The notes beneath the pieces are model-generated. The model was not told where the DNA came from and did not search any database. It worked only from the letters and a program-made list of their open reading frames with translations. This document shows positions 1 to 64,000 of a stretch of 64,000 bases of DNA, in pieces (position 1 is the first letter of the stretch; each line of letters begins with the position of its first letter). The translations under genes were made by a program, and so were the position numbers. This DNA comes from Bryobacteraceae bacterium (GTDB taxonomy: Bacteria > Acidobacteriota > Terriglobia > Bryobacterales > Bryobacteraceae), in assembly GCA_019748195.1 (NCBI GenBank), contig JAIEPW010000025.1, positions 1 through 64,000 of the forward strand. The letters are read 5' to 3'.

Positions 1-1472
<1,472 letters not shown>

Positions 1473-1562
1473 AGTGCTGAGTCCCTTCCGGCTACACGCC
1501 TGCGCGTCTTGAGAAATCCGAATTCAGACGCAGTATATCTGACGGCGGCCGGTTGGGGCGAG

Positions 1563-2009
1563 TTACCCCCGCCCACTCTCCACCAGCAGGGTCACCGGGC
1601 CGTCGTTCACCAGATGCACCGACATCATGGCCTGAAAGATGCCGGTCTCCACCGGCACGCCCACGGCACGCATGCGATCGCAGAACAACTCGTATAGCCT
1701 CCTGGCTTCTTCGGGCGGCGCCGCGAGGTCGAAGGAGGGACGTCGTCCTTTCCGGGTATCGCCGTAGAGAGTGAACTGCGAAACGATCAGCGCGCTGCCC
1801 GAAGTGTCGAGCAGGCTGCGATTCATTTTGCCCTCCGCGTCGGCGAAGATCCGGAGCTGCGAGACTTTGGACGCCAGTTGCTCCGCGTCGGATTCCGTGT
1901 CGCCCCGGGCCACCCCTAGCAGGATCAACAACCCGGGTCCGATCCGGCCGGCCGTAACGCCGTCGACATCCACTCGGGCCTCGGAGACCCGTTGCAGGAG
2001 TGCGCGCAT
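1563..2009 (-). CDS. dtd: D-aminoacyl-tRNA deacylase
   Basis: A homodimeric cytoplasmic editing enzyme that hydrolyses D-amino acids, and also glycine mischarged on tRNA(Ala), from tRNA. The 148-residue product has the family length and begins [13 protein letters not shown] as in known Dtd proteins. The SQFTLYGD motif and the C-terminal NDGPVT motif (the Gly-cisPro region that rejects L-amino acids) are both present. The frame could extend three codons upstream to a TTG at 2018, but the ATG at 2009 matches the family start. It stands alone, followed on its 5' side by the tandem repeat array. Confidence 0.93.
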
Positions 2010-2127
2010 GACTCTCAAGATTATCCGTGAAGCTGCCGATGGATCGAACTACCGAGGTCGGGTTGTTGTGGTTCCGATCCGGAAGCCGGGGTGGTTGCCC
2101 GGCCGAACCCGCGGGGCAACTGTAGCG

Positions 2128-2352
2128 CCTGGCACGGTTCAACGTGAAGGAAAGCGGGTCCGAAGCGGCCTGGCACGGTTGAACGTGAAGGAAAGCGGGT
2201 CCGAAGCGGCCTGGCCCGGTTGAACGTGAAGGAAAGCGGGTCCGAAGCGGCCCGGCCCGGTTGAACGTGAAGGAAAGCGGGTCCGAAGCGGCCTGGCCCG
2301 GATCAACGTGAAGGAAAGGGGGGTCCGGGGCGCCTAGCCCCGTCAAACGTGA
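2128..2352. repeat. 41-bp tandem repeat array (five units plus a partial)
   Basis: Units start at 2128, 2169, 2210, 2251 and 2292, each beginning CCTGGC(A/C)CGG or a close variant and sharing the core CGTGAAGGAAAGCGGG. The first four differ from one another at one to three positions. The fifth is more diverged and one base longer, and a sixth, from about 2334, is only partial. The last CGTGA of the array supplies the GTG used as start of the next gene. The period is not a multiple of three and the units abut without spacers, so this is neither a protein repeat nor a CRISPR array. It lies between dtd and the small ORF at 2349. Confidence 0.92.
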
Positions 2353-2636
2353 TCTACGAACGCGAGCGCATTCGAACCACCGAGCCCGGCGGCTTCTTTC
2401 ACCTGGAAGAAGAAGCCACCAAAACCCGCATCTGGGGCTACGGCTACGGCAGCAACATCAAGCTCACCGACGAGTACGGCAACGTCTGGGTCGGCTCCGC
2501 CGAACGCATGGGGGACCGCACGGTCACCTATCGCTTCCGCGACGGCCGGGGACGCACCATCAGCGGCGTATCGGACTCCATGTCCGTCACTCTGCGCGAC
2601 GACCGGGGCAGCACCTTCAAGGGCTTCGTCGACTGA
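2349..2636 (+). CDS. Small hypothetical protein (95 aa)
   Basis: I do not recognise this protein. It is 95 residues long, charged and soluble, with no signal peptide. It is rich in short alternating segments (TRIWGYGYGSN, YGNVWVGSAERM, TVTYRFRDGRGR, SVTLRDDRGST) that look like a series of beta strands. It begins with GTG inside the last degenerate unit of the 41-bp array and ends 12 bases before the following deacetylase gene, so the two may be co-transcribed. The start is weakly supported; the compositional match to neighbouring genes favours a real gene. Confidence 0.5.
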   Translation: MIYERERIRTTEPGGFFHLEEEATKTRIWGYGYGSNIKLTDEYGNVWVGSAERMGDRTVTYRFRDGRGRTISGVSDSMSVTLRDDRGSTFKGFVD

Positions 2637-2648
2637 CATAATCGGAGG

Positions 2649-3614
2649 ATGCTGATCTGGCTCCTCCTTCTGCTGGCGCTTCCCGCTTTTTCGCAGACGT
2701 ATGCCGAGCGGCTCGGCTTCCCGGCCGACGCCCGCGTCCTCATCCTGCATATCGACGACGCCGGGATGTCGTACGACTCCAATCAGGGCGTCATCCGCAC
2801 GGTAGAAAACTCGCCCGTGCGATCTCTTTCGGTGATGATGCCCACGCCATGGGTGCCGCAGATGGTGCGATACATCAAATCGCGGCCCGATGTCGACGCA
2901 GGCTTGCACCTCACGCTGACTTCCGAATGGAAGGAATACCGCTGGGGTCCGCTGGTGGGAACCGCGGGCGCGCCGGGCCTGGTTGATCCCGAAGGAGCGA
3001 TGTGGCGCGGCGTCGAACAGGTGGTCAGAAACGCGAGTCCGGACGAAGTGGAGCGGGAGATCCGGGCGCAGGTGGACCGCGCGGTGAAGATGGGCTTCAC
3101 GCCCACGCACCTGGACTCCCACATGGGCACGCTGTTCGCGACACCGGAATTTCTGGACCGCTACGTGCGCGTGGGAATCGACCGCCAGATCCCGGTGATG
3201 ATGCCCGGCGGGCACAACACCTATCTTGCGAAAGACTCGCCCGGACGTGACCTCGCACTCGTCCGCAAGCTCGGCGAACGCCTTTGGGCCGCGGGCCTGC
3301 CGGTTTTGGACGACCTGCACAACACCAGCTACGGCTGGAAACCGCCCGCGGGCGCCGGCGACGCGGAACTGCGCAAATGGCGAACCGCCAGGTACAAGGA
3401 GACGTTGCTCGAGCTGAAGCCCGGTTTGACCATGGTGATCCTGCACAACACCGCTCCCAGTGAGGTGTTCGCGCACATCTCCGATTCCGGCGTGCTGCGC
3501 AAGGCGGACATGCTGGCAATGACCGATCCGGAATTTCAGCGCTTCTTGGTGGAGGAGCATTTCGTGCTCACTACGTGGCGCGAGGTGCACGAACGCCGCC
3601 GGAAGCTCCGGTAG
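2649..3614 (+). CDS. ChbG/YdjC-like carbohydrate deacetylase, secreted
   Basis: The 321-residue product has a short hydrophobic signal peptide (MLIWLLLLLALPAFSQ). The YdjC-like signature is visible: HIDDAGMS near residue 37 with the metal-binding Asp, GLHLTLT with a conserved His near residue 87, and THLDSHMG near residue 155 with further metal-binding His residues. The family removes acetyl groups from oligosaccharides such as diacetylchitobiose in a metal-dependent way. The signal peptide places this copy in the periplasm or outside. Convergent with the next gene, 13 bases apart. Confidence 0.8.
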   Translation: MLIWLLLLLALPAFSQTYAERLGFPADARVLILHIDDAGMSYDSNQGVIRTVENSPVRSLSVMMPTPWVPQMVRYIKSRPDVDAGLHLTLTSEWKEYRWGPLVGTAGAPGLVDPEGAMWRGVEQVVRNASPDEVEREIRAQVDRAVKMGFTPTHLDSHMGTLFATPEFLDRYVRVGIDRQIPVMMPGGHNTYLAKDSPGRDLALVRKLGERLWAAGLPVLDDLHNTSYGWKPPAGAGDAELRKWRTARYKETLLELKPGLTMVILHNTAPSEVFAHISDSGVLRKADMLAMTDPEFQRFLVEEHFVLTTWREVHERRRKLR

Positions 3615-3627
3615 CACCTGCCGTGCG

Positions 3628-4074
3628 TTACCGGTTGTCGACTACCTTGCCTCCGCCGTCAAACCGCACCAGCACTCCGCTGTCGCGGCCGATCATCCGG
3701 AAGTTAAAGTAAACGGTCCACGGTTCACCGTCGCTCAGCAGTTTCTCCAATCGCTGCTCGAAATCCGCCCGCGATATCTTTCGCAGGTCAGTCTCCCGTC
3801 CGTCCGGCTGGACCGGAGTGAGCACGTAGACCTCACCCGAGTACCCAAAATACTCCGGCCCAACCTTGGCGCGATTTTGAGTGCCCCGTCCCCGCGGATG
3901 CGCATTGATCATCGCCCAGCCATCGAGCTGCCGGGACACTTCCGCAAAGGACATCCCCGCGCGAACCCCGCTCGCCTTCCGCCCCACGGTCCTCGCCTGG
4001 AGCCCAGCCATGCTCGCGAGCGCGATCGCGGCGATGGCCGCTGAACCGGCAACTACCTTCTTCCAATGGCCCAT
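3628..4074 (-). CDS. Hypothetical exported protein
   Basis: I do not recognise the family. From the ATG at 4074 the product is 148 residues and begins MGHWKKVVAGSAAIAAIALAS, a convincing signal or anchor segment; the longer frame upstream (to 4143) adds only Arg-rich sequence typical of untranslated GC-rich DNA. The mature part has a GMSFAEVSRQLDGW segment, reminiscent of small outer-membrane assembly-type lipoproteins that carry a G-M-S-x-x-E-V motif, but this is only a resemblance. Confidence 0.6.
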   Translation of the reverse strand: MGHWKKVVAGSAAIAAIALASMAGLQARTVGRKASGVRAGMSFAEVSRQLDGWAMINAHPRGRGTQNRAKVGPEYFGYSGEVYVLTPVQPDGRETDLRKISRADFEQRLEKLLSDGEPWTVYFNFRMIGRDSGVLVRFDGGGKVVDNR

Positions 4075-4156
4075 GCGCAATAGCCTACCGCGGAGCGCTG
4101 GGCATGTTCCCTGCCTTGCACGACGATCGAAAGGACCTTGCAAGCGCTTTACTGAC

Positions 4157-5032
4157 TCAGAGCCTCTCCGCGAGCACCTTGGCCAGGTCCGCGATCAGGA
4201 TGTTGCCGATGTTGTCCATCGAATAGTCGGTCTTCTTCATGCCATCCACGGTGATGGCCATGGCGATGCGCCCGCGGGGCGTGTAGACGACGCCCACATC
4301 GCTGCGCAGCGCGTCCAGGGATCCGGACTTGCTGGCGACCCGATGCGCGATGCGGCGGCCGATCCCCTCGGTATACTGCTGCCGCTTCAGGATCGCCAGC
4401 ATTTCCTTCGAAGCTTCCGGGCTGACGATCTCGCCCTTTTCCAGCTTCTCGAGCAGCGTCACCATCTCCCGCGGGGAAGTGACCCCGATCCCCCACTTGC
4501 GGTTCTCCTCCACCGAGCCGAAGCGGGTCCACCCGCTGGCCGCCTTCAGTTGATTCGCGTCACCGCGAATCTTGCGGAGAACGTACGTGTTCTTCAGTCC
4601 CAGCGACTCCATGCGCGCGTTCACGGCATCGCCGCCGAATTTCTCCAGGATCAGGTTGGTGGCGGTGTTATCGCTGACCACGATCATCAGGTTGACCAGA
4701 TCGCGCAGGGGCAGCTCGACCCCGTCGGAGAGCTCGCGGACCACGCCGGAGCCCGATACCTTATCGGCCTCGCGCAGCGTGATTGCATCGGTGAACTTCG
4801 CTTTGTCTTCGGCCACCTGCGCGAACACCTCGATCATTACCGGCAGTTTGATGGTGGATGCGGTGCGCACGCGCTCCTCGCCGTTCAGGGAGTAAACGGC
4901 CCCCGAATCCAGATTCTTGGCGTAGATCCAGACGTTGGCCGGGAACGCCCTGATCCGCGTGCGGATCTTCGAATCCAGGGTGCTTTGCGCGGGAGCCAGT
5001 CCCGCCAGGAGAAGCAGCAGCGCCAATCGCAT
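4157..5032 (-). CDS. Class A beta-lactamase-like serine hydrolase
   Basis: A 291-residue secreted protein with signal peptide MRLALLLLLAGLAPAQS. The three class A/penicillin-recognition motifs are in order and correctly spaced: Ser59-Thr-Ile-Lys62 with the nucleophilic Ser, Ser120-Asp-Asn122, and Lys235-Ser-Gly237. A VEENRKWG segment near residues 174-181 sits where the omega loop with the general-base Glu would be, but it does not match the usual ExxLN pattern exactly. Hydrolysis of beta-lactam antibiotics is therefore plausible but unproven; a DD-peptidase-like role is the alternative. There is no linked ampR- or blaI-like regulator. Confidence 0.82.
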   Translation of the reverse strand: MRLALLLLLAGLAPAQSTLDSKIRTRIRAFPANVWIYAKNLDSGAVYSLNGEERVRTASTIKLPVMIEVFAQVAEDKAKFTDAITLREADKVSGSGVVRELSDGVELPLRDLVNLMIVVSDNTATNLILEKFGGDAVNARMESLGLKNTYVLRKIRGDANQLKAASGWTRFGSVEENRKWGIGVTSPREMVTLLEKLEKGEIVSPEASKEMLAILKRQQYTEGIGRRIAHRVASKSGSLDALRSDVGVVYTPRGRIAMAITVDGMKKTDYSMDNIGNILIADLAKVLAERL

Positions 5033-5054
5033 GACAGCTATTATGCGCGATGTC

Positions 5055-7022
5055 TCAGTTGTTGGACTTCGGTCGCTGATACGGGCTTTCGACGTACTTC
5101 TGCGCTTCCTCCAGCGCGCCCTGGGTGTTGTCCTTGGTGCGCAGCGCCTGCTTGTATTCGTTCACCGCGCGGACGCGCTGATCGGTGATGTCGAAGATCT
5201 TGCCGAGCTGCACATGGGCCCACACCTCGGTCCACTTCGGCTCCAGATCGCCGGAGAGCGCCGCGCGGAACTCATTGGCGGCCGCTTGATAGTTGTTCTG
5301 CAGGAAGAACAGCTCCCCCACGCGATAGTGCGCCAGCGAGGAGTTGCGGCTGACATCGAGCGCTTTCTGGTATTCCTTCAGCGCTTCGGTGAAGTCGCCG
5401 ATCTCGGCGAACTGCTCGCCCCGCCGGATCGCCACCGCCAGCCGGGTGGAGTCGTTGAACTTCAACACCTGGTCCTGCGGGTCCAGCGTGATCTTCTTGG
5501 GTTTTCCAAACGTATCGACGGCGAACTCGCTCGAGGTGCCCACCACTTCCACCCGCTTGGTCTCGGGGTTGCCTTCGGTCTCGATGCGAACGTCCATCGG
5601 CATGCGGAACGTGTCCAGATCCTGGGCGACCTTGCCCACCACGCGGAATCCCTTCGAGGTGCGGAATACCGTGTACTCCAGCTTGAACTCCGGCGCCCCG
5701 GCCGATTCCACCCATTCAATGAAGAAATAGTTCAGGCTTTCGCTGGCGATTTCTTCCGCCACTTTCTGGAAGTCCGCGGTGCTCGCCGACCGGAAGCTGA
5801 ATCGCTCCGGAAACGCCTTCAGCAATCTGGCGAAGTTCTCATCGCCGATGACGTGGCGGAGCATGTTCAGAATCGCCGCGCCCTTGCCGGCCGTGGCGGC
5901 CCAGTACTCGGGCGAATAATCCTCAAGCCGCGCGGACTGGGATAGCGGCGGATTTTCCACCGTCAGGGCCTCGATGTAGGTGTCGCGCATTTCGGCTTCA
6001 AACGCCGCCGGACCCTTGGCCTCGCGCACGTAAAGAAACTCGGAGTAGCGGGCCAGCCCGTTCTCCCACCACATGGAATTACGGGTTGTGGGCGACACCA
6101 GCATCCCCCACCACTGGCGCGAGATCTGATTCGCGAGAACCTTCGCGTTCACTTCCCTGCCGATGGTCCGGGGCGACAGGAACAGCAGGCCCGGCGCGCT
6201 GTAACCGTTGGGAGTTCCGGCCTCGGTCTCCACCACGGTCAGGCCGGACTTTGGAGGCAGCCCGAACAGGCCGGTGAAGAAGGTCATGATGCGCCCGATT
6301 TCCTGGCCGTACTGCGGCGTCATCGCTGCGCCGTCGCGGAAGAAGAACGTCGTCGTCACTCCGCCGGCCGTCTCCCGGCGGGGCTCCCCCTTCACAACCG
6401 CCACACTGCCCGGAAAGGACGCCTGGCGATACTCAAACTTATATGCCTGCTTGCCCTCGGGCGCCGTATCCGCGCTCTCGGTCCCGCTCGCAACCACGCG
6501 AAAGCCCCGCGGCACCGTGACCTTGATGTCGGCGGCAAAGCGGTCCGTCGAATAGCCGCTCACCGGGAACCAGCGCGCCGGGTACAGCAGGTACGCGTAG
6601 TCCGGCTGCACGGCCGCGAACTTGATTCCGAATACCGGCGACTCCTCGTTGCCGGTCAGCGTGCCGTCGTAGGTGAACGTAAACGTCGCAGTCTGGCCCT
6701 TGGGCAGCGCGGCCGGCAGGCTCAAGCGAACGCTGGAATCCTGCTGCAGCCGGGACGCGGGCACCTGCCGCCCCGTGGTGTCGGTGACCCGAGCCAGATT
6801 CAAGGCGTTGTTCAGTTCGAATTGCAGCAGGGAGGTGTCCTCGAGCGGCGTGAACTTCACGCGGACCACCGCGGCAAGCGTTTGCGTGCGGGGGTTCACC
6901 TCGGCGTCGATCGAGTACTGTTCCACGTCGATGCGGCCGGCGCCGGTACGGCCCTGCGCCCAGCCCGCCGCCGGAAGCAGCAACGCCAACCCTCCCGCCC
7001 ACGCGCAAACTCTACGAAACAT
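5055..7022 (-). CDS. M1-peptidase-like protein with C-terminal TPR region, catalytic residues replaced
   Basis: A 655-residue exported protein (signal MFRRVCAWAGGLALLLPAAG). It has an N-terminal beta domain (residues 30-210), a gluzincin-like domain (about 225-450), a beta domain (450-530) and tetratricopeptide-like helices (about 540-640). The M1 layout is clear: PNGYSAPG replaces the GxMEN loop, and NQISRQWWG followed by WWENGLARYSEF stands where HExxHxW...NEG should be. Both zinc His residues (298, 302), the catalytic Glu (299) and the third ligand (321) are Asn, Arg, Gln and Asn. It should bind no catalytic zinc, so a scaffold or binding role is inferred. Its start overlaps the end of lpxB by 11 bases. 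Confidence 0.82.
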   Translation of the reverse strand: MFRRVCAWAGGLALLLPAAGWAQGRTGAGRIDVEQYSIDAEVNPRTQTLAAVVRVKFTPLEDTSLLQFELNNALNLARVTDTTGRQVPASRLQQDSSVRLSLPAALPKGQTATFTFTYDGTLTGNEESPVFGIKFAAVQPDYAYLLYPARWFPVSGYSTDRFAADIKVTVPRGFRVVASGTESADTAPEGKQAYKFEYRQASFPGSVAVVKGEPRRETAGGVTTTFFFRDGAAMTPQYGQEIGRIMTFFTGLFGLPPKSGLTVVETEAGTPNGYSAPGLLFLSPRTIGREVNAKVLANQISRQWWGMLVSPTTRNSMWWENGLARYSEFLYVREAKGPAAFEAEMRDTYIEALTVENPPLSQSARLEDYSPEYWAATAGKGAAILNMLRHVIGDENFARLLKAFPERFSFRSASTADFQKVAEEIASESLNYFFIEWVESAGAPEFKLEYTVFRTSKGFRVVGKVAQDLDTFRMPMDVRIETEGNPETKRVEVVGTSSEFAVDTFGKPKKITLDPQDQVLKFNDSTRLAVAIRRGEQFAEIGDFTEALKEYQKALDVSRNSSLAHYRVGELFFLQNNYQAAANEFRAALSGDLEPKWTEVWAHVQLGKIFDITDQRVRAVNEYKQALRTKDNTQGALEEAQKYVESPYQRPKSNN

Positions 7023-8154
7023 GAATCCGGTCCTCTTTCAAAAATGGGGCCACTGCGTCCGCCGCCGCCGCCATGGGATCCTGCCTGGTTGCCAGCACGC
7101 GGGAGACCTCCCGCAAGTCCCGCCGCATGACCTCGCGGGCCTCGGGCGAGTCGAGCAGAGCTTGCAGCTCCTTTGCCAACCGCTCTCCGGTCATCTCGTC
7201 CTGCATCACTTCCTCGACAATCCGCTTCCGCGCCACCAGGTTGACCATGGACAGAAACGGCGTCCGCACCAGCCTGCGGCCTACTTTCCAAGTTAACGCG
7301 TTTACCCGGTAAAACGTGATCAGCGGCGTTCCCAGCAGCGCGGCTTCGATAGTTACCGTCCCACTGGCCGCAAGCGCCACGTCACAATGGGCCAGCAAAT
7401 CCCAGGTAAGCCCTTCAATGCGTTGGATGGACGCGGCGGTAAGGGGTTCCGAAAATCTTTCCGCCCGGACGCCCGCGGGCAGGCCCAAGACCCATTGAAC
7501 CCCGCTCCCGATCCGCTCCGCTGCCTGGATGAGGTGAGGCAAATGACGCTGGATCTCCCCTTTCCGGCTTCCCGGAAGCAAAGCCACCACGGGACGCCCC
7601 GGCTCCAGACCCGCCTTTTCGAAGAATTGCTCCCGCGTGAGGCTCGGACGGACCGTTCTGGTCAGAGGATGCCCTATGTAGTCGGCTGCGACGCCGCGGT
7701 CGCGGAACCACTTCTCTTCGAAAGGGAAAATGCAGAGCAGCCGGTCTACCACCTTGCGGATGGTCTTCACTCGCCCCTGCCGCCAGGCCCAAACCTGGGG
7801 CGCGATGAGGTAGACGACCGGCACACCCATTCGTTTCAGCCTCCCGGCCAGGCGGAGGTGAAAATCGGGGCTGTCGGTTAGGATCGCCAGGTCCGGCTTC
7901 TCCCGTTCCGCGGCGGCGATCAGCTTGTCGAATTCGCCCTTGATCCGCGGCAAATGGGAGATCACTTCCACCAGGCCGACCACGCCCAGGCTGGCGGCGT
8001 CTACCACCATGCGGACGCCGGCCTCGCGCAGTTTCGGCCCCGCGCACCCGAAAAAGTCCGCGCCGGGGTAGCGGCGGCGAAGTTCGTGAACCAGTTGGGA
8101 GGCGTAGAAATCGCCGGAGGCTTCCCCGGCGGAGACAAGAATCTTGCTGGCCAC
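7012..8154 (-). CDS. lpxB: Lipid-A-disaccharide synthase
   Basis: Glycosyltransferase family 19 enzyme that joins UDP-2,3-diacylglucosamine and lipid X to form the lipid A disaccharide, on the inner face of the inner membrane. The 380-residue length fits the family. Diagnostic segments are the N-terminal LVSAGEASGDFYAS, FFGCAGPKLREAG, DSPDFHLRLAG, YLIAPQVWAWRQGRVK and LPGSRKGEI, followed by SGTVTIEAALLGTPLITFY. No other lpx gene is in the window, so it is detached from the usual lpxD-fabZ-lpxA cluster here. It implies an outer membrane with lipid A. Confidence 0.96.
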   Translation of the reverse strand: MASKILVSAGEASGDFYASQLVHELRRRYPGADFFGCAGPKLREAGVRMVVDAASLGVVGLVEVISHLPRIKGEFDKLIAAAEREKPDLAILTDSPDFHLRLAGRLKRMGVPVVYLIAPQVWAWRQGRVKTIRKVVDRLLCIFPFEEKWFRDRGVAADYIGHPLTRTVRPSLTREQFFEKAGLEPGRPVVALLPGSRKGEIQRHLPHLIQAAERIGSGVQWVLGLPAGVRAERFSEPLTAASIQRIEGLTWDLLAHCDVALAASGTVTIEAALLGTPLITFYRVNALTWKVGRRLVRTPFLSMVNLVARKRIVEEVMQDEMTGERLAKELQALLDSPEAREVMRRDLREVSRVLATRQDPMAAAADAVAPFLKEDRIHVS

Positions 8155-8191
8155 GTGACTTCAGTTTAGAGTACGCGCCGGCCAGGCGGGC

Positions 8192-8842
8192 TTACTTTCC
8201 CATCTTGAGCTTCATCGCTGCGCCGGCCCGCTCCAGCAGCCCCTTTCGAAGCTCCACCAGCCGGGCGCCCTGGGCGCCTTCCTGGATCAGATCCGCCGCG
8301 GCCACTCCGTGCGGCGCCAGATCCTCCAAATAGATGATCATCAGCTCATTCCGCTTGCTTTCGTCCAGGTGCACCAGCCGCTGGAACACCGCTTCCGTGG
8401 GCAGTTTCAGGCCCTTCGCCGCCACCAGCTTGCGCATCCATTCGCCATCGGACCCGGCGCGCTGCCGCGCCGCCGATTCGGCGGTGGAAACCCGGGTGTC
8501 CGCGTAAAACTCCACGCCCGATACCGTTGCCCGCCCGCTCGCGCTGTAGTTGTAAGTGTTGTTGTTGGCCGGCAGATAGCCTTCGAACTGCAGCCAGATG
8601 AGGCGCTTCACAACGCCCGCGGGACTCGCTTCCGCGAAGAAGTGCTGTTCCGCGTCGGCGACCCCGTACAAGTTGAACCGCTGGCCGCCCAGGTAGCGGA
8701 ACTCCTTGCCGATTTCAATCCTGATCTCGGGGTTGCGCGCCGAGGTCACCACCTGGCCCTCCACCTTCCGTTCCGGAGGCGGCATCTCCTGTGCGGTGAG
8801 AAGCGAGGCGAGGGCCAGGCAGCCCCAGATGCGGAGAGTCAT
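8192..8842 (-). CDS. Hypothetical exported protein
   Basis: I do not recognise this 216-residue protein. It begins with a clear signal peptide (MTLRIWGCLALASLLTAQE). The middle has a beta-rich part with GGQRFNLYGVADAEQHFF and LIWLQFEGYLPANNNTYNYS, followed by a helical C-terminal half with ELMIIYLEDLAPHGVAAADL. It sits 37 bases upstream of lpxB on the same strand and may share its transcript, but nothing ties it to lipid A. Confidence 0.65.
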   Translation of the reverse strand: MTLRIWGCLALASLLTAQEMPPPERKVEGQVVTSARNPEIRIEIGKEFRYLGGQRFNLYGVADAEQHFFAEASPAGVVKRLIWLQFEGYLPANNNTYNYSASGRATVSGVEFYADTRVSTAESAARQRAGSDGEWMRKLVAAKGLKLPTEAVFQRLVHLDESKRNELMIIYLEDLAPHGVAAADLIQEGAQGARLVELRKGLLERAGAAMKLKMGK

Positions 8843-8881
8843 GTAGGCAAGTACGCGCCACCCCGCCGCCCGTTACGCCTT

Positions 8882-9274
8882 TTACTTCGTTTTCGTGAGT
8901 CCGTGACCCCCCACGGGCGTCGTAATGGTCCTGGCGCCGAATCCCGCCAGCATCGGCCTGGCAGCGGCGATAGCTTTTTGGACGGACGGAATCTTCAGCG
9001 ATGCCGCGTGGCTGTCCGCGCTGTCCCAAACTTCGGTGATCCAGATCGTGTTCTCTTCCGCCGGGTCCTTGGCGACCACGTAGCTGAGGCATCCCGGCAT
9101 GCCGGAAATACCTTCGAGCAGGATCGCGATCAGCGCGTCACGCTGCCCCGCGGTGGCGGTCATGCTGCCGATGATTCCATACATGCGCGCTTCCTCCAAC
9201 GGTTCGGACCGCCCCAGGGCGGCCGCGAGTGAAATGCCGACGCTTCCCATCAGTTCGCGGCGTCCTATTCCCAT
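8882..9274 (-). CDS. Exported antibiotic biosynthesis monooxygenase (ABM)-domain protein
   Basis: A 130-residue protein with a twin-arginine-like leader (GRRELMGSVGISLAAAL, residues 4-20), then a dimeric ferredoxin-like alpha+beta barrel of the YgiN/ABM type: YGIIGSMTATAGQRDALIAI, PGCLSYVVAKDPAEENTIWI, EVWDSADSHAASLKIPSVQK. Proteins of this fold include cofactor-free quinol oxygenases and haem-degrading enzymes; the substrate here is unknown. The predicted export is unusual for the fold, since most ABM proteins are cytoplasmic. Divergent from the permease gene at 9338. Confidence 0.75.
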   Translation of the reverse strand: MGIGRRELMGSVGISLAAALGRSEPLEEARMYGIIGSMTATAGQRDALIAILLEGISGMPGCLSYVVAKDPAEENTIWITEVWDSADSHAASLKIPSVQKAIAAARPMLAGFGARTITTPVGGHGLTKTK

Positions 9275-9337
9275 CCCTTCAGACTAGCTTTCGAAAATCG
9301 CAAGCGTCTGCTAACCGCGCGGGGCGTATCCAGTTTC

Positions 9338-11743
9338 ATGTCCATGCTGGATGATGCGAGATTCGGCCTGCGGCTATTGCTGCGGCAGAAGTCCTTTACG
9401 ATTGCCGCCATCGCGGCCATCGCGCTGGGCATGGGCGCGACCACGGCGGTTTTCAGCCTGGTCGATGCCGTTCTGCTGCGTCCCCTGCCGTTCCCCGAGC
9501 CCGGCCGCCTGGTGCGGCTCTACGAGATCCGTCCGGACGGTGGCAACAACAGCCTCTCGCCGGAGAACCTCCTCGACTGGAAAAACCAGAGCCGCACCCT
9601 GCGCGACATTTCCTGGGTCCTGTTCGGCAGCGGCACGCTGACCGACGGCCAAGGCGCACCGGAGTTTCTGAACGGACTGCGCACCAACGCCGCCTACTTC
9701 GCGGCGTCCGGAGTCCAGCCGGTGGCGGGTCGTGTGTTCAGCGCCGCCGAGGAGGACGAAAATCTCGTGGTCATCAGCGAGGGACTCTGGGAGAGGCGCT
9801 ACGCACGGAGCCCAAGCACCGTCGGCCGCGGCGTCCAGATCGACGGACGCGCGGTCACCATTATCGGCATCCTCCCCCGCCATTTCGAAATGCTGCACAA
9901 GGCCGAGTTCTGGGCGCCGGCGAATCTGCTTCGAAACCGTTCCAGCCGCAAAGCCCATTTCGTCCGGGCATTCGCCCGGCTCGCTCCGAACGCGACCATC
10001 GCGCAAGCCGACGCCGAGGCCAAGGCGATCGCCGCCCAACTGGCCATCGCCTATCCGGAGTCGAATCAGGGCTGGAGCGCGCGGGTAATCCCGCTGCGGG
10101 ACTCGCTGGTTTCCACCGAACTCCGCGCCACCACGCGCATTCTGTTCGGCGTGGTCGCGTTCCTGCTCCTCATCGCCTGCGCGAATGTCGCCAATCTGCT
10201 GCTGGCGGCCGGTTCGGCGCGCGCGCGGGAGATGACGGTGCGCGCCGCGCTCGGGGCCTCGCCGCGGCGCATCCTGTCCCAACTGCTGACCGAATCGCTG
10301 ATGTTGTCGGCCGCAGGAGGTTTGTGCGGCCTGACGATGGCCGCCGCGATTCTGCGCCTGGCGCCCGCCGCGTTGCCCGCGGGAACTCTTCCCGCCGGAG
10401 TGCAAATCGGCCTCGACGCGCGGGTGCTCGCATTCGCCGTCGCGGCGATTCTGCTTACCGCGATCGCCTTCGGCCTGCTGCCCGCCTGGCAAGCCGCGCG
10501 GTCCAGCCTGTCGGCGCATGCCGCCGCCCGCGGCTTCTCGGCCGGAGGAGCCGGGTTCCGGAACACGCTCGCGGCCGTGGAGATCGCGCTGGCCGTGGTC
10601 CTTCTCGCCGGGTCCGGATTGCTCGTCCGGACATTGCTCCACATGATCTCGCAGCCCTGGGGGTTGGACACTCGCAATACGCTGACCTTCGCCCTCCAGC
10701 CCGCTCCGCGGCGATACAACACCCCGGAAAAGCTGCGGCAGTTCTACGAACAGTTGATCGACAGGCTGGAGCGCCTGCCCGGCGCGCGGTCGGCGGGAAT
10801 GTCCATGACCGCTCCGATGCTCGGGTCGATGATCTACATGAATTTCGAGGTCGCCGGCCAGCCGCCGAAACCCTCCGCCCGGCAGGACGCCAGCCATCTG
10901 CAGATCGTCAGCTCGCGCTACTTCGATAGCGTCGGCATGCGGCTTGTGGAGGGGCGAGCCTTCTCCCCGGGCGACCGGTTCTCCTCGCCCGCCGTCGCCA
11001 TTGTGAACCGCCACTTCGCGGATCGTTTCTTGCACGGCGCGGCGGTCGGCAAGCGGATCCTGGTGGCGAACCCGAGCGGGCCGGTTCGGGCCATCGTGAA
11101 GGAGCGCGAAGTGGTGGGCGTGGTGGCCGACATCAAGGTGGAGGGTCCCACCGATGCCGGATCACCCGAAATCTACCTTCCCATTACGCAGGAGGGCGCC
11201 TACAATTCGTTCTTTGCGATCCGGACCGATGGAGCTGATCCCCTGTCGTTGACCGGGGCCGTGCGTGAAGCCGTGCGGCAAGTCGATTCCGACATCGCAA
11301 TCAGCGACCTCCGGACGCTCGATGAGGTGTCCGCCTTGTCCATGGCGCGCCCCCGCTTCCGGGCCGTCCTGGTTGCCGCTTTCGCGGCGATCGCCCTGGC
11401 GCTGGCGGCCTTCGGCGTGTACGGAGTTCTGGCTTACAGCGTGAACCGGCGCTCCCGCGAGTTCGGAATTCGCCTCGCGGTGGGAGCCCGCCCCTGGGGA
11501 CTCGCCCGCATGGTGCTTCGTGACGCACTCCTGGTTTCCGGCGCCGGGGTGGCCGCCGGCATCGCCGCGGCCGCCGCGCTCAGCCGCGGGCTGGACGCCC
11601 TGCTGTACGGAATCCAACCCCGCGATCCGGTTACCTTCACCCTGGTCCCCTTGGTTCTGCTCGCCGCATCGCTGGCCGCCGCCCTGATTCCAGCGTTCCG
11701 AGCCTCCCGAGTGGACCCCGTGCTCGTCCTGCGGCAGGACTGA
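9338..11743 (+). CDS. ADOP-type orphan ABC permease (MacB/FtsX fold, duplicated)
   Basis: An 801-residue protein with two MacB-type halves. Each half has a periplasmic MacB_PCD domain and an FtsX domain (about residues 20-390 and 410-800). The N-terminus DDARFGLRLLLRQKSF and the segment LLRPLPFPEPGRLVRLYE are typical of acidobacterial duplicated orphan permeases. The FtsX parts carry RAREMTVRAALGASPRRI and RSREFGIRLAVGARP. No ATPase gene lies beside it, as expected for the class, so a partner ATPase must act in trans or the protein has another role. The ATG at 9338 precedes the signature closely; the Met two codons later is an alternative. Confidence 0.9.
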   Translation: MSMLDDARFGLRLLLRQKSFTIAAIAAIALGMGATTAVFSLVDAVLLRPLPFPEPGRLVRLYEIRPDGGNNSLSPENLLDWKNQSRTLRDISWVLFGSGTLTDGQGAPEFLNGLRTNAAYFAASGVQPVAGRVFSAAEEDENLVVISEGLWERRYARSPSTVGRGVQIDGRAVTIIGILPRHFEMLHKAEFWAPANLLRNRSSRKAHFVRAFARLAPNATIAQADAEAKAIAAQLAIAYPESNQGWSARVIPLRDSLVSTELRATTRILFGVVAFLLLIACANVANLLLAAGSARAREMTVRAALGASPRRILSQLLTESLMLSAAGGLCGLTMAAAILRLAPAALPAGTLPAGVQIGLDARVLAFAVAAILLTAIAFGLLPAWQAARSSLSAHAAARGFSAGGAGFRNTLAAVEIALAVVLLAGSGLLVRTLLHMISQPWGLDTRNTLTFALQPAPRRYNTPEKLRQFYEQLIDRLERLPGARSAGMSMTAPMLGSMIYMNFEVAGQPPKPSARQDASHLQIVSSRYFDSVGMRLVEGRAFSPGDRFSSPAVAIVNRHFADRFLHGAAVGKRILVANPSGPVRAIVKEREVVGVVADIKVEGPTDAGSPEIYLPITQEGAYNSFFAIRTDGADPLSLTGAVREAVRQVDSDIAISDLRTLDEVSALSMARPRFRAVLVAAFAAIALALAAFGVYGVLAYSVNRRSREFGIRLAVGARPWGLARMVLRDALLVSGAGVAAGIAAAAALSRGLDALLYGIQPRDPVTFTLVPLVLLAASLAAALIPAFRASRVDPVLVLRQD

Positions 11744-11841
11744 ACCATAGCAGCTTCATATACATAGGACATACAGGCTCGACCATGGCGTTTTCGCGGG
11801 GCATCCGGCGATCCCGGTGCTAAACTAGAAACAGCTTCTCG

Positions 11842-12606
11842 ATGTCCGCTCAACCTGACCTCTCAAAACTTAGCCTGACGCAGTTCGCCGAACGCTTTCG
11901 CGGCGAAATGATCCCGCTGAGCAGCCAGTTCTCTTACTTCTGCGCTTCCGTACCCATGAGCGAGGAGGAGTTGAAGGAGTATCTCGAGGAGCCCGTTGCC
12001 GCGCTGCCTCCCAGCATTGCCGAAGCACTGCCGAAAATCGCCATCTTCCTGGTCCCCTATCTGGAAAAGAGCGACAGCGCCGAGCCTTCCGAGTTCATCG
12101 CGGTGGAGCGCCCCCCGGACAACCGCTCCTCGCTCAATTCCCAGGTCCGGCTCGGAAACGAGACGGTGCTCGCGTTTGCGCTGAAGGGGCAGGAGGTCGC
12201 CGAATATCACTACCGCTTCTATAATCGCCTGGCGACGCTCATCGGCGAGAATTGGACCGAGGAAGTGGAGTCCGCCTACTCCCGGCTGGTGCGCGAGGAA
12301 CTGAACGGCGAAGTCCACGGCGAAGTAGACGAAGCCTCCTGGCGCCTGAAGCAGTCCATCCGCCGGGGCAAGGCGGCGAAGAAGGACAGCAAGGCGTTTC
12401 GCGAATACGCGCGGCAATCCTTCATCGATACGCTGACCCTGTATCTGCACGGCATCTGCTGCGATATCGACGTGGAAACCGGGCCTCGCCAGTTGGCCAG
12501 CCGCTATCTGCGCCGGCGCCTGCAGGTGATCCGCGGGCTGTACCCGCCGCCCAAGGGCTACGCCGTATTCCCCGAAGAGCTCAAGAACGCGGACCGGCCG
12601 GACTAG
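11842..12606 (+). CDS. Hypothetical cytoplasmic protein
   Basis: I do not recognise this 254-residue protein. It is soluble, acidic in its first half (EEELKEYLEEPVAALPPS) and basic in the second (SIRRGKAAKKDSKAF, RYLRRRLQVIRGLYPPP), with no signal peptide or membrane segment. LAFALKGQEVAEYHYRFYNR and FIDTLTLYLHGICCDIDVE suggest mostly helical structure. It ends three bases before the stop codon of the convergent purF gene, so the two transcripts must overlap. Confidence 0.65.
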   Translation: MSAQPDLSKLSLTQFAERFRGEMIPLSSQFSYFCASVPMSEEELKEYLEEPVAALPPSIAEALPKIAIFLVPYLEKSDSAEPSEFIAVERPPDNRSSLNSQVRLGNETVLAFALKGQEVAEYHYRFYNRLATLIGENWTEEVESAYSRLVREELNGEVHGEVDEASWRLKQSIRRGKAAKKDSKAFREYARQSFIDTLTLYLHGICCDIDVETGPRQLASRYLRRRLQVIRGLYPPPKGYAVFPEELKNADRPD

Positions 12607-12609
12607 GCT

Positions 12610-14019
12610 TCAACGTCTGGTTTCCGCCGCCACGGCTTCAATCTGCACCAGCGGCGTCGGATAGTCCCCGGTGTAGCACGCGTAGCAGTAATTGCGGTCG
12701 CGATCTTCCACCGAACGCTTCAGATTGTCCATCGACAGATAGGCGAGGGAGTCGGCTTCCACGAACTCGCGAATGCCGTCCACGGTATGGTTCGCCGCGA
12801 TCAGTTCGTTCTTCGAAGGCGTATCGACACCGTAAAAGCAGGGCGAAATCGTCGGCGGGCAGGAGATCCGCAGGTGAACCTCCTTGGCGCCCGCCGCGCG
12901 AACCATGCGCACGATCTTGCGCGAAGTGGTGCCGCGGACAATCGAATCGTCCACCAGAACCACGCGCTTGCCTTCCAGCAGGTGCCGCACCGGATTCAGC
13001 TTCAGCTTCACTCCGAAATCGCGGATCGCCTGCGAGGGTTCGATGAACGTCCGGCCAACGTAATGATTGCGGATTAACCCGTGCCGGAACGGGATGCCGG
13101 ATTCGAAGGCGTAGCCGATCGCCGCCGCCACCCCGGAGTCCGGCACCGGAACCACCACATCGGCGTCCACCGGCGATTCGTGCGCCAGCAGGCGGCCCAT
13201 CGTTTCGCGCGAAAGCTGCACCGAACGCCCGAACACCACCGAATCCGGACGCGAGAAATACACGTGCTCGAAGACGCAGTGCGAAGACTGCCGCCGCGGC
13301 GCGTACCGCTCCCGCGTCAGCCCTTCCGGCCCCGCCATCACCATTTCCCCGGGCTCCACGTCCCCGGTGTAGCGCGCGCCGATCAAATCGAAAGCGCAGG
13401 TCTCCGACGCGAACACGTAAGCCTTCGCTCCGTGCGGCAAGTCCAGCTCGCCCATCGCCAGCGGACGGAACCCGTGAGGATCCCGGGCGACAATCACTCG
13501 CTGCTCCGCCAGAAACACCAGCGAAAACGCGCCTTCTATCTCCAGCAGCGCCTCCCGCAGCGCTCCGGCGATGGTGCGTTCCCGCGATTTCGCCACCAGG
13601 TGCAGGATTACCTCGGTGTCGGAGGAGGCCTGGAAAATCGATCCCTCCGCCTCCAGCAGCCGGCGAAGCTCATTGGCGTTGGTCAGATTGCCGTTATGCG
13701 CCAGCGCGATCGCGCCCTTGTTGCATCGGACCGAAAACGGCTGAGCGTTCAGCAGGACCGTCTCGCCCGCCGTGGAGTAACGCGTATGCCCGATGGCCAA
13801 TTCGCCCGGAAGCTGATTCAGAACCGCGGGAGTGAAGATGTCGGCCACATGGCCCATCCCCTTGTGGCTGTATACCTCGCGGCGATCGCTGGAAGAAATT
13901 CCGGCGCTCTCCTGGCCGCGATGCTGCAACGCATAAAGTCCCAGGTACGCGAGGTTGGCGGCCTCGGGATGGCCGTAAATGGCGAACACGCCGCATTCCT
14001 CGTGAAACTTATCGAACAT
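12610..14019 (-). CDS. purF: Amidophosphoribosyltransferase
   Basis: Catalyses the first committed step of purine synthesis, PRPP plus glutamine to 5-phosphoribosylamine. It is 469 residues long. The propeptide MFDKFHEE precedes the N-terminal nucleophile Cys9 ([12 protein letters not shown]), so the enzyme is probably of the self-processing, iron-sulphur Bacillus type. [11 protein letters not shown] follows. The PRPP-binding loop is [19 protein letters not shown], and C-terminal cysteines ([10 protein letters not shown]) plus an upstream ISCPP fit [4Fe-4S] ligands. The start overlaps the end of purL by 11 bases, so translational coupling is likely. Confidence 0.97.
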
Positions 14020-16240
14020 CGCGATGCTGCAGCAAGCGGTCCAGCGCGGCCTCCCAGGTCGATTTCATTTCCTGCGCGCCGCAGTCGATCAGAGTAGTCG
14101 ATCCTTTACGAATCCGCAACCCGTCCTTCACCGTTCTCCCCAGCCGGACGCACCGCACCCCGTGCGTGTTCGCCACGTCTTCCACTTGTTGGACGTCCGA
14201 AGTGGACAGAAGGATGCGGGAAGGTCCTTCGTGGAACAGCAGGAGCTCGGGCGGCAGCGCGGATTCCGGCAGCTCCACGGCCGCGCCGATGCCCCGGAAC
14301 GTTGCCTCCGCCAGCGCCACCGCCAGGCCGCCCAGCGACAGATCATGCGCCGATTCCGCCAGCGATTTCTCCACGATTTCCCGTACGGCCTGCTGCACCC
14401 GTTTCTCGTACGCCAGGTCCAGCCCCGGAGGCAGGCCCCAGAGCTGATCGATGACGACCTTGGCGTACTGTGTCCCGCCGAAGCGAACCGGGTCGCAGTC
14501 GCCCATCCCTCCCAGCAATACAATGTCGCGATCCGCCGCGCGGAACGGAATGCCGACCGGAACCGCCGTCCGCATCAGGCCCACGATGCCGACCACCGGC
14601 GTGGGCCAGATCGCCTCGCCCAGCGTCTCGTTGTACAGGCTCACGTTGCCGCCCGTGATCGGCGTCTCGAAAAACTCGCAGGCCTCGGCCATCCCCTCGA
14701 TCGCTTCCACCAGTTGCGCCATGATCTCCGGACGCTCCGGGTTGCCGAAGTTCAGGTTGTTGGTGGCGGCCACCGGCAGCGCGCCCACCGTCGAGAGATT
14801 GCGGCAGCACTCGGCCACGATCAGTCTCGCGCCTTCGCGGGGGGAGAGGTAACAATAGCGCCCGTTGCCGTCCAGCGACATCGCCACCGACGTCCCCGTT
14901 TCCTTGATGCGCACGATCGCCGCTTCGGCTGACTCCGGCCCCGCCAGCGTGTTGGAGCGGACCAGATAGTCGTATTGCTCCCAAATCCAGCGCTTGGAAC
15001 AGATGTCGCCGGAGCCCAGCAGTTGCAGCAGATCGGACTTCAGATCGCGGGAAGCGAACGCGGGCCCCTCCATGGGCGCGGTTCGATACGGCGCCACTCC
15101 ATGCGGACGGTCGTACAACGGCGCCTCGTCGGCAAGCGGACGGTTCGGGATCTCCGCCACTACCTCGCCGTGATCCTTCACCCGCATCATGCCGTCGTCT
15201 TTCACCACCCCGATGACTCGCGCGTCCAGGCCCCACTTATCGAAGATCCGCAGAACTTCGGCTTCCCGGCCCTTCTCCGCCACCAGGAGCATGCGTTCCT
15301 GCGATTCCGAAAGCATGATCTCGTAAGGAGTCATGCCCGTTTCGCGCTGCGGCACGTACTGCAGGTCGATCTCGACGCCCGTGCCGGCGCGCGAGCCCAT
15401 CTCACAGGTGGAGCAGGTAAGTCCCGCCGCGCCCATATCCTGAATGCCGACCACCGCCCCGGAGTGCATCGCTTCCAGGCACGCTTCGAGCAGCAGCTTT
15501 TCCAGAAACGGATCGCCCACCTGAACATTGGGCCGCTTCTGCTTCGATTCCTCCGTGAATTCGGCCGACGCCATGGAAGCTCCGTGGATGCCGTCGCGGC
15601 CGGTCTTCGCGCCCACGTAGATCACCGGATTGCCGACGCCCTTGGCGCGGCCGTAGAAGACTTCGTCATGGCGGAACACGCCCAGCGCGAACACGTTCAC
15701 CAGTGGATTGCCGTCGTAGCAGCTTTCAAAAACCGTTTCGCCACCGACGGTGGGCACGCCGAAGCAGTTGCCGTAATGCGAGATCCCGCTCACCACGCCT
15801 TCCAGGATGCGGCGGTTGCGAGCTCCGGTTTTCCGATCGTCCAGCCGCCCGAAGCGCAGCGCGTCCATCACCGCGATGGGGCGCGCCCCCATGGTGAAAA
15901 TGTCGCGCAGAATGCCGCCGACACCCGTCGCAGCGCCCTGGAACGGCTCAATAAAGCTGGGATGGTTGTGTGACTCGATCTTGAACGCGATCGCCCAGCC
16001 GTCGCCGATGTCGATGATCCCCGCGTTCTCGCCCGGACCCTGCAGCACCAGCCGGCTGCGTGTGGGCAGCTTCTTCAAGTGCAGGCGGGAACTCTTGTAG
16101 GAGCAGTGTTCGCTCCACATCACGCTGAAGATGCCCAGCTCGGTCAGGTTCGGCTCGCGGCCCAGGATCTGAACAATGCGTTCGTATTCGTCAGGCTTCA
16201 GTTGATGCGCGGCGATGACCTCTTCCGTCATCGCGCTCAT
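14009..16240 (-). CDS. purL: Phosphoribosylformylglycinamidine synthase subunit PurL (small type)
   Basis: ATP-dependent conversion of FGAR to FGAM, using ammonia delivered from PurQ. The 743-residue length marks the small, multi-subunit form, not the fused 1,300-residue enzyme. Signatures are [36 protein letters not shown], and a C-terminal AIR-synthase half with [10 protein letters not shown] and [12 protein letters not shown]. The ATG at 16240 overlaps the purQ stop by four bases (ATGA); a second ATG three codons later is possible. Part of the purQ-purL-purF run. Confidence 0.97.
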
Positions 16241-16911
16241 TTTCCGGCTCCGGCGAGCGCTCCCGCCAGCGAGCGGAAAATCACCAGCCCGTCCTGGGAG
16301 CCCATCAGCGGCTCCACCGCGTCCTCGGGATGCGGCATCATGCCCAGCACGTTGCGGCCTTCATTCAGAATTCCCGCGACGTCGCGCAGCGAGCCGTTGG
16401 GGTTCTCGACGTAGCGAAAGGCGACGCGGTCCTCGGCTTCCAATTGATCCAGCGTGCGTTCATCGGCGAAGTAGCAGCCGTCCCCGTGCGCAACGGGCAC
16501 GCGCAGAATGCTGCCGGGCGACGCTTCGCGCGTGAACGGCGAATCCGCGGTACCCACCCGCAGCTCCACTTCCTTGCAGACGAACTTCAGGCTCCGGTTG
16601 CGCAGCAGCGCGCCGGGCAGCAGTCCGCTTTCCACCAGGATCTGGAATCCGTTGCAAATACCGAACACCAGGCCGCCGTCGTGGGCGAATTTCTTCACCG
16701 ACTTCATCACCGGCGAGAACTTGGCGATTGCGCCGCAGCGCAGGTAATCGCCATAGGAGAAGCCGCCCGGCAGGATGATGACGTCGCAGTTGCCGAGCGA
16801 CTCGGAATCGTGCCAGAGGAGTTCGCAATCCTGGCCGAGGGTTCTGGAAACCGCATACCACGCATCGTGGTCGCGGTTGCTGCCTGGGAACACGACAACA
16901 CCGAATTTCAT
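16237..16911 (-). CDS. purQ: Phosphoribosylformylglycinamidine synthase subunit PurQ (glutaminase)
   Basis: Class I glutamine amidotransferase of 224 residues that releases ammonia for PurL. It has the N-terminal [13 protein letters not shown] segment, [17 protein letters not shown], the nucleophile elbow GICNGFQIL with the catalytic Cys, and the His of MMPHPEDA. First gene of the purQLF run. The small third subunit PurS, usually encoded just upstream in organisms with split PurL, is not found before it: the next gene upstream is an unrelated exported protein. Confidence 0.97.
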
Positions 16912-16975
16912 GGGAGAAATACCAGTGTACCGCGCCGGGGCCCGGTCGGAGGCGGAAATCGCGGCCGGCGCAAGC

Positions 16976-17338
16976 CTACTTCGCTTTCTTCGCGCTCCAC
17001 TCCATGTTGGCCGGCGTCCCGCCCATATCCGTTTCCGCGGTGCCGGTCATGGTGTCGCCGTCAATGGTGGCCTTCATGTCGTAGGTCATCGCGGCGGACC
17101 CATCGGCGCGCTCCCGCTTGATGGTCATCTTTAGGCTCTTGCCTTCCACCGCCGATTTCTCCACCTTCAGGCGCGGATTCTCGAACGTCGCCTTGCCGTC
17201 CGCGGCGAGCGTGAACTTGAATTCCAGCTCGCCCTGCGGACTTTGCATCTTCAGCACCCAATCGCCGGCGGCCGGGCCTGCCTGCGCCGCTAGAATCGCC
17301 GCGCCGGCTACTAATGTCAACATCGCTTTGCGAATCAT
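16976..17338 (-). CDS. Small exported hypothetical protein
   Basis: A 120-residue protein with signal peptide [20 protein letters not shown] and a mature part made of regular beta strands ([54 protein letters not shown]). The pattern of short hydrophilic strands resembles small periplasmic beta-barrel-like proteins found repeatedly in Acidobacteriota, though I cannot name the family. It lies 64 bases upstream of purQ and probably has its own promoter. Confidence 0.65.
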
Positions 17339-17522
17339 GAACCCTCCGTTCCGATCATAGATGACCCCGCCGCCGCGCCGGTGTAATTTTGTCCTCCGCG
17401 GGCCGAGTGTCCGCTCAACTCCCGCTCAGAATTAATGGATGTGAGCAGCCGTCTCCCATTTGCGCGGTTCGCCGTTTCCTGGTGGGCGGCGAACGGCGCC
17501 CGGCTGTGGTTGCGGTAGCCCG

Positions 17523-18272
17523 CTAGAACAGGTTCACTGGGCGCGTACGACCCTGGGCCGGTGGAATTCCAATATCCGCCCCCGTGAGAACTCGCTCTTC
17601 GTCACCGGACGGCACCTTGAGAACGGCGTAGTTCTTGATTACCTGGCCGGCAGCGTTCAACGCTTCCGCCCGGAAGTAATAGTCCACGTTCCTTCCGTCA
17701 ACATCCTCAAAGAACTTGTCACGAAGCGCTCTGCCGGTATCGGTCCACGGCCCAGCGGGGTTTGTCGCCCGGTACAAGACGACTGTTGCAGCCCCTTCCG
17801 GTGGTTCCAGGAACAGCTCAATGGTGTCCAGGTAGTTGAAGGCGGACCAATCCGCGTTCCGGACCTTGGTGTTGATGATTCCAATAATGTCACTCTGTGA
17901 GAAGCGATGTTCCGCGCCACTTGGCAGAACATAACGGGCGCGGATACGCAGGACAACCCGACCGGTCGATCTCGCCGTCATTCGCAGCGTTCGGGAGAAA
18001 ACACCGTCGCCGGCCGTGACGTCGCCATTCGTGCCGTCGTCATACATCCGGCCGACCTCCGCGATCACCGCGTTCGAAGCATCCAGCCGCTCGATGATAA
18101 CAGCCGCTGGATCGAGATTCTCCAGCGGTAGTCGCGAAGTCACAAGAACATCCTCCGGGTACTGCACGGCCACCGTGCCGGGCGTTATCAAGATTGTCGG
18201 GTTCGTGCCTTGCGAAAAGACTGGAGCAATAAGTATAAGAAGCACGATCGCAGTTCGGATAGTTGTGAACAT
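17523..18272 (-). CDS. Exported Ig-like domain protein, tandem duplicate copy 1
   Basis: From the ATG at 18272 the product is 249 residues with signal peptide MFTTIRTAIVLLILIAPVFS; a GTG seven codons upstream is possible. The first domain resembles extracellular Ig/X2-like folds: ILITPGTVAVQYPEDVLVTS, VGRMYDDGTNGDVTAGDGVF (an Asp-rich loop that could bind calcium), RVVLRIRARYVLPSG. The second half is a fibronectin-like module with LYRATNPAGPWTDTGRALRD. It is closely similar to the gene at 18469 apart from the last dozen residues. Function unknown; an extracellular binding role is inferred from the fold only. Confidence 0.72.
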   Translation of the reverse strand: MFTTIRTAIVLLILIAPVFSQGTNPTILITPGTVAVQYPEDVLVTSRLPLENLDPAAVIIERLDASNAVIAEVGRMYDDGTNGDVTAGDGVFSRTLRMTARSTGRVVLRIRARYVLPSGAEHRFSQSDIIGIINTKVRNADWSAFNYLDTIELFLEPPEGAATVVLYRATNPAGPWTDTGRALRDKFFEDVDGRNVDYYFRAEALNAAGQVIKNYAVLKVPSGDEERVLTGADIGIPPAQGRTRPVNLF

Positions 18273-18468
18273 TACAGTGTACTCGTCACTCACGGACTGC
18301 TGAACAGCTCAAGTATGGGTCGGGAGTGCCGGCGGGTCAAGGACTAAGAAGCAAGTAAATCAGGCGGCCTTGCAGAAACACCATTTGTTGGTAGGTTCTT
18401 CAAGGATACTTGCAGGCAACTTCTTCGCCCCCATCCGGCCGCACGGGTGGCGGCATGTAAGTTGGATT

Positions 18469-19206
18469 TCAGCGGGAGTGACGACCATGTGCCGGTACGC
18501 CCTCAATATCCGCCCCTGTGAGAACTCGCTCTTCATCTCCGGCCGGCACCTTGAGGACAGCGTAGTTCTTGATTACCTGCCCCTTGGCACTCAACGCTTC
18601 CGCGCGATAATACCGGTCAACCAGCGTTGCATCAATAAGGTCATACATCTTGTCGCGAAGCGCCCTCCCGATTTCGGTCCAAGGTCCGGCCGGGTTCGCG
18701 GCCCGGTACAAGACGACGGTTGCAGTTTCGTCTGGCGGATGCACAAAAAACTCAATAAAAGTCAAGTAGTTGAACGCATACCAGTCCGCGTTCTCGGCAG
18801 CCGTATTGATAATTCCTACAAAGTCACTCTTGGAAAAGCGATGTTCCACTCCACTTGGCAGGACATAACGGGCGCGGATACGCAGGACAACCCGGCCGGT
18901 CGATCTCGCGGTCATTCTCAGTGTTCGCGAGAAAACGCCGTCGCCGGCCGTGACGTCGCCATTCGTGCCGTCGTCATACATCCGGCCGACCTCCGCGATC
19001 ACCGCGTTGGAAGCATCCAGCCGCTCGATGATAACAGCCGCTGGATCGAGATTCTCCAGCGGTAGTCGCGAGGTAACGAGAACATCCTTCGGGTACTGCA
19101 CGGCCACCGTGTCGCGTGTTATCAGGATTGTCGGGTTCGTGCCTTGCGAATGTGCTGGAATGAGAATCGCAAAAAGCACGAGAGTAGTTCGGATAGCTGT
19201 GAACAT
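18469..19206 (-). CDS. Exported Ig-like domain protein, tandem duplicate copy 2
   Basis: A 245-residue paralogue of the gene at 17523-18272. The region from the signal peptide cleavage site to about residue 140 is almost identical (VGRMYDDGTNGDVTAGDGVF, RMTARSTGRVVLRIRARYVL), while the second half has diverged (NTAAENADWYAFNYLTFIEF in place of NTKVRNADWSAFNYLDTIEL). Roughly 75 bases upstream of the start are conserved with the other copy, so promoter and gene were duplicated together with a period of 934 bases. The C-termini differ completely. Confidence 0.72.
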   Translation of the reverse strand: MFTAIRTTLVLFAILIPAHSQGTNPTILITRDTVAVQYPKDVLVTSRLPLENLDPAAVIIERLDASNAVIAEVGRMYDDGTNGDVTAGDGVFSRTLRMTARSTGRVVLRIRARYVLPSGVEHRFSKSDFVGIINTAAENADWYAFNYLTFIEFFVHPPDETATVVLYRAANPAGPWTEIGRALRDKMYDLIDATLVDRYYRAEALSAKGQVIKNYAVLKVPAGDEERVLTGADIEGVPAHGRHSR

Positions 19207-19421
19207 TACAGTGTACTCGTCACTCACGGACTGCTGAACAGCTCAAGTATTGGTCAGAAATACCGGCGGGTCAAGGGCTAAAACACCCGAGTCAACTTGG
19301 CGTCGTGCCGATGAAGGCGAACCGGTCGCCTGCGAATATCATGCGGCGACTTGCCACTCGAACAAGCCGGAGTCAGCGCGTCCACGATGCTCTCTGCGCA
19401 CACCCAACGTCTGCCAGGTGA

Positions 19422-21332
19422 TTAGCGTCCAGGATTGCCCTCCCGGACAAGAATCAGGTTGCCGGCGGCGTCCAGCTTCGCCCACCACCCTGGCGGGACA
19501 ACTACCGTGGAACCGTAGTCGAGCACCAGCGCCGGTCCCGGTCTGCGGCGATTTCCGAACGCATCGCGGCCGTACACCGGAATATCGGCCCAGGCGCCGC
19601 CGATGTAAACCCGCCGCCGCGGGACCGCCCTGGTCCGCGTGAGGCAGGCGCGAAACTCCGGCTTCTTCACCGGAATACGGGCGCGAACCCGGAGCGTCAC
19701 CACCTCCACCTCGCGCTCCGGCGTTGCATACCCATAAGCACGCTGATGCGCCGCATGAAACGGCAGCGCCGGGTGATCCCGGTTCCAGGGCACGCGGATC
19801 TCGTAGCTCTGCCCCAGGTAGCGGAGGTCGGCGGACCGTTCGAGAATGGCGCCCCGCAGGTCGGCTCGCGCCCGCTTCGCCAGAATGCGGAAGGATCGCT
19901 CAAAGTCTGCCTGTCCCGGACAGCCGGCCGAATAGTCCCGGATTTTGTCGGCGGCCAGCATCCCCAGGGCGGAAAGCACACCGGCGTGTTCCGGCGCGAT
20001 TACCGTCGAAATGCCCAATTCCCCCGCAATTTCGCAGGCGTGCAGCCCGCCCGAGCCGCCGAACGCAACCAGGGCGAAATCGCGCGGATCGTGGCCCCGC
20101 TCGACGCTGACGACGCGAATCGCGCTCTCCATGTTGGCGTTGGCCACACGCAGAATGCCGGCGGCCGCTTCGCTCAGGCTCAGGCCCGATTCCCGGCCCA
20201 CCCGCTCGACCGCCGCCGCCGCCCGATCGCGGTCCAAAGTCATCGAGCCGCCTAACAAAGTCTCCAGCCGGCCCAGCACAACGTGGGCGTCCGTCACCGT
20301 GGGCTGGTCACCCGTGCCGTAACACGCCGGACCCGGCGCCGCTCCCGCGCTCTCCGGCCCCACCCGCAACAGCCCTCCCCGATCCACGCGGGCAATCGAC
20401 CCGCCTCCCGCGCCCACCGTGTGGATGTCCAGCATCGGCACGCGAATCGGCATCCCGTCGATATAAGTTTCCGTGGTTTCCTGGGGCTCGCCGTCCACCA
20501 GGCAGACATCCGTGGAGGTGCCGCCCATGTCGAATCCCAGAATGCGGTGGAATCCAGAGGCGGCCGCCGCGGTTCGGGCGCCGATCACACCCCCCGCCGG
20601 ACCCGACAGCACCGTCCGCACCGCCTCCTTACGTGCCTGGGAGGTGCTCAAAACGCCCCCGTTCGACTGCATGATGGAGATCTTAAGGGCGCTTTTGGAC
20701 GCCAAATCGGCCAGATAAGCGTCCATTAAGGGGCCAATATAGGCGTTAATGACCGTGGTAGAGGCGCGCTCGAACTCGCGGAACTCCGGGCTGATGTCGC
20801 AGGATGCGCTCAAATACCAGGGGCCTTCAAGGGCTTCCGCCACCGCCCGTTCATTGTCCGGATTTCGATAGGAATTCAGCAGACAGACTGCCACCGACCG
20901 GACCTTGGCGCGCCGCAGCTCCCTCATTAACCGTTTTAGGTTCTGTGGCTTAGAAGCGATCGAGCCATCCTGCAGGGTGCGCTCCGTGACCCCAAAGCAC
21001 AACTCCGGCGGCGCCAACAATCGGCGTGGCGGCGGCGTCAGGTTGTACAGTTGCGCCCGGTTCTGGCGTCCGATTTCGAGCAGGTCTTCGAATCCGGCGG
21101 TGGTGACGAACGCGGTACGGACGCCTTTTCGCTCCAGCAGCGCGTTAGTGGCGACGGTGGAGCCGTGCACGACCTCGGGCTTGGAACGCCCCGCGGCGCG
21201 GGCGATCCCTTCCAGGATGACCTGCGCCGGGTTCCCCGGATTGGACCGCAATTTAAAGGTTTCCAGGCGGCCATCGCCGTGTAAGACGATGAAATCCGTG
21301 AAGGTTCCGCCCGCGTCGACGCCGATGCGCAT
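19422..21332 (-). CDS. Hydantoinase/oxoprolinase family protein (HyuA type)
   Basis: A 636-residue protein of the HyuA/5-oxoprolinase A family, which uses ATP to open hydantoin-, oxoproline- or acetone-carboxylase-type substrates. Actin-like ATPase motifs are visible: GVDAGGTFTDF at the N-terminus, HGSTVATNALLERKG, MQSNGGVLS, VLSGPAGGVIGA, GFDMGGTSTDVCLVDGE, GAGGGSIA. It is somewhat shorter than typical members (about 690). The usual HyuB partner is absent on either side, so the substrate is open. A 52-codon ORF ends 12 bases upstream. Confidence 0.88.
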   Translation of the reverse strand: MRIGVDAGGTFTDFIVLHGDGRLETFKLRSNPGNPAQVILEGIARAAGRSKPEVVHGSTVATNALLERKGVRTAFVTTAGFEDLLEIGRQNRAQLYNLTPPPRRLLAPPELCFGVTERTLQDGSIASKPQNLKRLMRELRRAKVRSVAVCLLNSYRNPDNERAVAEALEGPWYLSASCDISPEFREFERASTTVINAYIGPLMDAYLADLASKSALKISIMQSNGGVLSTSQARKEAVRTVLSGPAGGVIGARTAAAASGFHRILGFDMGGTSTDVCLVDGEPQETTETYIDGMPIRVPMLDIHTVGAGGGSIARVDRGGLLRVGPESAGAAPGPACYGTGDQPTVTDAHVVLGRLETLLGGSMTLDRDRAAAAVERVGRESGLSLSEAAAGILRVANANMESAIRVVSVERGHDPRDFALVAFGGSGGLHACEIAGELGISTVIAPEHAGVLSALGMLAADKIRDYSAGCPGQADFERSFRILAKRARADLRGAILERSADLRYLGQSYEIRVPWNRDHPALPFHAAHQRAYGYATPEREVEVVTLRVRARIPVKKPEFRACLTRTRAVPRRRVYIGGAWADIPVYGRDAFGNRRRPGPALVLDYGSTVVVPPGWWAKLDAAGNLILVREGNPGR

Positions 21333-21344
21333 GAACTGTTGATT

Positions 21345-21503
21345 CTACACGGGTTCGCGGGCGATGATGTTCTGAACCTCGGCGGCGCGGACTCCATACA
21401 GTTTCAGCAGGGCGCGGCAGACCTCCTGCGCCAGCTTGTCGGCGGGCTCTCCGCTATCGAACTCCACTTCCACTTTCAGGTAGATGTCGGATCGGCTCAT
21501 CAT
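21345..21503 (-). CDS. Small protein (52 aa) upstream of the hydantoinase gene
   Basis: From ATG 21503 (or the next ATG at 21500) the frame encodes 52 residues: SRSDIYLKVEVEF, then GEPADKLAQEVCRALLKLYG, then AAEVQNIIAREPV. The strand-helix-helix pattern and normal composition suggest a real small soluble protein. It ends 12 bases before the hydantoinase-family start on the same strand, so the two are probably co-transcribed. It is divergent from the Cys-rich protein gene at 21537. I know no family for it. The frame continues upstream, but that part overlaps the divergent gene. Confidence 0.55.
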   Translation of the reverse strand: MMSRSDIYLKVEVEFDSGEPADKLAQEVCRALLKLYGVRAAEVQNIIAREPV

Positions 21504-21536
21504 GAACGCGATGATACGATGAAGTGAGTCTGGCCT

Positions 21537-22169
21537 GTGTCCGATCGTTGCCGTATCTGCGAGAATCGAAAGCCCCGGCGCTTCTGCCCGGGCATCTCCG
21601 GCGACATTTGCCCGGTCTGCTGCGGGGAACAGCGGGAGGAGACGATCGACTGCCCCCTTGGCTGCCCGTATTTGTCGGAAAGCCGAAGGCATGAACGCCA
21701 GCAGTTGAAGAGTCTGGACGAGTTCCCCAATCAGGACGTAAAGATCACCGAGGCCTTTCTGCGGGATCACGAGAATCTGGTGCTGTACCTGAGCGTGGCG
21801 TTGCTGCGCGCCGCGCGAGCGAACCCGGGGGCGACCGATGGGGACGTTCGGGAGGCCCTGCAGAGCCTGATTCGCACGTATCGGACGCTAGACAGCGGTC
21901 TGATCTACGAGACGCGTCCGGCGAATCCATATGCGGCGGCGATCCAGGACAAGCTGCAGGCGGACGTGGAGGGCGCGCGCAAGACGGTCGCCGAACAGAG
22001 CGGCGGGGGCGGGATTCGCGATGCGGAAATCCTGGGCACCTTCGTCTTTTTGGAGCGGCTGGAAATCCAGCACAATAACGGACGGCGCAAAAGCCGCGGC
22101 TTCATCGATTTCCTGCGGCTACAGTTGGGGATGCCGGCGGAGGTGGAGCCGGGGGTGATCAGCGGATGA
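21537..22169 (+). CDS. Cys-rich N-terminal (putative zinc-binding) protein
   Basis: A 210-residue protein starting at GTG 21537. The first 45 residues hold eight cysteines in CRIC, FCPG, CPVCCG and CPLGCPYL clusters, a likely zinc-binding module. The rest is helical (LRDHENLVLYLSVALLRAAR, IQDKLQADVEGARKTVAEQS) with a C-terminal ILGTFVFLERLEIQHNNGR segment. I cannot name the family. It overlaps the CbiX-like gene by four bases (ATGA) and so heads a tightly coupled operon with CbiX and a ferredoxin reductase. Confidence 0.7.
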   Translation: MSDRCRICENRKPRRFCPGISGDICPVCCGEQREETIDCPLGCPYLSESRRHERQQLKSLDEFPNQDVKITEAFLRDHENLVLYLSVALLRAARANPGATDGDVREALQSLIRTYRTLDSGLIYETRPANPYAAAIQDKLQADVEGARKTVAEQSGGGGIRDAEILGTFVFLERLEIQHNNGRRKSRGFIDFLRLQLGMPAEVEPGVISG

Positions 22170-22534
22170 CCTCGGTAATTCTGTTTGCGCACGGCTCGGC
22201 GGTGGAGCCGGCCAACGAACAAGTTCGGGAGCTGGCATCGCGGGCGGCCGGCCGCGCGGGGCTGGCGGCGATGCCGGTGGCGTTTCTGGAGCGAGCCCAG
22301 CCGGCACTGCCGGAGCTGGCGGCATCGCTGATTCGAGAGGGTGCGCGGAAGCTGGTGGTCGTGCCGTATTTCCTGAGCACGGGATCGCATTTGGGGCGGG
22401 ACCTGCCCGCTCTGGTGCGGCAGATCCGTGAGGCGTATCCGGACGTAACCGTGGAGGTTACGCGAGCCCTGGGGCAGCATCCCCTGGCGTTGGAAGCGAT
22501 CGCCGATCTTGCCCGGCAGGGGGAAGGCGGATGA
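22166..22534 (+). CDS. CbiX/SirB-like chelatase domain protein
   Basis: A single-domain, 122-residue CbiX-type protein. Small CbiX and SirB proteins insert cobalt or iron into sirohydrochlorin for cobalamin or sirohaem. ILFAHGSAVEPANEQ carries the first active-site His and VVPYFLSTGSHLGRDLPALV the second, as in the family. Four-base overlaps tie it to the genes on both sides. No other cobalamin or sirohaem gene is in the window, so the metal and tetrapyrrole are open. Confidence 0.85.
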   Translation: MTSVILFAHGSAVEPANEQVRELASRAAGRAGLAAMPVAFLERAQPALPELAASLIREGARKLVVVPYFLSTGSHLGRDLPALVRQIREAYPDVTVEVTRALGQHPLALEAIADLARQGEGG

Positions 22535-23232
22535 AGAGCCACCAGGCGCGGCTGATCGAGAGCTTCGAGATCGCCCCCGAGGTGAAGCATTTCGTTTTCG
22601 AGGTGCCGGAGCTGGAATCGATGCCGTTCACGCCGGGTCAGTTTGTGTCCTTGGTTGCGGAGCGGAACGGAAAGAAGATCACGCGAGCTTACTCGCTGGC
22701 GGCCCCGCCGCGGGCGAACCGGTTCGAGCTGTGCCTGAACCGCGTTGAAAACGGCCTATTGTCCCCCCATTTGTTCGAGCTCAGGCCGGGGGATGAAATC
22801 GAGATCAAGCCTCCGCTGGGAGCGTTCGTCTGGAAGCAGCCTGCGCCGCGGGAGGTGGTGTATGTGGCTACCGGGACGGGCATCGCGCCGTTCCGTTCGA
22901 TGCTGCTGGAGGACCTGGCCAACGGGATGCCGCGTCCGGTGACGCTGTTGTTCGGCGTGCGCTACGAGGCCTCACTGATGTACCGCAAGGAGTTCGAAGC
23001 GGCGGCGGCGCAATATCCGCAATTCCGTTTCTGGCCGACGCTCAGCCGCCCGCCAGAGCGATGGACCGGGCGCACCGGGCATGTTCAGAAGCATCTTCCG
23101 GAAGCGATCGGAGATCGGCGGGACCTGGACGTTTATATTTGCGGCATGAAGGCGATGGTGGACGATGTCCGGCGGATGCTGAAGGACTGGGGCTTCGATC
23201 GCAAGCAGATTGTATACGAAAAATACGACTGA
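22531..23232 (+). CDS. Ferredoxin-NADP reductase-like flavoprotein
   Basis: A 233-residue oxidoreductase with a FAD-binding barrel and an NAD(P)-binding domain. Motifs: FTPGQFVSLV, RAYSLAAPP (FAD isoalloxazine site), YVATGTGIAPFRSML (pyridine nucleotide site), LLFGVRYEASLMYRKEFE, and CGMKAMVDDVRRML. It has no ferredoxin domain of its own and should pass electrons between NAD(P)H and a ferredoxin or other acceptor. It overlaps the CbiX-like gene by four bases and is followed after three bases by a small membrane protein. Confidence 0.88.
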   Translation: MKSHQARLIESFEIAPEVKHFVFEVPELESMPFTPGQFVSLVAERNGKKITRAYSLAAPPRANRFELCLNRVENGLLSPHLFELRPGDEIEIKPPLGAFVWKQPAPREVVYVATGTGIAPFRSMLLEDLANGMPRPVTLLFGVRYEASLMYRKEFEAAAAQYPQFRFWPTLSRPPERWTGRTGHVQKHLPEAIGDRRDLDVYICGMKAMVDDVRRMLKDWGFDRKQIVYEKYD

Positions 23233-23235
23233 ATC

Positions 23236-23448
23236 ATGGGACGCTATTTTATCTGGGGCATCGCGGCGGCGGGGGCTTTCGGCGCCACGGCGTTCGTGCT
23301 GACGCGTGTGATGCCGGGACCGCTTCGGGATTCCGATTACGTGGTGATCGGGACGTTGGGGACTCTGGCCGCGCTGGTGGTTCTATTCTTCGGTTTGATC
23401 CGAACGTCGCCTAAGGCGTCCGAGATCTTCTTTAAGCGGCGCAAGTAG
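23236..23448 (+). CDS. Small membrane protein (70 aa)
   Basis: Two hydrophobic segments (YFIWGIAAAGAFGATAFVL and VIGTLGTLAALVVLFFGLI) separated by a short polar loop, with a basic tail (FFKRRK). It begins three bases after the ferredoxin reductase gene and is probably the last gene of that operon. The family is unknown; it might anchor or assist the reductase, but that is only inferred from position. Confidence 0.65.
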   Translation: MGRYFIWGIAAAGAFGATAFVLTRVMPGPLRDSDYVVIGTLGTLAALVVLFFGLIRTSPKASEIFFKRRK

Positions 23449-23535
23449 CGGGCGCCCCCCTCCCCCGGAAGCGCACTAGGGGAATACCTGCAAATCCGAC
23501 AAAATCAGCCCTAAACGTTTCGACGGCCCGCGCCG

Positions 23536-24732
23536 ATGAAGAAATGGGCGGTGCTTCCGGCAAGCAGAAGCCGGGGGGAGCGACGCCAGGCCGAGAGCGC
23601 ATCCGGCGAAGGAAACGTACTGATTTTGAAGCTTCAGACTCCAGCAGCCGAGTCGCCCACGCTGTCCCGTTGGGAGAGCTTGCTGGACGACTGTTCCGAA
23701 GCGCCGACGATTCTGATCGTCGACGATTTGGAGCTCAACCGCCGCCTGCTGAAGGCGATGCTGAAGACGGCGCCGTACCGGATTCTGGAGGCCAAGCGGC
23801 CGGCGGAAGCGCAGGCATTGCTGGAGAAGGAGAAGGTCGACCTGGTGGTGGTGGACCTGGTGATGCCGGAGATGAGCGGCCCGGAGTTCTGCCGCCACAT
23901 GAAGGCATCGCGCAAGACGCAACTGGTGCCGATTCTGATGGTGACCAGCGTTCAGGGCGTGGAGAACGAGGTAGCGGGCATCGATTCGGGGGCGGATGAG
24001 TTTCTGATCAAGCCGCTGAATCCGAGCCTGGTGCGATCGCGCATCCGGGCGATGCTGCGGCACAAGACGCTGATCGATTCCCTCGAAGAGGCCGAGCACA
24101 TTCTGTTCGCGCTGGCGGCCTCGGTGGAGGCTCGCGACAAGTACACCGGGATGCATTGCGAGCGGCTGGCCGGGTACTCGATGGCGCTGGGCCTGGCGCT
24201 GGGGCTGCCCAAGAACGACCTGGTGGCGCTGCATCGCGGGGGGTACCTGCATGACATCGGCAAGATCTCCATTCCGGACGCGATTTTGTTCAAGCGTGGC
24301 CTGCTGACCGAAGCCGAATGGGAAACGATGCGGATGCACACGACCCGCGGCGAGGAAATCTGCCGTGGGATGAAGACGCTGGCGCCAGTGCTGCCGATCA
24401 TCCGCAGCCATCACGAACGATGGGACGGGTCCGGCTATCCGGACGGATTGAAAGGCGAGGAGATTCCCCTGCTGGCGCGCATCCTGCAGGTGGCCGACAT
24501 CTACGACGCCTTGACCACGGCGCGGCCGTACAAGCCGGCGATGGCGCACAAGGAAGCGATGCAGATCATGGAAGAGGAAGCGCATCGCGGCTGGCGCGAC
24601 CCGGAGTTGATCTCGCTGTTCGGCCAGATTCTGGAGGAGACCGACGGCGAACTCCCGCGCTGGGCCATCACCGCCGATCCGATGTCGAAGTCGCTGCAGA
24701 ACATGGGCCGCCAGCTCGACACTGAGCGCTGA
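23536..24732 (+). CDS. Response regulator with HD-GYP phosphodiesterase domain
   Basis: A 398-residue RpfG-like protein. The receiver domain (about 58-175) has TILIVDDLELNRR, the phospho-acceptor Asp in VVVDLVMPEMSG, and the Lys in LIKPLNPS. The HD-GYP domain follows (about 195-370) with HDIGKISIPDAIL, RSHHERWDGSGYPDGLKG and ILQVADIYDALTTARPYK, all metal and GYP residues intact. Such proteins hydrolyse cyclic di-GMP when activated by a partner histidine kinase; no kinase gene adjoins it. The first 50 residues are low-complexity, so the start is uncertain. Confidence 0.9.
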   Translation: MKKWAVLPASRSRGERRQAESASGEGNVLILKLQTPAAESPTLSRWESLLDDCSEAPTILIVDDLELNRRLLKAMLKTAPYRILEAKRPAEAQALLEKEKVDLVVVDLVMPEMSGPEFCRHMKASRKTQLVPILMVTSVQGVENEVAGIDSGADEFLIKPLNPSLVRSRIRAMLRHKTLIDSLEEAEHILFALAASVEARDKYTGMHCERLAGYSMALGLALGLPKNDLVALHRGGYLHDIGKISIPDAILFKRGLLTEAEWETMRMHTTRGEEICRGMKTLAPVLPIIRSHHERWDGSGYPDGLKGEEIPLLARILQVADIYDALTTARPYKPAMAHKEAMQIMEEEAHRGWRDPELISLFGQILEETDGELPRWAITADPMSKSLQNMGRQLDTER

Positions 24733-25217
24733 AGGCCGCCTGGGGTGTGGTGCGCGAAAAACTGGTTGAACGGGCCGAGGCGAAGATCGCACCGAAGCTT
24801 AGCCTATCGGGGGGCGCGACCGCCGGAGCGCAAAGAAGGCCGTGGAATCAGCGGGGCATGCCCTTACGGATCACCGCTCTTACCACCGCGCCCCGGAACA
24901 TGTGGAACGGCATTGAAGATGTCCCGCGCGGTTCACGCGGCCGGGCTGAGTGCCCTTGCCACCTGCGCTGAGACAAGCAATCCATAGGAGCTCCGATTTT
25001 CATGTTTATGGGTCGCGCCAGGCGCAAACGCGTTCGCTGGCGCGGAACACCAGCCTGGGCGCGGGGATCGACTGAGCGCCAATATCGCGAGGGCGAGGGG
25101 CAAGAACACGCTATGCTGGGGGAGAGAAGCCTCGCCCCGTCTTGGCTAACGAATAGGGGCGGCTCGTTGAAAAGACTCGCGGAATTTGCGCGTTGCGCCG
25201 AGCAGGAAGGAGCCTCG
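24733..25217. other. Gene-free interval holding a diverged repeat copy
   Basis: No convincing protein-coding gene is seen between the HD-GYP regulator and the sigma-54 activator. Open frames here are short and have the Arg-rich, biased composition of read-through in GC-rich DNA. The left half carries a diverged copy of the repeat seen at 30.1-30.7 kb. The right half is assumed to contain the promoter of the activator gene, but I could not pick one out. Confidence 0.6.
24757..24912 (+). repeat. Diverged copy of the 30-kb intergenic repeat
   Basis: Reading along the + strand, this stretch follows the same order of motifs as the units at 30156-30660: CGAGGCG followed by an AAG, an AAGCTTAGCC-like block, GGAATCAGCG, a CAT(A/G)CCC block, CTTACCACC, then GGAACA and GTGGAAC. 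The match around 24844-24912 is roughly three bases in four by eye, with at least one small gap; the match before 24844 is weaker. It lies just outside the sigma-54 activator and mirrors the repeats beyond the cytochrome P460 gene. Confidence 0.55.
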
Positions 25218-27035
25218 ATGAGTCCTCGTGAAGGCTCGCCTGCAACATCCGGCGAGATCCTCAACGGGCTGGCGAAATCAGAATCTCAGCTTCGTGCGTT
25301 CATCGATCAGCTTCCAGCGCTAGCCTGGAGCGCCCGGCCAGATGGCTCTCCGGAATTCCTCAACGAGCAATGCCACGCCTATACCGGTCTATCTTCCGAG
25401 ACGCTCTGCGGGTCGGGCTGGGAAGCGGCCGTCCACGCCGATGATATGGAACGGATGCGCGTTTGGTGGGCAACCCTACTGGAGCGCGGGGCGCCAGGCG
25501 AAACCGAGATTCGCTTTCGCCGCTTCGACGGAGCGTATCGATGGTTCCTGGTCCGCGCGCTTCCCGCGTTCGATGAGCGGCGCCGCCTCGTAGCCTGGTA
25601 CGGAAACAACACCGACATCGAGGATTTCAAGCGAGCAGAGGAGAAACTGAAGCAGCGGGAGACTGAGCTGCAACAGATCGTGGACACCATCGCGGAACTG
25701 ATCATCTTCCTGCGGCCGGATGGAAGCGCGATCCACGCTAACCGTTTCGCGCTCGACTACACCGGAATCCCACCGGAAGACGTAGACAAGACGGGGTTTC
25801 GCGAGCGTATCTTTCATCCGGACGATGTGGAAAGGCTGAGAGAGGAGCGCCGCAAGGCCCTTCTGGGCAGCGTTCCTTTCGGCAACGAACAGCGCGTGCT
25901 GGGAAAGGATGGACGATATCGCTGGTTCTCAATCCGCTACAACGCCCTGCTGGATCAACACGGGGCGCCGATCCGCTGGTATGCAGCGGGGATCGATATC
26001 GATGAACGGAAGAAGATTGAGGAAAGACTGCGGAACGAGAATGTCGCTCTGCGCGATGAAGTCGATCGGACGTCGATGTTCGAGGAGATCGTCGGCTCCT
26101 CCGAACCGATGCGCCGGGTATTGAAGCAAGTGGATAACGTAGCTCCTTCGGATTCCACTGTTCTGATTCTGGGCGAGACTGGAACCGGCAAGGAACTGCT
26201 GGCGCGTGCACTGCACCGGCGATCGAGGCGCTCCGCGCAAGCGTTCGTTCGCGTAAACTGCGCGGCCATCCCCCCAGCGCTGATTGCCTCCGAGCTCTTT
26301 GGACACGAGAAGGGCGCCTTCACAGGAGCTCTGGAAAGGCGTTTGGGAAGGTTTGAAGCAGCGGATGGCGGCACACTTTTCCTGGACGAAATCGGGGATC
26401 TCCCGATGGAAACGCAGATTGCCCTTTTGCGGGTGTTGCAGGAACGCGAATTCGAACGGGTGGGAAGCAATCGTCCGGTATCGGTAGACGTCAGGCTCAT
26501 CGCGGCGACAAACCGAGATCTTTCGGCCGCTGTCGCGGCGGGAACCTTCCGGCAAGATCTCTTCTACCGGTTGAACGTGTTTCCCATAACCGTCCCGGAA
26601 CTCCGGAAACGCGTCGAAGATATCCCGGTGCTCCTCGAATACTTCGTGGGACGATACGCACGTAAAGTGGGCAAGCGGATCCGCCACATCGGCAAACACA
26701 CGATCGCGGCATGCAAGGCGTATAGCTGGCCTGGCAACATTCGCGAATTGCAGAATGTAGTTGAGCGCTCCGTCATACTGACGGACGGAGACACGTTCTT
26801 CTTTCACGGGAGCTGGCTCAAACCCGAGTCCACAGTCTCTTCAAGGTCAAAGCAAGGCCTATCGGTTCTCACCGCCGGCGAGGTGGAGTTGATCGAGGCG
26901 GCGCTGGCCGAATGTCACGGCCGCATTTCCGGACCCTCCGGGGCCGCCGTGAAGCTAGGGATTCCACGTCAGACACTCGAATCGAAAATCAAGAGCCTGG
27001 GGATCAACAAGTACGGGTCCAAGGCCCAAGTCTGA
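25218..27035 (+). CDS. Sigma-54-dependent transcriptional activator with two PAS domains
   Basis: From ATG 25218, preceded by an excellent AGGAAGGAG site, the product is 605 residues; the frame is open 72 codons further but that part looks non-coding. Two PAS/PAC sensory domains (about 15-140 and 145-270) precede the AAA+ domain, with Walker A GETGTGKELLARAL, the sigma-54 contact loop GAFTGA and Walker B GGTLFLDEIGDLP. A Fis-type helix-turn-helix closes it (GAAVKLGIPRQTLESKIKSL). There is no receiver domain, so control is by ligand or redox sensing through the PAS domains. It lies upstream of a hydrolase/SDR gene pair with a sigma-54-like promoter. Confidence 0.92.
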   Translation: MSPREGSPATSGEILNGLAKSESQLRAFIDQLPALAWSARPDGSPEFLNEQCHAYTGLSSETLCGSGWEAAVHADDMERMRVWWATLLERGAPGETEIRFRRFDGAYRWFLVRALPAFDERRRLVAWYGNNTDIEDFKRAEEKLKQRETELQQIVDTIAELIIFLRPDGSAIHANRFALDYTGIPPEDVDKTGFRERIFHPDDVERLREERRKALLGSVPFGNEQRVLGKDGRYRWFSIRYNALLDQHGAPIRWYAAGIDIDERKKIEERLRNENVALRDEVDRTSMFEEIVGSSEPMRRVLKQVDNVAPSDSTVLILGETGTGKELLARALHRRSRRSAQAFVRVNCAAIPPALIASELFGHEKGAFTGALERRLGRFEAADGGTLFLDEIGDLPMETQIALLRVLQEREFERVGSNRPVSVDVRLIAATNRDLSAAVAAGTFRQDLFYRLNVFPITVPELRKRVEDIPVLLEYFVGRYARKVGKRIRHIGKHTIAACKAYSWPGNIRELQNVVERSVILTDGDTFFFHGSWLKPESTVSSRSKQGLSVLTAGEVELIEAALAECHGRISGPSGAAVKLGIPRQTLESKIKSLGINKYGSKAQV

Positions 27036-27045
27036 TTCGGGGTCC

Positions 27046-27060
27046 ATACGGTCCCCGTAT
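27046..27060. promoter_or_regulatory. Inverted repeat ATACGG-N3-CCGTAT, candidate activator site
   Basis: A perfect 6-base inverted repeat with a 3-base centre starts 11 bases after the activator stop codon and lies about 80-90 bases upstream of the putative sigma-54 promoter, the usual distance for enhancer-binding sites. It could instead be a weak terminator stem for the activator gene, but no T-run follows it. Confidence 0.4.
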
Positions 27061-27137
27061 TGCTGAACGCTCGTCAATTTGCCGATGGATCGGCGTGGGG
27101 GAGGCAGTAGTCTCGCATCCTTTCAATACCTTACATG

Positions 27138-27153
27138 TGGGCATGCAATTGCA
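27138..27153 (+). promoter_or_regulatory. Putative sigma-54 (-24/-12) promoter
   Basis: TGG at 27138-27140 and TTGCA at 27149-27153 give the invariant GG and GC doublets ten bases apart, as in the consensus TGGCAC-N5-TTGCA. The -24 half is only partly matched after TGG. The element overlaps a perfect 14-base palindrome, CATGCAATTGCATG (27142-27155). It sits about 80 bases before the hydrolase start at 27231 and directly downstream of a sigma-54 activator gene. Confidence 0.5.
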
Positions 27154-27230
27154 TGTTTGCGTTCGAGTCTCACAACGCGCAGAGAAGAGACCAGACCACA
27201 TCGTTCGCAGAAACAAGAAGACCTTACCAT

Positions 27231-28121
27231 ATGACTCAAAGTCGAACTCAGCATCCGGTCCACTACAAAACCGTCCGTGTGAATGAGCAGGACATCTTCT
27301 ATCGTGAAGCTGGCTCGCCGTCGGCGCCAGTGCTCTTGCTCCTGCACGGCTTCCCGACGTCCTCCAACATGTTCCGCAACCTCATCCCGCGGCTGGCTGG
27401 ATCTTTTCGGGTGGTGGCTCCGGATTATCCCGGTTACGGCCAGAGCAGCATGCCGGATCACAAGGACTTCGAGTATTCCTTCGAGAATCTCACGCGGATC
27501 GTCGATGGGTTCGTCGCTTCGCTCGGGTTGACCAAGTACTCGATGTACGTAATGGACTACGGCGCACCGATCGGCTACCGGCTCGCGTTGCTGCATCCCG
27601 AACGGATTCAGGGGCTGATCGTGCAGAACGGGAATGCCTACGAGGAGGGGCTCCTCGAATTCTGGAACCCTATCAAGAGGTACTGGGCGAATCCCACTCC
27701 GGAGAACCGGGCTGCCTTGAATTTCCTCAGCGAGGCCAAGTCGACCCGGTGGCAGTACGAAACCGGCGTAGTGGATACTTCCCTGTTGGACCCGACCACT
27801 TGGATTCTGGACCAAATCGGCTTGGATCGCCCTGGTAATCTCGACATCCAGATGGATCTGATGCTGTCCTACGGGACCAACGTGCCGCTTTACCCGGCCT
27901 TTCAGGCGTTCTTTCGGAAGCACCAGCCGCCCACGCTGATCGTGTGGGGAAAGAACGACTTCATTTTCCCGGCCGAAGGGGCCGCACCGTACCCGCGCGA
28001 TCTGAAAAACGTCGAGACCCATCTGCTCGATACCGGGCACTTCGCGCTTGAAACGCACGGAGAAGAGATCGGCTCACGCATCGAAGCATTCCTGCTGAAG
28101 CAGGCCTGGCATGAGAACTAA
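27231..28121 (+). CDS. Alpha/beta hydrolase of the epoxide hydrolase/haloalkane dehalogenase type
   Basis: From ATG 27231 the product is 296 residues. The longer frame to 27135 would begin within the sigma-54-like promoter and is rejected. Motifs: HGFPTSSNMFRNLIP (oxyanion-hole HG), DYPGYGQSSMPD, the nucleophile elbow YVMDYGAPIG with Asp in place of Ser, VWGKNDFIFPAEGA with the acidic residue, and DTGHFALETHG with the catalytic His. The Asp nucleophile points to ester-intermediate enzymes such as epoxide hydrolases or dehalogenases. The SDR gene follows after three bases. Confidence 0.85.
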   Translation: MTQSRTQHPVHYKTVRVNEQDIFYREAGSPSAPVLLLLHGFPTSSNMFRNLIPRLAGSFRVVAPDYPGYGQSSMPDHKDFEYSFENLTRIVDGFVASLGLTKYSMYVMDYGAPIGYRLALLHPERIQGLIVQNGNAYEEGLLEFWNPIKRYWANPTPENRAALNFLSEAKSTRWQYETGVVDTSLLDPTTWILDQIGLDRPGNLDIQMDLMLSYGTNVPLYPAFQAFFRKHQPPTLIVWGKNDFIFPAEGAAPYPRDLKNVETHLLDTGHFALETHGEEIGSRIEAFLLKQAWHEN

Positions 28122-28124
28122 GCC

Positions 28125-28877
28125 ATGACACGCAAACTGGAGGGAAAGATCGCGCTGGTTACGGGCGGCAGCACCGGGATCGGCCTTGCAACGGCGCAAC
28201 GCTTCGCAAACGAGGGCGCCTTCGTGTTCATCACCGGCCGGCGCCAGGCGGAACTGGACAAAGCGGGAGCACTAATCGGAGGAAACGTGACGGCAGTGCG
28301 AGCTGACGTCTCCAATCTCAAGGATCTCGATGAGCTCTATGAGCAGATCAAGAACGAGAAGGGCCGATTGGATGTGCTACTCGCGAATGCCGGAGGAGGT
28401 TCGTTCGCTCCTCTCGGTTCCATTACCGAGGCGGAGTATGACCGGACGTTCAACACTAACGTTAAAGGCGTGCTGTTCACCGTACAGAAGGCGCTTCCGC
28501 TGATGCCAGACGGAGGCTCCATTATCTTGACCGCATCGATCGTTTCGATCAAGGGCACGCCGGCTTTCAGTGTCTACTCCGCGACCAAGGCCGCGGTACG
28601 CTCGTTCGCGAGAGTATGGACCAACGATCTCAAGGACCGCCAGATCCGCGTGAATGTGCTCAGCCCGGGTCCGATTGAGACGCCGGGAGTTGACGGGCTT
28701 GTGCAGAACGCGGAAGATCGTAGGGCATTGTATTCGCAACTCGCGGCCAGCGTTCCGCTGGGGCGGGTGGGGCAACCGGATGAGGTCGCCAAGGCGGCCG
28801 TGTTCCTCGCCTCCGGCGATTCCAGCTATGTCGCAGGCATCGAGCTGTTTGTCGATGGCGGAGCGGCACAAGTTTAA
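28125..28877 (+). CDS. Short-chain dehydrogenase/reductase
   Basis: A classical 250-residue [16 protein letters not shown] (nucleotide binding), LANAGGGSF, the catalytic Ser in [15 protein letters not shown] with Tyr and Lys, and [10 protein letters not shown]. The GRRQAE turn following FVFITG is compatible with NADP(H). It is three bases downstream of the Asp-type hydrolase, so the pair likely acts in one pathway, for example opening and then oxidising a small xenobiotic; the substrate is unknown. Confidence 0.9.
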
Positions 28878-28907
28878 GAGCCGAAGCCAGCTTCTCGAAG
28901 GGGGCAT

Positions 28908-29090
28908 ATGGCGCAAAAGTTCGGGTCACTGGTCTTCACACCGCTGGTCCAGGCGTTACAGGGTAAGTATGGGGGTCGGCGGCAATAGGCGCGGATGGAG
29001 AGCCGCGAACCGTCGCGTGACGAGTTAGCTCCGGGTGAGCCCGAGTCCTTGCCGAGCTGGCCGTACATTCAACATCGCGGTGGCCCCAAA
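28908..29090 (+). pseudogene. Remnant of a pyridoxamine 5'-phosphate oxidase-family gene
   Basis: A good ribosome site (GAAGGGGG) precedes ATG 28908 and the reading MAQKFGSLVFTPLVQALQ, typical of the N-terminus of PNPOx-like flavin proteins. After GGRRQ there is an in-frame TAG at 28986 where the family usually has Tyr. The same frame then continues ARMESREPSRDELAPGE and, after an apparent internal deletion, SWPYIQHRGGPK, another family hallmark. Beyond 29090 the similarity is lost. This is a decayed gene: one nonsense codon, one deletion, and a missing 3' part. Confidence 0.65.
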
Positions 29091-29305
29091 CGTGAGACTT
29101 CCTGTTCACGCGCCACGCGAAGCGCTGAGGCAGCCGGGGTGTGCACCGACGTCCCGATGCGCGTAGAGATGGCATTTCGGCGGGCGTCCCGCAGCCCGGC
29201 ATACGTTCGTTCCCTTGAACCGCCGCAATGAAGGCGCTTCTAATGTGCCCCGGCGGGGAAGGCCGCCCGGATTTCAGATAGATGTTGCAGAAGTGGAGAT
29301 CGACA

Positions 29306-29860
29306 ATGAGAAAGCAACTATCCGTTGCAGTAGTGTTGACGTCAGCGGTTGGCCTTGTTGTAACGGCTCAAAATACGTCCGTCCCGGACAAGTACGCCGT
29401 AAAGGTGCCGGGTGGGCTCGCCTTTTCGGAGTTCCGGGGATACGAGGGATGGTCGGCCATTTCCCTGAGTCGCAACGATAACGTCGTAGCGGTGATCCTC
29501 GGCAATCCCACGATGATTGATGCCTACCGCGCCGGTATTCCGGGCAACGGCAAGGCTTTCCCAGACGGGGCCAAGATGGCTAAGATCCATTGGACCCCAC
29601 AACCGAACGAGTTCTTCAAGGAAGCAACGGTTCCCGGCAAGCTTGTAAACGTGGACTTCATGGTTAAGGACAGCAAGAGATTCGCGGACAGCGGCGGATG
29701 GGGATACGCCGTGTTTGACTACGACGCAGTCTCTGATACGTTCCGGCCGGGCACCGCAGCCGGCACGCCTCCCCAGGGGAACGACGCCAAGTGCGGGGCG
29801 GCTTGTCACCTGGCAGCAAAGGCGAAGGACTATGTGTTCACCGATTACGGAAAGAGATAG
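29306..29860 (+). CDS. Cytochrome P460 family protein
   Basis: From ATG 29306 the product is 184 residues with a signal peptide (MRKQLSVAVVLTSAVGLVVTAQ). The body has FSEFRGYEGWSAISLSRNDN, VAVILGNPTMIDAYRAG, FPDGAKMAKIHW and GGWGYAVFDYD, characteristic of the family, and a single c-type haem site CGAACH near the C-terminus. Known P460 cytochromes oxidise hydroxylamine or take part in NO detoxification; many environmental homologues have no assigned substrate. It is periplasmic by prediction and appears monocistronic. Confidence 0.88.
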   Translation: MRKQLSVAVVLTSAVGLVVTAQNTSVPDKYAVKVPGGLAFSEFRGYEGWSAISLSRNDNVVAVILGNPTMIDAYRAGIPGNGKAFPDGAKMAKIHWTPQPNEFFKEATVPGKLVNVDFMVKDSKRFADSGGWGYAVFDYDAVSDTFRPGTAAGTPPQGNDAKCGAACHLAAKAKDYVFTDYGKR

Positions 29861-30796
29861 CCAAAGCCAACCACGGCACATCACAAGGTGGAAGGAGGTT
29901 GCGGTTCTTCCCTCATTCTGTATAACTGCTTCCTCTAGTAAGGCGTATAGTAAGGCGTAGCTATAAAATCCGGCGTTCCACCGTGGGTTCGGGGGGCGTG
30001 CTGAGTTTGTGCGTAAGACGGAAGCCCTGATTTACCGCCACTCGCCGGGTCTGCAGGGCTGACTTTGCAGCCACGTAACTGTTCGGCTGCTCCATTAACT
30101 CCGGTACCGTCCGATGTGCTGGTGGAACAGTTCCAGATGTTCCGAACGCGGTTGTGGCTGTTCCGAAGGCGGGCTTCCCGCAACGGGAATCAAGGATTTC
30201 GAAGCGCTCCCGGGAGCGCGATCCTTACCCCCTTTTGCAACCCTTTTCGGGCTATCCGCGACTACCGGATCGCGGAAAGCCATTGGAATCAGCGCGTCAT
30301 ACCCCTAAGAGCTACTCCTCCTTACCACCAGGCTATTTTCGACTCGGAACACGTGGAACTGGCACGGGAGGGAATAAGGCATTGACGGCTGTTCCGGAAA
30401 CGGGCGGGCCGGACGTGGAATCAGCAGGTTACGAGGCGCGAAGTGGCGATGAGGCTTACCCCATTTTGCAGCCAACTGCAAGACTCGAGCGATGGCTGGA
30501 TCGCGGAAATCGTGTCGAATCAGCGCCGCATACCCCGAAGGACTACTCCTCCTTACCACCGGGCTATTTTGAACTCGGAACAGGTGGAACAGGCACCGGC
30601 CCGGCACCATTTTGAACTCGGAACAGGTGGAACAGGCACCGGCCCGAAATGGGGATTTACGGCTGTTCCGGAAACTGGCTGGTCAAGCGTCGAAAGTGAG
30701 CTTGCTCAAGGTGCTTCGAGGGGTCCACCCCCCCGAAACGAGTTAGACTCCCTGTAGTGGGGGCCGCCGATTCGTGCGACCCTGCAGGTAGAGCGT
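29861..30796. other. Long gene-free interval between cytochrome P460 and the YHS protein
   Basis: About 930 bases without a credible gene. All frames are broken or give low-complexity translations. The first 250 bases show only a short direct repeat, AGTAAGGCGTA, at 29938 and 29950. From about 30110 the interval is made of degenerate repeats, described separately, with many GGAACA and TGTTCC motifs. Confidence 0.7.
30110..30720 (+). repeat. Degenerate 231-base tandem repeats with GGAACA/TGTTCC motifs
   Basis: Unit 1 runs from 30156 and unit 2 from 30387, both starting GGCTGTTCCG and sharing GGATCGCGGAAA, (G)AATCAGCG, CTACTCCTCCTTACCACC and GGCTATTTT followed by CTCGGAACA. A third, truncated unit begins at 30661, and the end of an earlier one shows at about 30110-30155. 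Within unit 2 a 38-base segment is repeated perfectly (30566-30603 and 30609-30646), each with GGAACAGGTGGAACAGG. A diverged relative lies at 24757-24912. Confidence 0.8.
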
Positions 30797-31078
30797 ATGA
30801 TGCGTCTGATTCTGCTTCTGCTCGGCATCGTGGTGATGATCACCGTGCTGCGGTCGGTGATCGGGATCCTGATGAAGGGCCTGAGCGGCTGGGTGTCCAC
30901 TTCGACGGCGCCGGCCAACACCGCGCGTCCCGCCCCGCCCGCGGCCCCGGGCGGGGAATTGAAGCGCGATCCCGTCTGCGGCACCTTCATTTCGGCAGCC
31001 ACGGCGGTGACCAAGAAGTCGGGAGGGCAGACGCACTATTTCTGCTCGGCGGAATGCCGGGACCGGTTCGCGGGTTGA
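30797..31078 (+). CDS. Membrane-anchored YHS-like metal-binding protein
   Basis: A 93-residue protein with one N-terminal membrane helix (LILLLLGIVVMITVLRSVIG), a Pro/Ala-rich linker, and a C-terminal YHS-type domain: KRDPVCGTFISAATAV, then THYFCSAECRDRF, with cysteines of the kind that bind metal in YHS/TRASH domains. It is 19 bases upstream of the ABC exporter pair and may share its transcript. A metal-sensing or chaperone role is possible but not shown. Confidence 0.78.
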   Translation: MMRLILLLLGIVVMITVLRSVIGILMKGLSGWVSTSTAPANTARPAPPAAPGGELKRDPVCGTFISAATAVTKKSGGQTHYFCSAECRDRFAG

Positions 31079-31097
31079 TACACTCGACCTGAACAAG

Positions 31098-31847
31098 ATG
31101 ATCGCGGTGCAAAATCTGGTGAAAACGTTCCACGACAAGGCGAGAGGCTCGCGCCATGTGGTGGACGATGTAAGTTTCGAGGTGCGGGAGCGGGAGATCT
31201 TCGGTCTTCTGGGTCCCAACGGGGCGGGTAAGACGACGACGCTGCGGCTGATCGCGACGCTGCTGAAGCCGGACTCCGGAACCGCGGTGATCAACGGTTT
31301 CGACATCAACCGCGAGCCGGAGAAGGTGCGATCCCAACTGGGATTTCTTTCCGGCGATATGGGGCTGTACGGGCGGCTTTCGCCGCGCGAGATCCTGACT
31401 TTTTACGGGCGGCTGTTCGGAATGGGCGAGGCGGAAATCGGGCGGCGTTCCGAGGAACTGATCGAGCGGTTCGCGATGAAGGAATTCGCCGGCGTCCGAA
31501 CCGATAAGCTTTCCACGGGGATGAAGCAGAAGACGGCGATCGCGCGGACGATGCTGCATAACCCCCCGGTATTGATCCTGGACGAGCCGACCTCGGGGTT
31601 GGATGTGCCCACGGCGCGGACCATCGAGGAGTCGATTCTCGAATTCCGCAAGGCGGGGAAGACGGTGCTGTTCTCCACGCACGTAATGGAGGAGGCGGAG
31701 TACTTGTGCGACCGCATCGCGGTGATTCACGAGGGCAAGATCAAGATTACCGGGACCATGGATGAATTGCGCGCCGCGACGGGACGGCACCGTCTGCGCG
31801 AAATCTTTCTGGACCTGCTAGGTCTGCCGGTGCTGACGGAGAACTGA
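31098..31847 (+). CDS. ABC transporter ATP-binding protein (NatA type)
   Basis: A 249-residue ABC ATPase with Walker A GPNGAGKTTTLRLI, Q-loop LGFLSGDMGLYGRLSP, signature LSTGMKQKTAIARTM, Walker B VLILDEPTSGLD and the H-loop FSTHVMEEAE. The NatA-like form (signature LSTGMKQK) and the permease five bases downstream indicate an ABC-2 exporter, of the kind that expels sodium or small toxic compounds. The substrate is not evident. Confidence 0.92.
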   Translation: MIAVQNLVKTFHDKARGSRHVVDDVSFEVREREIFGLLGPNGAGKTTTLRLIATLLKPDSGTAVINGFDINREPEKVRSQLGFLSGDMGLYGRLSPREILTFYGRLFGMGEAEIGRRSEELIERFAMKEFAGVRTDKLSTGMKQKTAIARTMLHNPPVLILDEPTSGLDVPTARTIEESILEFRKAGKTVLFSTHVMEEAEYLCDRIAVIHEGKIKITGTMDELRAATGRHRLREIFLDLLGLPVLTEN

Positions 31848-31852
31848 TTCCC

Positions 31853-33031
31853 ATGCGGCTTCACTATGTGCTGACGGTTTTTCGCAAGGAGATGCTGGAC
31901 ATGCTGCGGGACCGCCGCACGATGATCAGCATGGTGGCGATGCCGGTGCTGGTGATCCCGGTGATTCTGTTTTTCATGGGCAAGCTGGTGGGGCGGGCGG
32001 AGGAGCGGTCGCAGCAGGAGGCGCGGCGGTTGGGGATCGCGGCGCAGGTGTCGAATCCGCAGATCCGCGCCGCGCTGGAAGGGCTGGATCTGCCGCTGCG
32101 AACGGGGCTGAACCCGCGGGAGGCGATCGAAAGGAAGGAAGCGGCGGCGGGCGTGGTGGAGTCGGCTTTGCCCGACGGCAGGCCGCGCGTGGAACTGCTG
32201 ACGGACCGGTCGAATCCTACGTCGGCGGTGACCGGCGAGAAAATCCGGACGGCACTGACGAAGCTACGGGAATCGCAGGTGCGGGAGGGGCTGAAGTCCG
32301 CCAACGTTCCGGTGACGGTGCTGGAGCCATTCGCGCTGCAGCAGACCAACGTCGCGAGCGCGAAGAAGATGGCCGGCAATCTATGGGGTTCGATGTTGGG
32401 CTATATGCTGCTGTTGCTGATGTTCACGGGCGGCATGTACCCGGTGATTGACATGACGGCGGGGGAGAAGGAGCGGAAGACGATCGAGGCGTTCCTGGCG
32501 TCGCCGGTGCACCGACTGGAGATCGTGATCGGCAAGATCCTGACCGCGACGGTGGCGATCCTGGTGACGGCGGCGCTGACGCTGGCGAGCGTTACATTCT
32601 CGATTCGCAGCGAAAACTTCTCGCGAACGCCGGAGATGAAGGCGATGATGCAGACCATTCCCTTGGACGGGCAGAACCTGGCATTGATCGCATTGACGCT
32701 GCTGCCGCTGGCCATTCTGGCGGCATCGATGATGATCGCAATCGCGCTGTTCGCGCGCAGTTTCAAGGAAGGGCAGAGTTACCTGACGCCGCTGGCGTTC
32801 CTCGTGATCTTCCCGGCGTTGATGGGCGGGCTGCCGGGCCTGGAGCTTTCGCTGGTGACGGCGCTGGTGCCGATTCTGAATGCCAGCCAGTTGATCCGGG
32901 GGATTCTGCTGGGCGAATGGACGGTTCCGGTGTTCGCGATGACGCTGGGGGCGAACGTTGTGTACGCGGCGATCGCGACGGTGGTGGCAACGCGGACGTT
33001 CAACAAGGAGAGCGTCCTGTTCCGGAGTTGA
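31853..33031 (+). CDS. ABC-2 type permease (NatB type)
   Basis: A 392-residue membrane protein. One N-terminal helix (MVAMPVLVIPVILFFMGKLV) is followed by a large extracytoplasmic domain (about residues 60-170) and then five or six helices, including LGYMLLLLMFTGGMYPVID. The conserved GEKERKTIEAFLASPV coupling segment is typical of NatB/YhaP-like permeases. Partner of the ATPase five bases upstream. Confidence 0.92.
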   Translation: MRLHYVLTVFRKEMLDMLRDRRTMISMVAMPVLVIPVILFFMGKLVGRAEERSQQEARRLGIAAQVSNPQIRAALEGLDLPLRTGLNPREAIERKEAAAGVVESALPDGRPRVELLTDRSNPTSAVTGEKIRTALTKLRESQVREGLKSANVPVTVLEPFALQQTNVASAKKMAGNLWGSMLGYMLLLLMFTGGMYPVIDMTAGEKERKTIEAFLASPVHRLEIVIGKILTATVAILVTAALTLASVTFSIRSENFSRTPEMKAMMQTIPLDGQNLALIALTLLPLAILAASMMIAIALFARSFKEGQSYLTPLAFLVIFPALMGGLPGLELSLVTALVPILNASQLIRGILLGEWTVPVFAMTLGANVVYAAIATVVATRTFNKESVLFRS

Positions 33032-33055
33032 TCCGGATAGACTACTGAGGACCTC

Positions 33056-33940
33056 ATGCGTACACTCCTGTTGATCCTGAGCGCCGCGGCGGTTCTGTCC
33101 GCCCAGCCGCGCAAGCTGAAGGTATTGATTTCGGTGGACATGGAGGGCATCGCGGGGGTGGTGTCGGGCGATCAACTGGGTCCCGGCAATTTCGAGTACG
33201 AGCGCTTCCGGCAGTTCATGACGCAGGAGGCAGTCGCCGCGGTGAACGGGGCGAGGGCGGCGGGGGCAACGGAGATCGTGGTGGGCGATTCGCACGGCAA
33301 CGGGGAAAATCTGCTGATCGAGAAGTTTCCGCCGGACGTGAAGCTGATCCGTTCCTGGCCGCGCCGGTTGGGCATGATGGGCGGCATCGACGCGACGTTC
33401 GACGCGGTGGTGTTCATCGGCTACCACTCTTCCACCAGCAACCTGACGGGGGTTCGCGCGCACACGTTTTCGAGCGCGCGGCTTACGGGCGTCTCCGTCA
33501 ACGGCGTGACCCAGAGCGAAGGATCGTGGAACGCGGCGATCGCGGGGCATTTTAATGTTCCCGTGGTGTTCATCTCCGGGGACGATGCCGCGATCGCGGA
33601 GGTGCGGGCGCTGGTGGGTCCGCTGGAGAGCGTGGAGACGAAGAAGGCGCTGGGGTTCCATTCCGCGATCTCGCTGACGCCGGATGCGGCGGCGGAACTG
33701 ATCCGGACGAAGACCGCGTCCGCGCTGGGACGCCTGAAGAGTTTCCGGCCGCTGCAGATCGGCGGGCCCATCACGCTAGAGATCGCTTTCAAGCATTACC
33801 GCGTGGCGGAGGTGCTCGCGTATCTGCGCGGCGTGGATCGCTTCAGCCCGCACGCAATCCGCTATCAGTGCAGGGACATGCTGGAGGCCTCGGACTTCCT
33901 GCAGTTTCTGACGCACTTCAGCCTGAACCTGGAGCCGTAA
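33056..33940 (+). CDS. M55 family D-aminopeptidase (DppA-like)
   Basis: A 294-residue protein with signal peptide MRTLLLILSAAAVLSAQ. Zinc-site motifs of M55 peptidases are present: SVDMEGIAGVV (Asp and Glu ligands), VVGDSHGNGENLL, FIGYHSSTS and VSVNGVTQSEGSWNAAIAGH. DppA-type enzymes release N-terminal D-amino acids from peptides, here probably in the periplasm during cell-wall peptide turnover. It follows the ABC exporter by 24 bases. Confidence 0.9.
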   Translation: MRTLLLILSAAAVLSAQPRKLKVLISVDMEGIAGVVSGDQLGPGNFEYERFRQFMTQEAVAAVNGARAAGATEIVVGDSHGNGENLLIEKFPPDVKLIRSWPRRLGMMGGIDATFDAVVFIGYHSSTSNLTGVRAHTFSSARLTGVSVNGVTQSEGSWNAAIAGHFNVPVVFISGDDAAIAEVRALVGPLESVETKKALGFHSAISLTPDAAAELIRTKTASALGRLKSFRPLQIGGPITLEIAFKHYRVAEVLAYLRGVDRFSPHAIRYQCRDMLEASDFLQFLTHFSLNLEP

Positions 33941-33990
33941 GGGCCGATGGCGTCAACGGAGCACCACGCTGGTGCAATATCCTGTTTGCG

Positions 33991-34746
33991 ATGAAGCTCA
34001 CGGACAAAGTGGCACTGGTAACCGGAGGCGGCACCGGAATCGGCCGCGCGATTTCGCTGCTGCTGGCGCGCGAGGGCGCGAAAGTGGCGGTGAACTACAG
34101 CAAGTCGCAGAAAGAAGCGGAGGCGACCTGCGCGGCGATCGAGGCCGCGGGCGGAACCGCGATGGCGGTTCAGGGCAATGTCGCCGAGGAAGCTTCGGTG
34201 AAGGGGATGCTGGACCGGGTGACGGGCGCGTGGGGAGGCCTGGATGTGCTGGTGAACAACGCCGGGTGGTCGACGCGCATCCCGCACCGACGGCTGGACC
34301 TGTTGACCGAGGAGGTGTGGGACCGGACGCTGAACACGAACCTGCGGGGCGCGTTTTACTGCGTGCGGCAAGCCGTGCCGCTGCTGGAGAAGAACCCTGG
34401 CGCGGCGATCATCAATATCGCTTCGGTGGCGGGGCTGAAGGGGCAGGGAAGTTCGATGGTGTACGCGGCGTCCAAGGGGGCGATGATCACCATGACGAAG
34501 TCGCTGGCGCGGGCGCTGGCGCCGGGGATCCGGGTAAACGCGGTATGCCCGGGCTTCGTGCGGACGCACTTCGCGGGCTGGACGGAAGAGGCGTTTTCGG
34601 CGGCGGAGAAGATCACGCCGCTGGCGCGGCTGGCCACGGCGGAGGACATCGCGGAGGCGGCGCTGCTGTGCGCGATTTGCAAGGGAATGACCGGCGAGGC
34701 GATTGTCGTGGACGGCGGCATGGCCGCGTTGGGAAGGCAGGATTGA
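33991..34746 (+). CDS. SDR family oxidoreductase (FabG-like)
   Basis: The product from ATG 33991 is 251 residues and begins MKLTDKVALVTGGGTGIGRA; the frame is open further upstream but overlaps the previous gene. LVNNAGWSTRIP, the catalytic INIASVAGLKG Ser, YAASKGA with Tyr and Lys, and VCPGFVRT are all in place. Together with the two following enoyl-CoA hydratase-family genes it forms a tight operon, so a 3-hydroxyacyl-type dehydrogenase in a small catabolic route is a reasonable guess. Confidence 0.9.
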   Translation: MKLTDKVALVTGGGTGIGRAISLLLAREGAKVAVNYSKSQKEAEATCAAIEAAGGTAMAVQGNVAEEASVKGMLDRVTGAWGGLDVLVNNAGWSTRIPHRRLDLLTEEVWDRTLNTNLRGAFYCVRQAVPLLEKNPGAAIINIASVAGLKGQGSSMVYAASKGAMITMTKSLARALAPGIRVNAVCPGFVRTHFAGWTEEAFSAAEKITPLARLATAEDIAEAALLCAICKGMTGEAIVVDGGMAALGRQD

Positions 34747-34747
34747 G

Positions 34748-35578
34748 ATGAGCTACCGGCAGATTCTGTATGAGAAGGCGGAGCGGATGGCGACGATCAC
34801 GTTGAACCGTCCGGAGAAGATGAACGCGTATTCGGAGCAGATGGTCCACGAAATCCTTCACGCGCTTGCCGATGCGAGGGACGATGAGGAGACGCGGGCT
34901 GTGATTCTGACGGGCGCGGGGCGGGGTTTCTGCTCGGGCGGGGACATCTCCGTCGATTTCGATTATCCGGCGCGGTACCGGGGGCACGCGCTCGAATCGT
35001 ATCTGGAGATGCGGGAGAACATGCATGCGCTGGTGCGGCTGCTGCATCGTTTCGATAAGCCCACCATCGCGGCGGTGAACGGCGCGGCGGTGGCGGGCGG
35101 GCTGACGCTGGCGCTGTCGTGCGATTTCCGGATCGCGTCGGATACGGCGAAGCTGGGCGACACCAGCCTGAAGTTCGCGCTGATTCCGGATGAAGGCGGC
35201 GCATTTCTGTTCCCGAGATTCCTGGGTTTCGATCGGGCGTTGAAGATGTCGCTGTTCAGCGAGGTGTATCCGGCGCTGCAGGCCAAGGAACTGGGCCTGG
35301 TGACGGAAGTGGTGCCGGGCGCGGAACTGATGAACGCGGCTCGGGAGTGGGCCACCAGGCTGGCCGACGGGCCTCCCGTGGCGATGCGCGTGGCCAAGCG
35401 GATGATGTACAAGCAGCTCTCCATGCACCTGGACGAGGCGCTGGAGGACGCCGGAATGGCGACGCTGGCGGTGAACTATCTGCCGGACGTGCGGGAAGGC
35501 ACCGCCGCGTTTCACGCGAAGCGGAAGCCGCGGTTCACGGGGAAGTCGAATCGTCCGGCGAAGCGGCCGCATGAGTAA
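34748..35578 (+). CDS. Enoyl-CoA hydratase/isomerase family protein
   Basis: A 276-residue crotonase-fold enzyme starting at ATG 34748, one base after the SDR stop. ATITLNRPEKMNAYSEQM, LTGAGRGFCSGGDIS (oxyanion hole), AAVNGAAVAGGLTLAL (second oxyanion glycine) and FALIPDEGGAFLFPRFLG are seen; the last contains a Glu at the position of a catalytic acid in hydratases. The 3' end overlaps the next crotonase-fold gene by eight bases. Confidence 0.9.
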   Translation: MSYRQILYEKAERMATITLNRPEKMNAYSEQMVHEILHALADARDDEETRAVILTGAGRGFCSGGDISVDFDYPARYRGHALESYLEMRENMHALVRLLHRFDKPTIAAVNGAAVAGGLTLALSCDFRIASDTAKLGDTSLKFALIPDEGGAFLFPRFLGFDRALKMSLFSEVYPALQAKELGLVTEVVPGAELMNAAREWATRLADGPPVAMRVAKRMMYKQLSMHLDEALEDAGMATLAVNYLPDVREGTAAFHAKRKPRFTGKSNRPAKRPHE

Positions 35579-36353
35579 CCTCCGGTTCGGCGATGTGGCG
35601 GCGCGGCTGGAAGGTCACGTGGCGCTGGTGGAGATGCGGCGGCCGCCGCACAATTTCTTCGATCACACGTTGATCGGATCGATCGCGGACGCCTACGCGG
35701 CACTGGATGCGGAGCCGGAGTGCCGCGCCATCGTGCTGGCGGCGGAGGGCAGGTCGTTCTGCGCCGGGGCGGACTTCAGCCGCCGGGAGGAAGAAGACGA
35801 GTTCGCTTCCGGCGGCATCCGGAAACTATACGAACACGCGGTGCGCATTTTCGAGGCGAAGACGCCGGTGATCGCGGCGGTACAGGGGGCGGCGATCGGG
35901 GGCGGGCTGGGGGTGGCGGTATCGGCCGATTTCCGCGTGGTGACGCCGGAAACGCGGTTCGCGGCGAATTTCACCAAACTGGGCATCCATCCCGGTTTCG
36001 GACTGACGGTCACGCTGCCGAAACTGATCGGGCAGCAGAAGGCGGCCCTGCTGTTCCTGACGGGGCGGCGGATCGGAGGCGAGCAGGCGCTCGAATGGGG
36101 TTTGGCGGATCTACTGGTCCCGATGGAGGAGTTGCGCGACGCAGCCTTCGCGCTGGCGCGGGAAATCGCCGAGGCGGCGCCGCTGGCGGTGATGTCGACC
36201 CGCGCCACGCTGCGGCAAGGGCTGGCCGACGCGGTTCGGGCGCGGACGGAGCAGGAACTCGCCGAGCAGCTCTGGCTGTCCCGAACGGAGGATCACGCGG
36301 AAGGGGTCCGCGCGGTCAGCGAGCGCCGTCCCGGGCGATTTCTGGGCAGGTGA
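35571..36353 (+). CDS. Enoyl-CoA hydratase/isomerase family protein, catalytic acids not conserved
   Basis: A 260-residue crotonase-fold protein with LAAEGRSFCAGADFS and AAVQGAAIGGGLGVAVSADF forming the oxyanion hole. The segment after this, KLGIHPGFGLTVTLPKLIG, lacks the Glu seen in the preceding paralogue. NFFD replaces the usual (K/M)NAL near the N-terminus. It may be an isomerase or a hydrolase rather than a hydratase. It is translationally coupled to the gene before it and converges with the isomerase at 36361. Confidence 0.87.
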   Translation: MSNLRFGDVAARLEGHVALVEMRRPPHNFFDHTLIGSIADAYAALDAEPECRAIVLAAEGRSFCAGADFSRREEEDEFASGGIRKLYEHAVRIFEAKTPVIAAVQGAAIGGGLGVAVSADFRVVTPETRFAANFTKLGIHPGFGLTVTLPKLIGQQKAALLFLTGRRIGGEQALEWGLADLLVPMEELRDAAFALAREIAEAAPLAVMSTRATLRQGLADAVRARTEQELAEQLWLSRTEDHAEGVRAVSERRPGRFLGR

Positions 36354-36360
36354 AAGGCGG

Positions 36361-36915
36361 CTATTCCGCGTCCATGAACTGGTAGCAGATCATGTGGCAG
36401 ATGATGTGATGGGCGTCCTCGATGCGGCCCATGTGGGGTTCGGCGACGTGGATGTGCAGTTGCGCCAGGGATCCGAGCTTGCCGCCGTCGCGTCCGGTGA
36501 GCGCGATGGTGCGGCAGCCGGCCTGATTGGCGTACTCCATGGCGCGGATGACGTTGGGCGAATTGCCGGAGCCGCTGATGGCGAGGTACAAGTCGCCGGG
36601 GCGGGCGAAGTTGCGAAGCTGTTCGAGGAAGACGGCATCGTAGCCGACGTCGTTGGCGTAGGCGGTAATGGTCGACGTATTGTCGTTGAGCGCGAGGATA
36701 CGAAAGCGGCGGTCGCGCTGGTAGCTGGCGCCCTTCACCATGTCGCAAACGAAGTGGGAAGCGGTGGCGGCGGAACCGCCGTTGCCGGCGACGAACACTT
36801 GGCGATCCTGATCGCGGGCTTCGCGCAGCCAGTCGATGGCGCGCTGGACGGAGGCGAGGTTCACCGTGTCGAGGGCGCTGAGGAGCCGGGCCTTATAGGT
36901 AGCGGGAAAACTCAA
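36361..36915 (-). CDS. gmhA: SIS-domain sugar-phosphate isomerase (GmhA-like)
   Basis: The likely start is TTG 36915, just after an AGGGAAGA, giving 184 residues (GmhA of E. coli has 192); a GTG at 36942 is the alternative. VAGNGGSAATASHFVCDM, TAYANDVGYDAVFLEQL, ISGSGNSPNVIRAMEYA and RIEDAHHIICHMICYQF match the sedoheptulose-7-phosphate isomerase layout, including the C-terminal His pair. GmhA makes D-glycero-D-manno-heptose 7-phosphate for LPS core or heptosylated glycans. It is divergent from the polysaccharide exporter genes, 77 bases away. Confidence 0.8.
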   Translation of the reverse strand: MSFPATYKARLLSALDTVNLASVQRAIDWLREARDQDRQVFVAGNGGSAATASHFVCDMVKGASYQRDRRFRILALNDNTSTITAYANDVGYDAVFLEQLRNFARPGDLYLAISGSGNSPNVIRAMEYANQAGCRTIALTGRDGGKLGSLAQLHIHVAEPHMGRIEDAHHIICHMICYQFMDAE

Positions 36916-36992
36916 TCTTCCCTTAGTATAAAGGTCCGGCACGGTATACTGTAAGATTGTGCCGCCCGCGGCGGCAATTCTGTTTTTCCGCC

Positions 36993-37811
36993 ATGGCCAC
37001 CGCACCTTCCGCATCGAATTCCAGGCCGGCCCTGAGCACGAGGCCGGCGTGGAACGGCGACTATGTTTTTCTGTTCGAGAATCTGATCCTGAAGGACTTC
37101 CGGATCCGGTACCGGAACATGTCGCTGGGGCTGTTGTGGTCCGTGGTGAATCCGCTGGTGATGATGGCGGTGCTGACATTCGTGTTCGGTAAGGTGATGG
37201 GGAACACCAGCACCCGCAATTTTCCCGTATCGGTGTTGTGCGGACTGGTTCCGTTCAACTTTTTCGCCGGCGCGCTAATTTCGGGGACGAATTCGATCGT
37301 GGACAATGCGGGATTGATCAAGAGGATGCCGGTGCCGCGCGCGACGGTTCCGCTGGCGGCGGTGCTCAGCAACGTGACGCACCTTCTCATCCAAATTGTG
37401 CTGCTGCTGGCGCTGGCGCTGGCGACGGGCGAGCAGTGGAACATCCACTGGCTGTGGCTGCCTTTCATCTGGGGACTGGAGATCGTGTTTTTGTGCGGCC
37501 TGAGTCTGATTACTTCGGCGGTAAACGTATTCGTTCGCGACACGCGCTACGTTGTGGAGAGCTTCAACACGGTGCTGTTCTGGCTGGTGCCGATCTTCTA
37601 TGCGTTCGACAGCATTCCGGAGCAGTATCGGGAGATTTACCAGTTGAATCCGGTGGCGGCGCTGGTGATGGCGATGCGCAATGTGGTGTTGGAGGCGCAG
37701 GCGCCCGCGCCGTCGCTGTTGTGGAAGCTGGCGGCGGTGTCACTGACTTCATTCGCTATCGGATGGGTGGTTTTTGACAGCCAGAAGCGGAAATTCACGG
37801 ATCACATTTAG
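36993..37811 (+). CDS. ABC-2 polysaccharide export permease (Wzm/KpsM type)
   Basis: From ATG 36993 the protein has 272 residues and about six membrane helices. The N-terminal FENLILKDFRIRYRNMSLGLLW motif (in two parts, LILKDFRIRYR then MSLGLLWSVVNPL) is typical of polysaccharide and teichoic acid exporters, as are VFVRDTRYVVESFN and IFYAFDSIPEQYR near the C-terminus. It forms the channel through which a lipid-linked glycan crosses the inner membrane, driven by the ATPase encoded two bases downstream. Confidence 0.9.
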   Translation: MATAPSASNSRPALSTRPAWNGDYVFLFENLILKDFRIRYRNMSLGLLWSVVNPLVMMAVLTFVFGKVMGNTSTRNFPVSVLCGLVPFNFFAGALISGTNSIVDNAGLIKRMPVPRATVPLAAVLSNVTHLLIQIVLLLALALATGEQWNIHWLWLPFIWGLEIVFLCGLSLITSAVNVFVRDTRYVVESFNTVLFWLVPIFYAFDSIPEQYREIYQLNPVAALVMAMRNVVLEAQAPAPSLLWKLAAVSLTSFAIGWVVFDSQKRKFTDHI

Positions 37812-37813
37812 CC

Positions 37814-38566
37814 ATGCCCGCGGTTCGCTTCACCAACGTTTCCAAGCTGTACCCGCATCACAGCGGGCCGATGCTGCTGCGGGATCGGATTGTGAGCAAG
37901 ATTCGCAAGCCGAAGCACATGTTCGCGGCGCTGCAGAACGTGACTCTGGAAATCGAGCGGGGCGAGGGGATCGCGCTGGTGGGTCACAACGGAGCGGGGA
38001 AGAGCACCATGCTGTCGCTTACGGCGGGGCTGACAAATGCGACCTCGGGCCTGGTGGAGGTAGCCGGCTCGGTGGCGCCGCTGCTGGAACTCGGCTCCGG
38101 GTTTCATCCCGACCTGACGGGCGAGGAGAACATCCGGATCAATGCGTCGCTCATGGGGATGTCGCGGCGGGACCTGAAGCGGAAATACGATTCGATCGTG
38201 GAGTTTTCCGGGCTGGGCGATTTCATCCGGGAGCCGTTGCGGACTTACTCCTCGGGCATGGTGATGCGGCTGGGATTTTCGGTGGCGATCAGCATGGAGC
38301 CCGATGTGCTGGTGGCGGATGAGATACTCGGCGTGGGCGACCGGGCATTTTTCGACCAGTGCCTGAAGCGAATGCTGGAGTTCCGGGAGCAGGGCAAGAC
38401 GATTCTGTTCGCCTCGCATTCCCCGACCCTGGTGACGATGCTGAGCGATCGGGCGGTGTGGCTGCATCACGGGCGCGTGATGATCGCGGGACCCACCGAA
38501 GAGGTCCTGAACGCATACGGAGCCGCCAATCTGCCGAAGGAAGCCGCCGGCGTGAGCGCGGGATAG
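37814..38566 (+). CDS. Polysaccharide export ATPase (Wzt/KpsT type)
   Basis: A 250-residue ABC ATPase with Walker A GHNGAGKSTMLSLTAG, the family-typical APLLELGSGFHPDLTGEENI, signature YSSGMVMRLGFSVAI, and Walker B DVLVADEILGVGD, in which the usual Glu after Asp is kept. It lacks a C-terminal carbohydrate-binding extension, so export should not need terminal glycan recognition by Wzt. Partner of the permease upstream. Confidence 0.92.
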   Translation: MPAVRFTNVSKLYPHHSGPMLLRDRIVSKIRKPKHMFAALQNVTLEIERGEGIALVGHNGAGKSTMLSLTAGLTNATSGLVEVAGSVAPLLELGSGFHPDLTGEENIRINASLMGMSRRDLKRKYDSIVEFSGLGDFIREPLRTYSSGMVMRLGFSVAISMEPDVLVADEILGVGDRAFFDQCLKRMLEFREQGKTILFASHSPTLVTMLSDRAVWLHHGRVMIAGPTEEVLNAYGAANLPKEAAGVSAG

Positions 38567-38606
38567 CCGGGCTACCACGGGCAACGGAGTTGAGGAGATC
38601 ACTTTC

Positions 38607-39437
38607 TTGGGAACGATGATTGAGCACGTCCGCGCGGGCGCGAGCGCCAGCAGCGCGCGCGTGGCGCTTTTCGATTTTGACGGGACGCTGTCGCTGATCC
38701 GCACCGGCTGGGTGGACGTGATGGTGCCCATGTGCGTGGAAGCGCTGGCGGAGCTGAACACCGGCGAGTCCGAAGCGGCGCTGGAGCAGATTGTTCGCGA
38801 GTTCGTATGGCGGCTGACCGGCAAGGAGACCATCTACCAGATGATGGCGCTGGTGGAGGAGAGGGTGCGGCGCGGCGCGGCGCCCGAGGATCCGAAGGTA
38901 TACAAGAAACGATACCTGGATTTGCTGTGGATGAAGATCGAGGGCCGCGTGGAGGAGTTGCGCAAGGGGCATGCCTCGCCGGAGAGTTACCTGGTTCCCG
39001 GCGCGCGCGCGCTGCTCGAGGAGTTGAAGGAACGCGGGCTGCGGATGTACCTGGCCAGCGGCACCGATCAGGAATACATGCAGGCGGAAGCGAAGCTGCT
39101 GGACGTGACGCGCTATTTCGACGGGGGTGTGTTCGGGGCACTGGACGATTTGAAGGCGTTCTCCAAGGGGCTTCTGATCCAGAAGATCATCGGCGGCGCG
39201 GAGTGCCGCGGCGAGGAGCTGCTCGGCTTCGGAGACGGCTATGTCGAAATCGAGGAAGTGAAGAAGGTGGGCGGCGTGGCTGTCGGGGTGGCCACCACGG
39301 AGCCGGAATGCCGCGAAGTGGATGCCTGGAAGCGCAATCGCCTGATTGAGGTCGGCGCGGATTTCATCGTGCCGAATTTCCTGGCGTACCAGGCCTTGTG
39401 CCACACGCTCTTCGATCCCCAGCCGGTTCGTTCATGA
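38607..39437 (+). CDS. HAD-family phosphatase
   Basis: A 276-residue haloacid dehalogenase-type hydrolase: ALFDFDGTLSLI carries the nucleophile Asp and the second Asp, YLASGTDQEY motif II, and LLGFGDGYVEIEE the C-terminal acidic motif. A helical cap lies between residues 35 and 140. A TTG at 38607, nine bases after GAGGAG, is the best-placed start; ATG 38616 is possible. It shares a four-base overlap with the ROK kinase and follows the glycan exporter, so a sugar-phosphate substrate is likely. Confidence 0.85.
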   Translation: MGTMIEHVRAGASASSARVALFDFDGTLSLIRTGWVDVMVPMCVEALAELNTGESEAALEQIVREFVWRLTGKETIYQMMALVEERVRRGAAPEDPKVYKKRYLDLLWMKIEGRVEELRKGHASPESYLVPGARALLEELKERGLRMYLASGTDQEYMQAEAKLLDVTRYFDGGVFGALDDLKAFSKGLLIQKIIGGAECRGEELLGFGDGYVEIEEVKKVGGVAVGVATTEPECREVDAWKRNRLIEVGADFIVPNFLAYQALCHTLFDPQPVRS

Positions 39438-40273
39438 AGATTCTGGCCATCGACATCGGCGGGACCAAGTGTTCGGCCGCGTGGTTCGAGGGCGGGGCGA
39501 TGCGGGAGCGGGCGACCTGCCCGACGGACCGGGAAGGCGGTCCCGAGGCCGTGCTGCGGGCGATCGCCGGCATGACCCGCGCCTGGTCCGGGTTCGAGCG
39601 GATCGGGATCGGCTTCGGCGGGCCGGTGAATTTCCTGGCGCAGACGGTGGAACTTTCGACTCACGCCGCCGGCTGGGAGCGCTTCCCGCTAAGGGAGCGA
39701 ATTGCCGGCATGCTGGGTGCGCCGGCGGTAATCGACAATGACGCGAACGCGGGTGCGCTGGGCGAATGGAAGCACGGCGCCGGCCGGGGCTGCGCCAGCC
39801 TGCTGTACCTGACGGTCTCCACCGGGATCGGCGGAGGCATCGTCTGCGGCGGCGGCGTGCACCGCGGCGCGGACAGTTGGGCGGGAGAGATCGGACACGT
39901 CACGATCCGGCCCGATGGACCGGAGTGCCTGTGCGGCGCACGCGGCTGTCTGGAACGGCTTTGCTGCGGGCTATGGCTGGAGCGCGACCATGGACGTCCG
40001 GCGAAAGAACTGTTGCGGGATGCGGGGTTCGTTCGCGGCTATGTTGTCGATCTTGCCCAAGGCATCAAGGCGGGATTGCGGCTGATCAACCCGGAGCGCG
40101 TGGTGATGGGCGGCGGGATCGCCCTGGCGGGGGACCGCCTGTTCGTGCCGTTGCGGGAGGAGCTGGAGCGCCAAATGACACGGTGGTCGCGCGCGAGAGT
40201 GGATCTGCGGCCGGCGGAGCTTGGCCAGGACAGCGTTCTGTTCGGGGCGATGGAGCTCGCGGCTATTTCTTGA
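39434..40273 (+). CDS. ROK family sugar kinase
   Basis: A 279-residue ROK protein without a DNA-binding domain, so a kinase rather than a repressor. It has LAIDIGGTKCSAAWF, GIGFGGPVNF, the catalytic Asp in VIDNDANAGALGE, and the zinc-binding C-x-C-G-x-x-G-C-x-E (CLCGARGCLE). Such kinases phosphorylate glucose, N-acetylmannosamine or related sugars. Coupled to the HAD gene by an ATGA overlap; its end overlaps the convergent zinc-ribbon gene by 11 bases. Confidence 0.9.
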   Translation: MKILAIDIGGTKCSAAWFEGGAMRERATCPTDREGGPEAVLRAIAGMTRAWSGFERIGIGFGGPVNFLAQTVELSTHAAGWERFPLRERIAGMLGAPAVIDNDANAGALGEWKHGAGRGCASLLYLTVSTGIGGGIVCGGGVHRGADSWAGEIGHVTIRPDGPECLCGARGCLERLCCGLWLERDHGRPAKELLRDAGFVRGYVVDLAQGIKAGLRLINPERVVMGGGIALAGDRLFVPLREELERQMTRWSRARVDLRPAELGQDSVLFGAMELAAIS

Positions 40274-40748
40274 ACAAGCTGTCAAAGGCCGCGCGCGCGT
40301 CGTCGGGACGCCGCGGCGGATTCGCGGCGATGGATGCGGCCGTCGGGCCGGCGGCCGGGGATGCGGAGTCCCGGGCCACGGTAACGCGAGGCTTAAACAA
40401 CTCGCATTCGTTGGCCTGATCCTTCATCGCGATCCGCACCGGGATGGCCTTCAAGCACTGAAAGCGGGTGGACGGCTCGAAATAAACGCACTGCTTGCAG
40501 CAGTGCAGCGCGGCGCCGCACTTGGGGCAGTTGGCCTTGAAGTCCGCATCGGCGGGGAGGGCAACGGAGCAACTGAAGCAGCGCGAGGCCGCCACGGTCT
40601 GCACCATGCGGGGCAGGCGCGGTCCGGTGATGTCGAGCGAAGGACGGGGGCCGGACTGCCGGGGCTTGTCCGATTTCTGGCCGTTGCCGTTGGACTCGCG
40701 CGGCGAGTCCTGATATCCGTGCTGTCTGTACTTGCGATCGCTATCCAT
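40263..40748 (-). CDS. Zinc-ribbon-like hypothetical protein
   Basis: A 161-residue protein from ATG 40748. A Lys/Arg/Gln-rich N-terminal tail leads to a Cys-rich core, CFSCSVALP...NCPKCGAALHCCKQCVYF and further to FQCLKAI and ANECELF, so about nine cysteines that could hold one or two zinc ions. The C-terminus is Ala/Pro-rich and ends DDARAAFDSLFKK. The family is unknown to me. Its 3' end overlaps the ROK gene on the other strand. Confidence 0.7.
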   Translation of the reverse strand: MDSDRKYRQHGYQDSPRESNGNGQKSDKPRQSGPRPSLDITGPRLPRMVQTVAASRCFSCSVALPADADFKANCPKCGAALHCCKQCVYFEPSTRFQCLKAIPVRIAMKDQANECELFKPRVTVARDSASPAAGPTAASIAANPPRRPDDARAAFDSLFKK

Positions 40749-41034
40749 GGATGCGGTTGCCACTCCTGGACGAATTCGGAAAGACTGCACCTTTGTCCCG
40801 GCCTTGCAGCCGGCCGGGGACGGATCAGTCGAAGATTGAAGAACCGAAGCTTATACCTTTACCCGTTCCTGGCCGATTGAGCCTCAGGTCGAGCTGTCTG
40901 TTGGAAGAAGGACGAGGGCACTTGCGGAATCCCTGAACACTCCAGCGTGTCCGGAACAGGATTCCCGATCCTTGTCTAACTCCTATGTATCACGAACGCA
41001 CTCGCTTGCCAAGCAAAATCCGATCTCAATGGGT

Positions 41035-43608
41035 CTACTCAGTTCTATCCCAGCCCCACTTCAGGAGCGAATGACACGGCCGGGTGAGCGGATCGTCGTA
41101 GTGATTGGGGCTGATCCGCACGGAGTAGCCCAACAGGCCCGTGTTCGAAAGCGGAAACTCTCTTCCAAAGACGTAAACGGAGCCGTGTTGTTCGGCCGCA
41201 TCTAAGGTGAGCACCTGAGTTTCCTCCAGATTTCCGTTGACGCCGACGCGTCCCACCACGGCTTCCACCCGGACATCCTGGGGCGTGAGCCCCGCGAGAT
41301 CGACCACAGCGCGCAACGGAATGGTAGATCCGCTCTTCATCTCCCGCTCGGGCGCAGGTCCTACCTGAAGGAAGCTCACATTAGGCCAGCGCTGCGTTAC
41401 CTCGCGATCCCAGTGCGCGCGGTTGCGCGCTTCCCTGAAATCGTCCTTGGAAATTTCCTGAAAGCCGGCCAGAGCAGGGTCGTACAACTCGCGGCGGTAT
41501 TCGTCCACCATGCGCTGGCAATTGAACTGGGAGCTGACCTCTTTCAACGACGTTTTGACGCGGCGAATCCAGGCGTGGGGTACACCTTTGTCGCGTTCCT
41601 CGTAGTAAAGCGGGACGACCTCGTTTTCAAGGAGCGAGTACAGCGAAAGCGCGTGGACCTCGTCCTGATCGGAACCATAACCCTCGCGATCACCGATGGC
41701 CCATCCGCCCACGTTGGAAGCGGCCTCGTCGAACCATCCGTCGAGCACGCTGAGATTCAATCCGCCGTTCAGGCCGGCCTTCATGCCGCTGGTGCCGCAA
41801 GCCTCTTCCAGCCGCCGGGGCGTATTCAGCCACAGATCGCAGGCTTGCACCATCTCACGGGCGATATGAATTCCGTAGTCTTCCAGGAAAATAACGTGAT
41901 TTGCCAGTTCCGGATCGCGCGAGTACTGCACGATCTGCTGGATCAACGTCTTGCCGGGCAGATCCTTGGGGTGGGCCTTGCCCGCGATGATGATCTGTAC
42001 GGGCCGCCCGGGATTGGTGAGGATGCGCCGCAGGCGGTCCAGATCGCGGAACAGCAGGGTGGCGCGCTTGTAGGTGGCGAACCGACGCGCGAAACCGATG
42101 GTCAGGGCCTCGGGGTCGAAGATCTCGTTCAACCGCCGGACTTCAATGGCGGGCGCGTTGCGCCGGGTGGCGTTGAACACGGCGTGGTGCCGCACGAAAT
42201 TCACCAAACGCCGCTTTCGCGTGCGCTTCACTTCCCACAGCTCCTGGTTGGGGATTTCTTCGACGGCGTCCCAAACACCGGGAGCGGCGTGCTCTTCGCG
42301 CCAATCCGGCTGCAAGTAGCGATCGTAGAGTTTGGCCAGGTCGGCGCTGATCCAGGTGGGCAGATGAACGCCGTTGGTGACGGACGTGATCGGCACCTCC
42401 CACACGGGAAGCCGCGGCCAGAGGTTCTGCCACAGTTCCTGCGACACCGCCCGGTGCAGCCGGCTGACGGCGTTGCGCAGCGCCGAGGTTTTCAGCGCCA
42501 GCACGGCCATCGAGAAATGCCCGTCGCGGCCGTTGTGACCGAGGAGCAGAAATTCTTCCAGCGAGATTCCGGCGTCGCGGCAGTAATCGGCGAAGAACTC
42601 CTGCATCAGCGAAAGGTCGAACACGTCGATTCCGGCAGGGACGGACGTATGGGTGGTGAAGATGTTGTTGGTGCGGGACGCCGTCAACGCCTCTTCCATG
42701 CTCAAGCCGTGTTCCGCCATCAGCAGGCGAATGCGTTCGATCGCCAGGAACGCGGAGTGGCCCTCGTTCATGTGATAGACGGCCGGTTGGATGCCAAGCT
42801 GTTTCAGCGCCCGCAAGCCGCCGATTCCGAGCACGATCTCCTGGCGCATCCGGGTGTAGGCATCACCGCCGTACAAATGATCCGTGATGTCGCGATGCAA
42901 CGGATTCTCATTGTCCGGGATGTTGGTGTCCAGCAGGTACAACTGCACCCGGCCGACGTTGATATGCCACACCTTGACCGCGACCGAGCCGGTGGGCAGC
43001 GACACATGGACAATCACTTCCCTGCCGTCCTTGTCGTGGACGGGCGACACTGGAAGCGAATAGAAGTCGTTCACCGGGTTGCGCTCCTGCTGCCAGCCGT
43101 CGGGATTCAGCGACTGCTGCAGGTAACCGCGCTGATAAAGCAGCCCGACCCCCACCAACGGGATCCTGGCGTCGCTCGCCGACTTCAGATGATCGCCGGA
43201 GAGCACTCCCAGGCCACCCGAATAGATCGGCATGCAATCCAGCAGGCCGTACTCCATGGAGAAGTAGGCCACCAGGCGATCGCGGCGCGGCTGCGCGCTC
43301 ATGTAGTCGTCATAGCGCTCGCAGGCACGTTTGTAGAAGGCAAGGTAGCGCGGGTCGGCCGCGGCGCGTTCCAGTGTCTCCTGCGGAACGCGGCCCAGCA
43401 TCAGCACCGGGTTGTGGTTCGTCGCTTCCCACAAGTTCTGGTCCAACCGCCAGAACAACGAGCGAACGACGTAATCCCAGCTCCAGAGCAGATTAAAGGC
43501 CAGCTCGGAAAGACGCTCGATGGGAGGGGGGAGTCCGGGCCGGACCAAGAACTCCTGTTGGGGAATAATCTGGAAGGACATTCGAAGAATCGGCTGCTGG
43601 GCGCTCAC
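41035..43608 (-). CDS. glgP: Alpha-glucan (glycogen) phosphorylase
   Basis: An 857-residue GT35 phosphorylase of the long archaeal/bacterial type, with the N-terminal DUF3417-like region (RLSELAFNLLWSWD). FSMEYGLLDCMPIYSGGLGVLSGD, HMNEGHSAFLAIERI and EACGTSGMKAGLNG (with the PLP-binding Lys) are intact. It releases glucose 1-phosphate from glycogen or maltodextrins. The C-terminal 110 residues form an extra beta domain ending LLGYSVRISPNHYDD. An in-frame ATG at 43581 is an alternative start. Divergent from egtB. Confidence 0.94.
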   Translation of the reverse strand: MSAQQPILRMSFQIIPQQEFLVRPGLPPPIERLSELAFNLLWSWDYVVRSLFWRLDQNLWEATNHNPVLMLGRVPQETLERAAADPRYLAFYKRACERYDDYMSAQPRRDRLVAYFSMEYGLLDCMPIYSGGLGVLSGDHLKSASDARIPLVGVGLLYQRGYLQQSLNPDGWQQERNPVNDFYSLPVSPVHDKDGREVIVHVSLPTGSVAVKVWHINVGRVQLYLLDTNIPDNENPLHRDITDHLYGGDAYTRMRQEIVLGIGGLRALKQLGIQPAVYHMNEGHSAFLAIERIRLLMAEHGLSMEEALTASRTNNIFTTHTSVPAGIDVFDLSLMQEFFADYCRDAGISLEEFLLLGHNGRDGHFSMAVLALKTSALRNAVSRLHRAVSQELWQNLWPRLPVWEVPITSVTNGVHLPTWISADLAKLYDRYLQPDWREEHAAPGVWDAVEEIPNQELWEVKRTRKRRLVNFVRHHAVFNATRRNAPAIEVRRLNEIFDPEALTIGFARRFATYKRATLLFRDLDRLRRILTNPGRPVQIIIAGKAHPKDLPGKTLIQQIVQYSRDPELANHVIFLEDYGIHIAREMVQACDLWLNTPRRLEEACGTSGMKAGLNGGLNLSVLDGWFDEAASNVGGWAIGDREGYGSDQDEVHALSLYSLLENEVVPLYYEERDKGVPHAWIRRVKTSLKEVSSQFNCQRMVDEYRRELYDPALAGFQEISKDDFREARNRAHWDREVTQRWPNVSFLQVGPAPEREMKSGSTIPLRAVVDLAGLTPQDVRVEAVVGRVGVNGNLEETQVLTLDAAEQHGSVYVFGREFPLSNTGLLGYSVRISPNHYDDPLTRPCHSLLKWGWDRTE

Positions 43609-43736
43609 AAGGCCGTCCCAACATTCCTACAATAACAGACAGAAGTCGCCAGCGTACGGGCCGCATCCTGGGCGGGGTCGCCGTCATCAGAAACTGCGGA
43701 GCTGGAGTACGTGCCAGATGCCGGATCGCGAGCAAG

Positions 43737-44939
43737 ATGACTCCTACGTACCCCACACTCCTGTCTGCCGCCCCTGCCCGAGCCGCTCGCCTGGCCGTTG
43801 TGCGGTCCCGCACGGATGACCTGTTCGATCTCATTTCCGAACGCGTTCTGCTGGAGCGTCCCGTTCCGGAACGTCACCGCCTGATCTTCTACCTGGGACA
43901 CCTGGAAGCCTTTGACTGGAACCTGATGTGCCGCCGGGGCTTGGGTTTGGAGTCGTTTCATGCTGAGTTCGACCGGCTGTTCGAGTTCGGAATCGATCCG
44001 CCCAAGGGACAACAGCCGGTGGACATGCCGTCCGATTGGCCTGCCGTTGAATTCGTCTGCAAATACAACGCCAAAGTCCGGCAGCTAATCGACGATGTGC
44101 TGGACCGTGTGCCGGACCCGCTGTTCGATGTCGCGGTGGAACACCGTCTGATGCACGCGGAGACACTTTGCTATCTACTGCACAACCTCGCCTTGGGGTT
44201 GAAGCGTAAACCCGTGGATGTGTCGTATCGCACAACGGGCGCCGTTCCCGTCGCGGAGTGGAGGACGGTGCCCGGCGGCATTGCCACCCTCGGCAAGCGA
44301 CGGAGTGAAGGCTTCGGCTGGGACAACGAGTTCCCTGAGCGCCTGGTCCAGGTGCCGGAGTTCACCATTCGCCGCCATAAGATCACCAACGCGGAGTATC
44401 TGGAGTTCGTCGACGCGGGCAATCCCGCGCCGCGCTTCTGGACCCGCCGGGACGGACAGTGGTTCTGGCGCGGCATGTTCGAGGAAATCCCGCTGCCTCT
44501 GAACTGGCCTGTCTGGACCACGCAGGAGCAGGCTTCGCGATTCGCGGCGTGGAAGGGGGCTCGGCTACCCACGGAAGCGGAATATCACCGCGCGGCCGAG
44601 GGCAGCCCGACGCTGATACCGGCCCGGTCGGCCGATTTCGCCACATGGGATCCCATTCCCGTGGACGCGGAAGCGGAAACCAGCAGCGCACACGGAGTCG
44701 AGCAACTGGCCGGCAACGGCTGGGAATGGACCGAGACCGTCTTCGGCCCTTTCCCCGGCTTCGAGCCGTTCTCCTTTTATCCCGGCTATTCAGCCGATTT
44801 TTTCGATGAGGCACACTACGTCATGAAGGGAGCATCGCCGCGCACGGCCGCCTGCTTCCTTCGCCGGAGTTTCCGGAACTGGTTCCGCACCGACTACCCA
44901 TACGCGTTCGCCGGGTTCCGCCTGGCGAAGGCGGATTGA
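43737..44939 (+). CDS. egtB: EgtB-type sulfoxide synthase (ergothioneine biosynthesis)
   Basis: A 400-residue protein with an N-terminal DinB_2 domain (about 20-160) and a C-terminal formylglycine-generating-enzyme-like domain (175-400). The iron-binding His residues fit EgtB: His55 in YLGHLEAFDW, and His136 and His140 in EHRLMHAETL, spaced as in characterised EgtB. The second domain shows RRHKITNAEYLEFVDAG, LPTEAEYHRAAEG, NGWEWTETVFGPFPGFEPF and the FRNWFRTDYPYAFAGFR ending. It should join a cysteine or gamma-glutamylcysteine sulphur to hercynine with O2. Followed after 12 bases by egtD. Confidence 0.85.
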   Translation: MTPTYPTLLSAAPARAARLAVVRSRTDDLFDLISERVLLERPVPERHRLIFYLGHLEAFDWNLMCRRGLGLESFHAEFDRLFEFGIDPPKGQQPVDMPSDWPAVEFVCKYNAKVRQLIDDVLDRVPDPLFDVAVEHRLMHAETLCYLLHNLALGLKRKPVDVSYRTTGAVPVAEWRTVPGGIATLGKRRSEGFGWDNEFPERLVQVPEFTIRRHKITNAEYLEFVDAGNPAPRFWTRRDGQWFWRGMFEEIPLPLNWPVWTTQEQASRFAAWKGARLPTEAEYHRAAEGSPTLIPARSADFATWDPIPVDAEAETSSAHGVEQLAGNGWEWTETVFGPFPGFEPFSFYPGYSADFFDEAHYVMKGASPRTAACFLRRSFRNWFRTDYPYAFAGFRLAKAD

Positions 44940-44951
44940 AGAGGGTGATTC

Positions 44952-45869
44952 ATGGACAACGATTTCGCCGCGGCCGTGCGCCACGGCTTGAGCAAACCGC
45001 GGAAAGAGCTACCGTCGCGCTTTCTCTACGACGACCTGGGGACTGCGCTGTTTGAAGCCATCACGCATCTGCCTGAGTACGGTCTTACGAGGGCGGACGA
45101 AGGCTTGCTGTGCGGCCTCGCGACCGAGCTTCCATCCTCCTTCCGGCTGGTGGTGGAACTCGGCAGCGGCACGGGATCGAAAACAAGGCCGGTGCTGAAG
45201 GCGTTGTCGCGCGGCGGGGAGGTTCGCTACTCGCCGGTGGACGTATCGGCGGCGGCGCTGGCGAAGTGCCGCCGCGAGCTGGGCGAAATCGCGGAGATCA
45301 CGCCGCTGCGGGATTCGTATCTGGCGGGTCTGGAACAGGCGCGCCGAACCCGCCGCCGGAGCGAGCCGATTCTGGTTCTCTTTCTCGGAAGCACGATCGG
45401 CAATTTCGATCCCGCATGCCGCCAGGACTTCCTGCGCGGCGTTCGCGCGCAACTGGAACCGGGAGACGCGCTGCTGATCGGATTCGACCTGGTGAAGCCG
45501 GTGGAGCAATTGCTCGCCGCGTACGACGATCCCACCGGGGTTACGGCGGCGTTCAATCGCAACCTGCTGGGGAGGGTGAATCGCGAGCTGGGCGGCACGT
45601 TCCGGCTGGAGCACTTTGCTCATGAGGCTCGCTACGACGCGCGGGAACAGCGGATCGAAATGCACTTGCGATCCCAGGCGCGCGAGACGGTGCACGCTGC
45701 CGGCATGGAATTCGCCTTTGAGCGAGGCGAGACGATCTGGACCGAGTCCTCGTACAAGTTCCAGCTCGAGCAGACGCTGCGTCTCGCGACGGAATGCGGC
45801 TTCCGGCCTGAATGCCACTGGGTGGACGAGGAGTGGCCATTTGCGGAATGCTATTGGAGCGCGGAGTAA
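44952..45869 (+). CDS. egtD: L-histidine N-alpha-methyltransferase
   Basis: A 305-residue SAM-dependent enzyme that trimethylates histidine to hercynine. RFLYDDLGTALFEAITHLPEYG, in two parts, with TRADEGLL, the SAM site VVELGSGTGSKTRPVL, VLFLGSTIGNFDP and GDALLIGFDLVKP, and ENE-like spacing match the EgtD/methyltransf_33 family. It is directly downstream of egtB and three bases upstream of the ABC ATPase gene, so hercynine synthesis and the transporter are probably expressed together. No egtA, egtC or egtE is seen nearby. Confidence 0.93.
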   Translation: MDNDFAAAVRHGLSKPRKELPSRFLYDDLGTALFEAITHLPEYGLTRADEGLLCGLATELPSSFRLVVELGSGTGSKTRPVLKALSRGGEVRYSPVDVSAAALAKCRRELGEIAEITPLRDSYLAGLEQARRTRRRSEPILVLFLGSTIGNFDPACRQDFLRGVRAQLEPGDALLIGFDLVKPVEQLLAAYDDPTGVTAAFNRNLLGRVNRELGGTFRLEHFAHEARYDAREQRIEMHLRSQARETVHAAGMEFAFERGETIWTESSYKFQLEQTLRLATECGFRPECHWVDEEWPFAECYWSAE

Positions 45870-45872
45870 TTG

Positions 45873-46604
45873 ATGGCGGATCCCTTCCTGGAGTTTCGGA
45901 CCGTATCGTTTCACGCGGGCGGCCGCGCGATCCTGGACCGGTTGGACTTGAGGGTGGCGCAAGGGGAGGTGCTGGTGCTGCTGGGCCGCAGCGGATCGGG
46001 CAAGACCACCGCGCTGAAGCTGGCGAACGCTTTGCTGATGCCGTCCGGCGGCGAAGTGATGGTGGAAGGGCGGTCGACCAGGCAATGGAATGCGATCGAG
46101 TTGCGCCGCCGGACCGGCTACGTGATCCAGGAGACCGGCCTATTGCCGCACCTTACGGTGGGCGAAAATGTCGGGCTGGTGCCGCGGATCCGCGGCGCGG
46201 AAGCGAACCCGGAACGCATACGCGGCCTGCTGGACCTGGTAGGGCTTCCCGCGGAGTTCGCCGGGAGATATCCCCGGCAGTTATCCGGCGGGCAGCGGCA
46301 GCGAGCGGGCGTCGCGCGAGCACTTGCGGCCGATCCGCGGCTGCTACTGTTCGACGAGCCGTTCGGCGCGCTCGATCCCGTGACGCGTTTCGAGTTGCAG
46401 AACGAGTTCCGCGCCCTGCAGCAACGGCTGAGGAAGACCGCGATTTTTGTCACGCACGACCTGCGCGAGGCGCTGCGGCTGGGCGATCGGATCGCGCTGC
46501 TGCACAACGGCCGGTTGGAAGTGAATTGCGCGGCCGCGGAGTTCCGGCACGCCGCCACCCCGGAAGCCTCGGCGTTTCTGGCCGCGTTCCGAGGGGACAT
46601 CTGA
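45873..46604 (+). CDS. ABC transporter ATPase, quaternary-amine (OpuC/EgtV) type
   Basis: A 243-residue ATPase with Walker A LLGRSGSGKTTALKLAN, Q-loop VIQETGLLPHLTVGENVGLV (typical of the OpuCA/ProV family), signature LSGGQRQRAGVARAL, Walker B LLLFDEPFGALDPVTR and the H-loop VTHDLREALRLGD. It has no CBS domains, which in OpuA/OpuC ATPases sense ionic strength, so osmoregulatory gating is unlikely. It begins three bases after egtD and one base before the permease. Confidence 0.93.
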   Translation: MADPFLEFRTVSFHAGGRAILDRLDLRVAQGEVLVLLGRSGSGKTTALKLANALLMPSGGEVMVEGRSTRQWNAIELRRRTGYVIQETGLLPHLTVGENVGLVPRIRGAEANPERIRGLLDLVGLPAEFAGRYPRQLSGGQRQRAGVARALAADPRLLLFDEPFGALDPVTRFELQNEFRALQQRLRKTAIFVTHDLREALRLGDRIALLHNGRLEVNCAAAEFRHAATPEASAFLAAFRGDI

Positions 46605-46605
46605 A

Positions 46606-47220
46606 ATGCGGGAGGGTCTTGCGTCCACTGTGCTGCGCCTTTCGGGCGAACACTTGCTGTTGGTGCTGGTGGCTGTAACCGCGGGGGTGCTGATCGCCGT
46701 ACCGGCCGGCGTCTTCCTGACGCGGCGCGAATCCTGGCGAGCGCCCCTGCTGCTGGCTGCCAACGTGGTGCAGACGATCCCCAGCCTGGCTCTTTTCGGG
46801 TTCCTGATTCCCGTGCCTTTTATTGGCGGCATCGGGAAGGGAACGGCGCTGGTCGCGCTGATTCTTTATGCGCTGCTGCCGATTCTGAGAAACACGCTGG
46901 CCGGCATTCTCGCGGTGGATGCCGCGGTTCGCGAATCGGCGGTTGCGATGGGGATGACGGACGGGCAGCTCTTGCGGATCGTGGAGTTGCCGCTGGCGGC
47001 TCGCACCATCCTGGCGGGCGTGCGGATCGCCGCGGTGACCACCGTGGGAACTGCTACCATTGCGGCGGCGGTGGGCGGCGGCGGACTGGGCGATCTGATC
47101 TTCCGCGGGATCGCGACCGTGGACACAACGCTGATCCTGGCCGGCGCGCTGCCGGCCGCGGGGCTCGCGCTGGCCATCGATGGAGGGCTGGGTTGGATCG
47201 AAGGCAGATTCTCGCGGTAG
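46606..47220 (+). CDS. ABC transporter permease, quaternary-amine (OpuCB/EgtU) type
   Basis: A 204-residue inner-membrane protein with about six helices: LLLVLVAVTAGVLIAVPAGV, then NVVQTIPSLALFGFLIPVPF and the EAA loop AVRESAVAMGMTDGQLLRIV with LPLAARTILAGVRIAAV. The IPSLALFGFLIPV and GxGTxxVALILYALLPILRN patterns are those of betaine/choline/carnitine importers. The substrate-binding protein is encoded separately, unlike EgtU, which is fused. Its end overlaps the binding-protein gene by 28 bases. Confidence 0.93.
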   Translation: MREGLASTVLRLSGEHLLLVLVAVTAGVLIAVPAGVFLTRRESWRAPLLLAANVVQTIPSLALFGFLIPVPFIGGIGKGTALVALILYALLPILRNTLAGILAVDAAVRESAVAMGMTDGQLLRIVELPLAARTILAGVRIAAVTTVGTATIAAAVGGGGLGDLIFRGIATVDTTLILAGALPAAGLALAIDGGLGWIEGRFSR

Positions 47221-48050
47221 CTTTGGGGCTCGCCGGTTGTGGAGGCGGGCAGCGGGTGCGCGTAGGCTCGAAGAACTTCACCGAACAGTTGATCCTGGGT
47301 GAACTGCTGGCGCTGCAGGTGGAGCGCAAGACCGGCCGGGAAGTGTCGCGCCGGCTGAACCTGGGCGGAACGCTGGTGGCCACCAAGGCCCTGCAGAGCG
47401 GCTCCCTCGATCTTTATCCGGAGTACACCGGAACGGCGCTATCGGCGGTGCTGAAGGAAGATCTGGCGGGCGATGCCCGCGCAATTCTGGCCCGGGTCCG
47501 CGAGGCGTATCGCGAGCAGTACGCCATCGAGTGGCTCGATCCCCTGGGGATCGACAACACCTTCGCCATGGTGGTGCGCGGCGAGGACGCGCGGAAGCTC
47601 GGGCTGAAAACCTTGAGCGACGCGGCGCGCGTGAAGAACTTCTGGAAGCTCGGCGCCGGCTACGAGTTCCAGGAGCGGCGCGACGGCCTGCCCGCGCTGG
47701 CCCCCTACGCCATCGCCTGGGCGTCGCCGGTGCGGACCATGGATCTGGGGCTGCTCTACACCGCCCTGGAACAACAGCAGGTGAATATCGCCGCGGGAAG
47801 CGCCACGGACGGGCTGCTGGCGGCGCGCGACTTCGTGGTGCTGGAAGACGATCGCCGCGTGTTTCCCGCCTACGAAGCCTGTGTCGCGGCGCGTCTGGAT
47901 GCGCTAGCCGCGAATCCCGGCTTGCGGGAAGCGCTTTCGGCTCTTTCGGGAAAGCTGTCGAACGAAACGATGCGGCGGCTGAACCTGGAAGTCGACGGCA
48001 AGCATCGCGACCCGGCGCAGGTGGCGCGCGAGTTCGCGGAATCCTTGTGA
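47193..48050 (+). CDS. Glycine betaine/ergothioneine-type substrate-binding lipoprotein
   Basis: A 285-residue protein from TTG 47193, placed after GGAGGG. The leader ends in a lipobox-like LAGC, so it should be a lipoprotein in the periplasm. The binding core has VGSKNFTEQLILGELLALQ, LNLGGTLVATKALQSGSLD and LYPEYTGTALS, typical of OpuAC/EgtU-like domains, then ATDGLLAARDFVVLEDDRRVFPAYE. Ligands of this fold carry a quaternary ammonium. With egtB-egtD upstream, ergothioneine or hercynine is the first candidate; glycine betaine is the alternative. Confidence 0.88.
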   Translation: MDRRQILAVALGLAGCGGGQRVRVGSKNFTEQLILGELLALQVERKTGREVSRRLNLGGTLVATKALQSGSLDLYPEYTGTALSAVLKEDLAGDARAILARVREAYREQYAIEWLDPLGIDNTFAMVVRGEDARKLGLKTLSDAARVKNFWKLGAGYEFQERRDGLPALAPYAIAWASPVRTMDLGLLYTALEQQQVNIAAGSATDGLLAARDFVVLEDDRRVFPAYEACVAARLDALAANPGLREALSALSGKLSNETMRRLNLEVDGKHRDPAQVAREFAESL

Positions 48051-48069
48051 CGGCGTTTATCCTGTAACA

Positions 48070-49029
48070 ATGCCGTTGTTCGATATGGTTGGCGTGGGCC
48101 TGAACGCGACCGACACGCTGCTGATCCTGGAGAAGTTTCCCGCCTACGCCGGCAAGGTCCCGTTTCTCGATGAGATCCTGAGCCCCGGCGGGCAGGTGGC
48201 CAGCGCGGTAATCACCGGCGCACGGCTTGGACTGCGCGCCAAGTACATCGGCACCGTCGGCGATGACCATCGCGGCGTGATCCAGCTCGACAGCCTGAAG
48301 GCCAGCGGCGTCGACATCTCCGACGTGCAAATCCGGAAGAACTGCGCGAATCAGAGCGCCTACATTCTCATTGACCAGACGACGGGCGAACGTACTGTAT
48401 TATGGCGGCGTCCGGAATGTCTGCGATTGCAGCCGGAAGCCATCGCCGAGGAAAAGATCGCCTGCGCGCGCCTGCTGCACATCGACGGGCATGACACCCC
48501 GGCCGTCGCCAAGGCGGCAGGCATCGCCCGGAAGCACAACATTCCGGTGACGGTGGACGTGGACACGATCTATCACGGCTTCGAGCAGGTGCTGCCCAAC
48601 GTCGATTACCTGATCGCGTCCAGCGAGTTTCCGGGCCAGTGGACCAGCGAGCGCGATCCCATCAAGGCGCTGGCGATGATTCAGGAGGAGTACGGATTAC
48701 GCGTGGCCGCGATGACCCTGGGAGCGCACGGGGCGCTGGCGCGGAGTGAAGGCCGCTACCATTATTCGCCCGCGTTCGTTGTCAACTGCGTGGACACCAC
48801 GGGAGCGGGCGACGTATTTCATGGAGCGTTTTGCTACTCCGTCCTCGCCGGGATGCCGGTGGCGGAGGCGCTGGAGTTCTCAAACGCGATGGCCGCGCTC
48901 AACTGCACCGCATTAGGGGCGCGCGGCCGCATCGCGACCATCGCGGAAGCCCAATCGTTGATCGAGCGGGGGGAACGGCGTACGCACCGGGAGTTCGCGG
49001 CGGCGAGTTCAGCAGCCCGGCCTGTTTGA
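48070..49029 (+). CDS. PfkB/ribokinase family carbohydrate kinase
   Basis: A 319-residue kinase with the PfkB layout: VGLNATDTLLILEKFP near the N-terminus, SPGGQVASAVITGARLG, and the ATP-site signature DTTGAGDVFHGAFCYSVLAG with the catalytic Asp. The substrate may be ribose, a fructose phosphate or a nucleoside. It is 19 bases downstream of the transporter's binding protein, so transcript sharing is possible, but the biochemical link to ergothioneine is not obvious. Confidence 0.88.
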   Translation: MPLFDMVGVGLNATDTLLILEKFPAYAGKVPFLDEILSPGGQVASAVITGARLGLRAKYIGTVGDDHRGVIQLDSLKASGVDISDVQIRKNCANQSAYILIDQTTGERTVLWRRPECLRLQPEAIAEEKIACARLLHIDGHDTPAVAKAAGIARKHNIPVTVDVDTIYHGFEQVLPNVDYLIASSEFPGQWTSERDPIKALAMIQEEYGLRVAAMTLGAHGALARSEGRYHYSPAFVVNCVDTTGAGDVFHGAFCYSVLAGMPVAEALEFSNAMAALNCTALGARGRIATIAEAQSLIERGERRTHREFAAASSAARPV

Positions 49030-49176
49030 TGAACCCGTGGTTGATGGACCCGGGAAATTCTGGAGACTTATCTTTCGTCTTACTCCGTCATCCTTCCCGC
49101 CCCACACGACGATGTTTGTTAAGGTGACGCAACTTGCTCCACGGCTGCGAGACGGTTGCACCGCGCGCCCCGGCAA

Positions 49177-50505
49177 ATGACAAACGGAGACGGCCGGCGG
49201 CAGATGGACCGGACCAACATGGTCGAAGTGAATGCCCTCACGGTGCTTGTAGTGGAGGACGAGCCGGTGGTCGGCTCGCTGATCCAGACCACCTTAACCG
49301 GACTCGGGCACAAACCACTGCTGGTGCGCACGGGGGCAGACGCGCTGGAAGCCGCTGAGAAGTCGCGGCCCGATGTCGTGTTAATGGACATTGAGCTTGA
49401 AGGCGAGATGGACGGCATCGAGACGGCCGCGCGCCTGAAGGAACGTCTTTCGCAGCCCGTAGTCTATCTAACCGGCGAATCCGATCCGCGCACCGTGGAG
49501 CGCGCGATGTCCACCGACCCTTACGGATACGTCGTGAAACCCTTCACGACGGATGGGTTGCGAAGCGCTCTGCAGATCGCGCGACTAAAGCAAGGTTTCG
49601 CGCCGCGGCGCCCGGACCGGCAGGCATCGTATCTTGCGGTATTGGAGAAACTGAACGAAGGTGTCCTGCTGATGGATTTGCGGCAGCGGGTGACGATGCT
49701 GAACGCCGAGGCGCAGAGGCTCACCGGATGGAAGCTCGCCGAGAGCCTGGGGCAGCCCGCGCAACGTATTCTGCCCCTGGCCGCTGACGACGGGGCGTCG
49801 CTTGCCGATCTTTGTGACCGGGCACAGTCGTCCGGCGACTCGCTCAGTTTCGGCGTCTCCGGGGTAATTCAGGTAAGAGGCGGATCGGAACGGCGGGTGC
49901 ATGGCAGCCTCAGCCTGCTGCGGGAGGACTCAGGAGCCGCCAACGCGTATGCCATCACGTTTGAGGAACGTACGCAGCAGGAATTCGAGACTCCAGACGT
50001 GCTACCGGGCGGCGCCCCGGAGAACCGGGCCATTCCCGCCGTCCGGGCGACACGAGTCGAGTTGCTGCGGCGTAACGCGCTGAATGCGATTGAGAAACGC
50101 ATCCAGGAGCAGGTTCGCTCCTTCGCCGTACTGGTGATTCTGAATCAGTTTCCGACGTTCCACCGCCGCTACGGCTCAGCGGCCGCGGAGAAGCTGCTCA
50201 ACGTCTACACCGCGCATCTGCTGAGCCACATCGTGCCGCCGGATCAACTTCTGCAATGGAACGAAGGCAGCAATCTACTGCTGCTGGACCGCCAGGCTGC
50301 CTACGATGTCGTCCGCAACGAAGTCACGACCCTTTGCAGCCGGCGGATCGATTACTACCTCTACGCCAAGGATCGCAGCGCGCTGGTCAGCCTGAGCGTG
50401 CAATGGGCGCTGTTTCCGATTCTGGAAGCAAGTTCCGCGCAGGGCCTGGCGGAGCAATTCGACGCGATGTCGCTTCCCCTGGACTCGCGGCTGGCGCGAA
50501 GGTAG
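49177..50505 (+). CDS. Response regulator with PAS domain and eroded GGDEF domain
   Basis: The receiver domain is complete: VLVVEDEPVVG, phospho-acceptor Asp in VVLMDIELEGEMDG, YLTGES, and the Lys in YVVKPFTT. A PAS-like domain follows (YLAVLEKLNEGVLLMDLRQR, RLTGWKLAES). The C-terminal 150 residues fold like a diguanylate cyclase (VLVILNQFPTFHRRYGSAAAEKLLN parts), but where GGDEF should stand there is NEGSN (QWNEGSNLLLLD), so no cyclase activity is expected. The start is uncertain; ATGs at 49204 and 49219 would also keep the receiver domain intact. Confidence 0.83.
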   Translation: MTNGDGRRQMDRTNMVEVNALTVLVVEDEPVVGSLIQTTLTGLGHKPLLVRTGADALEAAEKSRPDVVLMDIELEGEMDGIETAARLKERLSQPVVYLTGESDPRTVERAMSTDPYGYVVKPFTTDGLRSALQIARLKQGFAPRRPDRQASYLAVLEKLNEGVLLMDLRQRVTMLNAEAQRLTGWKLAESLGQPAQRILPLAADDGASLADLCDRAQSSGDSLSFGVSGVIQVRGGSERRVHGSLSLLREDSGAANAYAITFEERTQQEFETPDVLPGGAPENRAIPAVRATRVELLRRNALNAIEKRIQEQVRSFAVLVILNQFPTFHRRYGSAAAEKLLNVYTAHLLSHIVPPDQLLQWNEGSNLLLLDRQAAYDVVRNEVTTLCSRRIDYYLYAKDRSALVSLSVQWALFPILEASSAQGLAEQFDAMSLPLDSRLARR

Positions 50506-50520
50506 GCCGGAAAACAACAA

Positions 50521-50544
50521 GGGCGCTTCTGTTAAGAAGCGCCC
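50521..50544. terminator. Hairpin after the response regulator gene
   Basis: A perfect 10-base stem, GGGCGCTTCT paired with AGAAGCGCCC, with a GTTA loop, begins 16 bases after the response regulator stop codon. There is no T-run on the + strand side; the A-rich bases before the stem would give one on the minus strand. It is most likely a terminator of the upstream gene. Confidence 0.6.
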
Positions 50545-50767
50545 TCGGACCCCTGACTCACCTCGTTGAGAAAACCTGAACCGAACGACGAACCCTGACC
50601 CTTTCCCACAACGCCGCCAGTTTCGAGGAAGCCGGTAATGCGTTGCTTCTCTTCTAAGCAAGCAACGGACCACCTCGCCTTCCCATTAGAATCAGCACTG
50701 TGCGGCGCCTGCCTTATGACTTTCAGGATTTCAGCCAGCGCTCGTCTCCCATATTCTGGAGTGAGGA

Positions 50768-51676
50768 ATGCCGATCGAATTGACACCCACCTCCGAGGAC
50801 ACCGGCGTACGGCTCGATCACTTCCTGCATGCGCACATGACGCAGTTCAGCCGCTCCCGGCTGCAACAATGGATTCGCTCCGGCCGCGTCCTGGTGAACG
50901 GAATTCCGGTGAAGCCATCACTCGAACTTCGGGGTGGAGAACGAGTTACGGTAGATCCGGAAGCTCCGCGGCCGCTTCACGCCGAGCCGGAAGACCTGCC
51001 GCTCGACGTCCTCTATCAGGATGCCGCCGTGATCGCCCTGAACAAACCGGCCGGAGTGGCGGTGCATGCCGGGGCGGGACACCATTCCGGTACGCTTGCC
51101 AACCGGTTGGTTCACCATTTTCGTACCCTTTCGAGCGTTGCGGGCGACCAGCGTCCCGGCATCGTCCATCGGTTGGACAAACAAACGTCCGGCGTTCTGC
51201 TGGTGGCGCGGACGGACGCCGCGCACCGGGGGCTGGCGGATCAGTTCGCCGGCCGAAGCATTGAAAAGACGTATCTTGCGCTGGTTCAGGGCCGGATGAA
51301 GAGCAGCAGCGGTTCTATCGACCTTCCCATCGCGCGCGACCCGGTGCACCGCACCAGGATGACTGCCAGGCTGGGTCGGGGCCGAACCGCCCAAACCAGC
51401 TTTCGCGTACTGCGGGAGTTCAGCCGATTTTCTCTGCTGGAAGTGCGGATCGGAACTGGGCGGACTCATCAGATTCGCGTTCACCTGGCCTCATTGGGGA
51501 ATCCCGTAGCGGGGGACAAGCTTTACGGCGCCAAAGAGGCTGTGGATCTTCCGCCGGAGCGGTTTTTCCTTCACGCATATCGGATCCGGTTCGTCAGCCC
51601 GGCGACGGGGGAACCGGTGACGGTGGAAGCTCCGCTCGCGCCGGACCTCGAATCCGCTCTGTTACGATTGATCTAA
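50768..51676 (+). CDS. RluD-type 23S rRNA pseudouridine synthase
   Basis: A 302-residue enzyme with an N-terminal S4 RNA-binding domain (RLDHFLHAHMTQFSRSRLQQ, VLVNGIPVKPS) and a RluA-family catalytic domain: LNKPAGVAVHAGAGH, then GIVHRLDKQTSGVLLVART with the catalytic Asp of HRLD, and RTHQIRVHLASLGNPVAGD. RluD modifies helix 69 of the large subunit rRNA; the RluA, RluC and RluD specificities cannot be separated by eye. Preceded by GGAGTGAGGA before ATG. Confidence 0.93.
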   Translation: MPIELTPTSEDTGVRLDHFLHAHMTQFSRSRLQQWIRSGRVLVNGIPVKPSLELRGGERVTVDPEAPRPLHAEPEDLPLDVLYQDAAVIALNKPAGVAVHAGAGHHSGTLANRLVHHFRTLSSVAGDQRPGIVHRLDKQTSGVLLVARTDAAHRGLADQFAGRSIEKTYLALVQGRMKSSSGSIDLPIARDPVHRTRMTARLGRGRTAQTSFRVLREFSRFSLLEVRIGTGRTHQIRVHLASLGNPVAGDKLYGAKEAVDLPPERFFLHAYRIRFVSPATGEPVTVEAPLAPDLESALLRLI

Positions 51677-51684
51677 AGAGACGT

Positions 51685-52617
51685 ATGAAACTGGCTTGGT
51701 TCCTCCCCTTCGCTTTCCTACCCGTGCTGGCGCAAGCCCCTTCAAAACCCGCGCCCGCGACGGCGGCGGAAACGCAGGACCCCGATCGCATTACGCTGGA
51801 CGTCACTCGCGTCAACTTCCTGTTCACGGTCTCCGATCGCAAGGGCCGGTTTGTCACCGACCTTGTCAAGGACGACTTCGAGGTGGTGGAGTCCAAGAAG
51901 CCGCAGAACATCGTGGAGTTCGTGGCGGAGAGCGACCTTCCGCTGCGGCTGGCGATCCTGGTGGACACCTCCAACTCGATTCGGGACCGCTTCAAGTTCC
52001 AGCAGGAAGCCGCCATCGAGTTCATCAACTCGGTAATCCGCCCCGACCGGGATCGCGCGCTGGTGGTGAGCTTCGACACCGCGGCCACGCTGGTGGCCGA
52101 TCTCACGGGAGACACGGAGAATCTGGCGAAAGCGGTGCGCGACATGCGGCCGGGCGGCGGCACCTCGCTTTATGACGCGATTTTCTTTGCTTGCCGCGAC
52201 AAGCTCGCGCAGGACCAGCCCCGGCACAAATATCGCCGCGCCATGGTGCTGCTGAGCGACGGCGACGATAATCAGAGCCGCTACACGCGGGAACAGGCGC
52301 TGGAGATGGCGCACAAGTCCGACGTGGTGATCTACTCCATCTCGACGAACCAGACGCGCGTCGAAACGGACGGCGACAAAGTTCTGAAGTATCTGGCGCG
52401 GGAGACGGGCGGCCAGAGCTTCTTCCCGTTCAAGGCGACCGACCTGGCGCAGAGTTTCGAGAACATCGCCAACGAACTCCGCCACCAATACTCGATTCTC
52501 TACCGGCCCGAGCCGCTGAAAACCGATGGCCTGTTCCACAAGGTGGATATCCGGGTAAAGGACCGCAAGGATCTGATTGTCCGCGCGCGCAACGGCTACT
52601 ACGCGCCGCGCATGTAG
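51685..52617 (+). CDS. Secreted VWFA-related domain protein
   Basis: A 310-residue exported protein with signal peptide MKLAWFLPFAFLPVLAQA. The von Willebrand A domain (about residues 85-265) has the MIDAS metal-site pieces: Asp-Thr-Ser-Asn-Ser (DTSNS, near residue 94), a Thr in RPGGGTSLYDAIF and LLSDGDDNQSRYT. A strand-rich segment before it (VNFLFTVSDRKGRFVTDLVK) is the typical acidobacterial VWFA-related N-terminus. Binding partner unknown. Convergent with the MFS gene. Confidence 0.87.
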   Translation: MKLAWFLPFAFLPVLAQAPSKPAPATAAETQDPDRITLDVTRVNFLFTVSDRKGRFVTDLVKDDFEVVESKKPQNIVEFVAESDLPLRLAILVDTSNSIRDRFKFQQEAAIEFINSVIRPDRDRALVVSFDTAATLVADLTGDTENLAKAVRDMRPGGGTSLYDAIFFACRDKLAQDQPRHKYRRAMVLLSDGDDNQSRYTREQALEMAHKSDVVIYSISTNQTRVETDGDKVLKYLARETGGQSFFPFKATDLAQSFENIANELRHQYSILYRPEPLKTDGLFHKVDIRVKDRKDLIVRARNGYYAPRM

Positions 52618-52627
52618 CGGCCGCGAT

Positions 52628-53890
52628 CTATAGTTGCGCGATTCGCCGGTGCACCGTGAGGAAGTAGATTCCGATCAGGGCAACGATGACGCCTGTCACG
52701 GCCAGGGTGGCGGGAACGGTGAAGCTCTTGATCAGCCATCCCAGCAGCAGGCTGCCGATCGGCATGCCTCCGCGGAACGCCACGTTGTAGACGCTCATCA
52801 CGCGGCCGCGCATGTCGTCGGTGATGATGGTCTGAACGATCGAACTCACCAGGGCGAATACCGAGATCAGGGCCGCGCTGCCCAGGAAGATGAACAGAAG
52901 GTTCAGGGGCAGGTAGGTGGACAAGGAGAACGCCGTGATCAGAACGCCCAGGGCGATCAGCATGAACAAGGCCATCCGCCCCTGGCGCGAGGTCTTGCCG
53001 AACGCCGCGACGAACAAGGCGCCGGTGACGCTACCCGCGCCTGACGTCACCAGCAGCCAGGTGTAGGTGTCGGAACCGCGATGAAAGACTTCCTTAACGA
53101 AGACGGGCAGGAACGTGAACAGCGGAAATCCGAACAGCGTCATGCAGAAGGCGAGGACGATCAGCGCTTCCAGGCCATTGCGGGAGCGGATGAATGAGAT
53201 GCCCTGCTGCATGCTCTTGAGAACCGTTTCGGTGGTGCGCGGCGGTATGTAGGGGACGCGGATCATCAGCAGGGAGATGATCACCGCGACAAAGGATGCG
53301 CCGTTCAGGGCAAAGCACCAGGTAGCGCCCAACTGCTTCAATGCCAGCCCGCCCAACATGGGCCCGATGACGCGGGCCAGATTGAACTGGATGGAATTCA
53401 GCGCAATCGCGTTCGGCAGGATTTCGGGCTTCACCAGGGTGGGGATCAGCGACATATACGCGGGTCCGCCGAAGGCCTGCGCCAGGCCCACGATGAACGA
53501 CAGGCAGAGGATGTGCCACACCTGCGCGTAGCCGGTGAAGAACAGTGTGGCCAGCGCGAAGGCGCAGCTCATCTGAATCACCTGGGAAAGCAGGAGCAGC
53601 CGGCGGCGATCCATGCGGTCCGCGAAAACGCCCCCCACCATCGAGAGGAGGAAGATGGGGATCTGGCCGAGGAACGCATCCAGGCCCAAATAAACCGGCG
53701 AACCGGAAAGGTCATACACCAGCCAGCTTTGCGCCAACTGCTGCATCCAGGTGCCGATGGAGGACGTGCAGGCGCCCAGCCACATGATGCGGAAATCGCG
53801 ATACTGGAACGCCTCGAAGACACGGTTGAACCTGCCTTGGGGGCGTATGGGGTGCGGCAGCGCGGCGGTATCAGGGGAGTGGGTTTTCAC
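52628..53890 (-). CDS. MFS transporter (EntS/MFS_3-like exporter)
   Basis: A 420-residue membrane protein with about twelve helices. The loop signature GGVFADRMDRRRLLLLSQ between helices 2 and 3, the N-terminal FRIMWLGACTSSIGTWMQQL and LAQAFGGPAYMSLIPTLVKP are characteristic of the enterobactin-exporter group of the major facilitator superfamily. The substrate is unknown, since no siderophore gene is nearby. Its start overlaps the VOC gene by 20 bases. Confidence 0.9.
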   Translation of the reverse strand: MKTHSPDTAALPHPIRPQGRFNRVFEAFQYRDFRIMWLGACTSSIGTWMQQLAQSWLVYDLSGSPVYLGLDAFLGQIPIFLLSMVGGVFADRMDRRRLLLLSQVIQMSCAFALATLFFTGYAQVWHILCLSFIVGLAQAFGGPAYMSLIPTLVKPEILPNAIALNSIQFNLARVIGPMLGGLALKQLGATWCFALNGASFVAVIISLLMIRVPYIPPRTTETVLKSMQQGISFIRSRNGLEALIVLAFCMTLFGFPLFTFLPVFVKEVFHRGSDTYTWLLVTSGAGSVTGALFVAAFGKTSRQGRMALFMLIALGVLITAFSLSTYLPLNLLFIFLGSAALISVFALVSSIVQTIITDDMRGRVMSVYNVAFRGGMPIGSLLLGWLIKSFTVPATLAVTGVIVALIGIYFLTVHRRIAQL

Positions 53891-54245
53891 GCTGGATCAA
53901 GTGGAGGATGTTGCCGTCGCCGTCGGAGAAGAATACCAGCCGGTTCCCCTGGTTCACGTACGGCTCACCCAGGAATTGGACGCCGGCGGAGCGAAGATGT
54001 TCGTATGCGGCGTCAAAATCCTCCACCATCACCGCCAGGTGGCGTAAACCGGGGTCGCGCATGCGGTTGGACCCGCGGTTTCCTTCCGCCGGGATGATCT
54101 CCAGCATCGCGCCGTTCGGCGCCTTCACGAAATAATTGCCGTCGTACTCGTAGTTGATCCGGAAGCCGAGCGTGTCCACGTACCAGGACGCCAGCCCCCG
54201 GGGATTCGGGGACGCAATTGCGGTGTGTTCCAGGCCGCCAAACAT
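53871..54245 (-). CDS. VOC family (glyoxalase-like) protein
   Basis: A 124-residue vicinal-oxygen-chelate protein with two beta-alpha-beta-beta-beta units: LEHTAIASPNPRGLASWYVD and RHLAVMVEDFDAAYEHLRSA. The metal ligands His7, a Glu in NGAMLEIIP and His in GLRHLAVM, with a final Glu or His near HLIQREN, fit the fold. The reaction cannot be told; candidates are dioxygenases, glyoxalases and thiol transferases. It precedes and overlaps the MFS gene, so the two are probably co-expressed. Confidence 0.82.
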   Translation of the reverse strand: MFGGLEHTAIASPNPRGLASWYVDTLGFRINYEYDGNYFVKAPNGAMLEIIPAEGNRGSNRMRDPGLRHLAVMVEDFDAAYEHLRSAGVQFLGEPYVNQGNRLVFFSDGDGNILHLIQRENPLP

Positions 54246-54290
54246 TAGGATGACTCTAGGATTGTAGCACCGCCCGGTTGCCGCGACCGC

Positions 54291-54755
54291 TCAATACACA
54301 GAGAAGCAGAAGACCGCGTTGGAGCCTTCCGGAGTGAGCGCATACTCACCGGGTTCGAGAATCTCGCCGGCTTCGATGCGGTACAGCTTGTCGCTGAGCC
54401 GGTTCACAGTCAGGCGAAGAGGACGGGCGCCGCGGCGTCCGCGGGAAATGGTGACCTGGCGCCGGCCGTTCTTCACTTCCATTTTGTAGAGATCCATTTT
54501 GGGAAGGATCTTGGCGCTCTCAAAGATGAAAATGGGTTCCGGCAGCGGCGTCCGCACGGGGGAGGAAGCTCCGGACACGGCGTACACCGCGTCGTCTTTT
54601 CGCGATTCTTCCACCGCCTCTCCGGACTCGGTTTCGATCAGACGCGTGGCGTGCAGTAGAAACGGGACGTCCGGCTTGGGCGGCACGGGTCCGGTGTATC
54701 GCTGCGCCCAGGCGGCCGCCGCGGCAGGCAGGAAGAAGAAGGTTCGCCGGTTCAT
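54291..54755 (-). CDS. Exported hypothetical protein
   Basis: I do not recognise this 154-residue protein. The N-terminus MNRRTFFFLPAAAAAWAQ has a short Arg-Arg-containing leader resembling a minimal Tat signal. The mature part contains FLLHATRLIETESGEAVEES and a C-terminal RLTVNRLSDKLYRIEAGEIL with LEPGEYALTPEGSNAVFCFS, which looks like a beta-sandwich end. It lies between the VOC gene and the kinase-like gene. Confidence 0.65.
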   Translation of the reverse strand: MNRRTFFFLPAAAAAWAQRYTGPVPPKPDVPFLLHATRLIETESGEAVEESRKDDAVYAVSGASSPVRTPLPEPIFIFESAKILPKMDLYKMEVKNGRRQVTISRGRRGARPLRLTVNRLSDKLYRIEAGEILEPGEYALTPEGSNAVFCFSVY

Positions 54756-54800
54756 CTGACTCCGATCTTAGTTCAGGAGATGCGTCCGGGGGCGCGGCGG

Positions 54801-57164
54801 TTACCGGGCGCGGGCCGCGGTATTTTCCGGGCGGTTCTCTAACTCCTCCAAGAGCCGGTCGAGATTGGCGTTCTCGAAGGGGCGGGAGAGCAGATAGCAA
54901 TCGCGCGAATCGAAAGCGCGCGCCAGATCGGAATCAAAGCGCTCGCCGACGATCACGAATGCTCCGATGTAATCCTTGACCACCTGCAGGAATTGAGCTG
55001 AGCTGCGGCCCTTCAGCAGCACGGGGCAGACCATGGCGTCGAAGCGCATGCGCTGCGCCAGATCGGCGGCCTCTTCAGGATTCGCCGTGGGCACCACGCG
55101 ATGTCCGCGCGCGCTCAGCGCGGTCACGGTGAGGCGCTGCGCTTCCGGCTCGGGATCGAGGACCAGCAGCGTCAGCGGCCGCGCCGACTTGCGGATGCCG
55201 CCGCCGTTCTGGGAAGGTTCCGCCTGCGTGGTGCGGGCAGCGGGCAATTCGATTTCGAACATCAGGGCCCCGCCGCGAATCTTAAAGCGAAGTTCGCCGC
55301 CGTGGCTGCGAATGATGCCCCGCGCCACGCCCAGACCCAGCGCGCCGCCATCGGCGAACGGATCGGTTTCGGATTCGATGGATCCGGCGGCGTAGTGGAA
55401 CGTCACCAGGGCGCGGCGGGCGATCACGCCGCTGGTGACGGTGATGGCTTTGTCGGATGCCTCCGCCGCGGACTGCTCGGCGTGCACCAGCAGGTTCAGG
55501 AAGACCTGCTCTAACTGGCTTTGCACGCCCACGACCGCGATCGTCTCGGGAGAAAGCCGGTCCACGAAGTGCAGCTCGCGGGCTTGCCACTCAGACTCGC
55601 GGAATGAGATCAGACTACGCATCAACTCGTTGAGGTCGACCGGGCCGACGGCGGCGCCGTCGGTGCTGGCGTAGCTGACCAGGCGGGAAACGATGGCGGA
55701 CGCCCGCCTCGCCTGCGCCTCCAGCGTGGTCAGTTCGCCGTCCAGGGCCGCGCCGCCGCTCCTGCGCCGGGCCTGCTCGGCGAGGTGAACAATCGAGTCC
55801 AGCGGCGCCCGCAACTCGGTTGCCACGCCCGAAATCAACTGGCCGGTCGCCGCCAGTTTTTCTGTCCGGAACAACTGCTCCCGCATGGTCTGCTGATCCT
55901 GGAGTTTCAGCGCCGTGGCCACCTGGTTCGCCAGGTGCTGAGTGGCCGCTTGCGCTTCCGGCGAGAAGTGGCGGAGGCCTTCGGAGCGGTCCACCTGCAG
56001 AATGCCCAGCAACTCGGTCTGGGCGAACATGGGGACAAACATCATCGCGCGCGGGAGGTCCGCCGTATCCATGCTGCGCAGAAGGGGGCTTCGCTTCACA
56101 TCGGGGATATTCAGCAGGGAGCGGTTACGGAAACAGGCGGAGACGGCGGTCGCCACTGCCGCCGGCGGATCGTCGACGGGGAAGGAGAACGTCGCCGGAT
56201 CGCCGGCGCTGGTCACCCGTTCCATCATCTTCGTCTTGCGATGGTAGAGATACATCCTAACCCCGCTCGCGTTGGTAACCTTGGGCAACACCGCCTGGAG
56301 CTTCGCCAGGATTTCGGCGGGAGAACTGGCGGCCACAATCTGTTCGCTAAGGGTATTCAGGGCGCGCATGTTGCGCCGCTGTTGAGCCATCCGGGATTCG
56401 CGCAGCCACCACACGCCGAGCACCACCGCGCCTCCGCCGAACGCCAGCAGCCACATCCACAGCGGCAGCGCGCCGCCGTCTTCGATTTCCGACAGCGATG
56501 TTGCCTCCGGAAGGATGAGTTCGAAGAAATGGTTATAGGGCGGCGTATTGCAGAACTGGCTGGCCAGGCCGCGCACGCGCACGCGATCCCCGGCCTGGAG
56601 CTCGCTCAGCCAGCCCGGAGGCGGCTCCTTCTGACGATGAATGAAGACATTCAGGTAATTCCGGCCGTCGGTGATGGCGATCAGGTCTCCGCCCTGGTTT
56701 TCGCCAATGGACGCCACCCGGCCTTCCGTCACCACGATCAATCCCAGGTGGCGGAAGCCGTTCAGGGCGCCCAGTGAAACGGTTTTGGGCGCGGGCACCG
56801 GCTCACTGGAAGTCCGTTTCATCTGTCCGGCTTCGAGCACGGGTGCTCCGTGGCGTTTCCGGATGGTGCCGTCCACCTCCAGCCAGTCGCCGGGAATCAG
56901 GCCGTCAAACTTGCCGGGCGGTCCTACCAGGGTCAGACCGTAATTCTCGCGATCCCGAAGGGACACCAGAACCTCGGTGTTCGGGGTGGCAATGGGCCGC
57001 GACACCACCTGCCCGGAGACGCGCACCAGTTTCCCTTCATGCGCCGGGGCGTAGTCCGGAAGCTTGCGCTCCGCCGCCTGCTGCAGTGTCATCTGCTGCT
57101 GTGCGGATGCAAAGAGACTCGCCGTGAAGGCGAGGGTCGCCAACCTGGGTAAACCGGAGGGCAT
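54801..57164 (-). CDS. Hybrid histidine kinase-like protein lacking phospho-acceptor residues
   Basis: A 787-residue membrane protein. After a signal peptide come two OB-fold-like domains (about 30-225), one membrane helix (234-256), a GAF domain (265-420), a HisKA-like helix (435-500), an HATPase-like domain (505-640) and a receiver-like C-terminus (664-775). The kinase motif reads VATELRAPL, with Thr449 where the acceptor His should be. The ATP-lid DxGxG is not found; GGALGLGVARGIIRSHGG remains. In the receiver, VCPVLL and LSRPFE stand at the acceptor Asp and Lys positions. It may be a signalling scaffold, not a kinase. Confidence 0.8.
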   Translation of the reverse strand: MPSGLPRLATLAFTASLFASAQQQMTLQQAAERKLPDYAPAHEGKLVRVSGQVVSRPIATPNTEVLVSLRDRENYGLTLVGPPGKFDGLIPGDWLEVDGTIRKRHGAPVLEAGQMKRTSSEPVPAPKTVSLGALNGFRHLGLIVVTEGRVASIGENQGGDLIAITDGRNYLNVFIHRQKEPPPGWLSELQAGDRVRVRGLASQFCNTPPYNHFFELILPEATSLSEIEDGGALPLWMWLLAFGGGAVVLGVWWLRESRMAQQRRNMRALNTLSEQIVAASSPAEILAKLQAVLPKVTNASGVRMYLYHRKTKMMERVTSAGDPATFSFPVDDPPAAVATAVSACFRNRSLLNIPDVKRSPLLRSMDTADLPRAMMFVPMFAQTELLGILQVDRSEGLRHFSPEAQAATQHLANQVATALKLQDQQTMREQLFRTEKLAATGQLISGVATELRAPLDSIVHLAEQARRRSGGAALDGELTTLEAQARRASAIVSRLVSYASTDGAAVGPVDLNELMRSLISFRESEWQARELHFVDRLSPETIAVVGVQSQLEQVFLNLLVHAEQSAAEASDKAITVTSGVIARRALVTFHYAAGSIESETDPFADGGALGLGVARGIIRSHGGELRFKIRGGALMFEIELPAARTTQAEPSQNGGGIRKSARPLTLLVLDPEPEAQRLTVTALSARGHRVVPTANPEEAADLAQRMRFDAMVCPVLLKGRSSAQFLQVVKDYIGAFVIVGERFDSDLARAFDSRDCYLLSRPFENANLDRLLEELENRPENTAARAR

Positions 57165-57257
57165 AAAGAACTGCTGGTACTTCCAGTATATGGAAGTGAT
57201 CGCAAGATTTCGCTCCGTATAACGTCGTAGGACTACAGGCGCCTTAGTACTGCCAGT

Positions 57258-57422
57258 TCAGCAGCATCGACCTCGCGCGTACCTCGACTTCATTCTGCGA
57301 TCTGAAAACGCCCGCCAGGCCTCGCCCGAGTCCGGGCAACCTTCCGATTCCAGGTAGCGGCGGTAGGGTCCTTCATCCGCGATTTCGCGCAGGAGAATTC
57401 GCAACCACTGAAGAATTTTCAT
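57258..57422 (-). CDS. YbdD/YjiX-like small protein (DUF466)
   Basis: A 54-residue ORF not reached by the usual length cut-off. It starts [18 protein letters not shown], continues [10 protein letters not shown], and ends RYARGRCC, which matches the RY(G)-x-x-RCC end of the small YbdD/YjiX proteins encoded with CstA peptide transporters. Its ATG overlaps the cstA stop codon in an ATGA arrangement, so it is co-translated with it. Its role with CstA or BtsT is not established; it may assist transporter function. Confidence 0.82.
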
Positions 57423-59449
57423 ACTTCCTCCGCTCGGAGTTGCGACAGCACGAAAGGCGCTTCCTGCGTGCGGCGGTCACGAGTTCCCCGGAGAATCCCG
57501 GCCCATATGCGGGCGGAGTCGATGAGAATCGTGGTCACCAGAAGCAGGAAAAGGGCGCAAACCCCGGCATTCAGGTAGTTATTGAAGATCAGCGTCGCGG
57601 TGGTGGAGGTTTGGGGCGATTGTTCCAGAGCCCGCGCCGCCGCCAGGAAGCCGATGCGTGGCAGGGGCGAAAAGATCTTCTGCCAGGCGGCGGTGTAGGT
57701 CACGATCAGCAGCCACGCCATGGGAGTCAGCGTCACCCACAGAAACCGCGCCCTGTGCATCTTGACCAGGATCGTGGTGGCGACGCAGAGTGCGATGGTG
57801 GCCAGAAGCTGGTTGGCGATCCCGAACAGGGGCCACAACGAATTGATGCCGCCCAGCGGATCGATCACTCCCTGATACAGGAAGTAGCCCCAGGCGCTGA
57901 CAATCATCGCCGAGGTCAGAAGCACGCCGGGCATCCATCCGGTTCGGCCTAAGGGGGCATGGAAGTGGCCCAACAGGTCCTGAAGCATGAACCTGCCGAC
58001 GCGTGTTCCCGCGTCGATGACGGTGAGGATGAACAGCGCCTCGAACATGATGGCGAAGTGATACCAGAAGCCCAGGATCGCCTGGCCTCCGATGGATTGC
58101 GAGAAAATGTGAGCCATTCCCAGCGCCAGGGACGGCGCTCCGCCGGTCCGGTAGAAGAGAGTCTCCTCGCCGACTCGGGCGGCCATGTCGGTCATGGTCT
58201 GCGCGGTTACGGGGAAGCCCCAGGAAGAAATGGTCGCCGCCGCGGTTTCCGCCGTAGCGCCCACGACACCGGCGGGCGAATTCACCGCGAAGAACACGCC
58301 GGGTTCCAGGGCACAGGCTGCGATCATGGCCATGATCGCGACGAAGCTCTCCAGGCACATCGATCCGTAACCGACGGGCCAGGCGTGCCATTCCTTGGCG
58401 ATGAGCTTCGGAGTGGTGCCCGAGGAGATCAGGGAGTGGAAGCCGGAAATCGCCCCGCATGCAATGGTGATGAAGCAGAAGGGGAATACCTTGCCGGCGA
58501 AGATCGGTCCCGTCCCGTCGACGAATTGCGTCAGCGGAGGCATTTGCAGTTGCGGGCGCACGAAGAAGATTCCGAGGCCCAGCAGAAGAACCACGCCAAG
58601 CTTCACAAAGGTGGAGAGATAATCGCGGGGGGCGAGCAGCAGCCACACGGGCAGGGCGCTCGCCAGAAATCCGTAGCCGATGATGGCGAGGGCAAGGGCC
58701 ACGCCGCCATAGGTGAACCAGGGCGCCCAGGCTGGGCTGGAAGCGACCCACTGTCCGGCGAAAATGCTCGCCAGGACCAGCACAAAACCGATGGCTGAAA
58801 CCTCCAGGACCTTGCCCGGCCGCCAGTAGCGCAGATACACGCCCATGAACACCGCGATGGGCATGGTGGCGGCGATGGTGAACGTTCCCCAAGGCGAGTC
58901 CTTCAGGGCGTTCACCACCACCAGCGCAACGACCGCCAGCAGAATGATCATGATGAGCAGCACAGTGACCAGCGCGGTAAATCCGCCTACCTTTCCGATT
59001 TCCTCGCGTGCCATTTGTCCGAGGGACTTGCCATTGCGCCGCATGGAGCAGAACAGGATGACGAAGTCCTGAACCGCGCCGCCGAGCACGGCGCCGACGA
59101 TGATCCAAAGGGTCCCGGGAAGGTACCCAAACTGCGCCGCGAGCGTGGGTCCCACCAGCGGACCGGGTCCGGCGATCGCCGCGAAGTGGTGGCCGAAGAC
59201 GATCCACTTGTTGGTTGGCTCGAAATCATGACCGTCGCGGAGGCGTTCGGCCGGCGTGGCGCGGTTGTTGTCCAGGGCCATCACCTTGGCGGCGATGAAG
59301 TGGGCGTAGAAGCGGAATCCGAGGAGGTAGATAGAAACGGACGCCACTACCAGCCACAGCGAATTCACGGGTTCACCGCGCGAGATCGCGATGCCGCCGA
59401 GGGCGCTGGCGCCGGCCAGGGCGACGAGGGCCCAGATGAATTTGGCCAT
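57419..59449 (-). CDS. cstA: CstA-family peptide/pyruvate transporter (carbon starvation protein)
   Basis: From ATG 59449 the product is 676 residues with about 16-18 membrane helices. [40 protein letters not shown] and [19 protein letters not shown] are typical of CstA, which takes up peptides during carbon starvation; close homologues (BtsT) carry pyruvate. The longer upstream frame overlaps the divergent sigma gene's leader and is rejected. Translationally coupled to the tiny ybdD-like gene. Confidence 0.94.
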
Positions 59450-59618
59450 GCGTGGGATTGTGACACAATCCCGCCATTCGAAATACCCATGAGCCTTGAG
59501 GATGAACGGCGAGCATGGCCGAGCGCGCACCTGGCGGAAAACCGGCGTAACCTTTTATCCAGGGCGCGGTATCCCCTTACGAATGAGAAAGAAGCGGTTC
59601 TGAGGGGGACGGGGACGC

Positions 59619-60185
59619 GTGGAAGCAACCGATAACCACCTGATGACCAAGGTCGGCGCGGGCGACGTCAGCCAGTTGGCTGTCCTGTTCGAACGCCATA
59701 ACAAAGCCCTGTTTCGGTTTTTCGTCTACCAAACGCGGGATCGGGAACTGGCGGAAGACCTGGTTCAAGACGTGTTCTTCCGGATGCTCCGCTACCGGGC
59801 CAGCTACGACCCGCGGCAGAGTTTCACGGGATGGATGTATCAGATAGCGAGAAACGCTCACATCGATCAGGCCACCAAGCGCCGGGGTGAAGTAGTGAAT
59901 TTCGATGAGTTCCTGGAGCGGCGTCCGGAACCCGCGTCGGCGGATCTGACGGCGGAGGACCGGCTGCGGCGGTCGCAGGATGTCGCGCTGCTGAAGCGAG
60001 CCATGGACCGGCTGCCCGCGGACAAACGCGAGCTCCTGATCCTAAGCCGCTATCAGGGGCTGAAGTATGAGCAGATCGCCGAGATTCTGGGTTGTGAGGT
60101 GGGAACGGTGAAGGTCCGCGTGTTTCGCGCCGTCCGGGCGCTGGGCCAGATCTTCCATGAGCTGGCGGGGGAGAAAGCATCATGA
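59619..60185 (+). CDS. ECF-type RNA polymerase sigma factor
   Basis: A 188-residue sigma-70-family factor with region 2 (LFERHNKALFRFFVYQTRDR, LAEDLVQDVFFRMLRY, GWMYQIARNAHID) and region 4 (LPADKRELLILSRYQGLKYE, IAEILGCEVGTVKVRVFRAV). It starts at GTG 59619 after a GAGGGGGACGGGGA purine run. It overlaps the anti-sigma gene by four bases. The target promoters are unknown, but the downstream DUF4097 genes are likely members of the regulon. Confidence 0.92.
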   Translation: MEATDNHLMTKVGAGDVSQLAVLFERHNKALFRFFVYQTRDRELAEDLVQDVFFRMLRYRASYDPRQSFTGWMYQIARNAHIDQATKRRGEVVNFDEFLERRPEPASADLTAEDRLRRSQDVALLKRAMDRLPADKRELLILSRYQGLKYEQIAEILGCEVGTVKVRVFRAVRALGQIFHELAGEKAS

Positions 60186-61003
60186 CTTGCGATCAAATTC
60201 ACGAAGTATTGCCGGATTACTGGGCGGAAGGCATGGCGCCCGCCGCGCGGGTAGCCCTGGAAGTCCACCTGGGAGAGTGCGAGGCTTGCCGCCGCGAGGC
60301 CGAATCGCTGCGCGCGCTGTGGATCGGCCTGGGCCTGGTGCCGGCCGCCGACAAGCTGGAGCCGAGCCGGGAAATGCGTGCGCGCTTTTACCAGACGCTG
60401 ACCGCATATCAACAGGGCCTGGCGGAGGCGAAGCCGGCGCGGCGGGGATTCGGCGAGTGGATCAGCGAGTGGTGGCCGAAGCAGCCGCTGCAGCAGTTCG
60501 CGGCCGCGGCCGCGATGTTGGTGGCAGGCCTGGTGGTGGGATGGGAGCTGCGTCGTCCCGCTGTTCCTGAGTCCTCGAACGAGATTTCGCAACTGAAGGG
60601 AGAGGTGACGCAGATGCGGCAGTTGGTGGCACTCAGCCTGTTGCAGCAGCAATCCGCGAGCGAGCGGTTGCGCGGCATCAACTACGCCTATCAGGTGGAC
60701 CGGTCCGACGATGAGGTTTTGAACGCTCTGCTGCGCACCGTCAGCCAGGATTCGAATGTCAATGTCCGGCTGGCGGCGGTGGACGCCCTGAGAAACTTCG
60801 CCACCGAGCCGGCGGCGCGGCGGGGGTTGGTGGAGGCGCTGGGTAAGCAGAACTCTCCGCTGGTGCAGGTGGCGATTATCGACACGCTGGTGGACCTGAA
60901 GGTGAAGCAGGCGGTTCCGGCGTTCCGCTCCCTGGAGGAACAACCGGAAATCTCACCCGAAGTGAAACAGCGGGCGCAGTTGGCGGTACAGAGGTTGCAA
61001 TAG
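60182..61003 (+). CDS. Anti-sigma factor-like protein: zinc-finger, membrane helix, HEAT-like repeats
   Basis: A 273-residue protein. The N-terminal zf-HC2 domain has CDQIHEVLPDYW and VHLGECEACRREA (His and Cys ligands). One helix (FAAAAAMLVAGLVVGWEL) spans the membrane. The outer part has a coiled-coil-like stretch (ISQLKGEVTQMRQLVALSLL) and HEAT-type repeats (NVRLAAVDALRNFA, LVQVAIIDTLVDLKVKQAVP). It should hold the ECF sigma factor at the membrane and release it on an envelope signal sensed outside. Two bases before the DUF4097 gene. Confidence 0.87.
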   Translation: MTCDQIHEVLPDYWAEGMAPAARVALEVHLGECEACRREAESLRALWIGLGLVPAADKLEPSREMRARFYQTLTAYQQGLAEAKPARRGFGEWISEWWPKQPLQQFAAAAAMLVAGLVVGWELRRPAVPESSNEISQLKGEVTQMRQLVALSLLQQQSASERLRGINYAYQVDRSDDEVLNALLRTVSQDSNVNVRLAAVDALRNFATEPAARRGLVEALGKQNSPLVQVAIIDTLVDLKVKQAVPAFRSLEEQPEISPEVKQRAQLAVQRLQ

Positions 61004-61005
61004 CC

Positions 61006-61818
61006 ATGAAAACAATTGCTGCACTGATTCTGACTGGCGCGCTGCTCAGCGCGGCCGAATCGACGGAGACCAAGCGCCAGACGTTCAGCGGCGTGCGCGA
61101 GGTGATCCTGGACAACATCACCGGCCCGATCGAGGTGGCGGGCCACACGGGTGCGACGGTGGAGTTGGAATACACGCGGAAGGTGACCGCGGAATCCGGA
61201 AATCGCCTGGAAGCGGCGAATCGCGATGTGAAGATGGAGCCGCGGCAGGACGCCGACCGCCTGCGCCTGTTCGTGGACACACCGTCGCGGTGCGGCAACT
61301 GCGGCGGAGGCTACCGCCGCGACGGATACACGGTCCGCTACGACTTCAAGCTGAAGGTTCCGTTCGATACCAGGCTGGACTTGCGGACGGTGAACGAGGG
61401 CACAATTACCGTTCGCGACACGGCCGGCGATTTCGACATCCGCAATATCAACGGCGCTATCCACCTGGCCGAGGTTTCCGGCTCGGGGACCGCCGATGCG
61501 CTGAACGGCGCGGTTACGGTCACCTACGCCCGCAATCCCCAACGCGAGTCACTGTTCAAGAGCCTGAACGGGACGGTGGAAGTCTCCTTTCAGCCGGGCT
61601 TGAACGCAGACTTGCGCCTGAAGACATTCAACGGCAGCGCCTACACCGATTTTGAGGTGACCGCGCTCCCCTCTCCGGCCGGCTCCAGCAGCCGCGAGGG
61701 TGTCCGCTACGTGTACAAGCGTAACCGGATGTCCTCGATGCGCGCGGGCGCGGGCGGACCGGTACTGACTTTTGATGCGTTCAACGGCGACATCAAAATC
61801 CGCAAGAGAGAAAGATAA
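61006..61818 (+). CDS. DUF4097-type exported beta-solenoid protein
   Basis: A 270-residue protein with signal peptide MKTIAALILTGALLSAAES. The body is a regular set of short strands with repeated Asn-Gly turns: VEVAGHTGATVELEYT, LRTVNEGTITVRDTAGDF, IRNINGAIHLAEVSGSG, LNGAVTVTYARN, SLNGTVEVSF, FNGDIKIRK. This pattern is the DUF4097/adhesin-like fold. One CGNCGGG motif may form a disulphide. Third gene of the sigma operon and partner of the next DUF4097 gene. Confidence 0.85.
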   Translation: MKTIAALILTGALLSAAESTETKRQTFSGVREVILDNITGPIEVAGHTGATVELEYTRKVTAESGNRLEAANRDVKMEPRQDADRLRLFVDTPSRCGNCGGGYRRDGYTVRYDFKLKVPFDTRLDLRTVNEGTITVRDTAGDFDIRNINGAIHLAEVSGSGTADALNGAVTVTYARNPQRESLFKSLNGTVEVSFQPGLNADLRLKTFNGSAYTDFEVTALPSPAGSSSREGVRYVYKRNRMSSMRAGAGGPVLTFDAFNGDIKIRKRER

Positions 61819-61820
61819 CA

Positions 61821-62657
61821 ATGAAAACGACGACTCTGAAGACAACGATCCTATTCCTGGCAGTGGCGGTTTGCGCGGTCGCGCAGCAGGCGCCGGCGGC
61901 CGCCCCCGCGGCGGAACGAACCGTGGTTCCGCTCCGCGACGCCAACCGCCCGGCCAAGCTGCGAGTGAACTTGCTGAACGGCAGCATCACCGTGAAGACT
62001 CATGCCGACAAGAACATGGTTGTGGAGTCCGCCACCCGGCCGGGCAGCCGGCATCGCGCCCGCGCCGAATCGGTGGACGGCCTCCGCCGCATCGATTCCA
62101 CCGGCTTCGATCTCACCATCGAAGAGGACAACAACACGGTGCGGGTGGGCGGCGACATCACCCGTAATCTCGACCTGACCGTCCACGTCCCGGCGAATAC
62201 TTCGGTGACCGCCACCACCGTGAACGGCGGTTTCATCTCCATCGACGGCGTCACCGGCGAAGTAGAGGCCAACAATACGAACGGCCCGGTTACCGTAACG
62301 AACATCACCGGCAGCGTGATCGCTCATTCGCTGAATGGCAAGGTGAAGGTAGTCTTGGAGCGCGTTACCGCGAACAAGGAAATGTCCTTCTCCACGCTCA
62401 ACGGCGACATCGACGTCACGTTGCCCGCGGACACGAAAGCCAACGTGAAGTTGAAGACCGACCACGGCGATATCTTCAGCGACTTCGACATCAAGATGGA
62501 TATGCGGGCGGCCAGCAGCGTGGAGGACAACCGCGGCCAGGGCGGGAAGTACAAGATCAAGGTGGAGAAGACGATGTTCGGCGCGATGAATGGAGGCGGT
62601 CCGCTGTTCAGCTTCACGACGCTGAACGGGCGCATCCTGATCCGGCAGAAGAAGTAG
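61821..62657 (+). CDS. DUF4097-type exported beta-solenoid protein, second copy
   Basis: A 278-residue paralogue of the preceding gene, two bases downstream. Signal peptide MKTTTLKTTILFLAVAVCAV. The strand repeats are LLNGSITVKTHADKNMVVES, TVNGGFISIDGVTGEVE, NTNGPVTVTNITGSVIAHSL, TLNGDIDVTLPADTK and TLNGRILIRQKK at the end. The protein ends at a strong hairpin. It may bind a surface component or help repair the envelope; the role is inferred from the sigma operon only. Confidence 0.85.
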   Translation: MKTTTLKTTILFLAVAVCAVAQQAPAAAPAAERTVVPLRDANRPAKLRVNLLNGSITVKTHADKNMVVESATRPGSRHRARAESVDGLRRIDSTGFDLTIEEDNNTVRVGGDITRNLDLTVHVPANTSVTATTVNGGFISIDGVTGEVEANNTNGPVTVTNITGSVIAHSLNGKVKVVLERVTANKEMSFSTLNGDIDVTLPADTKANVKLKTDHGDIFSDFDIKMDMRAASSVEDNRGQGGKYKIKVEKTMFGAMNGGGPLFSFTTLNGRILIRQKK

Positions 62658-62671
62658 AGCTCAGCCTTAGC

Positions 62672-62697
62672 GCGCGCCGCTCCAGCTAGCGGCGCGC
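62672..62697. terminator. Bidirectional hairpin between convergent genes
   Basis: A perfect 10-base stem, GCGCGCCGCT with AGCGGCGCGC, and loop CCAGCT lies 14 bases after the second DUF4097 stop. Its right arm overlaps the last codons of the convergent gene at 62686. There is no U-run, but its strength and position between facing genes argue for a terminator. Confidence 0.6.
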
Positions 62698-63405
62698 CGC
62701 ATGCCCCTCGGTCGCGGTCACCACGACGCGGCTCCCGCCCCCCAATCCAAACGCGGTCACCGCAATGCTTCGATCCTTGGCGTCATTCCGCATCATCAGG
62801 TACTCTCCGGGGGAATTGGCGGAGTTCGTCTTCTCCTCGCGATAGCCCTCGGCGGACAGGGTATCCCGGTAGTACTGCGTTACCTTTTTCGCGTCATCCC
62901 GCGCCGAATAGCTGAACACAGACTTGATTTCGCCCTGCTCATCCTGATTCACCGCTCCGTCGGGCGCGGAACCGGGGTAGGCCGGAACCCAGGCCGGCGG
63001 CCGGGCGCCGGCGCCCACGGTGGTGCGGCCTTCCGGAGTCGCCACTTCCACCCCGCGGTCCACCTTCACCCTGGTCTCTTTCCCCTGATCGTCGACCACA
63101 ACCAGGGTCTGCCGTTCGCGGTCGAAGCGCATCCGCGTTTCCTTGCCGCTGCTTTTTTCCCGCACGACGATTTCGCCCGCGTTCTCGTCGGTGGAAACCA
63201 CTTCGATGTCGGGGTTCATGGCGGTGGCCAGCTTGGCCATCGCCATCGCGGGATTTCTCTTCATCAGCTCCTGGTCCACGCCGGCGCTCTTCACGCGGCT
63301 ATAGATCACGTATCCGCCGATGCCGACGGAGGCGATCACCAGAAAAATCAGAACCGCGATCCCGCCCAATACCCAAAGCAGTACGTTCGATTTTCTTGCG
63401 GCCAT
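62686..63405 (-). CDS. Membrane-anchored hypothetical protein
   Basis: A 239-residue protein with one N-terminal helix (VLLWVLGGIAVLIFLVIAS), so it is anchored with its bulk outside. The middle has strand-rich DIEVVSTDENAGEIVVREKS and VVVDDQGKETRVKVDRGVE, then YSARDDAKKVTQYYRDTLSA, a segment often seen in small acidobacterial and planctomycetal membrane proteins. I cannot name the family. Convergent with the DUF4097 operon. Confidence 0.7.
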   Translation of the reverse strand: MAARKSNVLLWVLGGIAVLIFLVIASVGIGGYVIYSRVKSAGVDQELMKRNPAMAMAKLATAMNPDIEVVSTDENAGEIVVREKSSGKETRMRFDRERQTLVVVDDQGKETRVKVDRGVEVATPEGRTTVGAGARPPAWVPAYPGSAPDGAVNQDEQGEIKSVFSYSARDDAKKVTQYYRDTLSAEGYREEKTNSANSPGEYLMMRNDAKDRSIAVTAFGLGGGSRVVVTATEGHAARR

Positions 63406-63419
63406 GCCCTATTATGCGC

Positions 63420-64000
63420 CTATGTCTGGCCGACCCAGGCCGGGCGCGCGCGACGGGACCACGTGGAGCGGATGGCGCGAAACGTTGCGTCCGGAAGCGG
63501 CGGCTGGCTGAGGATTGCGGTGTTCTGTTTCCAGCGGTCCGGGCTCTTGGTTCCCACGATGGCGGTGGTCACACCGGGGACCGCCAGCGTGAAGCGCAGC
63601 GCGGTGCTTACCGCGTCCTCCTCCAGTCCGGTGTAGCGAAGGCGCCGCAGGCGCCGCCAGTATTCCTGATGGTAGAAATTGGAGGGCAGAGCGTCGTAGC
63701 GCCAAGCCGCGTTCGCGATGGGCCTCTTCGCGATCACGCCCATGCCCCGCGCGGCGGCCAGCGGAACGGCGAGATCGACCGACTCCTGGTCGGCGATGTT
63801 CACCGAAATCTGAAGCGTGTCGAACGCGCCCGTCTTCACGGCGAAAGCCGCGTCCTGGGAGTCGCCGCTGTAGCCGATCCAGCGAGTCTTGCCGGCGTCG
63901 CGAGCGCGCTCGAGCGCCTCGATTACCCCTCCGCTTTCCAAAATCGATCGGGAGCAGGAATGAAGCTGGATCAGATCCAGCGCCGAAGTTCGCAGGCGGC
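63420..64000 (-). CDS. Aldo/keto reductase, N-terminus off window
   Basis: The frame continues to the right edge with LIQLHSCSRS, followed by VIEALERARDAGKTRWIGYS, LQISVNIADQESVDLAVPLA, GMGVIAKRPIANAAWRY and VPGVTTAIVGTKSPDRWKQN, which is the C-terminal half of a (beta/alpha)8 aldo/keto reductase. LHS contains the conserved His of the family; the Tyr and Asp lie in the missing part. The reductase probably uses NADPH and an unknown aldehyde or ketone. Its end lies 14 bases from the next gene. Confidence 0.85.
   Translation of the reverse strand, partial: RLRTSALDLIQLHSCSRSILESGGVIEALERARDAGKTRWIGYSGDSQDAAFAVKTGAFDTLQISVNIADQESVDLAVPLAAARGMGVIAKRPIANAAWRYDALPSNFYHQEYWRRLRRLRYTGLEEDAVSTALRFTLAVPGVTTAIVGTKSPDRWKQNTAILSQPPLPDATFRAIRSTWSRRARPAWVGQT

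Follow-up and report, generated by a model that had tools for sequence, protein, structure and literature searches.

A transporter encoded beside ergothioneine genes in a soil acidobacterium probably recovers ergothioneine or its precursor

Among described ergothioneine ABC importers, EgtU of S. pneumoniae (EgtUABC) and EgtUV of H. pylori combine an OpuAC-type binding domain, a permease and an ATPase. The EgtU report describes it in Firmicutes unable to make ergothioneine, with the S. pneumoniae protein preferring ergothioneine over hercynine by orders of magnitude (PMC9732360). In S. pneumoniae EgtU, the same report has K242, T296, R379 and E375 touching ergothioneine at its carboxylate and imidazole, gives G244 and F293 as the specificity residues in all EgtUs, and finds ergothioneine binding about 100-fold weaker after a G244F substitution (PMC9732360). 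The H. pylori protein has been solved with ergothioneine (8dp7). Glycine betaine and choline binding proteins of cluster F-III, the type of the glycine betaine protein AfProX, OpuBC and OpuCC, offer a second point of comparison. Here we describe a transporter of this broad kind that lies beside egtB and egtD in a Bryobacteraceae bacterium, within a 64,000-nucleotide stretch of contig JAIEPW010000025.1 (hereafter, the window).

A preliminary description of the locus had five genes in one direction, separated by 12, 3, 1 and -28 bases, and our ORF check agrees with both the coordinates and the gaps (Table 1). The ATPase start was taken as the ATG at 45873, with an in-frame TTG at 45870. The five products exceed the Pfam cut-offs for FGE-sulfatase plus DinB_2, Methyltransf_33, ABC_tran, BPD_transp_1 and OpuAC, respectively, and Pfam bears out the earlier observation that the ATPase lacks CBS domains. 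The permease and binding protein are, as had also been noted, split rather than fused; this differs from EgtU, and one relative of the class (L048) carries both in a single ORF. Between 43400 and 49300, the only sigma-70-like match, at 43604-43633 at the start of the glgP/egtB intergenic region, was no better than shuffled sequence (mean 0.7 matches), and terminator patterns numbered 6 against 5.1 in shuffles. We regard egtB-egtD-ATPase-permease-SBP as one predicted unit, with a gene order kept in relatives. A PfkB gene starting 19 bases past the end of the binding-protein gene had been put forward as a possible further member, a suggestion we drop: tblastn (E 1e-5) gave no PfkB match on any of the 134 fetched loci scanned (52 + 82). 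GlgP was likewise set aside, as only two of the loci scanned, the window and L047 (G008), have it next to egtB. Elsewhere, GlgP adjoins binding-protein-like genes in L054, L056, L059 and L062 and, in L156, is some 4 kb away from a transporter; L078 has a partial match.

Table 1. Features of the predicted unit and of the region upstream of it (positions in the window)
Feature	Position	Strand	Description
Intergenic region	43609..43736	.	Between a divergent glgP-like gene and egtB
egtB	43737..44939	+	Sulfoxide synthase-like, with DinB_2 and FGE-sulfatase; iron-binding H55, H136 and H140 (ORF, Pfam)
egtD	44952..45869	+	Histidine N-alpha-methyltransferase (Pfam Methyltransf_33, NCBIfam)
ABC ATPase	45873..46604	+	243 aa; ABC_tran, without CBS domains (Pfam)
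ABC permease	46606..47220	+	204 aa; BPD_transp_1; ORF separate from binding protein
Substrate-binding protein (SBP)	47193..48050	+	OpuAC-type lipoprotein; TTG start; 28-base overlap with permease

The two biosynthetic genes differ in how firmly profiles name them. The three iron histidines of EgtB, recognized in the preliminary description, are kept in 29 of 30 linked-group rows (window included), the 30th having a gap. The protein falls below every NCBIfam cut-off, scoring 200 bits against the 400 needed for the OvoA N-terminal model, 183.7 against 360 for the EgtB equivalog and 171.7 against 420 for SenA. OvoA and SenA were rejected as identities on these scores and on the adjoining egtD. 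The best solved match is PDB 8vih, labelled EgtB-IV (200.7 bits), which shares the three iron histidines. EgtD passes the NCBIfam egtD model (TIGR03438; 295.2 bits, cut-off 290.9). Its Y43, N151, M237, E265 and S267 correspond to Y56, N166, M252, E282 and S284 of the EgtD reference, which we take to be the histidine-binding residues. The first four positions are kept in each of the 30 rows of the linked group whose match is long enough, and the S284 position is Ser in 22 of these rows and Cys in 8. A profile search of the genome with EgtE and EgtC models returned no match over the cut-off, and the matches below it were like those in control genomes.

We find the order egtB-egtD-ATPase-permease-SBP, including the egtD-ATPase junction proposed earlier as worth checking, in at least 12 relatives (a Nitrospira MAG among them) and up to the contig end in at least 2 more. 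Among the loci listed, the same genes also occur as transporter-egtB-egtD (8 loci), convergent (4) and divergent (7) arrangements. The named scan that feeds these lists covered the 80 best loci from at least 591 relatives; the linkage count omits loci whose SBP scored under 220 bits as well as the repeat-genome loci L089, L091, L100, L107 and L117. On this basis, egtB or egtD lies within 1.8 kb of the transporter at 32 of 94 non-duplicate loci listed (window not counted), whereas the next most common non-transporter neighbour reaches 9 of 94. The other 62 carry no complete egtB or egtD, many of them being short; among listed loci with long flanks, 20 of 48 are linked and 28 unlinked. A 33rd candidate, L125, has an EgtD fragment at its contig end. 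One locus outside the count for its low SBP score, L061 (G029), has a transporter that diverges from egtD and a distant egtB. The arrangements are scattered over the SBP tree, where the starred branches force several changes. As the adjacency of egtB, egtD and the transporter recurs in many relatives, it is more than chance.

In a sample of 50 unlinked named loci, a true EgtD (at least 150 bits) is found elsewhere in 41 of the genomes with a seemingly unlinked transporter, among the loci listed; of the remaining nine, four show matches no stronger than 36 to 47 bits and five have none. Across 61 genomes, EgtD (at least 100 bits) accompanies an SBP match of at least 240 bits in 16 of 19 cases and occurs in 15 of the 42 remaining genomes (Fisher p 0.0007, with thresholds set post hoc and kinship uncorrected). 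Because of this co-occurrence in 41 of 50 genomes and the recurrent linkage to egtB and egtD, a functional tie between the transporter and the ergothioneine pathway is the best reading. This distribution also differs from that of EgtU, since transporters of the window type occur mostly in genomes bearing egtD. Among the titles and abstract openings found in the literature, none paired egtBD with this transporter; many subscription papers lay beyond the reach of that search.

The binding protein itself is less readily read. Its K27, T81, R162 and E158 are equivalent to the ligand-contacting K242, T296, R379 and E375 of S. pneumoniae EgtU, with Glu at 375 as in that protein (H. pylori: Asp). These four are kept in 33 of 33 SBPs from linked loci (window included), and they are also present in AfProX and so are not specific. 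At the specificity positions, Phe29 replaces G244 and Tyr78 replaces F293, the pattern of AfProX, and neither G244 nor F293 occurs in any of the 33. Since H. pylori EgtU (8dp6) also lacks both, with Ser and Tyr instead, their absence is compatible with an ergothioneine ligand. The aromatic cage of EgtU (N339, Y341, Y419, Y443) is kept at N122 and Y227 and changed at the other two positions: 341 is Phe124 (Phe in all 33 linked SBPs) and 419 is Ser203 (either Ser or Asn in all 33), unlike all five reference chains aligned. Of the four-aromatic cage that marks cluster F-III, the SBP thus has aromatics at 293, 341 and 443 and Ser or Asn at 419, and another residue could complete it. L035, L058, L064 and L065, with short or weak matches, were left out of this alignment, and L111, linked in the tree and the linkage count, was placed in its unlinked group.

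In the SBP tree, 102 rows including the window protein split from SpEgtUC, 4z7e, AfProX and 8dp6 with SH-aLRT support of 97, a value from a quick method with long reference branches; the tree includes AfProX, omits the engineered sensor 7s7w and holds no OpuBC or OpuCC sequences. The protein carries PF04069 (OpuAC; 178.5 bits), and its AlphaFold2 model (mean pLDDT 93.6) matches 36 PDB entries at Z scores greater than 31. The closest solved relatives, whether judged by sequence or by fold, are acetylcholine/nicotine sensors and proteins of the OpuC/OpuBC type. For EgtU, 8dp6 gives Z 34.2 (rmsd 1.9) and 7txk Z 32.2 (rmsd 3.7), and AfProX, OpuBC and OpuCC, which share PF04069, give Z 31 to 35. 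We tried to name a ligand from the fold and abandoned this, as OpuC-type, EgtU and ProX structures all fall at Z 31 to 36. The ligand is not readable from sequence or fold. Membership in the OpuAC/quaternary-amine family, as first proposed, holds by domain and fold; the label "EgtU-like" does not, as the protein lies outside the EgtU and AfProX references and lacks G244, F293 and two cage tyrosines.

One alternative is that the transporter imports glycine betaine or related compatible solutes in general and has come to lie next to egtBD, for instance as one stress gene set among others. The AfProX-like Phe and Tyr fit such a transporter, as do the nearest structures, the unlinked majority of long-flank loci and nine listed loci at which the transporter adjoins genes that cluster with coenzyme F420 genes. 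It would, however, need repeated attraction to egtBD to produce four arrangements scattered over the tree, and it sits poorly with the co-occurrence of egtD and with cage positions 341 and 419, where two tyrosines of AfProX, the protein of this type compared residue by residue, are replaced. We consider it unlikely.

Somewhat less likely still, the substrate may be another trimethylated amino acid, either hercynine as precursor or, in some relatives, a different Methyltransf_33 product. In L045, L083, L093 and L116 the transporter genes stand next to a distant Methyltransf_33 protein without the residues at EgtD Asn166, Met252 and Glu282, and in L158 next to a Methyltransf_33 fragment at the contig end, with no EgtB match at any of these five loci; a site that keeps the carboxylate residues and lacks the preference residues of S. 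pneumoniae EgtU would suit such a ligand. Against this, EgtB is present on 30 of 32 linked loci listed, so that a sulfur product is probably made there, and hercynine uptake alone leaves the reductase and DinB neighbours unexplained. Adjacency by chance in one genome is very improbable given the conserved order and the three other arrangements. Because the order is conserved and the egtBD pairing recurs in four arrangements, we favour a role that involves ergothioneine or hercynine.

Collectively, we think it reasonably likely, from gene content and context, that the five genes serve to produce and take up a histidine betaine, with a producer recapturing or taking up ergothioneine or hercynine through a lineage separate from EgtU. 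Counting against this are the AfProX-like residues at 244 and 293, the two altered cage positions, the unlinked loci, the nine loci next to F420-associated genes, the nine sampled genomes that gave no true EgtD and the lack of EgtE or EgtC matches over the cut-off. EgtD would trimethylate histidine to hercynine, EgtB, most like EgtB-IV, would join the sulfur of a thiol amino acid to hercynine with O2, and a putative PLP lyase would release ergothioneine. The lipoprotein may then capture ergothioneine (or hercynine) in the periplasm for import by the permease and ATPase, such that the cell would recapture its own leakage and take up compound released by neighbours. The single unit for making and scavenging these compounds first envisaged is supported, as are its conserved order and the recurrent egtBD pairing; an EgtU-like binding protein, in specificity residues or phylogeny, is not.

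Among the neighbour families in relatives, each identified by scanning one or a few of its members rather than locus by locus, are a flavin disulfide oxidoreductase next to egtB, a protein resembling thioredoxin reductase that carries a cyclic-nucleotide domain, and DinB-fold proteins. Disulfide oxidoreductases and DinB-fold proteins fit a thiol. A 2024 review lists the ergothioneine S-transferase as unknown (PMC10950700). More tentatively, Acidobacteriota and Nitrospirota may have an additional lineage of ABC importers for ergothioneine (or hercynine) that is separate from EgtU, has a differently built site and serves recapture in producers. Its neighbours in relatives may supply dedicated ergothioneine partners: the flavin oxidoreductase, the thioredoxin-reductase-like protein and a DinB-fold candidate ergothioneine S-transferase. 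If true, the conserved importer would imply that ergothioneine is recaptured or shared by producers among soil Acidobacteriota and Nitrospirota, where it is tied to the biosynthetic genes; the importer would also represent another way to bind ergothioneine and would point to candidate redox partners of the compound.

The preliminary description had placed five co-directional genes in the window, egtB, egtD and genes for an ABC ATPase, a permease and a substrate-binding lipoprotein, with junctions of 12, 3, 1 and -28 bases, and we find them so arranged, each product carrying the expected Pfam domains. As it also held, the ATPase has no CBS domain in the Pfam search, and the permease and binding protein occupy separate ORFs; in the relative L048 a single ORF encodes the two, as for the ergothioneine importer EgtU. 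A PfkB gene lies 19 bases 3′ of the binding-protein gene. We infer that the five genes are co-transcribed.

We searched 61 genomes (the window's own and 60 relatives) with the binding protein and EgtD, and mapped the fetched contigs by tblastn; further genome contigs were scanned, and the best 80 loci of the 591 relatives found were then mapped. Across both locus sets, tblastn places the five genes in the same order in 12 relatives, including a Nitrospira MAG (L101) and one locus in which a contig end cuts egtB (L112). In two more (L038 and L125), egtD is cut by a contig end, leaving egtD-ATPase-permease-binding protein visible (about 68 residues of egtD in L125). The description of the unit is right, and the unit is conserved. 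Other loci carry the genes in reverse, convergent or divergent arrangements, with only egtB of the pair visible in L129 and L159 and only egtD in L108.

Among 94 non-duplicate loci with a binding-protein match of at least 220 bits (best-80 scan included, window left out), EgtB or EgtD lies within 1.8 kb of the transporter in 32, and in 20 of the 48 having at least 5 kb upstream and at least 4.5 kb downstream. When neighbouring ORFs within 5 kb were clustered, EgtB/EgtD was the top non-transporter gene (32/94; runner-up, 9/94), setting aside a 25-locus cluster that, at the positions inspected, was made up of antisense ORFs from the same genes. EgtD is present elsewhere at 150 bits or more in 41 of 50 genomes with a seemingly unlinked transporter; four have matches of 36 to 47 bits only and five have none. 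In the set of 61 genomes, 16 of the 19 with a binding-protein match of at least 240 bits also have EgtD (at least 100 bits), as do 15 of the remaining 42 (Fisher p 0.0007, with thresholds picked after the search and kinship uncorrected). Absences are soft, as many genomes are drafts.

To the enzymes, the profiles and structures give the following matches. Window EgtD scores 295.2 bits against the NCBIfam egtD cut-off of 290.9 and keeps the equivalents of mycobacterial Y56, N166, M252, E282 and S284, which we take to be the histidine-binding residues. EgtB retains all three iron histidines previously claimed (H55, H136 and H140) and falls under every NCBIfam cut-off; its nearest solved structure is an EgtB-IV enzyme (200.7 bits), ahead of OvoA (136.0), EgtB 4x8b (107.6) and SenA (52.3). 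No EgtE or EgtC model exceeds its cut-off in the window's genome (154 contigs, 5.83 Mb), and this search yields no final C-S lyase. By tblastn, this genome also carries another EgtB-EgtD pair on contig C70 (44% and 52% identity) and another ATPase-permease-binding protein set on contig C25 (62%, 65% and 49%). The C70 cluster begins with genes for two cytochrome P460 family proteins, one of which has a cytochrome c domain as well; a flavin disulfide oxidoreductase gene, egtB and egtD follow, and a tRNA synthetase gene of class I (E and Q) comes last.

The binding protein had been called EgtU-like, a description that neither the tree nor the pocket bears out. A quick maximum-likelihood tree was built from 110 proteins (OpuBC and OpuCC left out; long reference branches). 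In it, a branch with a quick-method SH-aLRT of 97 splits 102 rows, the window protein included, from SpEgtUC, 4z7e, AfProX and 8dp6. Within the OpuC/ProX group, the importer forms a lineage of its own and is not an EgtU. On the tree, 10 changes are needed for the co-directional arrangement, 4 for the reverse, 3 for the divergent and 1 for the convergent, with minima of 6, 3, 3 and 1, respectively, set by starred branches; therefore, the egt-transporter link was kept or remade repeatedly.

By sequence, the closest solved relatives are, in order, acetylcholine and nicotine sensor proteins (engineered from a choline-type protein), OpuC-type proteins and H. pylori EgtU (8dp6, 132.3 bits), with OpuBC, S. 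pneumoniae EgtU and AfProX ranking lower. The AlphaFold2 model is confident (pLDDT 93.6), and VIA-align places solved relatives at Z 31 to 36, similar enough that fold leaves the ligand undecided. We mapped the pocket from the residue roles reported for S. pneumoniae EgtU (PMC9732360), giving K242=K27, G244=F29, F293=Y78, T296=T81, N339=N122, Y341=F124, E375=E158, R379=R162, Y419=S203 and Y443=Y227 (EgtU=window). All 33 proteins from egt-linked loci, window included, keep K242, T296, E375, R379 and Y443 and have Phe at 244, Tyr at 293, Phe at 341 and Asn or Ser at 419; at 339, 27 carry Asn and 6 carry Asp. The remaining 51 proteins from the best-80 set have the same residues, so the site is a property of the whole clade; 20 unlinked proteins from the 60 relatives are more varied, several without the lysine or cage residues. 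This pattern differs from those of S. pneumoniae EgtU, AfProX and H. pylori EgtU alike. The retained Lys, Thr and Arg would argue for a carboxylate-bearing ligand and against choline. G244 and F293 are likewise missing from H. pylori EgtU, whose structure has been determined with ergothioneine (8dp7), and thus their absence does not exclude ergothioneine.

Coordinates and loci of the features (L-numbers, fetched loci of relatives or of the window's own genome)
Feature	Position	Strand	Remark
alpha-glucan phosphorylase	41035-43608	-	upstream of egtB, divergent
egtB	43737-44939	+	ORF
egtD	44952-45869	+	ORF
ABC ATPase	45873-46604	+	ORF
permease	46606-47220	+	ORF
OpuAC-type binding lipoprotein	47193-48050	+	ORF, TTG start
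permease and binding protein in one ORF	L048 7291-8970	-	relative of same class
second egt cluster, window's genome	L066 (C70) 8446-15627	-	P460 proteins to tRNA synthetase
OpuAC protein fragment, window's genome	L035 (C62) 6253-6501	+	in-frame stop
five-gene order	L037, L041, L042, L043, L044, L047, L088, L094, L101, L103, L112, L140
transporter then egtB-egtD	L039, L092, L104, L106, L129, L130, L150, L167
convergent transporter/egtBD	L096, L097, L099, L111		all Nitrospirota
divergent transporter/egtBD	L108, L109, L120, L139, L146, L148, L159
NF004992-type FAD disulfide oxidoreductase	L066 12528-13940; L094 2972-4363; L103 2907-4295; L106 6648-8033
Pyr_redox_2 + cNMP-binding protein	L070 5639-7288; L092 4304-5953; L097 4906-6558; L099 4699-6336; L104 5788-7236; L106 10187-11893
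DinB_2 protein	L123 8855-9442; L124 8804-9307; L147 1944-2519; L153 1075-1620; L155 8818-9396		after binding protein
distant Methyltransf_33	L045 3258-4208; L083 7104-8189; L093 5071-6021; L116 5472-6509; L158 2-391
F420 block	L126, L128, L133, L134, L138, L144, L149, L152, L161		upstream of transporter
binding-protein-like gene by glgP-like gene	L054 8075-8857; L056 7807-8595; L059 7549-8349; L062 10717-11457

Several neighbours fit a thiol substrate. A flavin disulfide oxidoreductase above the NF004992 cut-off, a candidate reductase for oxidised ergothioneine, lies directly 5′ of egtB in four loci; a glutathione-reductase-like gene below that cut-off is found 5′ of the transporter in L095, and another 3′ of the EgtU-like transporter that a Ligilactobacillus plasmid carries (L087). 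A thioredoxin-reductase-like Pyr_redox_2 protein with a cNMP-binding domain is a repeated neighbour of egtBD or of the transporter, in varying orientation. In five loci, a DinB_2 gene overlaps the end of the binding-protein gene or begins within about 30 bases of it. Mycothiol and bacillithiol transferases are among the DinB-fold proteins, and the DinB_2 protein is a candidate thiol S-transferase for ergothioneine, an enzyme still unknown according to a review (PMC10950700).

A coenzyme F420 block stands upstream of the transporter in nine loci (Pfam in L126, clustering in the rest), with CofD, F420 ligase, radical SAM CofH-like and F420-dependent oxidoreductase genes, not all four in each, and counts against an exclusive tie of the transporter to ergothioneine. 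On loci that show no EgtB match, a distant Methyltransf_33 protein sits beside transporter genes (Pfam on L083, clustering for the others). Four of these proteins were compared with EgtD; all are without its Asn166, Met252 and Glu282 and therefore probably methylate another amino acid. In four family relatives, a glgP-like gene adjoins binding-protein-like genes, possibly remnants or repurposed copies, on loci with no permease match.

The proposal of a single unit for making and scavenging stands in its conserved egtBD link and is not supported in its EgtU-like binding protein. We infer the substrate and direction of transport; most probably, a producer would recover or take up ergothioneine or hercynine through the importer next to egtBD.
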